Positions 1 to 38,308 of a stretch of 38,308 bases of DNA are shown piece by piece. This DNA comes from Zoogloea sp. (GTDB taxonomy: Bacteria > Pseudomonadota > Gammaproteobacteria > Burkholderiales > Rhodocyclaceae). A program made the translations under genes and the position numbers. The notes beneath the pieces are model-generated. The model was not told the DNA's origin and searched no databases. It was given only the letters and a program-made list of their open reading frames with translations. Numbering within the stretch: position 1 is the stretch's first letter; every line of letters begins with the position of its first letter. The DNA is taken from the NCBI RefSeq assembly GCF_028689785.1, contig NZ_JAQVCN010000026.1, positions 25,515 to 63,822 on the forward strand. The letters are read 5' to 3'.

Positions 1-371
1 GCCAGCTCGCCGCCTCGGGCTACGGCAGCCGGCTCGCCGCCTCGGGTGACGGCAGCCAGCTCGCCGCCTCGGGCTACGGCAGCCGGCTCGCCGCCTCGGG
101 TGACGGCAGCCAGCTCGCCGCCTCGGGCTACGGCAGCCGGCTCGCCGCCTCGGGTGACGGCAGCCAGCTCGCCGCCTCGGGTGAGCGTTCCGTCTCGGTG
201 GTCTCTGGCTTTAACGGACAAGCCAGTGCCGGCCCTGGAGGTGCGTTTGCCTTGGCGTGGCTGGACGGCGAACAGGTCCGCATCGCAGTCGGCATCCCCG
301 GCGAGAACGGCATCAAGCCGGGTGTCCTGTACTGCGTGAAAGGCGGAGTCTTGCAGGAGGTCATCTCATGA
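1..371 (+). CDS. Phage repeat protein, 3' end only (9-residue beta-solenoid-like repeats)
   Basis: The reading frame enters from the left edge (codons begin at position 3) and ends at TGA 369-371, giving 122 residues. The first about 60 residues are a 9-residue repeat of form [Q/R]LAASG[Y/D]GS, six full copies plus a decayed seventh. A non-repetitive tail follows (about residues 63-122) with AFALAWLDGEQVRIAVG and GENGIKPGVLYCV. The frame is supported by uninterrupted protein repeats, by the absence of stops and by the stop overlapping the next start (ATGA). Similar repeat-plus-tail proteins are known from phages and prophages, and such short Gly/Ser/Ala periodic repeats are expected to form a beta-solenoid. 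Its function is unknown. The N-terminus lies outside the window, so total length and repeat number cannot be given. Confidence 0.8.
   Translation, partial: QLAASGYGSRLAASGDGSQLAASGYGSRLAASGDGSQLAASGYGSRLAASGDGSQLAASGERSVSVVSGFNGQASAGPGGAFALAWLDGEQVRIAVGIPGENGIKPGVLYCVKGGVLQEVIS
3..188 (+). repeat. 27-bp / 54-bp tandem DNA repeat inside the solenoid gene
   Basis: Two alternating 27-bp units, one encoding a GYGS-type and one a GDGS-type 9-mer, repeat as an identical 54-bp pair three times (3-56, 57-110, 111-164), followed by a degenerate unit to about 188. The near-perfect DNA identity, beyond what the protein needs, suggests recent expansion. Because each unit is a multiple of three, gain or loss keeps the frame. 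More copies may lie to the left of the window. Confidence 0.9.
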
Positions 372-601
372 TCCGCCGACCCCACAGCAGCCCGATCAGG
401 GTGACGAAGGAGGAGATCCAGCACCCGTCAGGGCTGCGCATCCCCAAAGGGCACCGCGTCCGGACCGGCGATAGCCCGGGCAGGTGCCGGGTGATCGGAG
501 TGATCAACCTGCTGAGCCCGAACAGCCCGCTGGCCCATGACGCACTGCATAACGGCGTCTGGGTGGACGAAGACCAGACCGAGGAGCTCCGCCATGCCTG
601 A
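368..601 (+). CDS. Hypothetical phage protein, 77 aa
   Basis: It starts at ATG 368, overlapping the upstream stop by 4 bp (ATGA), with AGGAGG at about 355-360 as ribosome binding site. The protein is small and basic at the N-terminus (MIRRPHSSPIRVTKEEI) and contains a beta-rich middle (GRCRVIGVINLLSP). I do not recognise a family. No signal peptide or membrane segment is visible. Its place in a chain of overlapping genes suggests translational coupling with the repeat protein before it. Confidence 0.7.
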   Translation: MIRRPHSSPIRVTKEEIQHPSGLRIPKGHRVRTGDSPGRCRVIGVINLLSPNSPLAHDALHNGVWVDEDQTEELRHA

Positions 602-722
602 CCGGCCCACCCCCTGGCTGGTGCGCGTCTACACCGAGCACCGTGATGTCATCGATGCAGCCATCGGCACGGCGACATGGGCCGCCATGCTCGCAACGCT
701 GCTGTTCGTGGGGGCGTCGTGA
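594..722 (+). CDS. Small phage protein, 42 aa, possible membrane segment
   Basis: The ATG at 594 lies inside the end of the preceding gene, with GAGGAG at 579-584 upstream. The sequence ends in a hydrophobic stretch (AAIGTATWAAMLATLLFVGAS) that could form one membrane helix at the extreme C-terminus, so a tail-anchored small protein is possible. There is no recognised family. It is kept as a gene because of its good ribosome site and because its stop overlaps the next start (GTGA). Confidence 0.55.
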   Translation: MPDRPTPWLVRVYTEHRDVIDAAIGTATWAAMLATLLFVGAS

Positions 723-1099
723 CCGAGGAATGCTGCCTGGACGTCCATGACGTCGCCTACCCCGGCGACGTCATGGCCTACGCCATCCCCCTCGCCACGA
801 CGAACCGGACGGCCCTCGAGTTTGCGATGCCGAGGCAAGGGATAGAGATCCGATTCGCCCAGGTGGTCTCCGTAACAAAAGGCGGCCAAGTCATCACCTG
901 GCGGGACCACCTGGGCGTCGAGCACCCAGGGCCTCCGGCATCCCGCTGGATCGCCAGCCTCAGCACCCTCCCCAAAACCCTTGCAAGCCCGGTAACCGCC
1001 GATGACTGCCGGTGCCTTGTCGAGCTGTCGGGCGCATATCCCACCCTGCAGGACGCGCAAGCGTTCGTCCTGCGCTTTCGAAGGAGCACCCTGCCTTGA
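719..1099 (+). CDS. Hypothetical phage protein, 126 aa
   Basis: GTG at 719 overlaps the previous stop (GTGA), and the TGA at 1097-1099 overlaps the next TTG start. The 126-residue product begins VTEECCLDVHDVAYPGD and has a beta-rich middle (QVVSVTKGGQVITWRDHLGVEH). The C-terminal part (TADDCRCLVELSG to AQAFVLRF) looks helical. I recognise no family or catalytic motif. An internal ATG further in would lose the overlap architecture shared by all neighbours, so GTG 719 is preferred. Confidence 0.65.
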   Translation: MTEECCLDVHDVAYPGDVMAYAIPLATTNRTALEFAMPRQGIEIRFAQVVSVTKGGQVITWRDHLGVEHPGPPASRWIASLSTLPKTLASPVTADDCRCLVELSGAYPTLQDAQAFVLRFRRSTLP

Positions 1100-1986
1100 A
1101 GCCTCTGATCATCTACCACGCCCACTGTGCCGATGGATTCGGCGCCGCCTGGGCCGCCTACCGCCGGTTCGGTGCTGACGGCGCCGAGTATCTCCCGATG
1201 GAGTACAAGGACCCCCGCGTGAGCCTGTCCGGCTTTGGCGGGGAGCTCACGTTCCCCACGGAAGTGGCCGGGCGGGACATCTACATTTTCGACTTCAGCT
1301 TCCCCAGGGCCGTGATGGAGCACCTCATCCTGACCTCGTCCGCCTTGTACTGGCGGGACCACCACAAGACGGCCTTCGAAGCCATCGAACGGGATCCCGG
1401 GGAGGTGTACCGACACGTCGACCATGGGGCCGGCGTCGACGTGCTGCTCCACGGGGGTCTGAGCGTGCCGTTCTTCCTCCGCCTGATCGAAGATCGGGAC
1501 CTGGGGCGTCTCTGGAAGCCAGGGGGTGCCGCCTACCCGGCGACGCGGGACTTCAACACCGGCCTGCGCAGCGAACCCTACACCTTCGAGAACTTCGACT
1601 GCGCGGAGCAGTGCTGGGTCGAGATTGCAGACACCGGCAGGAGCATGAATCGCCTCTATGACCGGCAAGTGGCCGACCTGGTGGCGAACCGACACACGAC
1701 CAAGCTGGGCGACTGGGCCGGCTTCGCCGTCAACTGCCCGGGCCAGTTTGCCAGCGATGTCGGCAATGCGCTGGCGCTGCTGGCCGGTGGGATCGGCGTC
1801 ACCTGGTTCGTCGACAAGGACGGCACCGTCTGCGTCTCGCTGCGATCCATCGGCGACGTGGACGTCTCGGCCATCGCGGTCCAGATGGGCGGCGGAGGCC
1901 ACCTCAACGCGGCAGGCTTCAAGACGCAAACGGTCCAGATCTCAGGCGACCGGGTCACATTCGGGGCTCCGGATGCCTGCGCTTAA
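1096..1986 (+). CDS. DHH/DHHA1 family phosphoesterase
   Basis: The 296-residue protein has the DHH-superfamily signature: an N-terminal HAHCADGFGAA motif (residues about 8-18), a metal-binding aspartate after a beta strand (IYIFDFSF), the DHH box itself in YWRDHHKTA, and a later VDHGAG. The C-terminal DHHA1 domain ends in GGGGHLNAAGF, the usual RNA/nucleotide-binding glycine motif. Family members are Mn-dependent phosphodiesterases acting on short RNAs, pAp or cyclic dinucleotides; which substrate applies here cannot be read from sequence. The start is TTG 1096, chosen because AAGGAG lies at 1081-1086 and because the codon overlaps the upstream stop (TTGA). It sits in a phage accessory operon, so a role in nucleotide salvage or in countering nucleotide-signal defences is possible but inferred. 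Confidence 0.85.
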   Translation: MKPLIIYHAHCADGFGAAWAAYRRFGADGAEYLPMEYKDPRVSLSGFGGELTFPTEVAGRDIYIFDFSFPRAVMEHLILTSSALYWRDHHKTAFEAIERDPGEVYRHVDHGAGVDVLLHGGLSVPFFLRLIEDRDLGRLWKPGGAAYPATRDFNTGLRSEPYTFENFDCAEQCWVEIADTGRSMNRLYDRQVADLVANRHTTKLGDWAGFAVNCPGQFASDVGNALALLAGGIGVTWFVDKDGTVCVSLRSIGDVDVSAIAVQMGGGGHLNAAGFKTQTVQISGDRVTFGAPDACA

Positions 1987-2377
1987 CCCGGATCGCCTCC
2001 ACCCCCGCCGGCAACGGGCCGAGGAGGCGAACCAGCTGATCGTGCTGATCGGGCAGCAGGGGCGCCAGTTCTTCTTCTCGGAAGGCACCCGCCGCTACGC
2101 CTTCTTCGAAGTGGCCGGAAACGGCCGGGTCTGGTTCAACGATGAGTACTCCGGCGCCAGGATCTACACCCACAAGTGCGCCGGATCTCGCATCAGGGGC
2201 TTCACCCACGGGGGCACGCTGTGGCGCCTGGTTGAGCGGATGGCCAACTACATCACCGCCGGCACCCCTGTCGACATGGCCTACATCGCCCCGAAGTGCT
2301 GGGGCTACTCCCCCGAGGCTGCCGATGCCCTTCGCGCGGCTGCAAGCGCCCTACCTATCACCAGGAGCACCCAATGA
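1973..2377 (+). CDS. Hypothetical phage protein, 134 aa
   Basis: ATG 1973 lies within the end of the DHH gene (14-bp overlap), and the TGA at 2375-2377 overlaps the next ATG. The product starts with a basic segment (MPALNPDRLHPRRQRAEEANQ). It continues with an aromatic-rich region (QFFFSEGTRRYAFFEVAG, VWFNDEYSGARIYTHK) and a helical C-terminus (RLVERMANYITAG). I recognise no family, catalytic motif or membrane segment. Operon position is the only functional clue. Confidence 0.7.
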   Translation: MPALNPDRLHPRRQRAEEANQLIVLIGQQGRQFFFSEGTRRYAFFEVAGNGRVWFNDEYSGARIYTHKCAGSRIRGFTHGGTLWRLVERMANYITAGTPVDMAYIAPKCWGYSPEAADALRAAASALPITRSTQ

Positions 2378-2586
2378 GGAACACCCTCCGCTTCATCGCC
2401 GACTTGTTGTTCGGCATCGCCCAGGCCTTGGCCGCGGGCCTTACTGCCATCCTGGCAGGACTCACCATCGCCGCGGTGGCCGTCTCCGTGGCGACTGTTG
2501 TTCTCTACGTCCTGGGCAAGCAGGACCTGCTTGACTTTCAGCTGTGTGTCGCACCGCCGGGCCAGTGCAAGGGGATTCCGCGATGA
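2374..2586 (+). CDS. Small membrane protein, 70 aa
   Basis: ATG 2374 overlaps the upstream stop (ATGA), with AGGAG about 8 bp before it. The protein is mostly hydrophobic between residues about 8 and 47 (IADLLFGIAQALAAGLTAIL and AGLTIAAVAVSVATVVLYVL), enough for one long or two short membrane helices. A short polar tail with two cysteines follows. There is no recognised family. It could be an inner-membrane lysogeny or exclusion factor, but that is only a guess from its size, hydrophobicity and accessory-operon location. Confidence 0.7.
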   Translation: MRNTLRFIADLLFGIAQALAAGLTAILAGLTIAAVAVSVATVVLYVLGKQDLLDFQLCVAPPGQCKGIPR

Positions 2587-3593
2587 GCTACGAGAGCCCA
2601 CTCGCCGTCCAGACGGACACCCTTGACGATGAGCACCCTCTCTGGCTGGTCAACGAGCAGATCAAGGGCCTCTTGGAAGGTGAAGGCGCTTCGGAGGACC
2701 ACGAAGACGTGCGGACCTTCCTCTTGAACACCGGACTGCCGGAAGGCACCGTCAATCGCATTCACAAGGCAATCGTCTGGGGCGATACGAAAACGCGTCC
2801 CAGCCAGCATCCGGTGAACGTGCAGCTGCTGAGGGCGTTGAAGCGCTTCGCGGACTACCCCGGTGCTATCTGTGAAGCGGACTACTCCGGAGCCCGCGCT
2901 GCCATCGCCGAAGCTGAAGCCCCGCAAGCCGAGACCGATCTTGGGTATCCGGTGCGCATAAAGATCCTCGTAACTCAGCCACACGGCGCGGGCACGTACT
3001 GGTCTGCCCGTCGGATCAGCGAAGTCGATGACGTCGCGGCAACAGGGGCGACTCCGCGGGAGGCAATCTGCAGGGTGCTCCCTCAAGCCGCAGAGCCAGT
3101 GGTTGAAGCGGTCTGTCCCGCCTGTTCCTGCAAAACGGCATGCGAGCACCGTATGGAAGGCCTCGTCTACTGCGCTTCCTGCGGGCAGGTCTTCGCTCCC
3201 GACAGCGAAGCGTCTGGAGAAGACAACGACCGTATCAACGGCGAAGACAACATCCACCGCGCCGCACAGGCGGTGGGCATGCACCCAGCGCCCTGCGCCC
3301 GGCATTGTGAAGCAACGGCATTTGAGATCGAGATTCGGAGACTCACAGCGGAGCGGGATGTGTTGGCAGCCAAGCTGGCCGATGCTGCACAGGTGAGTGC
3401 GCGACTGGGGGAAGCCGTCACAGGGGTGATTGCGGCGGAGCAGGAATGCAAGAGTCCGTCTGCGTGGGTGCAAAAGAGCCTCACCCACGCGCAGCACGCG
3501 ATGCGGGCCCGGGCCTGGCAAGAGCTTCACGCTGCCATGGCCGCCGCAAACCCCTCCCTTGTAAAGATCAAGGATGCTGAAAAAGGCACCTAA
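2583..3593 (+). CDS. Hypothetical phage protein with central zinc-ribbon-like motif
   Basis: ATG 2583 overlaps the upstream stop (ATGA); the product is 336 residues. A central segment reads CPACSCKTACEHRMEG followed by LVYCASCGQVF, giving two CxxC-type pairs about 20 residues apart as in zinc ribbons. After a polar linker the C-terminal part (about residues 255-300) is helical with heptad-like leucines (IEIRRLTAERDVLAAKLADA), probably a short coiled coil. The N-terminal half has no recognised fold. Such proteins are common as unassigned genes in phage accessory operons. This is the last member of the overlapping chain that begins with the solenoid gene. Confidence 0.7.
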   Translation: MSYESPLAVQTDTLDDEHPLWLVNEQIKGLLEGEGASEDHEDVRTFLLNTGLPEGTVNRIHKAIVWGDTKTRPSQHPVNVQLLRALKRFADYPGAICEADYSGARAAIAEAEAPQAETDLGYPVRIKILVTQPHGAGTYWSARRISEVDDVAATGATPREAICRVLPQAAEPVVEAVCPACSCKTACEHRMEGLVYCASCGQVFAPDSEASGEDNDRINGEDNIHRAAQAVGMHPAPCARHCEATAFEIEIRRLTAERDVLAAKLADAAQVSARLGEAVTGVIAAEQECKSPSAWVQKSLTHAQHAMRARAWQELHAAMAAANPSLVKIKDAEKGT

Positions 3594-3647
3594 CCGGCTT
3601 TTGCGAGGAGAATATCGGAAACGACTACTATTTTTGGACCCCAGCCT

Positions 3648-3854
3648 ATGAACCCTGAAGACCTCATCCGGTGGCGCATCCAGATGGATCTCTCCCCGGC
3701 CGCCGCGGCTCTGGCCCTCAAGATCACGGAGCGCACCGTCTACAACTACGAGCACAGCATCACGAAAATCCCCTACTCCGTCGACTTGGCCTGCGCTGCC
3801 CTGGTAGCCAAGCTGGCGCCCTTCTCCGCGAGCAGCGGGCACACACCCCATTAA
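3648..3854 (+). CDS. Small HTH (XRE-like) DNA-binding protein, 68 aa
   Basis: The protein begins MNPEDLIRWRIQMDLSPAAAALAL and continues KITERTVYNYEHSITKIPYSV, which fits a single helix-turn-helix domain of the Cro/XRE type with the recognition helix near ERTVYNYE. It is separated from the previous gene by 54 bp, so it may have its own promoter, but I see only weak matches (TTGCGA at 3601, TACTAT at 3626 with 19-bp spacing). Its stop TAA (3852-3854) overlaps the stop of the convergent helicase gene. It is likely a small transcription regulator of unknown target. Confidence 0.7.
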   Translation: MNPEDLIRWRIQMDLSPAAAALALKITERTVYNYEHSITKIPYSVDLACAALVAKLAPFSASSGHTPH

Positions 3855-5284
3855 CCCGGCCGAAAGGCCAACGCATCCATCACATCTTCCTCGAGGGCGG
3901 TCCGCTGGGCCCGCAGTGCCAGCATCCGCTCCTCGACGGTCCCCCGCGCGACAATCGCGTAATTCACCACGGGCTCCTTCCGCCCGCTTCGGTGAAGCCT
4001 CTTTATCCCCTGATTCCAGAACTCCGCATTACCCGTCACGCCGAACCAGCACATCCCCGAACCTGGGCAGTCCTGCAGGTTCGCACCGTAGGCCAGTGAC
4101 TTCGGATGGGCCAGCAGATACCGGAACTCCCCTGCATTCCACCGGCGCTCCAGGTCCTTCACCTTGTCGGCCCGGACCGCACCAGGCAGCACCGCCTGTA
4201 TCCGATCCATGTCCGGCGCAAAGCTGGTCCAGATCAGCAGCGGCCCGTCGTGCTCCTCGACAATCTCGAGCAGCGCCTCGATCTTGACCCGGTGGATCTC
4301 ATGCCAGGCACCGGCCTGGTCGAACACGATTCCGCAGGCGAGCTGCGACAGCTTGTTGTAGAGCACGCCGGCGTTGACCGCCAGGGCTGCAGCATCCGGC
4401 GCCAGCTCCAGGTAGAGCTCCCGGGCCATCTTCCGGTATTGATCCATCGGGATCTCGACGCCCACCTCTTTGACGACCATCGGCGGCAGGGTCAGCCAGT
4501 CCTTCTCCAGCAGCGTCACCAGGCGCCCGCGGCTGGCGGCCACGATCTGATCGACAGCCCCCTCCTCCGGCAGCCAGGAGTGGACCTTCCGGGTCTTCCG
4601 ATCCACCTTCTCGGGCTTCATCCAGCGCAGCCGAAAGCCGGCCAGGGTCGTGCCGAGGGCCTCGCCGCCGTCGACCAGGCACATCTGCCCCCACAGCTTC
4701 TCCAGCTTGTTGCCGACAGGCGTGCCGTTCATCAGGATCCGGCGCTTGACGTGAAGCACCGCCGCCTTGGCTGCTTCGTACCGGTGGCTGCCCTGGACGG
4801 CGAACCCGCCCGACTCGTCCACCACCAGAATGTCGTAGCACCAGTGGTCCTTCCCCAGGGCCACAGCCAGGTGGAAGAAGTTGTCGTGGCTCACAAGGTG
4901 GATCTTGCTGCGGTCGGCCAGGATGCGTGCACGCAACCCCTCGCGATCAGACGGGCGCATCTTCTGGCCGGTGACGACGCCGGCCACCTCGACCTCCTGC
5001 ACCTGGAAGCCGAAGTCCTCCGCTTCCCAGACCCGGTACGTCAGCCTCTGGAAGTTGGCCCACTTACGGATCTCATTCGGCCAGGTGTCGTAGGCCACGA
5101 TCTTCGGCGCCACCACCAGGACCTGCCTGGCGGCCACGTAGTCGAAGATCAGACTGTCGAGGGCCTCCAGCACGGACGCCGTCTTCCCGAGGCCGGGAGG
5201 GGCCGCAAGAAGCACATCACCGTGGATGCAAGCCTCGGTCATCCGCCGCTGATAGGGGCGCCCTGCGAACACAGGCTGGCTCAT
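3851..5284 (-). CDS. SNF2-type phage DEAD-box helicase
   Basis: This is a 477-residue superfamily 2 helicase. Walker A is APPGLGKT (residues 28-35), Walker B is VVDES (154-158), and motif III is NGTPVGN (186-192). The C-terminal helicase domain ends in an arginine-finger box, QGIKRLHRSGRKEP, followed by GTVEERM, typical of compact phage SNF2-like helicases that lack the DEAH form. It should unwind or translocate on DNA during phage replication. It is the last gene of the leftward early operon and overlaps the VRR-NUC gene by 4 bp (ATGA). SNF2 helicase plus VRR-NUC is a recurring phage pair, probably acting on branched or forked DNA. Confidence 0.9.
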   Translation of the reverse strand: MSQPVFAGRPYQRRMTEACIHGDVLLAAPPGLGKTASVLEALDSLIFDYVAARQVLVVAPKIVAYDTWPNEIRKWANFQRLTYRVWEAEDFGFQVQEVEVAGVVTGQKMRPSDREGLRARILADRSKIHLVSHDNFFHLAVALGKDHWCYDILVVDESGGFAVQGSHRYEAAKAAVLHVKRRILMNGTPVGNKLEKLWGQMCLVDGGEALGTTLAGFRLRWMKPEKVDRKTRKVHSWLPEEGAVDQIVAASRGRLVTLLEKDWLTLPPMVVKEVGVEIPMDQYRKMARELYLELAPDAAALAVNAGVLYNKLSQLACGIVFDQAGAWHEIHRVKIEALLEIVEEHDGPLLIWTSFAPDMDRIQAVLPGAVRADKVKDLERRWNAGEFRYLLAHPKSLAYGANLQDCPGSGMCWFGVTGNAEFWNQGIKRLHRSGRKEPVVNYAIVARGTVEERMLALRAQRTALEEDVMDALAFRPG

Positions 5285-5589
5285 CGCTTCAGCACCTCGG
5301 CGGCGAAGGCTTCGATGTCCAGGTTCGTTTTGATCACCCAGACCTTGATGCCCAGCTTGGCCATCTCTGCAATCTCATCCCGCTGCGGCTTGCTCAGGCG
5401 GCCGGAGCCGCCGTTCTTGAGCTCCGCCAGCGCGAACCGACCGCCCGGTCCGTAGCAGATCCTGTCGGCAGCTCCGTTGCGGCCGTCGTACCGGAGCTTG
5501 CGAGCGACCCACCCGTACGCCTCGACGACCCGCACGAAGCGGGTCTCCAGGTCCGCTTCGACTTCCTTGTAATCCCAGTCCCAGGCCAT
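5281..5589 (-). CDS. VRR-NUC domain nuclease
   Basis: This is a 102-residue single-domain protein starting MAWDWDYKEVEADLETRF. It carries the VRR-NUC/PD-(D/E)XK core: an N-terminal glutamate helix, then NGAADRI with the catalytic Asp, then ALAELKNG with the E-x-K pair, then SKPQRDEI with the conserved Gln. Family members (phage stand-alone forms, and the Fan1 nuclease domain) cut branched or flap DNA. The start at 5589 is chosen because it gives the usual compact length and sits 2 bp after the primase stop. A longer in-frame start at 5655 would lie inside the primase gene and adds unconserved sequence. Confidence 0.88.
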   Translation of the reverse strand: MAWDWDYKEVEADLETRFVRVVEAYGWVARKLRYDGRNGAADRICYGPGGRFALAELKNGGSGRLSKPQRDEIAEMAKLGIKVWVIKTNLDIEAFAAEVLKR

Positions 5590-5591
5590 GA

Positions 5592-8186
5592 TCAGTCCGC
5601 AAAGGCGTTGGCAGTGGCCAGCGCCACGGTTAGGTCCAGGTCCCGCTTGATCCACCCAGGTGACGGCTTCAGCCCCAGGGACTCACGGACCCAGGCACGG
5701 CTGCGCGTCACCCCGGGGCCCGACTGCCAGCGGATCGGTTCCGCCAGCGGCACAAAGCCGGCCTGGTGCAAGTACGGGCGCAGGCTGCCGGATCGCAGCT
5801 CGCCTTGATAACCGGCTTTTTGCACCTCGGCTCGCAGGTATTCGACCATCACCACGTTCTTGCTGACCCCAGGGGCGCCAGTGGCGAGAATGTCGGCGAT
5901 CAGGAACGCGAGATCCGACTTCGTGCCCTGGATCATCAGGTCCCGAGCCGTAGTCTGCGGAGCCTCCCCGTTCGGGTTGAACTCCAGCGGGATCGGTGTC
6001 TGGGATAGCCAGAGGGCGATCTGCCCCGGGTGCGCCCGCCCCAGTCCGAAGATCTCGTCGAAGTGGGCATTCCGGGAGACATTGAAAACCGCCGTGCTGA
6101 ACGCATCCATGGCCGCGTAGGACTTGAACGGCGAACGCAGCACGAAGTACCGCCGATCGCCCTCGGTCATAGGCATGCCGTCATCGTGGTTCGTGAAGAG
6201 CAAGTAGTTCGACACGTTCAGCGCGTTGAGGGGGTCCTTGCCCTTGGCGTGCAGCTCCACGCTGTTGTTCGAGATGTAGGGCTTCAGCTTGTTCACCACG
6301 TCGTAGCGGTTGTGCCCCTGGAAGCGGACCTCCTCCAGCACAACGACGCACTGGCCGGTGGACCAGCCGGAGAACGGGGATGTCTGGATCGTGTCGGCGG
6401 ACATGGTCCTGACGTGAGGCTGCCCCAGCAGGATCTGCAGCAGCTCACCGAAGATGGACTTCCCGTCCCCTTCCGCCCCCTTGATCAGGGGTGCCCACCG
6501 GATCTTCACACCCGGGTTCATGTAGTTGAAGGCCAGCCAGGCCTGGAACAGCTTCCGCTCGCGCAGGTCCGGGATGAGCAGGGACAGGTGCCGCTCGAGG
6601 GCGCCGATCAACTGCAGCCCCGCATCGGTATAGCCTCGGTCCGGCAGCACGCGGAGCTCAGGCCGATAGGTGTTCGCCATTTTCAAACCGCCTAGCTCGA
6701 AGGTCTCCCCAAACAGGGGGTGGAACGCCAGCCGGTCAAGGATTGGCACTCGCCAGTGGGACGTCATGCGGTCATAAGGGGAGTAAAGGATTTTCTCGTC
6801 TGCTTCCTGGACCAGGAGGTTCCCCCGGTCCCATCGGTACGTGGTGTTGAACGACAGCACAGAGAGGACCTGCTTCGTACGGCGGTGCATGAATCCATCC
6901 ATGGACGTGATCCAGAACCACTCCTTCGCCCAGTCAGGCCCGAGGAAGAACGGATCGTCCACCGGAGGCATGAGCGCGTCCGTCTCTTCCGGCCGCACCG
7001 GCGCCAAGGCGCGGCGCACCTCGGGCAGCGGGATCAGCACGCCCTTCAGCTCCTTTAGCCGGTTCTGGTAGTGCTTGACCAGGGCGGAGCGGTCGATGTC
7101 CGTGAGCTTGGCCGATCGGATCTCCGCCGCCAGGCCGCCGAGCAGCGTGGTCTCATCCGCCGACCGGATCCGATCGGCCCACGTCAGCACCTGGGCCACA
7201 GCGTCTGCCGAAGTTGCCGTGCGCTTGTAGCCCTTCCAGGCGTCCCCCAGCCAGGTCTTGATGCTACCCACCGTGACCAGGCCCAGGCGCTGCTCTTTGG
7301 CCTTGTTCCAGATCGCCTGCGTGCAGCCGGCGGTGTACTTGACCGACTTCTGAGACCAGGTATCGATCAGGTCGAACGCGGCCTCTTCGTGTTCGGTACC
7401 CTGGAACTGGTGGTGCACCGCGAAGATCGCGTCGCGCCAGGTGTCCCGGTCGTCGCAGAACGACTCCTCCAGGTGGTCCAGCATCCAGGCCAGATCCACC
7501 AGGGACACGTCGTCATGGCGCTGCTTGATGCGGTCGAAGGGGTCGTCCGGGTCGAGGGGCACGCCGGTGTGGGTCTCGGACGATCCGGATTGCTTCGGAG
7601 AGAAGCCCCTGACACACAGGATGGCATCCAAATCCTGGAACACCCATTGCGCCACCTCGTCCCGGTCCAGCACCCGCAGCTGCCACCGCTCAATATCGAG
7701 AGGCCCGGGGCCTTCCCACTGGTACGGGCGCAGGGTATCCGGGTGGATGCCGTAGGCGACAAACTGCTGGCCGATGCCGAGCACTTCCACCCGGTGCTCA
7801 AATCCATCCATCGTCCGGTAGATCGGACTGGTGATCTTGAGGCCTGGCGTCTTGGCGCCGTAAAGCAGCAGCCGTTTCGGCACCTCCCCAATGCGCTTCA
7901 GGCCGGGGCCAAACCGCGCCACGAAGGCCGCCTCAACCGCATCGGCCGCCTCCGGGTAGTAGATGTCCAGGTCGACGGCCACCAGGTCTTCCGTCCGCAG
8001 ACCGGTGTTGTGGGTGCTGAATTCGTTGGCCCAGAACGCAATCTGGTCCGGGTGCATCGGGGCCTCTTCCCACTTCTTGGTCACGGGGCGCTTGCCATAC
8101 GTGGGGATGGGCTGGAAGCCGGCCTGCAGGAGCGCAGGCCCTGCGGTGCCGAAACGTGGAACTTCAGGGTAGCGCAACGTGCTCAC
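5592..8186 (-). CDS. Bifunctional primase-polymerase / SF3-type helicase
   Basis: This 864-residue replication protein has an N-terminal prim-pol domain with catalytic VAVDLD (residues 70-74) and GIHPD (146-150). A PriCT-like linker follows (about 215-320). The C-terminal superfamily 3 helicase (about 535-720) shows Walker A GAEGDGKS (570-577), a Walker B-like VVVLEEV (614-620) and a sensor LLFTNHDDG (662-670). Such fused proteins (virulence-associated E/DUF5906 class) prime and unwind at the phage origin. It starts with GTG at 8186, whose GTGA overlaps the stop of the RecD-like gene, so the two are translationally coupled. No break or missing motif is seen. Confidence 0.92.
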   Translation of the reverse strand: MSTLRYPEVPRFGTAGPALLQAGFQPIPTYGKRPVTKKWEEAPMHPDQIAFWANEFSTHNTGLRTEDLVAVDLDIYYPEAADAVEAAFVARFGPGLKRIGEVPKRLLLYGAKTPGLKITSPIYRTMDGFEHRVEVLGIGQQFVAYGIHPDTLRPYQWEGPGPLDIERWQLRVLDRDEVAQWVFQDLDAILCVRGFSPKQSGSSETHTGVPLDPDDPFDRIKQRHDDVSLVDLAWMLDHLEESFCDDRDTWRDAIFAVHHQFQGTEHEEAAFDLIDTWSQKSVKYTAGCTQAIWNKAKEQRLGLVTVGSIKTWLGDAWKGYKRTATSADAVAQVLTWADRIRSADETTLLGGLAAEIRSAKLTDIDRSALVKHYQNRLKELKGVLIPLPEVRRALAPVRPEETDALMPPVDDPFFLGPDWAKEWFWITSMDGFMHRRTKQVLSVLSFNTTYRWDRGNLLVQEADEKILYSPYDRMTSHWRVPILDRLAFHPLFGETFELGGLKMANTYRPELRVLPDRGYTDAGLQLIGALERHLSLLIPDLRERKLFQAWLAFNYMNPGVKIRWAPLIKGAEGDGKSIFGELLQILLGQPHVRTMSADTIQTSPFSGWSTGQCVVVLEEVRFQGHNRYDVVNKLKPYISNNSVELHAKGKDPLNALNVSNYLLFTNHDDGMPMTEGDRRYFVLRSPFKSYAAMDAFSTAVFNVSRNAHFDEIFGLGRAHPGQIALWLSQTPIPLEFNPNGEAPQTTARDLMIQGTKSDLAFLIADILATGAPGVSKNVVMVEYLRAEVQKAGYQGELRSGSLRPYLHQAGFVPLAEPIRWQSGPGVTRSRAWVRESLGLKPSPGWIKRDLDLTVALATANAFAD

Positions 8187-9508
8187 GCAGCTCTCCGGTT
8201 TGCGGACGGTTTAATCCAGCGAAAGTCTGCGAAAACAAGGTGCTTCGCAGCCCGGGTGATGGCGGTGTATATCCAGCGGCGAGCTGACGTCCCGGTCGGA
8301 TCCACCTTGCCCAGGACAAACCGCTCGTCGATGACACACACCTCGTCCCACTCGGAGCCCTGCGCCTTGTGAGCCGTGATGCAGTAGCCGTAGGAGAACG
8401 AAACGCCCTCATCGGTGTCCCTGGAAACGGCCACCGTCTTGTCGAGGCTCCAGCCCGCGTACATGCTGGGGTCGAGGTCCTCGATGAACTTGCCCATGTG
8501 CACCTGCACCGTGCCCATGTCGCCGCTCTCGGTCGAATAGATTAGCTCGGCCGTCGGGGCACCGAGCACCTCCTTGGTTTTCTCGTTCGCTTCCCACTGC
8601 CAATTGAAGCCCAGCACCCGGACCTCGGTGCCATTGAGCAGGGTCGCGTCGACGTTGCTGTTGCAGATCAGGGCTTCCCCAATGCGGGGGACGACCCCCG
8701 GCAGCCCGTTGATCCGGCGCACCTCGGCATTGATCGTCCGCCGGTGGGCGTTGGTGAAGGCGATGATCTTGCGATCCGGGCGACCGCGAATCCACGCCTG
8801 GAACGTGTCCCGAGGGCCGAGGGCGCGCACCAGCCCTTCCGGAAAGCGGCCCTCTCGGATCTCAGAGGCCAGCTCCAGAATCGGCGAACCCCCGGCCTGG
8901 CGCATGACCTCCGAGAGCTCCACCGTCGCGTTGCGGGTCACGAAATAGCCGTCCGGCTGCACCTTGTCATTCACCGGAGGCAGCTGGTGCTGGTCTCCGA
9001 CGAGGATCAGCGTGGTGCACATCCGGCGCAGGTGCTTGAGCACCCAGGCCTGCACCATCGATGCCTCATCCAGGATGATCGTGTCCGCCCAGCGGACCTT
9101 GCCGGAGGAGAGCTCGCCAGCCAGCTCATCGTTCGGGTGGAATACCAGCTTTTTGCGATCCTCCTTGGCGCGCCGAATCCACGTATCAATTTCGTCTTGC
9201 GTACGCCCCGCCGCCTTACGAGCAGCAATCTCCGCTTCCGTCGGCAGGGGATTCAGCTCCTGGCTTGAGGTGAAGAACTTCGCGTAGAGCGTGGCCGCGG
9301 GCACGCCCTTCTTGGTCAGGACCGACGCCGCCTTGTTCGTCGGCGTGACGACTTCGTAGCTCTGCCCGTCCAGGCGGTTGCAGAGCGCGCGTATCAAGGT
9401 GGTCTTGCCGGTACCGGCCGGGCCCGCCAGCCGGATCTCGCGGTCCTTCCGCCCCCAGCCCTCAAGAATCGTGTCGAGGGCCTCTCGCTGCCCCGAGTTC
9501 AAGATCAT
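8183..9508 (-). CDS. RecD-like ATP-dependent DNA helicase
   Basis: This is a 441-residue superfamily 1 helicase beginning MILNSGQREALDTIL. Walker A is GPAGTGKT (29-36), motif Ia is TPTNKAA, Walker B is ILDEAS (145-150), and VGDQHQLPPV is motif III. The C-terminal UvrD_C_2 box is ITAHKAQGSEWD, and AITRA lies near the end. It belongs to the RecD/Dda group of 5'-3' helicases used in phage replication and recombination. ATG 9508 is chosen over an upstream in-frame start (9562) because GGAGAG lies 5-10 bp before it and homologous proteins begin with the Q-motif segment (NSGQREAL). It follows the CII-like gene by 73 bp. Confidence 0.9.
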   Translation of the reverse strand: MILNSGQREALDTILEGWGRKDREIRLAGPAGTGKTTLIRALCNRLDGQSYEVVTPTNKAASVLTKKGVPAATLYAKFFTSSQELNPLPTEAEIAARKAAGRTQDEIDTWIRRAKEDRKKLVFHPNDELAGELSSGKVRWADTIILDEASMVQAWVLKHLRRMCTTLILVGDQHQLPPVNDKVQPDGYFVTRNATVELSEVMRQAGGSPILELASEIREGRFPEGLVRALGPRDTFQAWIRGRPDRKIIAFTNAHRRTINAEVRRINGLPGVVPRIGEALICNSNVDATLLNGTEVRVLGFNWQWEANEKTKEVLGAPTAELIYSTESGDMGTVQVHMGKFIEDLDPSMYAGWSLDKTVAVSRDTDEGVSFSYGYCITAHKAQGSEWDEVCVIDERFVLGKVDPTGTSARRWIYTAITRAAKHLVFADFRWIKPSANRRAA

Positions 9509-9581
9509 GGTTCTCTCCACATTGCACCGCTTCGCATTGGCAGGACGAGCTCGAAGCGGCAACCCGCTCGGCCTGGGAGGG

Positions 9582-9815
9582 CTACAGCACAGCCTTCAGG
9601 ACCCGACGCAGGTCGGTGACGTGGCCGGCAGGGACGACTTCTAGGTCGAGGCGCGCGAGCAAGGCGCAGACCCGAGGCAGCTGGTCGTTGAGGAGGCGAG
9701 ACAGCTCCACGTCGGACAGGCCCAGATCGGACGCCAGGCGCTTCTGCTGCCCGTAGCTCCGCACGGCGGCCAGGACGAGGTCTCCTGAAACGGGGTGCAA
9801 ATCCTTTTCAGGCAC
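9582..9815 (-). CDS. CII-like regulatory protein
   Basis: This 77-residue protein has a central helix-turn-helix: VRSYGQQKRLASDLGLSDVE leading into LSRLLNDQLPRVCALLARL. That arrangement, including a conserved SxLSRxxxD-like recognition helix and a short hydrophobic C-terminal helix, resembles phage lambda CII-family activators. Family assignment is by appearance only. The start is GTG 9815, 2 bp after the Cro-like stop. In lambda-like phages CII activates repressor and integrase promoters; by position (second gene of the early leftward operon) the same role is plausible here. A later TTG preceded by AAAAGGA is an alternative start. Confidence 0.6.
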   Translation of the reverse strand: MPEKDLHPVSGDLVLAAVRSYGQQKRLASDLGLSDVELSRLLNDQLPRVCALLARLDLEVVPAGHVTDLRRVLKAVL

Positions 9816-9817
9816 TA

Positions 9818-10090
9818 TCAGCCTCGGGGGACCACAGTATTAACGGCAGGCACGCCGCGGATCAGGGCGAAGCGGTCGGCCAGATCAGGTCGCAGAACTT
9901 CGCAGGTGTAAGGACTCCCATCCTCGCGAACCACTCGAAGTTCCCGAGCCATCGCCTCGAGCACCGGGCAGTGCTCCTTGGGGACAAGGGTCCAGTGCGA
10001 AACGGCCGAGGACGACACGTCGCACCGGGCACCCACCGCGGCCGGGCCGCCGAGTGCTTTGATGAGATTTCGGAGTTCAGAGAGGTCCAT
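9818..10090 (-). CDS. Cro-like (YdaS-type) DNA-binding protein
   Basis: This 90-residue protein begins MDLSELRNLIKALGGPAAVG and continues ARCDVSSSAVSHWTL, a classic YdaS/Cro helix-turn-helix in which the Ser-rich recognition helix (SSSAVSHW) contacts DNA. The C-terminal VREDGSPYTCEVLRPDL is the usual YdaS-family tail. It is the first gene of the leftward operon and diverges from the repressor gene across a 120-bp region carrying two operators, exactly the place of Cro in a lambda-type switch. It should compete with the repressor for those operators; that is inferred from family and position. Confidence 0.85.
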   Translation of the reverse strand: MDLSELRNLIKALGGPAAVGARCDVSSSAVSHWTLVPKEHCPVLEAMARELRVVREDGSPYTCEVLRPDLADRFALIRGVPAVNTVVPRG

Positions 10091-10103
10091 CAGAGTTCCT
10101 GTA

Positions 10104-10120
10104 TGTGAGTAACGCTCACA
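10104..10120. promoter_or_regulatory. Phage operator 1 (switch, cro-proximal)
   Basis: TGTGAGTAACGCTCACA has perfect 6-bp arms (TGTGAG/CTCACA) around a 5-bp centre. It is one of six related 17-bp sites in the prophage and abuts the -10 box of the leftward promoter. It is the probable binding site of the divergent repressor and the Cro-like protein. Confidence 0.75.
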
Positions 10121-10148
10121 TCGTACAGGCTGTGCTTTAGGGGAGCAA
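10120..10148 (-). promoter_or_regulatory. Leftward early promoter (cro operon)
   Basis: On the minus strand TTGCTC (10148-10143) is followed after exactly 17 bp by TACGAT (10125-10120). The -35 box lies inside operator 2, and the -10 box abuts operator 1, so binding at either would block RNA polymerase. The Cro-like start codon is about 30 bp downstream of the -10 box. The assignment rests on box match, spacing and context. Confidence 0.65.
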
Positions 10149-10156
10149 CGCTCACA
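10140..10156. promoter_or_regulatory. Phage operator 2 (switch, repressor-proximal)
   Basis: GGGGAGCAACGCTCACA is a hybrid of the two arm types in the family (GGGGAG on one side, CTCACA on the other). It lies 36 bp centre-to-centre from operator 1, contains the -35 box of the leftward promoter, and is 54 bp before the repressor start. It may also control the repressor's own promoter. Confidence 0.72.
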
Positions 10157-10210
10157 TAGTCTTTAAAGCCTGCATGTGGCAAGTTCCCGGCCAGCAATAA
10201 GGAGGAATCC

Positions 10211-10933
10211 GTGATCAAGAAAAGCGAGCTATACCAACGGATCCGGGCTGCGCGTAAGCGTGCCGGGCTGCGTCAAATAGACGTGGCTATCCGGTTCGAG
10301 GTGGATCGCACTGCGGTTACCCAGTGGGAGTCAAAGGACCCTGGCCGGAGAACCCGACCGGACATCGATCGACTAGAAGAGTTTGGGCGGATGACCAGGA
10401 CGCCTCTGTGGTGGCTCTTGTCGGACGACGTAGACATTTCGAGTGCCTGGCCCGAAGTCGCCAACGAGCAGCAAGACGCAGCAGCCCCTACCACCCAGAC
10501 CTTGCGCACCCACATCCGGGACTTCTGGAGTGCCGCGTGTTTACAGGTTCGGGAGCGAAGAGAAGACCTCTGGGACGGCGAGATATGGGATCCACAAGGC
10601 CCTTCCTGGATGGCGCCGATAATTCCCAGCGTAGTATCGAGCCGGACGATTGCGACCTTCATTGCTGTTCCAAGGCCCGACCTGGCACGCGTGGCCGCTG
10701 CGGCCAGCGCCCTCCTGGCGTTCGAGGTAGCAATCGACCGGCAGTTCGAGCGCAAAGTGATTTTGATCTGGAAACCGCGAGCGGAAGGGTGGCCTGCGAA
10801 ATTCAATTCGTATCTAACGGATGTCGATCGGATCTCCCCGCTGGCTCACAGCCTGGCTGACAGCCTGAAACTCACTTTCTTGGAAGTGCAATCTGTCTCC
10901 AGCGCAGCGGAATACCTCACTCAAATTCTTTAA
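10211..10933 (+). CDS. Phage repressor (CI-type position) with non-S24 C-terminal domain
   Basis: This 240-residue protein starts at GTG 10211 behind an excellent AAGGAGG (about 10200-10206). Residues 7-75 form an XRE helix-turn-helix: LYQRIRAARKRAGLRQIDVA, then VDRTAVTQWES. The remainder (about 90-240) lacks the Ala-Gly cleavage site and the Ser/Lys dyad region expected in LexA/CI S24 repressors. It instead has an alpha/beta sequence (SSRTIATFIAVPRPDLARVA, RKVILIWKPRAEGW) that I do not recognise. Position (divergent from a Cro-like gene, flanked by operators) makes it the lysogeny repressor. How it would be inactivated on induction is unclear. Confidence 0.75.
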   Translation: MIKKSELYQRIRAARKRAGLRQIDVAIRFEVDRTAVTQWESKDPGRRTRPDIDRLEEFGRMTRTPLWWLLSDDVDISSAWPEVANEQQDAAAPTTQTLRTHIRDFWSAACLQVRERREDLWDGEIWDPQGPSWMAPIIPSVVSSRTIATFIAVPRPDLARVAAAASALLAFEVAIDRQFERKVILIWKPRAEGWPAKFNSYLTDVDRISPLAHSLADSLKLTFLEVQSVSSAAEYLTQIL

Positions 10934-10970
10934 ATTATTTCTGCAAAAGGGCCTTGCGCCCGGCTCAAAA

Positions 10971-10987
10971 GGTGAGCGATACTCACC
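10971..10987. promoter_or_regulatory. Phage operator 3
   Basis: GGTGAGCGATACTCACC has perfect 6-bp arms around a 5-bp centre. It lies 37 bp after the repressor stop. A rightward promoter (TTGCGC at 10954, 18-bp spacer, GATACT at 10978) would have its -10 box inside this site, so it may control the second rightward operon. The promoter match is modest. Confidence 0.7.
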
Positions 10988-11009
10988 CCGTCACAAGAAA
11001 GAACGAGCG

Positions 11010-11035
11010 CGCCGGCTCTTGCCCGGCGGCTTTTT
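11010..11035 (+). terminator. Possible rho-independent terminator after the repressor gene
   Basis: CGCCGG (11010-11015) pairs with CCGGCG (11023-11028) around a 7-nt loop, followed after two bases by TTTTT (11031-11035). It would end repressor transcription about 75 bp after the stop, separating it from the next operon. The stem is only 6 bp, so the call is tentative. Confidence 0.45.
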
Positions 11036-11046
11036 CCGAAGTGACA

Positions 11047-11063
11047 GGGGAGCATTGCTCCCT
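11047..11063. promoter_or_regulatory. Phage operator 4
   Basis: GGGGAGCATTGCTCCCT has 5-bp perfect inner arms (GGGAG/CTCCC) and lies 39 bp before the start of the small gene at 11102. Three TTGACA hexamers follow it closely (11064, 11077, 11083), but none has a convincing -10 at the right distance. TTGCTC at 11055 with TGACAT 17 bp later resembles the layout seen at operator 2. It is probably the control site of the second rightward operon. Confidence 0.68.
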
Positions 11064-11101
11064 TTGACATCGACATTTGACATTGACAGCGGAGAACCAC
11101 C

Positions 11102-11257
11102 ATGGCCGACAAGCTCGCCCGCGCCAAGGAATTCCTTGGCACCTCTTGGGTCCTACACCCCTTCTACGACCCCTATCTGCACCCCCACCACCGGACCGCT
11201 ACTCCGGTGATTCTGCACGTCGTCCGTGCGGACGCCGTCACCCACAACCGCATCTAA
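11102..11257 (+). CDS. Small hypothetical phage protein, 51 aa
   Basis: ATG 11102 is preceded by GGAG at 11091-11094 and ends at TAA 11255-11257. The product starts MADKLARAKEFLGTSWVLHP and is rich in His, Pro and aromatic residues (FYDPYLHPHH). I do not recognise it, and it has no membrane segment. It is supported by a good ribosome site, first place in an operon right behind operator 4, and a 13-bp gap to the next good start. Confidence 0.6.
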   Translation: MADKLARAKEFLGTSWVLHPFYDPYLHPHHRTATPVILHVVRADAVTHNRI

Positions 11258-11270
11258 TCCCGAGGACACC

Positions 11271-11738
11271 ATGACCATCGAATCCACCTTTGATCGCATC
11301 GCCACCGCTCTCGAAAAGCAGAACGAGCTCCTGAGCGCTCTGCTGGAACGCGCGCTGATCAACTCCCCTGCCGAGGTTGCAGAGGCCCCCAAGGCCCGTG
11401 GCCGCAAGAAAGCCGAGGATGTCGCAGCCCCGCAGCCGGAGACGCCGGTACCGGAGACCCCTGTCAACACCGAGCAGGGTACGGTTCCGGCGGCGTCTGA
11501 ACCTGCCGCCGCTCAACCTGCCGCCGCTCAACCTGCCGCCGGCGTCCCCTCCGTCGAAGAAGTCCAGTCCTTCGCAACCGCCCTGGCGGCCCGGGTCACT
11601 CCCGTGCGCGTGATCGAGCTCATCAAGAAGCAGGGCACGTCCAACATCTCGACCATGTCCGACGAGAAGCGGGCCGCATTCTGGGCCGACATCCAGGCCT
11701 TGGATGCCGAGATCAGCACTGCGAACGCTCTCAGCTGA
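11271..11738 (+). CDS. Hypothetical phage protein with Pro/Ala linker, 155 aa
   Basis: Starting at ATG 11271, the N-terminus (residues 1-40) is a helix, IATALEKQNELLSALLERAL, likely a coiled coil for oligomer formation. A basic patch follows (KARGRKK). Residues about 50-95 are a low-complexity Pro/Ala/Glu linker with three PAAAQ-type units encoded by a 12-bp tandem DNA repeat near 11508-11540. The C-terminal 55 residues (VEEVQSFATALAARVTPVRV to WADIQALDAEI) look like a compact helical domain. It lies directly upstream of a nuclease and an ssDNA-binding protein, so an accessory role in recombination is possible; no family is recognised. Confidence 0.65.
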   Translation: MTIESTFDRIATALEKQNELLSALLERALINSPAEVAEAPKARGRKKAEDVAAPQPETPVPETPVNTEQGTVPAASEPAAAQPAAAQPAAGVPSVEEVQSFATALAARVTPVRVIELIKKQGTSNISTMSDEKRAAFWADIQALDAEISTANALS

Positions 11739-11739
11739 C

Positions 11740-12957
11740 ATGAGCGACCACCACACCCAGGAGCTGCCGGCCGCGCCGGTGGACCACGCGGCCCGTGCCC
11801 ACGCCATTCTGTCGGCGTCGGGCTCGGACCGGTGGATCCACTGCCCCGGGTCGATCCAGCTCTGCCGGGACCTTCCGGACACCACGTCCGAGTTCGCGGA
11901 GTGGGGGACGGTCTGCCATGAGCTGGGCGAGATGGCGCTGCGGGCCCGGTTCCTGGGCGAAAAGCAGGACTTCCAGCAGCGCGTCAAACAGGTGAACCCC
12001 GAGACCGGTGAGGTCACGGAGGTCCCCAAATTTGACGCGGAGCACTTCGCCGCTGTCGCGACATATCGGGACTATGTGACCGAGCTGATCGCACGCTACG
12101 GCGAAGGGGAGCAACCCGTCGTGATCGTGGAACGCCGGCTGAAGTTTCGCCGCTGGGTCCCGCAAGGCTTCGGCACCGGCGACTGCATCCTGGTGTTCCC
12201 TCGCCGCCGCCGCGCAGTGATGGTTGACCTCAAAGGCGGGGAAGGCGTGCTGGTCTCGCCGGAGTGGAACAGCCAGCTCATGCTCTACGGCGCCGGCACC
12301 CTCGACTATTTCGACGGGATCGTGGACATCGACGAGGTGGTGCTGTCGATCTGCCAGCCTCGCCGAGACAACCTCGTCGAGTGGACCATCGACACGCGGG
12401 AGCTCCTGGGCTGGTTGGAGACCATCCGCCCCATTGCGGAAGAGGCCTTCGCCGGATCGAGTCGCCTGGTGGCGGGTGACCACTGCAAGTTCTGCAAGGC
12501 GGCCGCCCGCTGTCCGGAGCGCGCACGGGTTGCCATGACCCTGTTCAAGGACACGCCGGCCCCCGCCCTCCTCTCCATGCAGGAGATCGGCGAGCTGCTG
12601 CCGCACCTGAAGCTGGTCGAGGAGTGGGCGAAGAAGCTGCAGTTCTTCGCATACGACGCCGCAGTGAACCAGGGCATCCAAGTGCCGGGTCACAAGCTGG
12701 TGGCCGGCCGGGCGTACCGCCAGTGGTCCGACATGACAGCCGCGGCGGCGGTGCTGAAGGAGGAAGGTCTCAACGACGACGAGATCTGGAACAAGAAGCT
12801 GGTCGGCATCACCGACCTTGAGAAGAAACTGGGCAAGAAGCACCGCGTCTTCGAGCTCACCGTGAAGGGCGACCCGAAGCCCACCCTCGTACCGGCGGAG
12901 GATCCGCGGCCGGAATGGCGAAGCACCAGCCAGGTGCTCGCCGCCTTTGATGATTGA
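11740..12957 (+). CDS. DUF2800 PD-(D/E)XK nuclease with Fe-S-type cysteines
   Basis: This 405-residue phage protein has an early SGSDRWIHCPGS (27-38) and AEWGTVCHELGE box, then GTGDCI and VDLKGG (163-165 D-x-K), the PD-(D/E)XK active site as in Cas4/AddB-like nucleases. Three C-terminal cysteines, CKFCKAAARC (249, 252, 258), with Cys35 could hold a 4Fe-4S cluster, as in Cas4 and AddB. It probably degrades DNA ends to single strands for phage recombination, working with the next gene. ATG 11740 directly follows the upstream stop; an in-frame start at 11704 lies inside the upstream gene and is less likely. Confidence 0.85.
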   Translation: MSDHHTQELPAAPVDHAARAHAILSASGSDRWIHCPGSIQLCRDLPDTTSEFAEWGTVCHELGEMALRARFLGEKQDFQQRVKQVNPETGEVTEVPKFDAEHFAAVATYRDYVTELIARYGEGEQPVVIVERRLKFRRWVPQGFGTGDCILVFPRRRRAVMVDLKGGEGVLVSPEWNSQLMLYGAGTLDYFDGIVDIDEVVLSICQPRRDNLVEWTIDTRELLGWLETIRPIAEEAFAGSSRLVAGDHCKFCKAAARCPERARVAMTLFKDTPAPALLSMQEIGELLPHLKLVEEWAKKLQFFAYDAAVNQGIQVPGHKLVAGRAYRQWSDMTAAAAVLKEEGLNDDEIWNKKLVGITDLEKKLGKKHRVFELTVKGDPKPTLVPAEDPRPEWRSTSQVLAAFDD

Positions 12958-12975
12958 CATAGGAGCCATTGAGCT

Positions 12976-13620
12976 ATGAGCACCCTGCCCAACACCGTGA
13001 AGAAGCTGTCCAACGTCGAGATCCGCACCGGCCGCGTGCGCCTCTCCTTCCCCCACATTTTCAAACCCCAGGCGAAGAAGGACCAGAAGGGCAACACGGT
13101 CACTGACGACACCGGCAGCCCGGTCCTGCAGTACTCGATGGCCTTGATCATCCCCAAGTCCGAAACGGCAACCGTCGCCGCTATCCAGGAGATCATCAAG
13201 GCCGCAGCGCTCGACTTCTTCGGCCAGGGCAAGGTGCCCCCGGGCTTCGCCGACGGCTTCCGGGATGGTGACACCGACAAGTCCACGCTGCTGGACCCGC
13301 TGGACCCGTCCAAAGGCCGCAAGCCTGAGCTGGTCGGCTCCTGGTTCCTCAACGCTACGACGCGCATGAAGCCGACCATCATCGGCAACGAGAAGGACGC
13401 ATTCACTAACGGCTTCAAGAACCTGACCGAGACGGAAATCAAGGCCGGCGACTGGGTGCGGGTGCAGTTGCGGGCCTACGGCTTCGACGTCGGCACCAAC
13501 AAGGGCGTCGCCTTCTCCTTCTCCGGCATTCAGCTCTTCGAAGTGGGTGAAGCCCTGGCCGCCGGCGGCTTCCGTGCTGATGCCTTCGACGATGAGGAGG
13601 TCTCGAGCGCCTTCGGCTGA
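12976..13620 (+). CDS. DUF2815 ssDNA-binding protein
   Basis: This 214-residue protein contains RTGRVRLSFPHIFKPQA, LQYSMALIIPKSET and a mid-protein LNATTRMKPTIIG, matching the DUF2815 family of phage OB-fold-like single-strand binding proteins. The C-terminus is acidic (DAFDDEEVSSAFG), as in many SSBs, where the tail docks partners. It follows the DUF2800 nuclease by 18 bp. The pair recurs in phages with a family A polymerase and is thought to act in replication-linked recombination. Confidence 0.88.
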   Translation: MSTLPNTVKKLSNVEIRTGRVRLSFPHIFKPQAKKDQKGNTVTDDTGSPVLQYSMALIIPKSETATVAAIQEIIKAAALDFFGQGKVPPGFADGFRDGDTDKSTLLDPLDPSKGRKPELVGSWFLNATTRMKPTIIGNEKDAFTNGFKNLTETEIKAGDWVRVQLRAYGFDVGTNKGVAFSFSGIQLFEVGEALAAGGFRADAFDDEEVSSAFG

Positions 13621-13638
13621 TTCAAGTTTTAGTTTCAA

Positions 13639-13655
13639 GGGGAGCAATGCTCCCC
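13639..13655. promoter_or_regulatory. Phage operator 5
   Basis: GGGGAGCAATGCTCCCC sits in a perfect 19-bp palindrome (AGGGGAGCAATGCTCCCCT, 13638-13656), the best site in the family. It lies in the 129-bp gap between the DUF2815 gene and the winged-helix/polymerase genes. No T-run follows it, which argues against a terminator. I do not see a clear promoter next to it. Confidence 0.72.
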
Positions 13656-13749
13656 TGATTGGAGCCGCCCCGGGGCGTCAGAAAGTGCCGGGGACAACTC
13701 GAGTGCCGACTCTCCCGAGCCGGCAGCCCAGTTGATCAAGGAGAGCGCT

Positions 13750-14349
13750 TTGTCAGTGAAGGGAACCCTGAAGCCTGAGTCGGTCCGCAGCAGAACGCTC
13801 GCCTTCGTTACCGAGCGCGGCGCGGCGTCCATCCGGGACGTGGAGAAAGGCCTGGACGTACCCACCCAGCAGGTATGGAGCGCCCTGACCTACCTGCACG
13901 GCGCCGGGTTTCTCTACATCGCAGGGTGGGGCGTCAGCCCCTTCGGCCGCACTGTCGCTATCTACCGGCCCGGCCCCGGGGAAGATGCCCCTCGCCCGCC
14001 CCCGACAAGCCCCGTCATCTCGAAACGTGCAAGTCGCGCTTCACGTAACTGGGGCTCCTCGCCGGCCGAGATCGACAAAACGCTATCCAAGCTACGCGAC
14101 ACCGAGGCGAAGCACTACCAGGCGCTGATCCTGGACGTTCGTAATCGCATCGCTGAACTGCAAGACCACATCCTGGACTTGCGCGCCCGGCAGGAGCACC
14201 AGATCCAGCGCCTGGAGCTGTCAGCCGCCAAGGCGAAAGCCGCACTCAAGGGCCGTGAAGCCGCCCGCGTAGGCCCGAAGAGCTCCACATTCGGCACCAG
14301 CACGGTGCCGCTGAGCCTGCTGGACCAGCTCCAGAGGGCCAGCCTGTGA
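13750..14349 (+). CDS. Winged-helix DNA-binding protein with coiled coil
   Basis: This 199-residue protein has residues about 15-60 that look like a winged helix-turn-helix (SVRSRTLAFVTERGAASIRD, then VPTQQVWSALTYLHGAGFLY). Residues about 100-165 are a long amphipathic helix (LRDTEAKHYQALILDVRNRI, then AELQDHILDLRARQEHQIQR), a probable coiled coil. TTG 13750 is chosen because AAGGAGAG lies at 13738-13745; GTG 13756 is also possible, and an upstream TTG at 13732 has no ribosome site. Its stop overlaps the polymerase GTG start (GTGA). It is perhaps a replication accessory or regulatory factor; no named family is recognised. Confidence 0.68.
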   Translation: MSVKGTLKPESVRSRTLAFVTERGAASIRDVEKGLDVPTQQVWSALTYLHGAGFLYIAGWGVSPFGRTVAIYRPGPGEDAPRPPPTSPVISKRASRASRNWGSSPAEIDKTLSKLRDTEAKHYQALILDVRNRIAELQDHILDLRARQEHQIQRLELSAAKAKAALKGREAARVGPKSSTFGTSTVPLSLLDQLQRASL

Positions 14350-16481
14350 TCCTCTGGAACGACGCGGAAACGTTCAGCGAACTGGACCTGAAGGCAGTCG
14401 GGACCTACATCTACGCGAACCACCCCAGCACCGAGCTCCTGATGGTGTCCTGGGCGCTGGGCGACGGGCCGGTGCAGCTGTGGGTACCGGCCGAGGGCGA
14501 GCCCATGCCTCCGGCCCTGCTTGCGGCCTACCTGGATGGCTCCATCATCAAGGCGGCACACAACGCAGCCTTCGACCGCAACGTAATTCCCCGGTGCCTG
14601 GAGCGCATGGGGTTGATCACGCGCGAGCAGCGCCTCGCCCTAGTCAATCCAGACCGGTGGGTGTGCACCATGGCCCTGGCGCTGGCGCACGCGCTGCCCC
14701 CTGACCTGGACACCCTGGGTCGAGTACTGGGCCTGGGCGAAGACGAGGCAAAGATCGCCGAGGGGTCGAAGCTGATCCAGCGGTTCTGCAAGCCCGCCCC
14801 GATGAGCCACAAGGCCCGCCGGTACGACCATCACAGCCACCCGGAGCACTGGGCCCGGTTCAAGCGCTATGCCGAGGTAGACGTGGTCGCCATGAGGGCC
14901 TGCCAGAAGCGGACCCCCGCGTGGAACTGGCACCCGCAAGAGGTCGCCCTGTGGCGCCTCGACCAACGTATCAACGACCGCGGCTTCTACGCGGACAAGG
15001 CACTTGTCGATGCCGCGGTACGTGCTGTCGACGAAGAGAAGGAAGTCCTGGCCACCCGGTTCCGGGTCCTCACCCATGGGCGGGTCGAGAAGCCCACACA
15101 GCGGGAGCAGTTCAAGGCATTCCTCGCGGCCGAGCACGGTCTGGTGCTGGAGAACACCCAGGCCGAGACACTCCGCTCGGCGCGGGGCAAAGCCCCGGAT
15201 GGCAGCCCGCTGGCCGAACTCCTCGACATCGCTATCGCCTCGAACAAGACCTCCACCTCCAAGTATGCACGGGTGCAAGTCGCCATCGCGGCGGACGGCC
15301 GAGTCCGCGGAACGATCCAGTACTCCGCTGCAGGCCGCACCCGCCGGTGGGGAGGGCGCCTTTTTCAGCCTCAGAACTTGCCGAGTCGTGGGCTCCCCAA
15401 GGCGACCCTGGTCGACATCTACATCCAGGCCGTCAAGCTGGGTCTGCACACCTGGCTGTTCTCCGACCTGATGCGCTTCGGCTCCGCCGCACTGCGCGGG
15501 GTCGTGACGGCACCGCCCGGCCGGCACATCTGCGCCGCCGACCTCTCGAACATCGAAGGTCGGATGCTCTCGTGGGTCGCCGGCGAAGAGTGGAAGCTGC
15601 TCGCTTTCCGGGCCTACGACACTGGCACGGGCCCGGACCTCTACAACGTCACCGCCAACATGATCATCGGCGTGGACCCGTGGAACGTACCGAAGAAGGT
15701 CCGCAACGTATTCGGCAAAGTGCCCGACCTGGCCAGCGGCTACCAAGGGGGCGTGGCTGGGTACCAGAACTTTGCCCGGGTCTACGGAGTGAAGATGGCG
15801 GACCACTGGGACACCATCCAGAAGTCTGTACCGCCCGAGATCATCACAAAGGCCCGGCACAACCTTGCGAAGCCGTGGGCTCGGCAACAACTCCAAGACC
15901 TGGAAATCTCCGAAGTCGAGTGGCTGGCTTCGGAGGCCTGCAAGCTCGCCTGGCGCGCCAAGCACCCCGCCACGGTCTCCTTCTGGTACGCCATTGAGAA
16001 AGCCGCCAAGGCTGCCATCAAGCTGCCGGGCTCCGTGCACACCGTCACCCGACTGACCGTGACCTGCACGGCGCACGAAGGGCACCGGTGGCTGCAGATC
16101 CTTCTCCCATCGGGCAGCCGCCTCTGCTATTTCGACCCCGGCCTCACCGAGGACGGGAGCCTCTTCTACTGGGGCATGGCGTCGGACGAAGGGTCCGGCG
16201 GCGCCCGAGTCTGGACGCGCTGCTACACCCACGGCGGCAAGCTCACCGGGAACATCTGCCAGACCCTGGCGCGGGACGTCCTGGCCTACGCCATGCCCCC
16301 TATTGAACGGGCCGGCTACGACATCGTGCTCACTGTGCATGACGAGGTCGTCGCCGAAGCCCCTGAATCCCTGGACGAGGGGCCGATGGTTCGGATCCTC
16401 GCCACAAACCCACCCTGGGCGTCCGGCCTACCGCTGGCTGCTGCAGGGTTCTCTGCCCCTCGCTACGCAAAGGAAGATTGA
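14346..16481 (+). CDS. Family A phage DNA polymerase
   Basis: This is a 711-residue polymerase of the bacteriophage type. The 3'-5' exonuclease shows NDAETFS (Asp6, Glu8) and HNAAFDRN (Asp77), with YAEVDVVAM as Exo III. In the polymerase domain, motif A is CAADLSNIEGRMLSW (Asp399), motif B lies in VFGKVPDLASGYQGG, and motif C is LTVHDEVVAE (His665-Asp666-Glu667). No 5' nuclease domain is present, as is normal for phage forms. GTG 14346 overlaps the upstream stop, and the stop overlaps the RdgC start by 1 bp. It should be the replicative polymerase. Confidence 0.93.
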   Translation: MILWNDAETFSELDLKAVGTYIYANHPSTELLMVSWALGDGPVQLWVPAEGEPMPPALLAAYLDGSIIKAAHNAAFDRNVIPRCLERMGLITREQRLALVNPDRWVCTMALALAHALPPDLDTLGRVLGLGEDEAKIAEGSKLIQRFCKPAPMSHKARRYDHHSHPEHWARFKRYAEVDVVAMRACQKRTPAWNWHPQEVALWRLDQRINDRGFYADKALVDAAVRAVDEEKEVLATRFRVLTHGRVEKPTQREQFKAFLAAEHGLVLENTQAETLRSARGKAPDGSPLAELLDIAIASNKTSTSKYARVQVAIAADGRVRGTIQYSAAGRTRRWGGRLFQPQNLPSRGLPKATLVDIYIQAVKLGLHTWLFSDLMRFGSAALRGVVTAPPGRHICAADLSNIEGRMLSWVAGEEWKLLAFRAYDTGTGPDLYNVTANMIIGVDPWNVPKKVRNVFGKVPDLASGYQGGVAGYQNFARVYGVKMADHWDTIQKSVPPEIITKARHNLAKPWARQQLQDLEISEVEWLASEACKLAWRAKHPATVSFWYAIEKAAKAAIKLPGSVHTVTRLTVTCTAHEGHRWLQILLPSGSRLCYFDPGLTEDGSLFYWGMASDEGSGGARVWTRCYTHGGKLTGNICQTLARDVLAYAMPPIERAGYDIVLTVHDEVVAEAPESLDEGPMVRILATNPPWASGLPLAAAGFSAPRYAKED

Positions 16482-17386
16482 TGAAACCTCTTCGCAGTGC
16501 CACCGTATTCCGCCTCGCCTTGCCCCCGCTGGCCGCCTTGGAAGACCACCTGAAAGAGGTGCCTTTCCACGACCCGGACGCGCGCGACATCTACACCGCC
16601 GGCTTCGTGCCGACGCCTACCCTGTCGGAAGGGGAGCTGGCCACCTCTGTCCTCGGCGCCACCGTGTTCTGCCTGCGTGTCGACGAAAAGGTCGTGCCCG
16701 GGGGCGTCGTCCTCGCCGAGGTCCAGAAGCGCGTCGAGACTGAAGAGGAGGAGCTCGGCTTTCGCGTGGGCCGCAAGCGCCGCAGTGAGATCAAAGAGGT
16801 TGTGCTGGCGGATCTCTACGCCCGCGCCTTGATCCGGACGAGCTACACCCCCTTCTTCTATTGCCGCGACAGCCAGCTCCTGATCGTGCCCACCACCTCG
16901 GCGAAGGCGACCAGCCGGGCCACGAAGTACCTGCTGCGCGCCATCGGCGCCATCGAGAGTCGCACCATCCACATCGACGGGCTCAAAGGCGGGCTGACCA
17001 CGCGGCTGGACGGCTACCTGCGCGGCGATGAAGCCGCCTTCGCACCTTTCGAGCTGCTCTCGTCGGTGTGGCTGGAGGGGCCCGGCGGTCAGAAGGTTGC
17101 ATACCAGCTCTCGAGCGACCTGGAAGCTGCCTCGGAGGGCATCCAGGAGGCTCTCACTGCAGGCTTCCAGGTGTCCGCGGTGCAGCTGTCCCACACCGCC
17201 TGCGACTTCCGACTGACCTCCGACTTTCGATTCAAGGGCATCGACTCCGGCGAGAAGGCCGCCGCCCACGACTTCGAGACGGAACAGGATCGTCTGCGTC
17301 ACGACCTGAGCGCCGAGATCGTGTCCTTTGAGGCTGCCGTTAAAGCGCTGATGGACCTGTTCGGCTACAAGGAGAAGGCGGAGTGA
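16481..17386 (+). CDS. rdgC: RdgC-like recombination-associated protein
   Basis: This 301-residue protein has the length of chromosomal RdgC and recognisable blocks: LPPLAALEDHLKEVPFHDPD, VLADLYARALIRTSYTPFFY and ATKYLLRAIGAIES. RdgC forms a ring-shaped dimer around DNA and limits RecA loading in proteobacteria. ATG 16481 overlaps the polymerase stop and has AAAGGAAG upstream. The gene is intact and embedded in the phage replication operon, so it is phage cargo, not host synteny. It probably tunes RecA access to phage DNA; that role is inferred. Confidence 0.88.
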   Translation: MKPLRSATVFRLALPPLAALEDHLKEVPFHDPDARDIYTAGFVPTPTLSEGELATSVLGATVFCLRVDEKVVPGGVVLAEVQKRVETEEEELGFRVGRKRRSEIKEVVLADLYARALIRTSYTPFFYCRDSQLLIVPTTSAKATSRATKYLLRAIGAIESRTIHIDGLKGGLTTRLDGYLRGDEAAFAPFELLSSVWLEGPGGQKVAYQLSSDLEAASEGIQEALTAGFQVSAVQLSHTACDFRLTSDFRFKGIDSGEKAAAHDFETEQDRLRHDLSAEIVSFEAAVKALMDLFGYKEKAE

Positions 17387-17919
17387 TGGAGATACCTGAC
17401 CCTCTATGCTTCGGAGACGGGGCGAAGCTCAGGCTTGAAAGCGCGTCATGCCTCGAGTGTGCGAGTGCCATACGGTGCCTGAATGTCGTCTGTCCCCCGG
17501 TACGCTCGAGGCCGGCACCGGAGACGGAGCTCACTTTCAACCCAGGCATGGCCGCCGTCGCCGCGAAGATGCGGCCGAAAGAAGTGGACCAGGAAACCGA
17601 CCCTAACGGGCTCGACCCGCACGCCCCTGGCGCCAAGCTCGACGCAGGCAAGGTGCGCCCCGATCTGATTCTGGACGGCTTCAGTTTGGCGCTCTGGGCC
17701 GTGGCTGAAGTTGGCACCTATGGTGCGAAGAAGTACACCGAGAACGGATGGGCCTCCGTCGACCGGGGCGAGATTCGCTACCGGGCCGCGGCCGGGCGCC
17801 ACCGCCTCAAACGCGCCCGGGAAAGTCACGACCCGGATACCCAGCTCCTCCATCTCGCGCACGAGGCCTGGAACGTACTGGCCGAGCTGGAGCTCCACCT
17901 CCGGAAGGAATCGGCATGA
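17386..17919 (+). CDS. dATP/dGTP diphosphohydrolase-like protein with Cys-rich N-terminus
   Basis: This 177-residue protein has a C-terminal part (about 80-177) with GAKLDAGKVRPDLIL, AEVGTYGAKKYTENGW, YRAAAGRHRLKRARE and LHLAHEAWNVLAELEL. That is the phage family once called DUF5664 and now described as dATP/dGTP diphosphohydrolase (N-terminal domain), related in logic to MazG-like all-alpha NTP pyrophosphatases. The N-terminal about 75 residues are extra, with CLECASAIRC and two further cysteines, perhaps a small metal site. ATG 17386 overlaps the RdgC stop; GTG 17383 is equally possible. The downstream dCTP deaminase suggests a dNTP-pool module. Confidence 0.75.
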   Translation: MEIPDPLCFGDGAKLRLESASCLECASAIRCLNVVCPPVRSRPAPETELTFNPGMAAVAAKMRPKEVDQETDPNGLDPHAPGAKLDAGKVRPDLILDGFSLALWAVAEVGTYGAKKYTENGWASVDRGEIRYRAAAGRHRLKRARESHDPDTQLLHLAHEAWNVLAELELHLRKESA

Positions 17920-18455
17920 CCTACCTGAACCACCACGAGATCGAAGCCATCCTCGACGCCGGCGCGGTGATCAACTACGACCCCCGCTGCATCAACACTG
18001 CCAGTCTGGATGTCCGACTGGGCAGCAAGGTCCTGGTCGAAAGCGTGCACCCTGACGAGTGGATCATCGACTACCGCCGCCGGGACAAGATGGCCATGTG
18101 CGAGAAGATCCTGGACCCTACCGAGGGGCTGGTCCTCCTGCCGGGCCAGTTCATCCTGGCCCACACCGTCGAGATTTGCGCCTTCCCGGACAACCTGGCG
18201 GCCCTGTTCCGCATCAAGTCCAGCATGGGGCGCATCGCACTGGAGCACCTCGACGCCGGATGGGTAGACCCCGGGTTTCACGGAGCGCTGACCCTGGAGT
18301 TCAAGAACATGAGCTTGAACCACGGGATCCGTCTCCGCCCGGGCGATCCTATCGGCCAGCTGGTGTTCCTCTCGGGGCATCCGGTGGCACCCGACAAGTC
18401 CTATCGCAAGCTGGGCCGGTACGGCGGTTCGAACTCGGTCGAGCAAATCCGATAA
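17916..18455 (+). CDS. dcd: dCTP deaminase
   Basis: This 179-residue protein is close to the usual Dcd length. It has INTASLDVRLG near the N-terminus, and the catalytic block IKSSMGRIALEHLDAGWVDP continues to GFHGALTLEF, with the active-site Glu. The C-terminus has RPGDPIGQLVFL and YGGSN, the nucleotide-binding tail region. It converts dCTP to dUTP, feeding thymidylate synthesis. ATG 17916 overlaps the previous stop (ATGA) with GGAAGGA upstream. In phages it adjusts the dNTP pool; no dUTPase or thymidylate synthase is in view. It is the last gene before operator 6. Confidence 0.9.
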   Translation: MTYLNHHEIEAILDAGAVINYDPRCINTASLDVRLGSKVLVESVHPDEWIIDYRRRDKMAMCEKILDPTEGLVLLPGQFILAHTVEICAFPDNLAALFRIKSSMGRIALEHLDAGWVDPGFHGALTLEFKNMSLNHGIRLRPGDPIGQLVFLSGHPVAPDKSYRKLGRYGGSNSVEQIR

Positions 18456-18472
18456 TGTGAGCAATGCTCCCC
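18456..18472. promoter_or_regulatory. Phage operator 6
   Basis: TGTGAGCAATGCTCCCC combines a TGTGAG left arm with a CTCCCC right arm, a hybrid like operator 2. It starts immediately after the dCTP deaminase stop and is 82 bp before the AlpA-like gene. ATGCTC at 18464 with TACTGC 17 bp later repeats the -35/-10 geometry seen at operator 2, so a promoter may overlap the site. Confidence 0.65.
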
Positions 18473-18473
18473 T

Positions 18474-18533
18474 GCCGCCCGCACCCTACTGCTCGAAAGG
18501 AGAGAAGGGGCTTCTGGAAAAGCTGCGGGCGGC
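18474..18533 (+). repeat. 10-bp inverted repeat in leader of the AlpA-like gene
   Basis: GCCGCCCGCA (18474-18483) is the exact reverse complement of TGCGGGCGGC (18524-18533), with a 40-nt loop. It lies between operator 6 and the AlpA-like start, so it may fold in the mRNA leader. There is no T-run, so it is not a standard terminator. Confidence 0.5.
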
Positions 18534-18553
18534 ACCCTCTGAATGGATGAACG

Positions 18554-18805
18554 ATGGAACAAAATCTGGTCGCAGAAGACGTGCTGGCCTCCCGGATCGC
18601 GGAGGCCGTTGAGCGCGCGCTCTCCGTCCCGGCGGACCGGCGCCTGTGGACCGCCGAGCAAGTCGGCCACTACCTTGGCCTGAAGAAAAGCCGCTTGCAC
18701 CAGGTGCTGGCGTCGCCGAGCTTTCCGGACGCCCGGCGCCCGGCCGGCGGGCATCCGCGGTGGGTCTCTGGTGAGGTGATGAAGTGGGCGGAGAAGCAGA
18801 AGTGA
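18554..18805 (+). CDS. AlpA/excisionase-like HTH protein, 83 aa
   Basis: Residues about 30-80 read LWTAEQVGHYLGLKKSRLHQ, SPSFPDARRPAGGHPRWVSG and EVMKWAEK, the MerR-like wing arrangement of AlpA/Xis-type DNA-binding proteins (helix-turn-helix, then a wing with the PRW signature, then a final helix). Such proteins act as excisionases or activators of integrase genes in prophages. No other excisionase candidate is near the integrase, so this is the best one. The ribosome site before ATG 18554 is weak. Its last 34 bp form the left copy of a direct repeat bracketing the methyltransferase. Confidence 0.7.
   Translation: MEQNLVAEDVLASRIAEAVERALSVPADRRLWTAEQVGHYLGLKKSRLHQVLASPSFPDARRPAGGHPRWVSGEVMKWAEKQK
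18772..18805 (+). repeat. 34-bp direct repeat, left copy
   Basis: This segment (beginning TGAGGTGATGAA and ending AGCAGAAGTGA) recurs at 19558-19591 with 32 of 34 bases identical. Here it encodes the C-terminal end of the AlpA-like protein and the start region of the methyltransferase. The two copies flank the methyltransferase gene. Confidence 0.9.
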
Positions 18806-19536
18806 ATTGTGAGATCTGGCAGGGAGACTGCCTGGCATTGCTTCCTCGCGTCGCGGACAAATCCGTTGACCTCGTGCTTTGCGACTTGCCCTATGGAACC
18901 ACGGACTGCAAGCATGACGAGGTGCTCCCCTTCCCGACGCTGTGGGATGAGTACCGACGGGTTCTAGCCCCTGGTGGGTGTGTCGTCCTGTTCGGCTCCC
19001 AGCCTTTCACCTCGGCACTCATCATGTCGAACCTGAAGTGGTTCAAGTACGCTTTGGTCTGGAACAAGAACAAGTGTGGCAGCCCGGGTCTGGCCAAGTT
19101 CCGGCCGATGAAAGTGCACGAGGACATCCTCATCTTTGCCCCGGGCAAAACAACCTACAACCCGCAAATGGAGGCCGGCGAACCCTACAGCCGACGGCCT
19201 CCGAAGCAGATCCGCTGCAACCGGCACGGCTACGGATTTGCCGGCACGGCCTCGGAGGGCATCGTCAACGACGGCACGCGATACCCCAAGTCGATTCTCA
19301 ACATCTCCCGCGACTTCTCCGCCCAGCAGCAGGTGCACCAGCACCAGAAGCCAGTTTCCCTTCTCGAGTGGCTGATTCGCACCTACTCCAACGAAGGGGA
19401 CCTGGTGCTGGACAACACCGTCGGCTCCGGGTCTACTGCAGTAGCCGCCGTTCGAACCGGCCGTAGGTTCGTCGGCATGGAGCTCGACCCTGACCTGGTC
19501 TCTGTTGCCCAGCTGCGCGTCGCGGTGGAGACCTAA
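18802..19536 (+). CDS. Phage DNA methyltransferase (N4/N6, beta-type order)
   Basis: This is a 244-residue amino-methyltransferase. The catalytic motif is DLPYGTT (28-34, a DPPY variant common in phage enzymes), followed by FGSQPFTSALIMSN and LVWNKNK. The AdoMet motif I, VLDNTVGSGST, lies near the C-terminus, giving the beta-class order (IV before I). KFRPMKVHEDILIF and YNPQ are typical of this phage subfamily, which methylates adenine N6 or cytosine N4. GTG 18802 overlaps the upstream stop (GTGA); an in-frame GTG at 18784 is an alternative. No restriction endonuclease gene accompanies it, so it is an orphan enzyme, likely for protection or regulation. Confidence 0.88.
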   Translation: MNCEIWQGDCLALLPRVADKSVDLVLCDLPYGTTDCKHDEVLPFPTLWDEYRRVLAPGGCVVLFGSQPFTSALIMSNLKWFKYALVWNKNKCGSPGLAKFRPMKVHEDILIFAPGKTTYNPQMEAGEPYSRRPPKQIRCNRHGYGFAGTASEGIVNDGTRYPKSILNISRDFSAQQQVHQHQKPVSLLEWLIRTYSNEGDLVLDNTVGSGSTAVAAVRTGRRFVGMELDPDLVSVAQLRVAVET

Positions 19537-19557
19537 CCGGGCCAACACATCCACTTT

Positions 19558-19591
19558 TGAGGTGATGAAATGAGCGGAGAAGCAGAAGTGA
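19558..19591 (+). repeat. 34-bp direct repeat, right copy
   Basis: It matches 18772-18805 at 32 of 34 positions. In the AlpA frame this copy would read EVMK then a stop, so it looks like a decayed copy of that gene's 3' end. It now supplies the start codon and leader of the next small gene (ATG 19570). Confidence 0.9.
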
Positions 19592-19818
19592 GCCTCCCGG
19601 CCGCCGACGGCCTGAGCCGGGACGACCGGCGCTACGCCATGGAGGTAGGAACGTGGGAGGGCATCCGGATCATCAAGAGTTCCCCGGCGCCAGAGCCTAT
19701 CCGGGTACGAGGGGCCAGCCGAATCCTTCGTGAGCTGATCAGCCGAGTCCTGCGGCCACCTCCGCCATGTCTGTCTGGTAGTACACCATCAGCATGTTCA
19801 AATCCTTGTGCCCGGTGA
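19570..19818 (+). CDS. Small hypothetical phage protein, 82 aa
   Basis: It starts MSGEAEVSLPAADGLSRDDR inside the right copy of the direct repeat, and its first residues mirror the alternative methyltransferase start (GGEAEV). The middle (YAMEVGTWEGIRIIKSS) is plausible protein, but the last about 26 residues overlap the convergent integrase 3' end and are Pro/Ser/Cys-rich, which is suspicious. It may be real with a fortuitous tail, or a remnant. No family is recognised. Confidence 0.4.
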   Translation: MSGEAEVSLPAADGLSRDDRRYAMEVGTWEGIRIIKSSPAPEPIRVRGASRILRELISRVLRPPPPCLSGSTPSACSNPCAR

Positions 19819-20722
19819 TCCGAGCCAAGGTCAACACATCTACCTTCTTGGCCAGTCTGCTAGTCCCCTCCCGGCGCGTGTCGTGGAAGTGCAGATCCTC
19901 GACCCCGGCGTTGTCCCGCGCATTGCGAAACAAGGTGTCCCGCACTTGGTCGCTGATCGTGAAGAGCCGGTCCTCCCCCGGCAATTTGTCGAGTAGCTCC
20001 ACCGCACGCACGGTCAGAGGCACCTCCCGGGCCGCCCCATTCTTCGATCGCGGCACATACACCACCTGCTTCTCGCGGTCGTAGTGCTTGCGCGTGATGG
20101 CCAGCAGCTCGCTTGATCTCATCGCCGTCTCGCATGCGAGCAGGAACGCGACCATCGTCTGATCCGTCGATGTCTGGACGGGAGCCTTGTCGTCGTAGCC
20201 CGCTGCCACCAGGATGGCTTCGATGTCCCCCGGCGGAACCCGGCGAGTCCGGTGCTCCGGCTCTGGAGGCATCTTGACGCCCTTCGTCGGCGTGATGTGC
20301 AGCCACTTCCACTCAGCCACAGCGACTGCGAACATCGACTTCAGGATTGTCAGTTCACGAACGACCGAGGCCGGGCCGACTTTCTTCAGCCGCTTGTCAC
20401 GCAACGCTGCGAAGTCCTCGCTTGTGATGTCGGTCAGCAGCTTGTCCGACCGGGCCCACTCCCGCTCAAGTAGGCCAATCCGGAGCAGCTCCCAGCGGGC
20501 GCCCTTCTTCGCTGGGATGACCTCTTCCTTGTAACGCTTAATGGCATCGCCCAGGGTCTTCTTCGGCAGGTTGCCACGCCGCACCGAGACTGCCTCCGCC
20601 TCTTGCTCCGCGCCCCAGGCCTGAGCTTCGGCTTTGGTCTTGAAGGTCTCTGACTTCGTGACGCCGGCCTTGCGCACGCGCACGCGCCAGGTCCCCGCTG
20701 CGGTCTTCTCGATGCTTGCCAT
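19739..20722 (-). CDS. int: Tyrosine-family phage integrase
   Basis: This is a 327-residue integrase. The N-terminal arm-binding/AP2-like region has [24 protein letters not shown]-like core-binding domain spans about 55-150. The catalytic domain contains Arg202 (ETAMRSSEL), Lys227 (PRSKNGAAR), His280-x-x-Arg283 (HFHDTRREG), His305 (ITGHKDL) and Tyr314 or Tyr315 (MVYYQTD), so all key residues are present. ATG 20722 starts at [10 protein letters not shown], the usual beginning for this family; an earlier in-frame start (20752) adds unconserved sequence. The gene reads away from the adjacent tRNA-Leu, which is the likely attachment gene. Confidence 0.95.
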
Positions 20723-20791
20723 CCGTCCACTCCGTGTCCAAATTTCGTCCACAGCGTATCAGAAATAGCGGAATTGGCCAGACGAAGATGG

Positions 20792-20825
20792 AAAAAAGGC
20801 GCTTGCCGGATTTGCCGTAAGCGCC
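20792..20825 (-). terminator. Rho-independent terminator downstream of tRNA-Leu
   Basis: On the minus strand GGCGCTT (20825-20819) pairs with AAGCGCC (20804-20798), with further CGG/CCG pairing inside and then TTTTTT (20797-20792). It lies about 60 bp after the tRNA 3' end and about 70 bp before the integrase start, so it should stop tRNA transcription before int. Confidence 0.85.
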
Positions 20826-20855
20826 TGATTTATTGCGACATTGGACCAAACTGCA

Positions 20856-20874
20856 CTAGAATGGAGCCTTCTAG
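20856..20874. other. Candidate integrase core site next to tRNA-Leu
   Basis: CTAGAA and TTCTAG are perfect 6-bp inverted arms separated by 7 bp (TGGAGCC), 12 bp outside the tRNA CCA end and between tRNA and int. Short inverted arms flanking a 7-bp overlap are the layout of core-type sites of lambda-like integrases. It could instead be a small RNA hairpin after the tRNA, and many phages cross over inside the tRNA itself. The matching site at the left end is not in view. Confidence 0.35.
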
Positions 20875-20885
20875 CGTGAGGCTTT

Positions 20886-20970
20886 TGGTGCCGAGAGTGG
20901 GACTCGAACCCACACACCTTGCGGCGGCGGATTTTGAATCCGCTGCGTCTACCGATTCCGCCATCCCGGC
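20886..20970 (-). tRNA. tRNA-Leu (anticodon CAA)
   Basis: The 85-nt minus-strand gene includes an encoded CCA (20888-20886). The acceptor stem GCCGGGA pairs with TCTCGGC (one G-T). The anticodon stem GCGGA/TCCGC encloses loop TTCAAAA with anticodon CAA. The long variable arm (CGCCGCAAGGTGTG region) and the T-loop GTTCGAGTCC are typical of leucine tRNAs. The gene is intact, so the prophage restored its 3' end if it integrated here. Confidence 0.95.
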
Positions 20971-21016
20971 AGGGGAAGCCGCGCATTATCTACGAAACAT
21001 CCAACATCATCAACAC

Positions 21017-23154
<2,138 letters not shown>

Positions 23155-23171
23155 AGCCCGCGTACGGGGCC

Positions 23172-23193
23172 GGCGAAGCCGTGCGGCTTCGCC
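23172..23193 (+). terminator. Hairpin after tgt (no T-run)
   Basis: GGCGAAGCC (23172-23180) and GGCTTCGCC (23185-23193) form a perfect 9-bp stem with a 4-nt loop, 18 bp after the tgt stop. There is no following T-tract, so it may be a weak or factor-dependent terminator or an mRNA-stabilising hairpin. Its right arm overlaps the possible -35 box of the ribF promoter. Confidence 0.5.
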
Positions 23194-23217
23194 CACCCGA
23201 GGCCTTGCCGCTATAAT
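23188..23217 (+). promoter_or_regulatory. Promoter for ribF-ileS-lspA-fkpB-ispH
   Basis: A perfect TATAAT (23212-23217) lies 24 bp before the ribF start. The best -35 candidate is TTCGCC (23188-23193) with an 18-bp spacer, a poor match. The -10 alone makes a sigma-70 promoter likely, and the genes downstream are closely spaced to the ispH terminator. Confidence 0.6.
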
Positions 23218-23241
23218 CGCGCCTTTTCCCCGTTTCCTTCC

Positions 23242-24174
23242 ATGCAGGTCTTCCGCGGAATTCCCGAGCGCTCCGACCACGGCTGCGTGCTCACCATCGG
23301 CAACTTCGATGGCGTGCATCGCGGCCATCAGACCTTGCTCGCGAAGCTGACGGCCAAGGCGCAGGCCACCGGCATGCCCTCTGCCGTGCTCACCTTCGAG
23401 CCCCACCCGCGCGAATATTTCTCCCACGAAAACCGGCCGATCCGCCTCACTTCTCTGCGCGAGAAAATCCTGCGTATCGCCGACCAGGGGGTTGATCGAC
23501 TCTACATCGGCCGCTTCAACACCCGCTTCGCCGCCCTCACTGCAGAGCAATTCATCGAAGACATCCTGATCCGCGGCCTGTGTGCCCGGCAGCTGATGAT
23601 CGGCGACGACTTCCGCTTCGGAAAGGGGCGCCAGGGCGACTTCGCCATGCTCCAGGCAGCTGGAGGCCAGGCCGGCTTCACCGTCGAGGCCATGCATACC
23701 CTGGTCCATGAAGGGGAGCGCGTCTCCAGTTCCGCCATACGTGAAGCGCTCGCCGACGGCGACATGCCCCACGCCGCCCGCCTGCTTGGCCGCCCATACA
23801 GCATCAGCGGCCGCGTCATGCATGGCGACAAGATCGGCCGAACCATCGGCTTTCCCACCGCCAACATCCAGCTCAAGCACCGCAGCCCGCCGCTGATGGG
23901 CATCTACACCGTGAGCGTCGAAGGCCTGGCCGACCGCCCCTGGCCGGGGGTCGCCAGTGTGGGCGTCCGCCCCACCATCAACGATGCCGGCCGGCCCACC
24001 CTCGAAGTGCATCTCTTCGACTGGAACACCGAATGCTATGGCGCTCATCTCAAGGTCAACTTCCTCGCCAAACAACGCGACGAAGAACGCTACGACACCC
24101 TTGAAGCCCTGACCGCCCAGATCGCCCGCGACGCCGAGCAGGCCCGCGCCCACTTTGCACAGAATCCCCTCTGA
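23242..24174 (+). CDS. ribF: Bifunctional riboflavin kinase / FAD synthetase
   Basis: This 310-residue protein makes FMN and then FAD. The N-terminal nucleotidyltransferase domain has [17 protein letters not shown] (the GxFDGxHxGH box) and FEPHPREYF, with SSSAIREAL near residue 170. The C-terminal flavokinase domain has [20 protein letters not shown] and ends with [16 protein letters not shown] 23242 follows the TATAAT promoter; the untranslated leader is about 20 nt. It begins an operon ordered ribF-ileS-lspA, common in proteobacteria. Confidence 0.97.
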
Positions 24175-24194
24175 ATTCACAGTCCGCACCGATC

Positions 24195-26999
24195 ATGTCC
24201 GACACCAGCAAGACCCTCAATCTGCCCGACACCCCATTCCCCATGCGAGGCGACCTCGCCAAGCGCGAACCGAAGTGGGTGGCCGAATGGCAAAAGCGTA
24301 AGCTCTACCAGAAAATCCGCAAGGCCGCGGCTGGCCGGCCCAAGTTCATCCTGCACGACGGCCCGCCCTACGCCAACGGCAACCTGCACCTCGGCCATGC
24401 CCTGAACAAGATCCTCAAGGACATCATCGTCCGCTCCAAAACCTTGGCCGGCTTCGACGCGCCCTACGTACCGGGCTGGGACTGCCACGGGCTGCCCATC
24501 GAACACAAAATCGAAGTCACTCACGGCAAGGGCCTGCCCGCAGACAAGGTGCGCGAACTGTGCCGGGCCTACGCCACCGAACAAGTAGCGGTGCAGAAGA
24601 AGGAGTTCATCCGCCTCGGTGTACTCGGAGACTGGGACAATCCCTACCTGACCATGAACTTCGCCAACGAAGCCGGCGAAGTTCGTGCACTCGCCGAGAT
24701 GGTCAAGCGCGGCTGGGTGTTCAAGGGTTTGAAGCCGGTCAACTGGTGCTTCGACTGCGGATCTGCACTGGCCGAAGCAGAAGTGGAATACCAGGACAAG
24801 ACTAGCCCGGCCATCGACGTGGGATTTGTCTGCGCCGAACCCGGGAAGCTCGCCGCCGCCTTTGGCCTCGCCGCCCTGCCCGCGGGCAAGGACGCCTACG
24901 CGGTGATCTGGACCACCACCCCCTGGACCATCCCCGCCAACCAGGCGCTCAACGTCCATCCCGAACACGACTACGCGCTGGTCGACACCCCGCGCGGCCT
25001 GCTCGTGCTGATGACCGAACTCGCCGACGCCAGCCTCAAGCGTTTCGGCCTCGAAGGCACGACCGTCGCCCGCACCAACGGTGCCAAGCTCGACCGTATT
25101 GCCTTCCACCACCCGTTCTATGACCGCCTCTCGCCCATCTTCGTGGCTGACTACGTGGGCCTCGACGCCGGTACCGGCATCGTCCACTCGGCGCCGGCCT
25201 ATGGTCTGGAAGACTTCAATTCCTGCAAAGCCAACGGCTTCACCAACGACGACATCCTCAGCCCGGTACAAAGCAACGGTGTCTATTCCGAATCGCTGCC
25301 TTTTTTTGGCGGCCTGCACATCTGGAAGGCCAACCCGGTCATCGTCGACAAGCTCCAGGAGGTCGGCGCGCTGTTCTCCCATGAAAAGATCAGCCACAGC
25401 TACATGCACTGCTGGCGCCACAAAACGCCGCTGATCTACCGCGCCACCGCCCAGTGGTTCGTCGGCATGGACATCAAGCCCAATGGCGGCCCCAGCCTGC
25501 GCGAACTGGCCATCAAAGGTGTCGAAGCCACCGAATTCTTCCCGTCCTGGGGGCAGGCCCGCCTGCATGCCATGATCGCCAACCGGCCCGACTGGTGCAT
25601 CTCGCGCCAGCGCAACTGGGGTGTGCCCATCCCCTTCTTCCTGCACAAGGAAACCGGCGAACTGCATCCGCGCACGGTCGAACTGATGGAAGACGTCGCC
25701 CAGCGCATCGAACAGGAAGGCATCGCCGCCTGGTTCAAGCTCGACCCGGCCGAACTGCTCGGCGCCGAAGCCGCCCAATACGACAAGATCAACGATACCC
25801 TCGACGTGTGGTTCGACTCCGGCACCACCCACTGGCACGTGCTGCGTGGCTCCCACAATGACGGCCACCCCAGCGGCCCCCGCGCCGACCTCTACCTCGA
25901 AGGCTCCGACCAGCATCGCGGCTGGTTCCACTCCTCGCTCCTCACCGGCTGCGCCATCGACGGTCACCCGCCCTACAAAGCCCTACTGACCCACGGCTTC
26001 ACGGTGGACCAGCAAGGCCGCAAGATGAGCAAGTCCCTGGGCAACACCATCCTGCCCCAGGAAGTGACCGAGAAGATGGGAGCCGACATCCTTCGCCTGT
26101 GGGTTGCCTCCACCGACTACTCGGGCGAGCTCGCCATGTCCAAGGAGATTCTCGACCGCGTTGTTGAAGTGTATCGCCGCCTGCGCAACACCCTGCGCTT
26201 CCTGCTGGCCAACACCGCCGACTTCGACGCCACCACCGACATGCTGCCTGTGTCCGAGTGGCTGGAGATCGACCGCTACGCCCTGGCCCTGACCCGCAAA
26301 CTGCAGACCCAGGCCGAAGCCGACTACGCCGCCTTCGAGTTCCACCGCGTCGTCCAGGCCCTGCAGAACTTCGCCTCCGAAGACTTGGGCGCGGTGTACC
26401 TCGACGTGCTCAAGGACCGCCTCTACACCACCCAGGCCAAGTCCGTGGCACGCCGCTCGGCCCAGAGCGCCCTGTGGCATATCCTCCAGACCGTGGTGAA
26501 GCTGATGGCCCCCATCCTGTCCTTCACTGCAGAAGAGATCTGGCAACTCCTCACCCAGGATGCCGACGACAGCGTGATGCTCCACGCCTTTCACAGCCTG
26601 CCCGCCCAGGACGGCGAAGACGCCCTCCTGGAACGCTGGACGGCCATCCGCGCCATCCGCGCCGACGTACAGAAAGAAATCGAAGCCGTACGCGCCGCCG
26701 GCCAGGTCGGCTCGTCTCTGCAGGCCGAAGTGGAGATCCGCGCAACCAAGGGCAAGTACGCGCTGCTCACCAGCCTCGCCGACGATCTGCGCTTCGTGCT
26801 GATCTGCTCGAAGAGCAGCCTCGTCCAGGTCTCCTCCGAGGCGGATGAAGCCATCCTGGTTACGCCGTCCACCCACCAGAAGTGCGAGCGCTGCTGGCAT
26901 TACCGGTCAGACGTGGGCCACGACGCAGCCCATCCGGAACTTTGCGGCCGCTGCACGTCAAACCTGCACGGCGCCGGCGAAACCCGCTCGGTCGCCTGA
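24195..26999 (+). CDS. ileS: Isoleucyl-tRNA synthetase
   Basis: This 934-residue class I synthetase charges tRNA-Ile. The HIGH motif appears as [10 protein letters not shown] (about residue 64) and KMSKS in [10 protein letters not shown] (about 610). The editing domain has [13 protein letters not shown]. The tRNA-binding C-terminus holds the zinc motif CERCWHY with CGRC near the end. Length and motifs match type 1 bacterial IleRS. ATG 24195 is 20 bp after ribF. All functional motifs are intact. Confidence 0.98.
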
Positions 27000-27025
27000 G
27001 CCCACGCCCAACAGGAGCCCAGCCC

Positions 27026-27520
27026 TTGAAACTACGCCTCGGCAACTGGATCGGCCTCTCCGCCATAATCGTCCTCGTCGACCAATGGACCAAGCACCTC
27101 GTCCGCGGCGCCCTGCGCAACGGCGAGGTGATTCATGTCACCGACTACTTCGACCTCGTGCTGGCCTTCAACCCGGGTGCCGCCTTCAGTTTCCTGGCGG
27201 ACCAGAGCGGTTGGCAACGCTGGTTCTTTGTGGCGCTGGCCGCCCTCATCTGCGGCTGGTTGTTGCGTCTGCTGGCAAAACACCAGCATGAGCTGCTGCA
27301 GCCCCTGGCCTTCTCCCTCATCATCGGCGGCGCCATTGGCAACGTCATCGACCGCTTCGTCTTCGGCGCGGTGGTCGACTTCCTGTATTTCCACATCGGC
27401 CGCTACGGCTGGCCCGCCTTCAACGTGGCCGATTCCGCCATCTGCGTGGGCGTCGTCCTGATGTTCATCGCCCAGATTCGCGAGAACCGCCACGCCACCG
27501 CCCAAGAGAAACTTTCATGA
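27026..27520 (+). CDS. lspA: Lipoprotein signal peptidase (signal peptidase II)
   Basis: This 164-residue inner-membrane aspartic protease removes signal peptides from prolipoproteins. Four membrane segments are visible (WIGLSAIIVLVDQW, WFFVALAALICGWLL, LAFSLIIGGAIGN, SAICVGVVLMFI). The catalytic Asp residues lie in GNVIDRF and FNVADSAI; FNPGAAFSFL is the conserved Asn-containing loop. TTG 27026 is chosen because AGGAG lies at 27013-27017 and the N-terminus then matches the family; no ATG is suitably placed. The stop overlaps fkpB (ATGA). Confidence 0.95.
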   Translation: MKLRLGNWIGLSAIIVLVDQWTKHLVRGALRNGEVIHVTDYFDLVLAFNPGAAFSFLADQSGWQRWFFVALAALICGWLLRLLAKHQHELLQPLAFSLIIGGAIGNVIDRFVFGAVVDFLYFHIGRYGWPAFNVADSAICVGVVLMFIAQIRENRHATAQEKLS

Positions 27521-27948
27521 CCCAGATCGTCCAGCCCGACAGCCTGCTGACCCTCCACTACCGTATCTCCCTCGACAACGGCCAGCCGCTGATCAGCACC
27601 TTCGAATCCCAGCCCGCCACCATGCAGCTGGGCAAGGGCGACATCGCCCCAACCCTCGAACGCTGCCTGGCCGGCATCACCGTGGGCGAGCATCACACCT
27701 TTCTGCTCGAACCGGAAAACGCCTTTGGCGTGCACCGCGAAGACCTGGTCGAGAAGGTCCGCCTTGAGGACTTCCCCGATGGCGCCGAAGTTGAGCCCAT
27801 GGTCATCATGGAGTTCACCGCTCCGGACGGCACCCGCTACCCCGGTCTGATCCGCGAAGTGCTCGACACCCACGCCGTGATCGACTTCAACCACCCCCTG
27901 GCCGGCAAATCCATCCGCTTCGAAGTCGAAGTGATCGGCATCAACTGA
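27517..27948 (+). CDS. fkpB: FKBP-type peptidyl-prolyl isomerase (SlpA/FkpB)
   Basis: This 143-residue single-domain cytosolic proline isomerase has [20 protein letters not shown] at the start. The flap insertion typical of SlyD/SlpA follows ([35 protein letters not shown]), and [19 protein letters not shown] closes the FKBP fold. No His-rich tail is present, which distinguishes it from SlyD. It sits between lspA and ispH, the conserved neighbourhood in proteobacteria. ATG 27517 overlaps the lspA stop. Confidence 0.95.
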
Positions 27949-27962
27949 ACGTCGGAGCCCCC

Positions 27963-28895
27963 ATGGAAGTCCTGCTTGCCAACCCCCGCGGCTTCTGCGC
28001 GGGCGTGGAACGCGCCATCGAAATCGTCGAGCGGGCCCTGGCCCGCTACGGCGCCCCCATCTACGTCCGCCACGAAGTCGTGCACAACCGCTTCGTGGTC
28101 GAAGGCCTGCGTGCCAAAGGCGCCATCTTCATCGAATCCCTCGACGACGTTCCCGCCGGCAACACCGTGATCTTCAGCGCCCACGGCGTGCCCCAGTCGG
28201 TCCGCAGCGAGGCCGAGGCCCGTGGCCTGCGCGTCTTCGACGCCACCTGCCCGCTGGTCACCAAGGTGCACATCGAAGTGGCCCGCATGCGCGAGCAGGG
28301 CCGCGAGCTCATCATGATCGGCCACAAGGGGCACCCCGAAGTCGAGGGCACCATGGGCCAGGTCAAGGACGGCATCTACCTGGTCGAGAGTGCCACCGAC
28401 GTGGCCGAACTGCAGGTGAACGACCCCGACATGCTGGCCTACGTCACCCAGACCACCCTGTCGGTGGACGACGCCGCCACCATCGTCGATGCCCTCCGTA
28501 CCCGCTTTCCAAACATTGTCGGCCCCAAGAAGGACGACATCTGCTATGCCACCCAGAACCGCCAGGACGCCGTGAAGTTCATGGCCCCCAGATCCGACCT
28601 GGTGCTGGTGGTAGGCTCTGTCAACAGCTCCAATTCCAACCGTCTGCGTGAGGTGGCGGAATTGCTGAAGGTGCCGGCCTACCTCATCGACAACGCCGAG
28701 GCCATTGACCCAGCCTGGATCGCCGGCAAGAAGCGCATCGGCGTCACCGCGGGAGCCTCCGCTCCCGAAGTATTGGTGGATGCAGTCATCACCCGCCTCA
28801 AGGAAATGGGTGCCGCTTCCGTAAAGCCTCTAGCTGGTGTACCGGAAAAAGTGACCTTTCCCCTGCCCAAAGAGCTGCAAGCTCCCCCGGGATGA
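27963..28895 (+). CDS. ispH: 4-hydroxy-3-methylbut-2-enyl diphosphate reductase IspH
   Basis: This 310-residue Fe-S enzyme of the last MEP-pathway step makes IPP and DMAPP. The cluster cysteines lie in [12 protein letters not shown] (Cys12), [12 protein letters not shown] (about 96) and [12 protein letters not shown] (about 197). [13 protein letters not shown] and [14 protein letters not shown] hold the substrate-binding His and Glu residues. The length is standard. ATG 27963 lies 14 bp after fkpB with a GGAG just upstream. A strong terminator follows. Confidence 0.98.
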
Positions 28896-28899
28896 TCGG

Positions 28900-28926
28900 A
28901 AAGGCGCTCCCCGGGGCGCCTTTTTT
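28900..28926 (+). terminator. Rho-independent terminator of the ribF-ispH operon
   Basis: AAAGGCGC (28900-28907) pairs with GCGCCTTT (28916-28923) around an 8-nt loop, and the T-run covers 28921-28926. It starts 5 bp after the ispH stop. Confidence 0.92.
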
Positions 28927-28946
28927 CCTTCTCCGCGAGCTTGCCC

Positions 28947-29258
28947 ATGCCTTTCGTCCAGCGCGACGCCTCCGGCGCCGTCACCGCCCTCTTTTCCCAG
29001 CCCGGCCCGGGGCATGAAGAAGAAGTCCCGGCGGGCCACCCCGACCTCACTCCGGTCACCGGCCCATCCGAGTTCGCCCGCCTCGACGCCGACTTGATCC
29101 GTGTGATCGAAGACGTAGTCGACGTGCTCATCGACCGGGGTCTGCTCCGCCTCACCGACCTGCCCCTTGATGCGCAGCGCAAACTGCTGGCTCGCAAGGG
29201 CGCCCGCGCCCGCCTTCGCCAGGGCCTTAACCTGCTCGGCCCCAACGACGTCATCTGA
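28947..29258 (+). CDS. Small conserved protein (often mislabelled tryptophan synthase beta-like)
   Basis: This 103-residue protein begins MPFVQRDASGAVTALFSQPG. Its C-terminal part reads LIRVIEDVVDVLIDRGLLRL, TDLPLDAQRKLLARKGARAR and LRQGLNLLGPNDVI. This pattern matches a small protein widespread in beta- and gammaproteobacteria, often annotated 'tryptophan synthase subunit beta-like' without any catalytic similarity. It has no PLP-binding lysine motif and is far too short for TrpB. Its function is unknown. Lying 20 bp beyond a strong terminator, it probably uses its own promoter or read-through. Confidence 0.8.
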   Translation: MPFVQRDASGAVTALFSQPGPGHEEEVPAGHPDLTPVTGPSEFARLDADLIRVIEDVVDVLIDRGLLRLTDLPLDAQRKLLARKGARARLRQGLNLLGPNDVI

Positions 29259-29307
29259 ACCCGCGCCACGACGCCCTTCCCGCTCTGGTCTGCCTGAAAG
29301 GCTCAAG

Positions 29308-29338
29308 TTCCCCCTACGGGGCCCGTTATCCCTACAAT
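29308..29338 (+). promoter_or_regulatory. Possible promoter upstream of the secretion genes
   Basis: TACAAT (29333-29338) is a good -10 box 89 bp before the transporter start. The best -35 is TTCCCC (29308-29313) with a 19-bp spacer, which is weak. The 168-bp intergenic stretch 29259-29426 holds nothing else that I recognise. Confidence 0.4.
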
Positions 29339-29426
29339 CCAGACGCCATGGGCCCCACCTATGGCGCCCTCCCGGTCAGTCCCCAAGTCTGCCGGGCCGT
29401 GAAACGACCACGAAACGATTGTGCCG

Positions 29427-31628
29427 ATGACTGACGCTGCAACCCTTGCCGCACAGGCCCGCGCCTCCGACGCCGCCGCCGCCGACAACCGCTGGCACCC
29501 CGGCGAAGCCGCCACCCACGACGACCCTCTGCTTGACGCGCTGGTCGTACTCACCCGCCTCCATGGCAACCCCTTCTCCCCCGAAGCCCTCTCCGCCGGC
29601 CTGCCCCTGGTGGACAACCGGCTCACCCCATCGCTGCTGCCCCGGGCGGCAGCCCGGGCCGGCCTGACCGCACGAATCGTTCGCAAGTCGATCAAGGACA
29701 TCACCCCCAACCTGCTCCCTGCGATCCTCCTCCTCCAGGATCGTCGCGCCTGCATACTCCTCGAACACCTGCCCGACGGCGGCGCACGGGTCCGCTTCCC
29801 CGAAGCCGGCGAATCAGCCGACGATATCTCCGCCGACGAAATGGCGGCCCTTTACACCGGGCTGGTGTGCTTCGTCCGGCCGCGCTTCCGCTTCGAGGCG
29901 CGCTCGCCTCAGGTCAAGGCAGTGCGGGCCAGCCACTGGTTCTGGGGCACCGTCATGGAAAACTGGCGCCTCTACCGGGACACCCTGCTGGCTGCGCTGG
30001 TGGTCAACCTGTTCGCCCTGGCCATCCCCATGTTCTCGATGACCGTTTATGACCGGGTGGTGCCCAACCACGCCGTCGAAACCCTGTGGGTGCTGGCCAT
30101 CGGCGCGCTGCTCGTGCTGCTCTTCGATTTCGTCCTGCGCACCCTGCGCGCCTACATTGTGGACACTGCCGGCAAGCGCATTGACGTACAGCTATCGGCC
30201 CGCATCATGGAACGCGTTCTTGGCCTGCGCATGGACGCCCGGCCAGCCTCGGTGGGCTCCTTTGCCTCCAACCTGCGAGCCTTCGAGGGCGTGCGCGACT
30301 TCATTGCCTCTGCCACCGTCACCACGCTCATCGACCTGCCCTTCGTGCTGCTCTTCCTGCTGGTCATGGTATGGATCTCGCCCTGGCTTCTGCTGCCACC
30401 ACTGGTCGGCATGCTCGCCGTCCTCTTCGTCACGCTGGTCGCTCAGGACAAGATGCACGAGCTCACCGAGACCACCTACCGCGCCAGCGCCCAGCGCAAT
30501 GCCACCCTGGTGGAGAGCCTGGTGGGTCTCGAAACGGTCAAGACCCTCAGTGCCGAAGGCCTGATTCAGCGTCAGTGGGAGCGCGCCACATTGTTCATCG
30601 CCCAGATCGGGGGCCGCCTCAAGCTGCTCTCTTCGGGCACGGTCAACTTCGCCCAGTTCATGCAGCAGTTCGTCAACATCGCGGTGATCATCGTCGGCGT
30701 CTATGAGCTGTCCGAGGGCAACATGTCCATGGGTGGCATCATCGCGGCATCCATGCTCTCGGGTCGGGCCATGGCGCCCCTCGGGCAGGTGGCGGGCCTG
30801 ATGATGCAATACCAGAACGCCCGCACCTCGCTGGCCTCGGTCAACTCCCACATGGCGCTTCCCATCGAACGCCCGGACGGAGCCAGCTTCGTACATCGCC
30901 CCAGCTTCAGCGGCGACATCGAGTTCAAGGACGTGGGCTTCAGCTACCCCGGTCGTGACCAGGCCGTACTCAAGAAGATCAGCTTCCGCCTGAAGGCCGG
31001 CGAGAAGGTCGCCATCATCGGGCGCATCGGCTCCGGCAAGACCACCATCGAAAAGCTCGTCCTCGGCCTCTATCAGCCTACCGAGGGCGCCATCTTCATC
31101 GACGGCATCGACTCCCGCCAGATCGACCCCGCCGAGCTGCGTCGCGCCATCGGCTTCGTCCCCCAGGACGTGACCCTCTTCTACGGCACCCTCAAGCACA
31201 ACATTGCCATGGGTGCCCCTTTTGCTGACGACAGTGCCATCCTCGCCGCGGCCGAACTCTCCGGCGTCAAGGAGTTTGCCGACACCCACCCCCAGGGCTT
31301 CGAGATGCCCATCGGCGAGCGCGGCGAGTCCCTCTCCGGCGGCCAACGCCAGGCCGTGGCAATTGCCCGGGCGCTGCTCAACGACCCGCCCATCCTGCTC
31401 CTCGACGAACCCTCCAGCAGCATGGACCACCAAAGCGAAGAAGGCCTCAAGCAGCGCCTGCGCCGCTTTGCGGCCAGCAAGACGATGATACTGGTCACCC
31501 ACCGCACCTCTTTGCTCGACCTGGTGGATCGCCTCATCGTCCTTGATCAAGGCCAGATCGTCGCCGACGGGCCCAAGGCCCAGGTGGTGGAAGCCCTTCA
31601 GCAGGGCCGCATCGGCCGCGCGGGGTGA
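29427..31628 (+). CDS. Type I secretion ABC transporter (LapB-type) with degenerate C39 domain
   Basis: This 733-residue inner-membrane exporter has residues about 28-150 resembling a peptidase C39 domain (LLDALVVLTRLHGNPFSPEA), but the catalytic Cys is absent, so it is a C39-like substrate-binding domain. Membrane helices lie between about 175 and 450. The ATPase has Walker A GRIGSGKTT, signature LSGGQRQ, Walker B ILLLDEPSSSMD and the H-loop THRTS. C39-like exporters move large RTX adhesins; the adhesin gene begins 2.2 kb downstream. ATG 29427 is used; GTG 29421 in frame is an alternative. The adaptor gene follows at once. No TolC-like outer-membrane gene is in view. Confidence 0.93.
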   Translation: MTDAATLAAQARASDAAAADNRWHPGEAATHDDPLLDALVVLTRLHGNPFSPEALSAGLPLVDNRLTPSLLPRAAARAGLTARIVRKSIKDITPNLLPAILLLQDRRACILLEHLPDGGARVRFPEAGESADDISADEMAALYTGLVCFVRPRFRFEARSPQVKAVRASHWFWGTVMENWRLYRDTLLAALVVNLFALAIPMFSMTVYDRVVPNHAVETLWVLAIGALLVLLFDFVLRTLRAYIVDTAGKRIDVQLSARIMERVLGLRMDARPASVGSFASNLRAFEGVRDFIASATVTTLIDLPFVLLFLLVMVWISPWLLLPPLVGMLAVLFVTLVAQDKMHELTETTYRASAQRNATLVESLVGLETVKTLSAEGLIQRQWERATLFIAQIGGRLKLLSSGTVNFAQFMQQFVNIAVIIVGVYELSEGNMSMGGIIAASMLSGRAMAPLGQVAGLMMQYQNARTSLASVNSHMALPIERPDGASFVHRPSFSGDIEFKDVGFSYPGRDQAVLKKISFRLKAGEKVAIIGRIGSGKTTIEKLVLGLYQPTEGAIFIDGIDSRQIDPAELRRAIGFVPQDVTLFYGTLKHNIAMGAPFADDSAILAAAELSGVKEFADTHPQGFEMPIGERGESLSGGQRQAVAIARALLNDPPILLLDEPSSSMDHQSEEGLKQRLRRFAASKTMILVTHRTSLLDLVDRLIVLDQGQIVADGPKAQVVEALQQGRIGRAG

Positions 31629-31632
31629 CATC

Positions 31633-33039
31633 ATGAAAGCACTCATCGCCCTCTTCCAGCCCCTCTACAACGCCATCTACCAGCGCTGCTCGCGCCTCTT
31701 CGACCGGGTTCTCGACGGCGCCGAGCGCCGCGAGATCCACGACGACGCCGACTACCTGGCCGACGCCGAATGGGCCATGTCCGAACAGAAGCTGCGCGGC
31801 AGCCGCATCGCAGTCTGGACCACCTGCCTCGCCGTGCTGGTGCTGGTTGTGTGGGCTGCCTTCGCCCAGCTCGACGAAGTGACCCGCGGCGAAGGCAAGG
31901 TCATCCCCTCCCGCCAGGTCCAGGTCATGCAGAGCCTCGACGGCGGCATCGTCTCCGAGATCCTGGTCAAGGAAGGCCAGCAGGTGAAGACCGGGCAGCT
32001 GCTGCTGAAGGTCGACCCGACCCGCTTCGTGTCGTCCCTGCGGGAAAACCGCGCCCAGTACATCGCCCTCCTCGCCAAGGCGGCCCGACTCACCGCGGTG
32101 GCCAACGGCAAGCCCTTCGTCCCCCCGCCGGAGCTGATCAAGGAGGCCCCTGATCTCATCGAACAGGAACGCAGCGCCTACGAGAACAAACGCATGGAGC
32201 TCGAAGCCGCTGTCGGCATTGCCCGCCAGCAGCTATCCCAGCGCCGCCAGGAGCTCAACGAGCTCACCGCGAAGCGCGAGCAGGCCACCCAGAGCTACAC
32301 CCTCACTGCCAAGGAGCTCGAAGTCACCCGCCCCTTGGCCAAGACGGGCGCCGTCTCCGAGGTTGAGCTGCTGCGCCTGGAGCGTGACGTAGCCCGCTAC
32401 CGGGGCGAACGGGACGCCGCCAGTGCCCAGATCCCCCGCATTCAGGCCGCTATCTCCGAGGCCCAGAACAAGATCGAGGAAGTCGGGCTCAACATGCGCA
32501 ACCAGGCCCGCAGCGAACTTTCCGACACCAACGCCAAGCTCGCCGCCCTGTCGGCCGGCAGCGAAGGCCTTGCCGACAGGGTCAAGCAGGCTGAAATCCG
32601 CGCCCCCATGAACGGCACCGTCAAACAGCTCTTCGCCAACACGGGGGGCGGCGTCGTCCAGCCCGGCAAGGAGATCATCGAGATCGTCCCGAGCGACGAC
32701 GCCCTGCTGCTCGAAGCCCGTGTTCAGCCCAAGGACATCGCCTTCCTGCGGCCCGGCCAGCCCGCACTGGTCAAATTCACCGCCTACGACTTCTCCATCT
32801 ATGGCGGGCTCGAAGCCACCCTCGATCAGATCGGTGCCGACACCATCACCGACGAAAAAGGCAACGCCTTCTACATCGTGCGGGTACGCACCACCCACAG
32901 CACCATCGGCGATGCCCACATGCCCATCATTCCGGGCATGGTCGCCGAAGTGGACATCCTCACCGGAAAAAAATCACTCCTCAGCTACCTGATGAAACCC
33001 GTCCTCCGTGCCAAGGCCAACGCCCTGACTGAACGCTGA
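31633..33039 (+). CDS. HlyD-family membrane fusion protein (LapC-type)
   Basis: This 468-residue periplasmic adaptor has a cytosolic N-terminus of about 60 residues and one membrane helix (IAVWTTCLAVLVLVVWAAFA). The beta-barrel/lipoyl half follows (RGEGKVIPSRQVQVMQSLDG, IVSEILVKEGQQVKTGQLLL), then a long coiled-coil hairpin (about 160-320, e.g. GIARQQLSQRRQELNELTAK). The second lipoyl half is IRAPMNGTVKQL, and the HlyD C-terminus PIIPGMVAEVDILTGKKSLL closes the protein. It bridges the ABC transporter to an outer-membrane TolC-like channel. It starts 4 bp after the transporter stop. Together they should export the adhesin encoded downstream. Confidence 0.94.
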   Translation: MKALIALFQPLYNAIYQRCSRLFDRVLDGAERREIHDDADYLADAEWAMSEQKLRGSRIAVWTTCLAVLVLVVWAAFAQLDEVTRGEGKVIPSRQVQVMQSLDGGIVSEILVKEGQQVKTGQLLLKVDPTRFVSSLRENRAQYIALLAKAARLTAVANGKPFVPPPELIKEAPDLIEQERSAYENKRMELEAAVGIARQQLSQRRQELNELTAKREQATQSYTLTAKELEVTRPLAKTGAVSEVELLRLERDVARYRGERDAASAQIPRIQAAISEAQNKIEEVGLNMRNQARSELSDTNAKLAALSAGSEGLADRVKQAEIRAPMNGTVKQLFANTGGGVVQPGKEIIEIVPSDDALLLEARVQPKDIAFLRPGQPALVKFTAYDFSIYGGLEATLDQIGADTITDEKGNAFYIVRVRTTHSTIGDAHMPIIPGMVAEVDILTGKKSLLSYLMKPVLRAKANALTER

Positions 33040-33058
33040 CCGAAGCTCGCCTCCGCCC

Positions 33059-33688
33059 ATGAGCACTCCGCAACCGCTGCTGATCCTCACCCAAGACGAC
33101 CTCCTTGCCGAACGCTGGCAGGCCCTGTCATCCAGTCCGATCCGCGCCCTCGACATCCACGGCCTCGAAACCTGGCGCAAGGCTGGCCACCGCCTGGTGG
33201 TCATCGACCTGGGCAGTCGCCTGGGCGGAGCCCTACCCCTATGGACCCATCAGGCCTGGCGGGAGAACGCCACCGGCCTCGCTATCCTGGCCACCTCCTC
33301 CCGACCCGACGACGACGAGGGCCTCGCCGTGCTCAATGCCGGGGCCAGCGGCTACTGCCACAGCCATGCCCCGGTGGACAACCTGCGCCAGGCGCTTGAT
33401 GTGATCGACAGCGGCGAGCTGTGGGTAGGGCGTGCCCTGCTGTCCCGGCTGCTGCGCCTTGTGGATAGCCGCCTGCCCCGTGCCGGGCTCGCCGACTGGG
33501 CCCGCCCGTTGACCGAGAGGGAGCGGGAGGTTGCCCATCACGCCGCCGTCGGGGAAAGCAATGTGGCCATCGCCGGTGCTCTCGGCATCACCGAGCGCAC
33601 AGTCAAGGCACATCTCAAAGCCATCTTCGAGAAGCTAGAAGTGGCAGACCGGCTGCAACTTGCCCTCCGGGTGCACGGCGTCCGCTGA
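33059..33688 (+). CDS. LuxR-family response regulator with incomplete receiver
   Basis: This 209-residue protein has residues 1-130 with receiver-like order: ILTQDDL for the acidic pair, VVIDLGSRL with a candidate phospho-Asp, and GASGYCHSH at the place where GxxGYxxK is expected. The invariant Lys is therefore missing. Residues about 145-205 form the LuxR helix-turn-helix (LTERERE, then ESNVAIAGALGITERTVKAH, then LKAIFEKLEVADR), which is complete. It lies 19 bp after the adaptor and before the adhesin gene, so it may regulate adhesin or transporter expression. No partner histidine kinase is in view. Confidence 0.88.
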   Translation: MSTPQPLLILTQDDLLAERWQALSSSPIRALDIHGLETWRKAGHRLVVIDLGSRLGGALPLWTHQAWRENATGLAILATSSRPDDDEGLAVLNAGASGYCHSHAPVDNLRQALDVIDSGELWVGRALLSRLLRLVDSRLPRAGLADWARPLTEREREVAHHAAVGESNVAIAGALGITERTVKAHLKAIFEKLEVADRLQLALRVHGVR

Positions 33689-33721
33689 AACACCCTCCCC
33701 GCGTGGCATCCGTCACGCGAC

Positions 33722-33737
33722 TTGTCCTCGTGGACAA
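33722..33737 (+). promoter_or_regulatory. Inverted repeat upstream of the adhesin gene
   Basis: TTGTCC and GGACAA (6-bp perfect arms, 4-bp centre) lie 66 bp before the adhesin start in the 114-bp gap after the regulator gene. It could be an operator, for example for the LuxR-type regulator, or a weak hairpin; no T-run follows. I see no convincing promoter boxes in this gap. Confidence 0.35.
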
Positions 33738-33802
33738 TGGCGCCCCCTCGCACCGCGTCGTAGATTCCGTCTCATCTAAAAAGCCGATTTCCGGAGACCG
33801 TC

Positions 33803-36800
33803 ATGGCCACCTCGTCCTCCCCCGTCACTACCGCCACCAACACCGCCTCCAAGGGCACCGTCGTCTTCGTGCAGGGCGAAGCCTACCTGCGCGACAGCAG
33901 CGGCAAGCTCAGCGCCATCAAGCCGGGAGATGTGGCCACCGAGGGCCAGGAGATCGTCACCCACACTGGCGCAGTGGTGGAAATGCAGCTGCCTGGTGGA
34001 GCCAAGGTCAGTGTCGGGCCGGACCGCGAGCTGCTGCTCAATGAAGAGTTCTTCGCCACAGCCACGCCAGAACGCAGCGACAACGCCATCTCCAGCCTGG
34101 GCACGGAGGCCGACAAGGTTATCCAGGCCCTCAACGCCGGGAAGGACCCCTTCGAAGATCTGGAAGATCCGGCAGCCGGTCTCACTGGTGGTGGCGTGGG
34201 CGATCAGACCCACGATTTCGTGCGTCTCGTGCGGGTGCTCGAAGAGGTGACGCCGGTCTCCTACAGCTACGCCAGCACGGCCGACGGCGTTGAGTTTCTG
34301 CCCGCAGCCACGCTCACCACACAAACCATCAACACCCCGCCGGTCGCAAACGATGACCGCGTCGACGGCACCGAAGACCAGCCCCTGATCGTGGACGTCC
34401 TGGCCAACGACAGCGACGCCGACAACGACCCCCTGGTGGTCACCAACGCCACGGCCACCAACGGCCAGGTCACCATCAACCCGGACGGCAGCCTGCGCTA
34501 CGTGCCCAACCCGGACTTCAACGGCCCCGACACCGTCACCTACACCATCAGCGACGGCAAGGGCGGCACCTCGACGGCAACGGTCACCATCAACGTCGTG
34601 GCGGTCAATGACGCCCCCGTGGCCCTGCCCGACGCGGCCACCACCCCCGAAGACCAGCCGGTGACCATCAATGTGCTGGGCAACGACAGCGACCCGGACG
34701 GTGACCCGCTCACCGTCACCGGCGCCACCGTCGACCCGGCCCTCGGCAGCGTAGTCATCAATCCGGACGGCACCCTCACCTTCACCCCGACGCCCGACTT
34801 CAACGGCCCTGTGCTCATCACCTACACGGTCAGCGACGGCAAGGGCGGCACCGCGTCCTCCACCGTCACGGTCAATGTCACCCCGGTGAATGACAACCCC
34901 ATCGCCAACCCTGATGTGGCCACCACCCTCGAGAACACCCCGGTCACGGTTCCAGTGCTGGGCAACGACAGCGATCCCGAAGGCGACCCGCTCACCGTCA
35001 CAAGTGCCACCGTCGACCCGGCCCTCGGCAGCGTCGCGATCAACCCGGACGGCACCCTCACCTTCACCCCGGCGCCCAACTTCAATGGCCCGGTAGTCAT
35101 CAACTACACCATCAGCGACGGCCAGGGCGGCACCGCCACCAGCACCGTCACGGTGAATGTAACGCCGGACAACACCGCCCCCGTGGCCAATCCGGACAGC
35201 GCCACCACCCTGGAAGACCAACCAATCACCGTCAATGTTCTGGGCAATGACAGCGACCCGGACGGCGACCCCCTCAGCGTCACCGGCGCCACCGTCGATC
35301 CGGCCAAGGGCACTGTCTCGGTCAATCCCGACGGCACCCTCACCTTCACCCCGGCCGCCAACATCAACGGCCCCGTGGTCGTCACCTACACCATTGCCGA
35401 TGGCAATGGCGGCACTGCCACCAGCACCGTTACCATCGACGTCACCCCGCAAAATGACGCTCCGGTGGCCACCCCGGACACCGCCACCACCCTGGAAGAC
35501 CAGCCCGTCACCGTCAGTGTGCTCGGCAACGACAGCGACCCGGACGGCGACCCCCTCAGCGTCACCGGCGCCACCGTCGATCCGGCCAAGGGCACGGTCG
35601 CGGTCAATCCCGACGGCACCCTCACCTTCAACCCCGCCGCCAACTTCAACGGCCCGGTGGTCGTCACTTACACCATTTCCGACGGCAATGGCGGCACCGC
35701 CACCAGCACCGTCACCATCGACGTCACCCCGGTAGCCGACGCCGCCGTACTCGGCACCGGCAGCGGCACCGTCAAGGAAGACACCCCCGCCCAGACCACC
35801 GCCTCGGGCACCCTCTCCATCGTTGATCCTGACGCCGGCGAAGCCGCCTTCCAGCCCCAGACCAACGCGGTGGGCACCTACGGCAGCTTCAGCGTGAACG
35901 CGGCCGGTGCCTGGACCTACACCATCGACAACAGCCTGCCGGTCGTCCAGGCCCTCAAGGAAGGCGAGACCCGCACCGAGTCCTTCACCGTGCGCAGTGT
36001 GGACGGCACCGCCACCACCGTCAGTCTCACCATACTCGGCACCAACGACGCCCCCATCGCCAACCCCAACATCGCCACCACCCTGGAAGACCAGCCCGTC
36101 ACCGTCAATGTACTCGGCAATGACACCGATCCGGACGGCGACCCCCTCAGCGTCACCGGCGCCACCGTCGATCCGGCCAAGGGCACGGTCGCGGTCAATC
36201 CCGACGGCAGCCTCACCTTCAACCCGGCAGCCAACATCAACGGCCCCGTGGTCGTCACCTACACCATCTCCGACGGCAATGGCGGCACCGCCACCAGCAC
36301 CGTCACCATCGACGTCACCCCGGTCAACGACAACGCCACCATCAGTGCCGGCACCGGCACCACCAAGGAAGATACCGTCCTGCTGGCCAGCGGCACGCTG
36401 ACCATCACCGACCCGGACACCGGCGAAGCCGCCTTCCAGGCCCAGACCGGTGTAACCGGCACCTACGGCAGCTTCTCCATCGACGAGACCGGCCACTGGG
36501 CTTTCACCCTGGACAACGGCAACCCCTTGGTCCAGAACCTTGCCGACGGCGACTCCCGCACCGAATCCTTCACAGTGCGCAGCGTGGACGGCACCGAGAG
36601 CACCGTGGTCATCACCATCCTTGGTACCAACGAGACCATCGGTTCGCCGGGCGTCGGCATCGTCAAGGAGGACAACACCCTGAGCACTGGCGGCAGCCTG
36701 AACGCCAGCGGCGGCGCCAGCTTCGTCGCCCAACCGGCCACCCCTGGCACCTATGGAAGCTTCACGCTCAACACCGATGGCAGCTGGAACTACGTCCTCA

Positions 36801-38308
36801 ACAACCCGGCCAGCGTGGTTCAGAGCCTGGGCGAGGGCCAGACCCGCAGCGAGACCTTCCCGGTCACCCTGTCCGACGGCACAGCCAGCACCGTCACGAT
36901 CACCGTGGTCGGCACCAACGACCCGGCCCTCATCGGTCCAGGCAGCGGCAGTGTCACCGAAGACAGCATCCTCAGCACCGGGGGCACCCTGAGCATCACC
37001 GATGTGGATGCTGGAGAGGCCAGCTTCCGGCCGCAGACCAGCGTAGCCGGCACCTACGGTAGTTTCAGCCTCGACGCTGCGGGCAACTGGACCTACACCC
37101 TCAACAACGCCCACCCGGACGTTCAGGCCCTCGGCGTCGGCGACACCCTGTCCGAAACCTTCCCGGTGCTGAGCACGGACGGCAGCACCAGCAACGTCTT
37201 CATCACCATCAACGGCACCAACGACGGCCCGGTCGCCACTCCCGACACCACCACCACGCCGGAAGACCAGCCCATCACCGTCAATGTGCTGGGCAATGAC
37301 ACCGATCCGGACGGCGACCCCCTTTCCGTCACCGGCGCCACCGTCGATCCGGCCAAGGGCACGGTCGCGGTCAATCCCGACGGCACCCTCACCTTCAACC
37401 CGGCCGCCAACTTCAACGGCCCGGTGGTCGTCACTTACACCATCTCTGATGGCAAGGGCGGAACCGCCACCAGCACCGTCACCATCGACGTCACTCCGGT
37501 TAATGACGCACCGGTCGCCCTGGATGACGTCAACAGCCTGAGCAAGACCGCCACCACCCCGGCCACGGGCAACGTCATCACCAACCCTGCCGGCCTCGAC
37601 ACTGACCTGGATGGCGACACCCTCACCGTCAGCCTCGTAGGCAGCGCCCCGGTAAGTGGCGCAACCGTGGTCAACGGTGCCTTCGGCACCCTGACCATCC
37701 ACCCGGACGGCAGCTACAGCTACATCCAAGACACGGCAAACAGCTCAGTAAGCAGTCTGGCTCCGGGCGCCACCCTAACCGACAGCTTCAGCTACACGGT
37801 CTCCGACGGTAAGGGCGGCACCGCCACTGCCGAACTCCGGATCACCATCGCTGGCCTCAACACCCCCCCGATCGCCGCCCCCGACTCGGCAACAACTAAC
37901 GAAGACGAGCCAGTCCGGATTGCAGTGCTGGGCAATGACAGCGACCCCGAAGGCGACACCCTCAGCATCACCAGCGCCACGGTCGACCCTGCCAAGGGCA
38001 ATGTGGTAGTCAACGCCGACGGCACCCTCACCTTCAACCCCGCCGCCAACTTCAACGGCCCGGTCGTCGTCACCTACACCATCTCCGACGGCAAGGGCGG
38101 CACTGCCACCAGCACGGTCAACATAAACGTCAATCCGGTCAACGACGCCCCCGTCGCCAACCCCAACACCGCCACCACACCGGAAGACCAGCCCGTCACC
38201 GTCAACGTGCTGGGCAATGACACCGATCCGGAAGGCGACACCCTCTCCGTCACCGGCGCCACCCTCGATCCGGCCAAGGGCACGGTCGCGGTCAATCCCG
38301 ACGGCACC
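33803..38308 (+). CDS. LapA-type giant RTX adhesin, N-terminal 1502 residues (runs off window)
   Basis: The frame is open from ATG 33803 (CGGAGA just upstream) to the window edge. Residues 1-175 form the N-terminal retention module (GTVVFVQGEAYLR, EGQEIVTHTGAVVEMQLPGG), which plugs the outer-membrane channel. EDPAAGLTGGG has Ala124-Ala125, the place and form of a LapG protease di-alanine site. From residue 179 on come tandem extracellular repeats: ten about 94-residue cadherin/Ig-like units (LGNDSDPDGDPL...TYTISDGKGGTAT), four VCBS units of about 98-104 residues, and one divergent unit. The C-terminal calcium-binding RTX repeats and secretion signal must lie to the right. It should mediate surface attachment and biofilm formation, exported by the adjacent transporter. 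Confidence 0.93.
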   Translation, partial: MATSSSPVTTATNTASKGTVVFVQGEAYLRDSSGKLSAIKPGDVATEGQEIVTHTGAVVEMQLPGGAKVSVGPDRELLLNEEFFATATPERSDNAISSLGTEADKVIQALNAGKDPFEDLEDPAAGLTGGGVGDQTHDFVRLVRVLEEVTPVSYSYASTADGVEFLPAATLTTQTINTPPVANDDRVDGTEDQPLIVDVLANDSDADNDPLVVTNATATNGQVTINPDGSLRYVPNPDFNGPDTVTYTISDGKGGTSTATVTINVVAVNDAPVALPDAATTPEDQPVTINVLGNDSDPDGDPLTVTGATVDPALGSVVINPDGTLTFTPTPDFNGPVLITYTVSDGKGGTASSTVTVNVTPVNDNPIANPDVATTLENTPVTVPVLGNDSDPEGDPLTVTSATVDPALGSVAINPDGTLTFTPAPNFNGPVVINYTISDGQGGTATSTVTVNVTPDNTAPVANPDSATTLEDQPITVNVLGNDSDPDGDPLSVTGATVDPAKGTVSVNPDGTLTFTPAANINGPVVVTYTIADGNGGTATSTVTIDVTPQNDAPVATPDTATTLEDQPVTVSVLGNDSDPDGDPLSVTGATVDPAKGTVAVNPDGTLTFNPAANFNGPVVVTYTISDGNGGTATSTVTIDVTPVADAAVLGTGSGTVKEDTPAQTTASGTLSIVDPDAGEAAFQPQTNAVGTYGSFSVNAAGAWTYTIDNSLPVVQALKEGETRTESFTVRSVDGTATTVSLTILGTNDAPIANPNIATTLEDQPVTVNVLGNDTDPDGDPLSVTGATVDPAKGTVAVNPDGSLTFNPAANINGPVVVTYTISDGNGGTATSTVTIDVTPVNDNATISAGTGTTKEDTVLLASGTLTITDPDTGEAAFQAQTGVTGTYGSFSIDETGHWAFTLDNGNPLVQNLADGDSRTESFTVRSVDGTESTVVITILGTNETIGSPGVGIVKEDNTLSTGGSLNASGGASFVAQPATPGTYGSFTLNTDGSWNYVLNNPASVVQSLGEGQTRSETFPVTLSDGTASTVTITVVGTNDPALIGPGSGSVTEDSILSTGGTLSITDVDAGEASFRPQTSVAGTYGSFSLDAAGNWTYTLNNAHPDVQALGVGDTLSETFPVLSTDGSTSNVFITINGTNDGPVATPDTTTTPEDQPITVNVLGNDTDPDGDPLSVTGATVDPAKGTVAVNPDGTLTFNPAANFNGPVVVTYTISDGKGGTATSTVTIDVTPVNDAPVALDDVNSLSKTATTPATGNVITNPAGLDTDLDGDTLTVSLVGSAPVSGATVVNGAFGTLTIHPDGSYSYIQDTANSSVSSLAPGATLTDSFSYTVSDGKGGTATAELRITIAGLNTPPIAAPDSATTNEDEPVRIAVLGNDSDPEGDTLSITSATVDPAKGNVVVNADGTLTFNPAANFNGPVVVTYTISDGKGGTATSTVNINVNPVNDAPVANPNTATTPEDQPVTVNVLGNDTDPEGDTLSVTGATLDPAKGTVAVNPDGT
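34337..35749 (+). repeat. Tandem 94-residue Ig-like repeats, first block (5 units)
   Basis: Five units follow one another, at about 34337-34623, 34624-34905, 34906-35187, 35188-35469 and 35470-35749. The second to fourth are exactly 282 bp. Each has NDSDxDxDPL, GTLTFxPxxNxNGP and YTISDGxGGTAT. Later units are almost identical at the DNA level in their central part (GTVAVNPDGTLTFNPAANFN region), a sign of recent duplication or gene conversion. Confidence 0.9.
35750..37237 (+). repeat. VCBS repeat block with one interposed Ig-like unit
   Basis: Four VCBS-type units (35750-36061, 36341-36640, 36641-36934, 36935-37237) share KED, GTYGSF, TYTLDN-like and SDGT...ILGTND signatures, and one 94-residue-type unit sits at 36062-36340. 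These units are more diverged from one another than the 94-residue units are. Confidence 0.85.
37238..38308 (+). repeat. Adhesin repeats, last block in window
   Basis: A 94-residue unit (37238-37519) is followed by a divergent, longer unit (37520-37876, with LDTDLDGDTLTV and LTDSFSYTVSDGKGG), another 282-bp unit (37877-38158) and a partial one (38159-38308). The array clearly continues beyond the window. Confidence 0.85.

Follow-up and report, generated by a model that had tools for sequence, protein, structure and literature searches.

Dispersed 17-bp dyads, probably immunity operators, and two C4/ant modules in a Zoogloea prophage

A prophage of ~64 kb or more in Zoogloea sp. contains 16 sites of the loose form GNGAG-N5-CTCNC, 13 on contig C30 and 3 on contig C73. 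One prophage end lies at a tRNA-Leu gene in the window (the whole 38,308-nucleotide stretch analyzed here, part of C30), and the other lies on C73. The sites probably serve as operators for immunity regulators that the prophage itself encodes, and their arrangement points to a lysogeny that would be held by many scattered locks and released through two modules of a C4 antisense RNA and an anti-repressor gene (C4/ant). The sites are best read as dispersed immunity operators, a kind already known from the C1 operators of P1, the stoperators of L5, and the SPBRE of SPbeta. A preliminary description of the window had listed six sites, at 10104, 10140, 10971, 11047, 13639, and 18456, and all six are present; since seven additional loose sites occur on C30 immediately left of the window and three on C73, the family has 16 members rather than 6.

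Prophage and regulatory genes

The regulatory genes and the attachment end have the following window coordinates.

9582..9815, minus strand: CII-like regulator (phrog_725)
9818..10090, minus strand: Cro-like regulator, 90 aa (YdaS, 28.6 bits, cut-off 30; P22_Cro, 20.4, cut-off 30.2)
10211..10933, plus strand: putative immunity repressor, 240 aa, with an N-terminal HTH (HTH_31, 25.1 bits, cut-off 27)
19739..20722, minus strand: prophage integrase (Phage_integrase, 4.6e-20)
20886..20970, minus strand: tRNA-Leu(caa), the attachment site, with a 23-bp core (20886-20908) repeated on C73

The attachment site is empty in all six other genomes of the genus in which the core sequence was found. Genes, on which the intergenic fractions are based, were called with our own script; of the repressor frame it picked up no more than the end, and the 240-aa frame was added by hand. 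No Peptidase_S24 (LexA-like) domain, the mark of a lambda-type SOS-cleavable repressor, was found in the repressor, for which Pfam at E 0.001 gives HTH_31 only. No close homologue of the repressor was found in 399 genomes of the order or in scans of viral and genome contigs; weak HTH matches occurred in 1 of 60 related genomes besides its own and in 2 of the 399. PDB sequences gave only weak HTH matches to the repressor (best E, 0.024), neither the immunity region nor the repressor or Cro had a match in the phage collection, and an AlphaFold2 model built on the single repressor sequence was of no use (mean pLDDT, 37). The Cro profile matched two loci in viral contigs, the record of phage L173 itself and L187, and none in genome contigs.

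Specificity and placement of the sites

The arms of the sites are of T type (GTGAG/CTCAC) or G type (GGGAG/CTCCC). The window sites and a neighboring hairpin are listed below.

10104..10120, unstranded: predicted operator TGTGAGTAACGCTCACA, T/T arms; adjoins cro, makes one-base contact with the -10 of the probable cro promoter, and covers its start region
10140..10156, unstranded: predicted operator GGGGAGCAACGCTCACA, G/T arms; nearer the repressor gene, and over the -35 of the same promoter
10971..10987, unstranded: predicted operator GGTGAGCGATACTCACC, T/T arms; directly 3' of the repressor gene
11010..11028, plus strand: terminator-like hairpin between sites 10971 and 11047 (consensus match only; 3 in the region versus 5.8 in shuffles)
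11047..11063, unstranded: predicted operator GGGGAGCATTGCTCCCT, G/G arms; ahead of the rightward early genes
13639..13655, unstranded: predicted operator GGGGAGCAATGCTCCCC, G/G arms; in the gap following the ssDNA-binding protein gene (12976-13620)
18456..18472, unstranded: predicted operator TGTGAGCAATGCTCCCC, T/G arms; in the gap following a dCTP-deaminase-like gene, with a GATAAT -10-like hexamer just upstream

Seven loose matches occur in the window, whereas 100 dinucleotide shuffles averaged 1.82 and never exceeded 6; the seventh, at 24245, has other arms (GCGAG/CTCGC) and lies in host DNA, on the far side of the tRNA-Leu attachment site. The preliminary description held that an equal density of the motif in the host genome would speak against the family. 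The loose pattern, with 68 matches in the 5.08-Mb genome versus 55 for the reversed control, is therefore weak by itself, but the strict symmetric form GKGAGYN3RCTCMC is concentrated in the prophage. It occurs 17 times in the genome versus once for its control, with 11 sites on C30, 3 on C73, and 3 elsewhere; from these last 3, the expectation for the prophage is 0.04 sites, against the 14 found.

By our own gene calls, 12 of the 13 sites on C30 are wholly intergenic, compared with an intergenic fraction of 13.4% (binomial, 4e-10), and the remaining site overlaps a gene end by 5 bases. On C73, one of three sites is wholly intergenic and the other two lie inside coding sequence. Placement at starts of transcription units, originally proposed for all six window sites, holds for the 10104/10140 pair and plausibly for 11047, which lies 3' of the hairpin, whereas 10971 lies directly behind the repressor gene, and 13639 and 18456 are in gaps separating co-directional genes. 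Many copies of one phage-specific motif, mainly intergenic placement, and retention of sites at corresponding places in a relative are among the features of a dispersed-operator immunity regulon of the P1 C1, L5, and SPbeta kind, and these three are found here.

Sites in related phages

The IMG/VR phage record L173 encodes related regulators and carries sites at several corresponding gene junctions. Its Cro-like and CII-like proteins are 54% (over 79 positions) and 79% identical to those of the prophage, respectively, and its repressor homologue has the HTH stretch DRTAVTQWE in common. A 17-mer identical to TGTGAGTAACGCTCACA, read in the cro direction, adjoins the L173 cro, and the 36-bp register of the 10104/10140 pair is identical. 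Sites 10971, 11047, and 13639 correspond to L173 6062 (also T/T), 5812 (also G/G), and 3517 (also G/G, following its ssDNA-binding protein gene). Because L173 was found by a search for the operator pair, its pair does not count as an independent find, in contrast to its remaining sites and its gene order. The motif scan of the prophage and its relatives proposed in the preliminary description shows the family in a phage-specific strict form (14 of 17), mostly intergenic on C30 and kept at several L173 junctions.

In L161, whose terminase is 79% identical, the promoter and dyad of C30 19703 are kept with changed letters (TTGCAC-[AAGTGAGCAACACTCAC]-TAAGAT), and the pair's second member is degenerate. 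L161 was the only one of six terminase relatives examined (L161-L165 and G239; the weaker matches G154 and G183 were left out) in which sites were found; L162-L165 have mainly late genes in common with the prophage. The Cro of L187 is 40% identical, and the dyads next to its cro gene are different ones. In L179, matrix scores point to seven similar sites, and the loose pattern finds eight in the record; no match to the called prophage proteins was found there, and the PHROG families assigned in a scan of ten of its ORFs were all of unknown function. An exact scan for GGGAGCAATGCTCCC in viral contigs gave at least 120 stretches, 80 of them listed; among loci taken from the listed matches, only L065 and L082 had more than one strict site.

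Promoters at the sites

Promoters were scored with a promoter matrix, for which the 95th percentile of control intergenic positions was 10.0 bits. Only two sites had promoters above this value, and both lie in the spacers of near-consensus promoters: at C30 19206, which faces the late genes, the 17-bp operator is the spacer between TTGAAA and TAGAAT (16.7 bits), and at C30 19703 the operator lies one base off register inside the spacer of TTGACT-17-TATTCT (14.5 bits). Most other sites are without a clear promoter. The mean score of 17 sites was 6.1, compared with 4.3 for intergenic controls and 4.8 when the site was kept and its flanks shuffled, and a scan of window positions 9900-18700 for consensus promoters found none (0.8 in shuffles). 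The C73 operator that abuts a TTGACG-18-TAGAGT promoter ahead of C4 was read by eye and is unscored.

10120..10148, minus strand: probable cro promoter, -35 TTGCTC (10148-10143), 17-bp spacer, -10 TACGAT (10125-10120)

Promoters formed by the right arms had been suggested at 10140, 11047, and 18456. The minus-strand pair at 10140 exists; its 5.6 bits alone are not above background, and L173 has TTGCTC-17-TAAGAT at the same place. The right-arm promoters of 11047 and 18456 are not among the best three, and the better promoter at 18456 uses the upstream GATAAT (9.9 bits, versus the 95th percentile of 10.0).

Arm classes

The two arm types of the preliminary description pair like with like when the two phages are combined (6 of 29 sites mixed, 15.5 expected; P, 0.00014), whereas mixed arms are not clearly avoided in the prophage alone (5 of 16, 8.35 expected; P, 0.07). 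They are avoided in the L173 record (1 of 13; P, 0.00015). The counts hinge on a single G649 site within the repressor gene and were computed both ways. With that site excluded, a near partner accompanies 7 of 9 T/T sites and 5 of 14 G/G sites, which is not significant (P, 0.09). Arm class is the same at five corresponding positions of the prophage and L173; at two further ones the prophage site is mixed and the L173 site G/G, and C30 19703, which is G/T in the prophage, is T/T in L161.

It is conceivable, though doubtful, that the arms form a two-letter code in which the repressor and the Cro-like protein differ phage-wide in their preference for T-type and G-type dyads, switch loci having a T-type site beside a G-bearing one and outlying units mostly a single G-type site. 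Were this so, Cro would address selected members of a repressor regulon that spans the genome, and arm classes read by different proteins would make the prophage a compact natural test of two regulators dividing one site set genome-wide.

C4/ant modules

C4 antisense RNA (RF01695) is found twice in the prophage, with scores of 60.2 and 61.2 bits (cut-off, 45; P1 control, 68.8).

C30 20698-20783: C4 antisense RNA, 45 bases before the called start of the anti-repressor gene
C73 34603-34686: C4 antisense RNA, 45 bases before the called start of a paralogue

The gene downstream of C4 on C30 was scanned as an anti-repressor, and the paralogue on C73 lies in a stretch 79% identical to C30. A C4 antisense RNA lying ahead of a gene for an anti-repressor is a mark of a C4/ant (immI-type) module, and the two modules resemble that of phage P1. 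Stretches of 10 (C30) and 8 (C73) bases of C4 are complementary to the ant leader, as counted without a shuffle control, and the a1/b1 target (RF03163) scores 29.8 and 32.3 bits, below the cut-off of 46.7.

Regulatory model and alternatives

The evidence supports one phage-specific family of predicted operators at many units, with 10104/10140 as the putative switch between the repressor and cro-like genes. This multi-site family, as first proposed, finds support in the sequence and in L173, where position, spacing, and partly sequence are matched; its extent had been understated, given the 16 sites and two C4/ant modules. With at least 16 scattered sites, an RNA brake, and anti-repressor genes, the prophage therefore appears to be silenced by many locks, as P1 is, and not by one central lock. 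We infer that the repressor, in which no self-cleavage domain was detected, binds the dyad GKGAGYN3RCTCMC at a minimum of 16 places over ~64 kb, and the Cro-like protein probably binds the same dyads. RNA polymerase would be blocked where an operator falls within or adjoins a sigma-70-like promoter (C30 19206, C30 19703, the cro promoter, and the C73 C4 promoter), and a roadblock or action on weak promoters may operate in the gaps between co-directional genes at 13639, C30 22304, and C30 24824/24853. Lysogeny would be kept by these scattered locks until Ant from the two modules, each presumably silenced by its C4 RNA as in P1, acts as inducer.

An unlikely variant, which overlaps this model and differs in roles, is that the operators are read mainly by the Cro-like protein in lytic growth and that the 240-aa repressor binds only the 10104/10140 pair. 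The two phages that have the operator family share a conserved Cro, and phiKO2 has different operators for its repressor CB and for Cro (PMC4997575). However, the repressor HTH stretch is also common to L173, the lysogenic repressor is what binds the dispersed sites in P1 and SPbeta (PMC8546580 and PMC10516654), and in phiKO2 the single site is the one bound by Cro (PMC4997575). It is improbable that the dyads are RNA hairpins (terminators or attenuators) between genes rather than DNA operators: arms such as GGGGAGC-GAT-GCTCCCC give a 7-pair stem and several sites separate co-directional genes, but the scan found nothing terminator-like at any of the six window sites, stems from mixed arms (5 of 16) have unpaired positions, and two sites lie inside promoter spacers. 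It is very improbable that the sites belong to a host regulator or to a general chromosomal element present in the prophage by chance, since the genome-wide occurrence of the loose pattern is set against 3 strict sites outside the prophage in ~5 Mb and 14 inside, and the family recurs in L173. Equally improbable are partition or replication iterons (a parS-like or origin-binding array), for which short repeated sites spread across the phage genome, some near replication genes, would speak, but which fit neither the integrase-bearing integration at tRNA-Leu, nor the lack of a partition gene among the proteins scanned (part of the prophage genes), nor the sites between repressor and cro and inside promoter spacers.

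Comparison with known systems

Dispersed 17-bp inverted-repeat operators occur in the Streptomyces phage phiC31. The earlier view that a multi-site regulon goes beyond the usual compact OL/OR arrangement was too strong, since such regulons are known from P1, L5, and SPbeta. P1 has 22 dispersed C1 operators (PMC8546580), and the prophage resembles it in its numerous scattered 17-bp sites, predicted operators here and operators bound by one repressor in P1, and in having C4 antisense RNA ahead of anti-repressor coding sequence (icd-ant in P1). In the P1 record NC_005856, C1 operators lie at c4, before ssb, and before a unit with an rdgC-like and a methyltransferase gene, and Oc4 overlaps the -35 of P2c4. 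Unlike the dyad of the prophage, the P1 consensus is asymmetric (ATTGCTCTAATAAATTT; PMC8546580), and unlike P1, the prophage is integrated in the chromosome, has cro- and CII-like genes beside the repressor, and has two C4/ant modules. By tblastn, which is insensitive to distant homology, the repressor does not appear to be a P1-type C1 homologue: no P1 match was found at E 0.01 for the called proteins (C30; C73 18001-38000) or the repressor, whose best match to P1 DNA (E, 0.12) lies within the portal gene.

Like operators in immB of N15/phiKO2, the predicted pair 10104/10140 lies between repressor and cro, and self-cleaving-repressor residues were likewise not detected in CB; in contrast to the 16 sites throughout the prophage, immB has five operators at two places (PMC4997575). 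Mycobacteriophage L5 has ~24 stoperators genome-wide, predominantly intergenic (PMC5712189), a distribution of repressor-type sites like that of the prophage, whose site differs in being a 17-bp dyad. In SPbeta, the master repressor MrpR binds a repeated motif, SPBRE, in the promoter regions of about ten prophage genes; unlike the prophage with its HTH repressor, the motif has 15 bp and MrpR a tyrosine-recombinase-like fold (PMC10516654). The prophage would add a palindromic, chromosomally integrated, Cro-bearing case with two C4/ant modules to the few known dispersed-operator immunity systems.

The prophage and its ends

The integrase gene adjoins a tRNA-Leu gene:

Window 19739-20722, integrase
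Window 20886-20970, tRNA-Leu

A 23-bp core at this tRNA gene is repeated on a second contig, C73, at 23879. The core plus three more bases is present in 7 of 23 genus genomes, including this one, and in the other six the genes flanking C73 and C30 (the contig of the window, which is C30 25515-63822) lie directly on either side of it. From this and the recurrence of the core we conclude that a single prophage has one end on C30 and the other on C73. Its size, summed from both att cores to the contig ends, is about 63.9 kb, which is a lower bound. The right part of the window contains host genes. Beyond the attachment site, a 1,502-aa open frame with many internal repeats (window 33803-38308, own gene caller) is still open at the contig end. 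A 27-base tandem repeat with coded units of 9 residues (e.g., AASGDGSQL) extends across the left edge of the window (window 1-184, C30 25153-25414), and a masked N run at C30 25415-25514 lies within the repeat region.

Distribution of the putative operator family

The six dispersed sites of the preliminary description have the positions and the form reported there. The loose pattern, GNGAG-N5-CTCNC, was modestly enriched genome-wide (68 versus 55 for the reversed control), whereas the strict, symmetric form, GKGAGYN3RCTCMC, occurred 17 times in 5.08 Mb versus once for the control, with 11 sites on C30, 3 on C73, and 3 elsewhere. The loose sites on the two contigs are as follows, the last six on C30 being those described previously:

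C30 (13 sites), 19206, 19703, 19733, 20157, 22304, 24824, 24853, 35618, 35654, 36485, 36561, 39153, and 43970
C73 (3 sites), 27772, 27926, and 34821

When repeated dyads with 5-base arms were sought de novo across the C30 part of the prophage, GGGAG-N5-CTCCC again ranked first, with 6 copies versus 0.07 expected. A matrix built from the 16 loose sites (0.6 expected above 12 bits per 46 kb) added two candidate sites. The one at C30 21587 (12.8 bits) lies in the gap that follows the anti-repressor gene; the other, at C73 38924, is weaker (10.6 bits). On C30, 12 of the 13 sites lie entirely in intergenic DNA, which makes up 13.4% of that stretch, and the remaining one extends 5 bases into the end of a gene. 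On C73, two of the three fall within coding sequence, close to where a 162-aa and a 1,288-aa gene meet.

Predicted promoters at the sites

Promoters were scored with a sigma-70 matrix (95th percentile of control intergenic positions, 10.0 bits). The three highest-scoring promoters that overlap sites are as follows:

C30 19206, minus strand, TTGAAA-17-TAGAAT, 16.7 bits, putative operator filling the spacer, pointing toward the terminase and late genes
C30 19703, TTGACT-17-TATTCT, 14.5 bits
C30 43970 (window 18456), TTCGAA-17-GATAAT, 9.9 bits

The 17 sites averaged 6.1 bits, compared with 4.3 at intergenic control positions and 4.8 when the flanks of the sites were shuffled, and most sites thus have no clear promoter. 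A consensus promoter scan of window 9900-18700 found none.

Related phages

A terminase search matched five viral contigs (L161 to L165) and, among 249 family genomes, three besides this one, of which one was close (G239, 68%). In the syntenic stretch of L161, which also has a C4 RNA, the promoter and dyad of the 19703 site persist despite changed letters, and the counterpart of the second site is degenerate. No loose-pattern site was found in L162 to L165 or G239. Downstream of the 19703 promoter, C30 19730-19930, left of the window, is conserved with L161 1323-1564 (78.5% over 247 bases, with a 30-base identical block and single-base gaps), and this stretch may be a noncoding RNA or a long leader under repressor control.

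A search for tandem operator pairs gave 13 stretches. One, the IMG/VR phage record L173, matches 11 called proteins of the prophage, including Cro (54%), a CII-like protein (79%), and a polymerase-like protein (68%), and shares the DRTAVTQWE stretch of the repressor helix-turn-helix; another, L176, matches one called protein only. The 58.7-kb L173 record has 13 loose sites versus 0 for the control. The cro-side 17-mer and the 36-bp pair spacing are identical in the two phages, and the probable cro promoter is TTGCTC-17-TAAGAT in L173 versus TTGCTC-17-TACGAT here. Because the pair itself was used to find L173, it is not independent evidence; the other L173 sites and the gene order are. Corresponding sites follow the repressor and single-stranded DNA-binding protein genes, and sites 29677 and 33676, the latter inside a homologue of the 1,288-aa gene, have no second site nearby.

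In L173, the repressor-homologue frame (about 6080-6800, minus strand) includes two TAG codons, and several neighboring gene frames are open; recoding, a broken gene, and sequence error are all possible. ARAGORN found no tRNA in 14.7 kb of L173, and the Rfam tRNA model matches 1965-2064 (46 bits). In the phage record L179 (IMG/VR 3300035488_000076), 14 kb of sequence contains seven TGTGAGC-N3-GCTCACA-like sites and matches no called protein of the prophage; the sites may be another dispersed operator family or reflect independent use of the same half-site.

Two arm classes

The third arm position is T or G, and the 16 sites comprise seven G/G, four T/T, four G/T, and one G/A. Mixed arms number 5 of 16 in the prophage versus 8.35 expected (P = 0.07), 1 of 13 in L173 (P = 0.00015; 0 of 12 and P = 0.0004 if the one located within the repressor gene is left out), and 6 of 29 versus 15.5 expected in both phages combined (P = 0.00014), these P values being a guide only since the comparison is post hoc and sites within a genome may share descent. 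The earlier suggestion of two arm types gains support from L173 and the combined set; in the prophage alone, avoidance of mixed arms is not clear. For two other pairs of variable positions, coupling was not evident (P = 0.10 to 1.0). The class agrees between the phages at five corresponding positions:

Cro-side, T/T
First site after the repressor, T/T
Second site after the repressor, G/G
After the single-stranded DNA-binding protein, G/G
Inside the large gene, at different places within it, T/T

Two further corresponding positions are mixed here and G/G in L173, and the 19703 site is T/T in L161 versus G/T here.

C4 antisense RNA and the anti-repressor

Two Rfam C4 antisense RNAs were found (cutoff, 45 bits; P1's own C4 scores 68.8 bits in the same test):

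C30 20698-20783, 60.2 bits
C73 34603-34686, 61.2 bits

The gene after the C30 RNA matches anti-repressor families, and that after the C73 RNA is its paralogue, within a 79%-identical stretch. For RF03163, the family of C4 targets, the matches (29.8 and 32.3 bits) fall below the cutoff of 46.7. On C73, a putative operator adjoins a promoter-like TTGACG-18-TAGAGT, read by eye, upstream of C4; the matrix scan found no operator at the C30 C4 promoter.

Matches to isrK RNA lie just upstream of both C4 RNAs, at 3601-3676 of the C30 stretch L006 (37.9 bits) and 16707-16784 of the C73 stretch L007 (36.6 bits), below the cutoff of 50. C4 RNA is frequent in the host genus (G003 to G021 and this genome; 23 of 60 genomes searched, including this one), with 15 matches in G015, 17 in G020, 18 in G019, and 6 here. 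The operators at C30 20157 and 22304 each precede a stretch of about 70 bases, similar in the two places (GAGTCACC...GTCGAGAGTTGAYTC; regions 20157-20230 and 22304-22375), with the potential to form a stem (z = -2.2 and -0.9, mononucleotide shuffles).

Proposed regulon and known systems

The best reading of the sequence is a putative genome-wide repressor regulon in which some sites would block promoters and others would act within operons; an anti-repressor, itself under C4 control, would release it. Repressor and Cro are described as binding different operators in phiKO2 (PMC4997575). Dispersed sites are described for P1 (22 operators; PMC8546580), L5 (about 24 stoperators; PMC5712189), and SPbeta (a recurring motif to which MrpR binds; PMC10516654), and P1 is regulated by C1, Ant, and C4 (PMC8198154). 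P1 Oc4 overlaps the -35 of P2c4, and the C73 operator abuts the C4 promoter-like sequence. The called proteins of C30 and of C73 18001-38000, and the repressor, gave no match to P1 (tblastn, E cutoff 0.01), and because of this and its dyad operator the system is not classed as a member of the P1 system, although it would work in like manner. Dispersed-operator immunity is a known kind, and this prophage differs from P1 in having a dyad operator.
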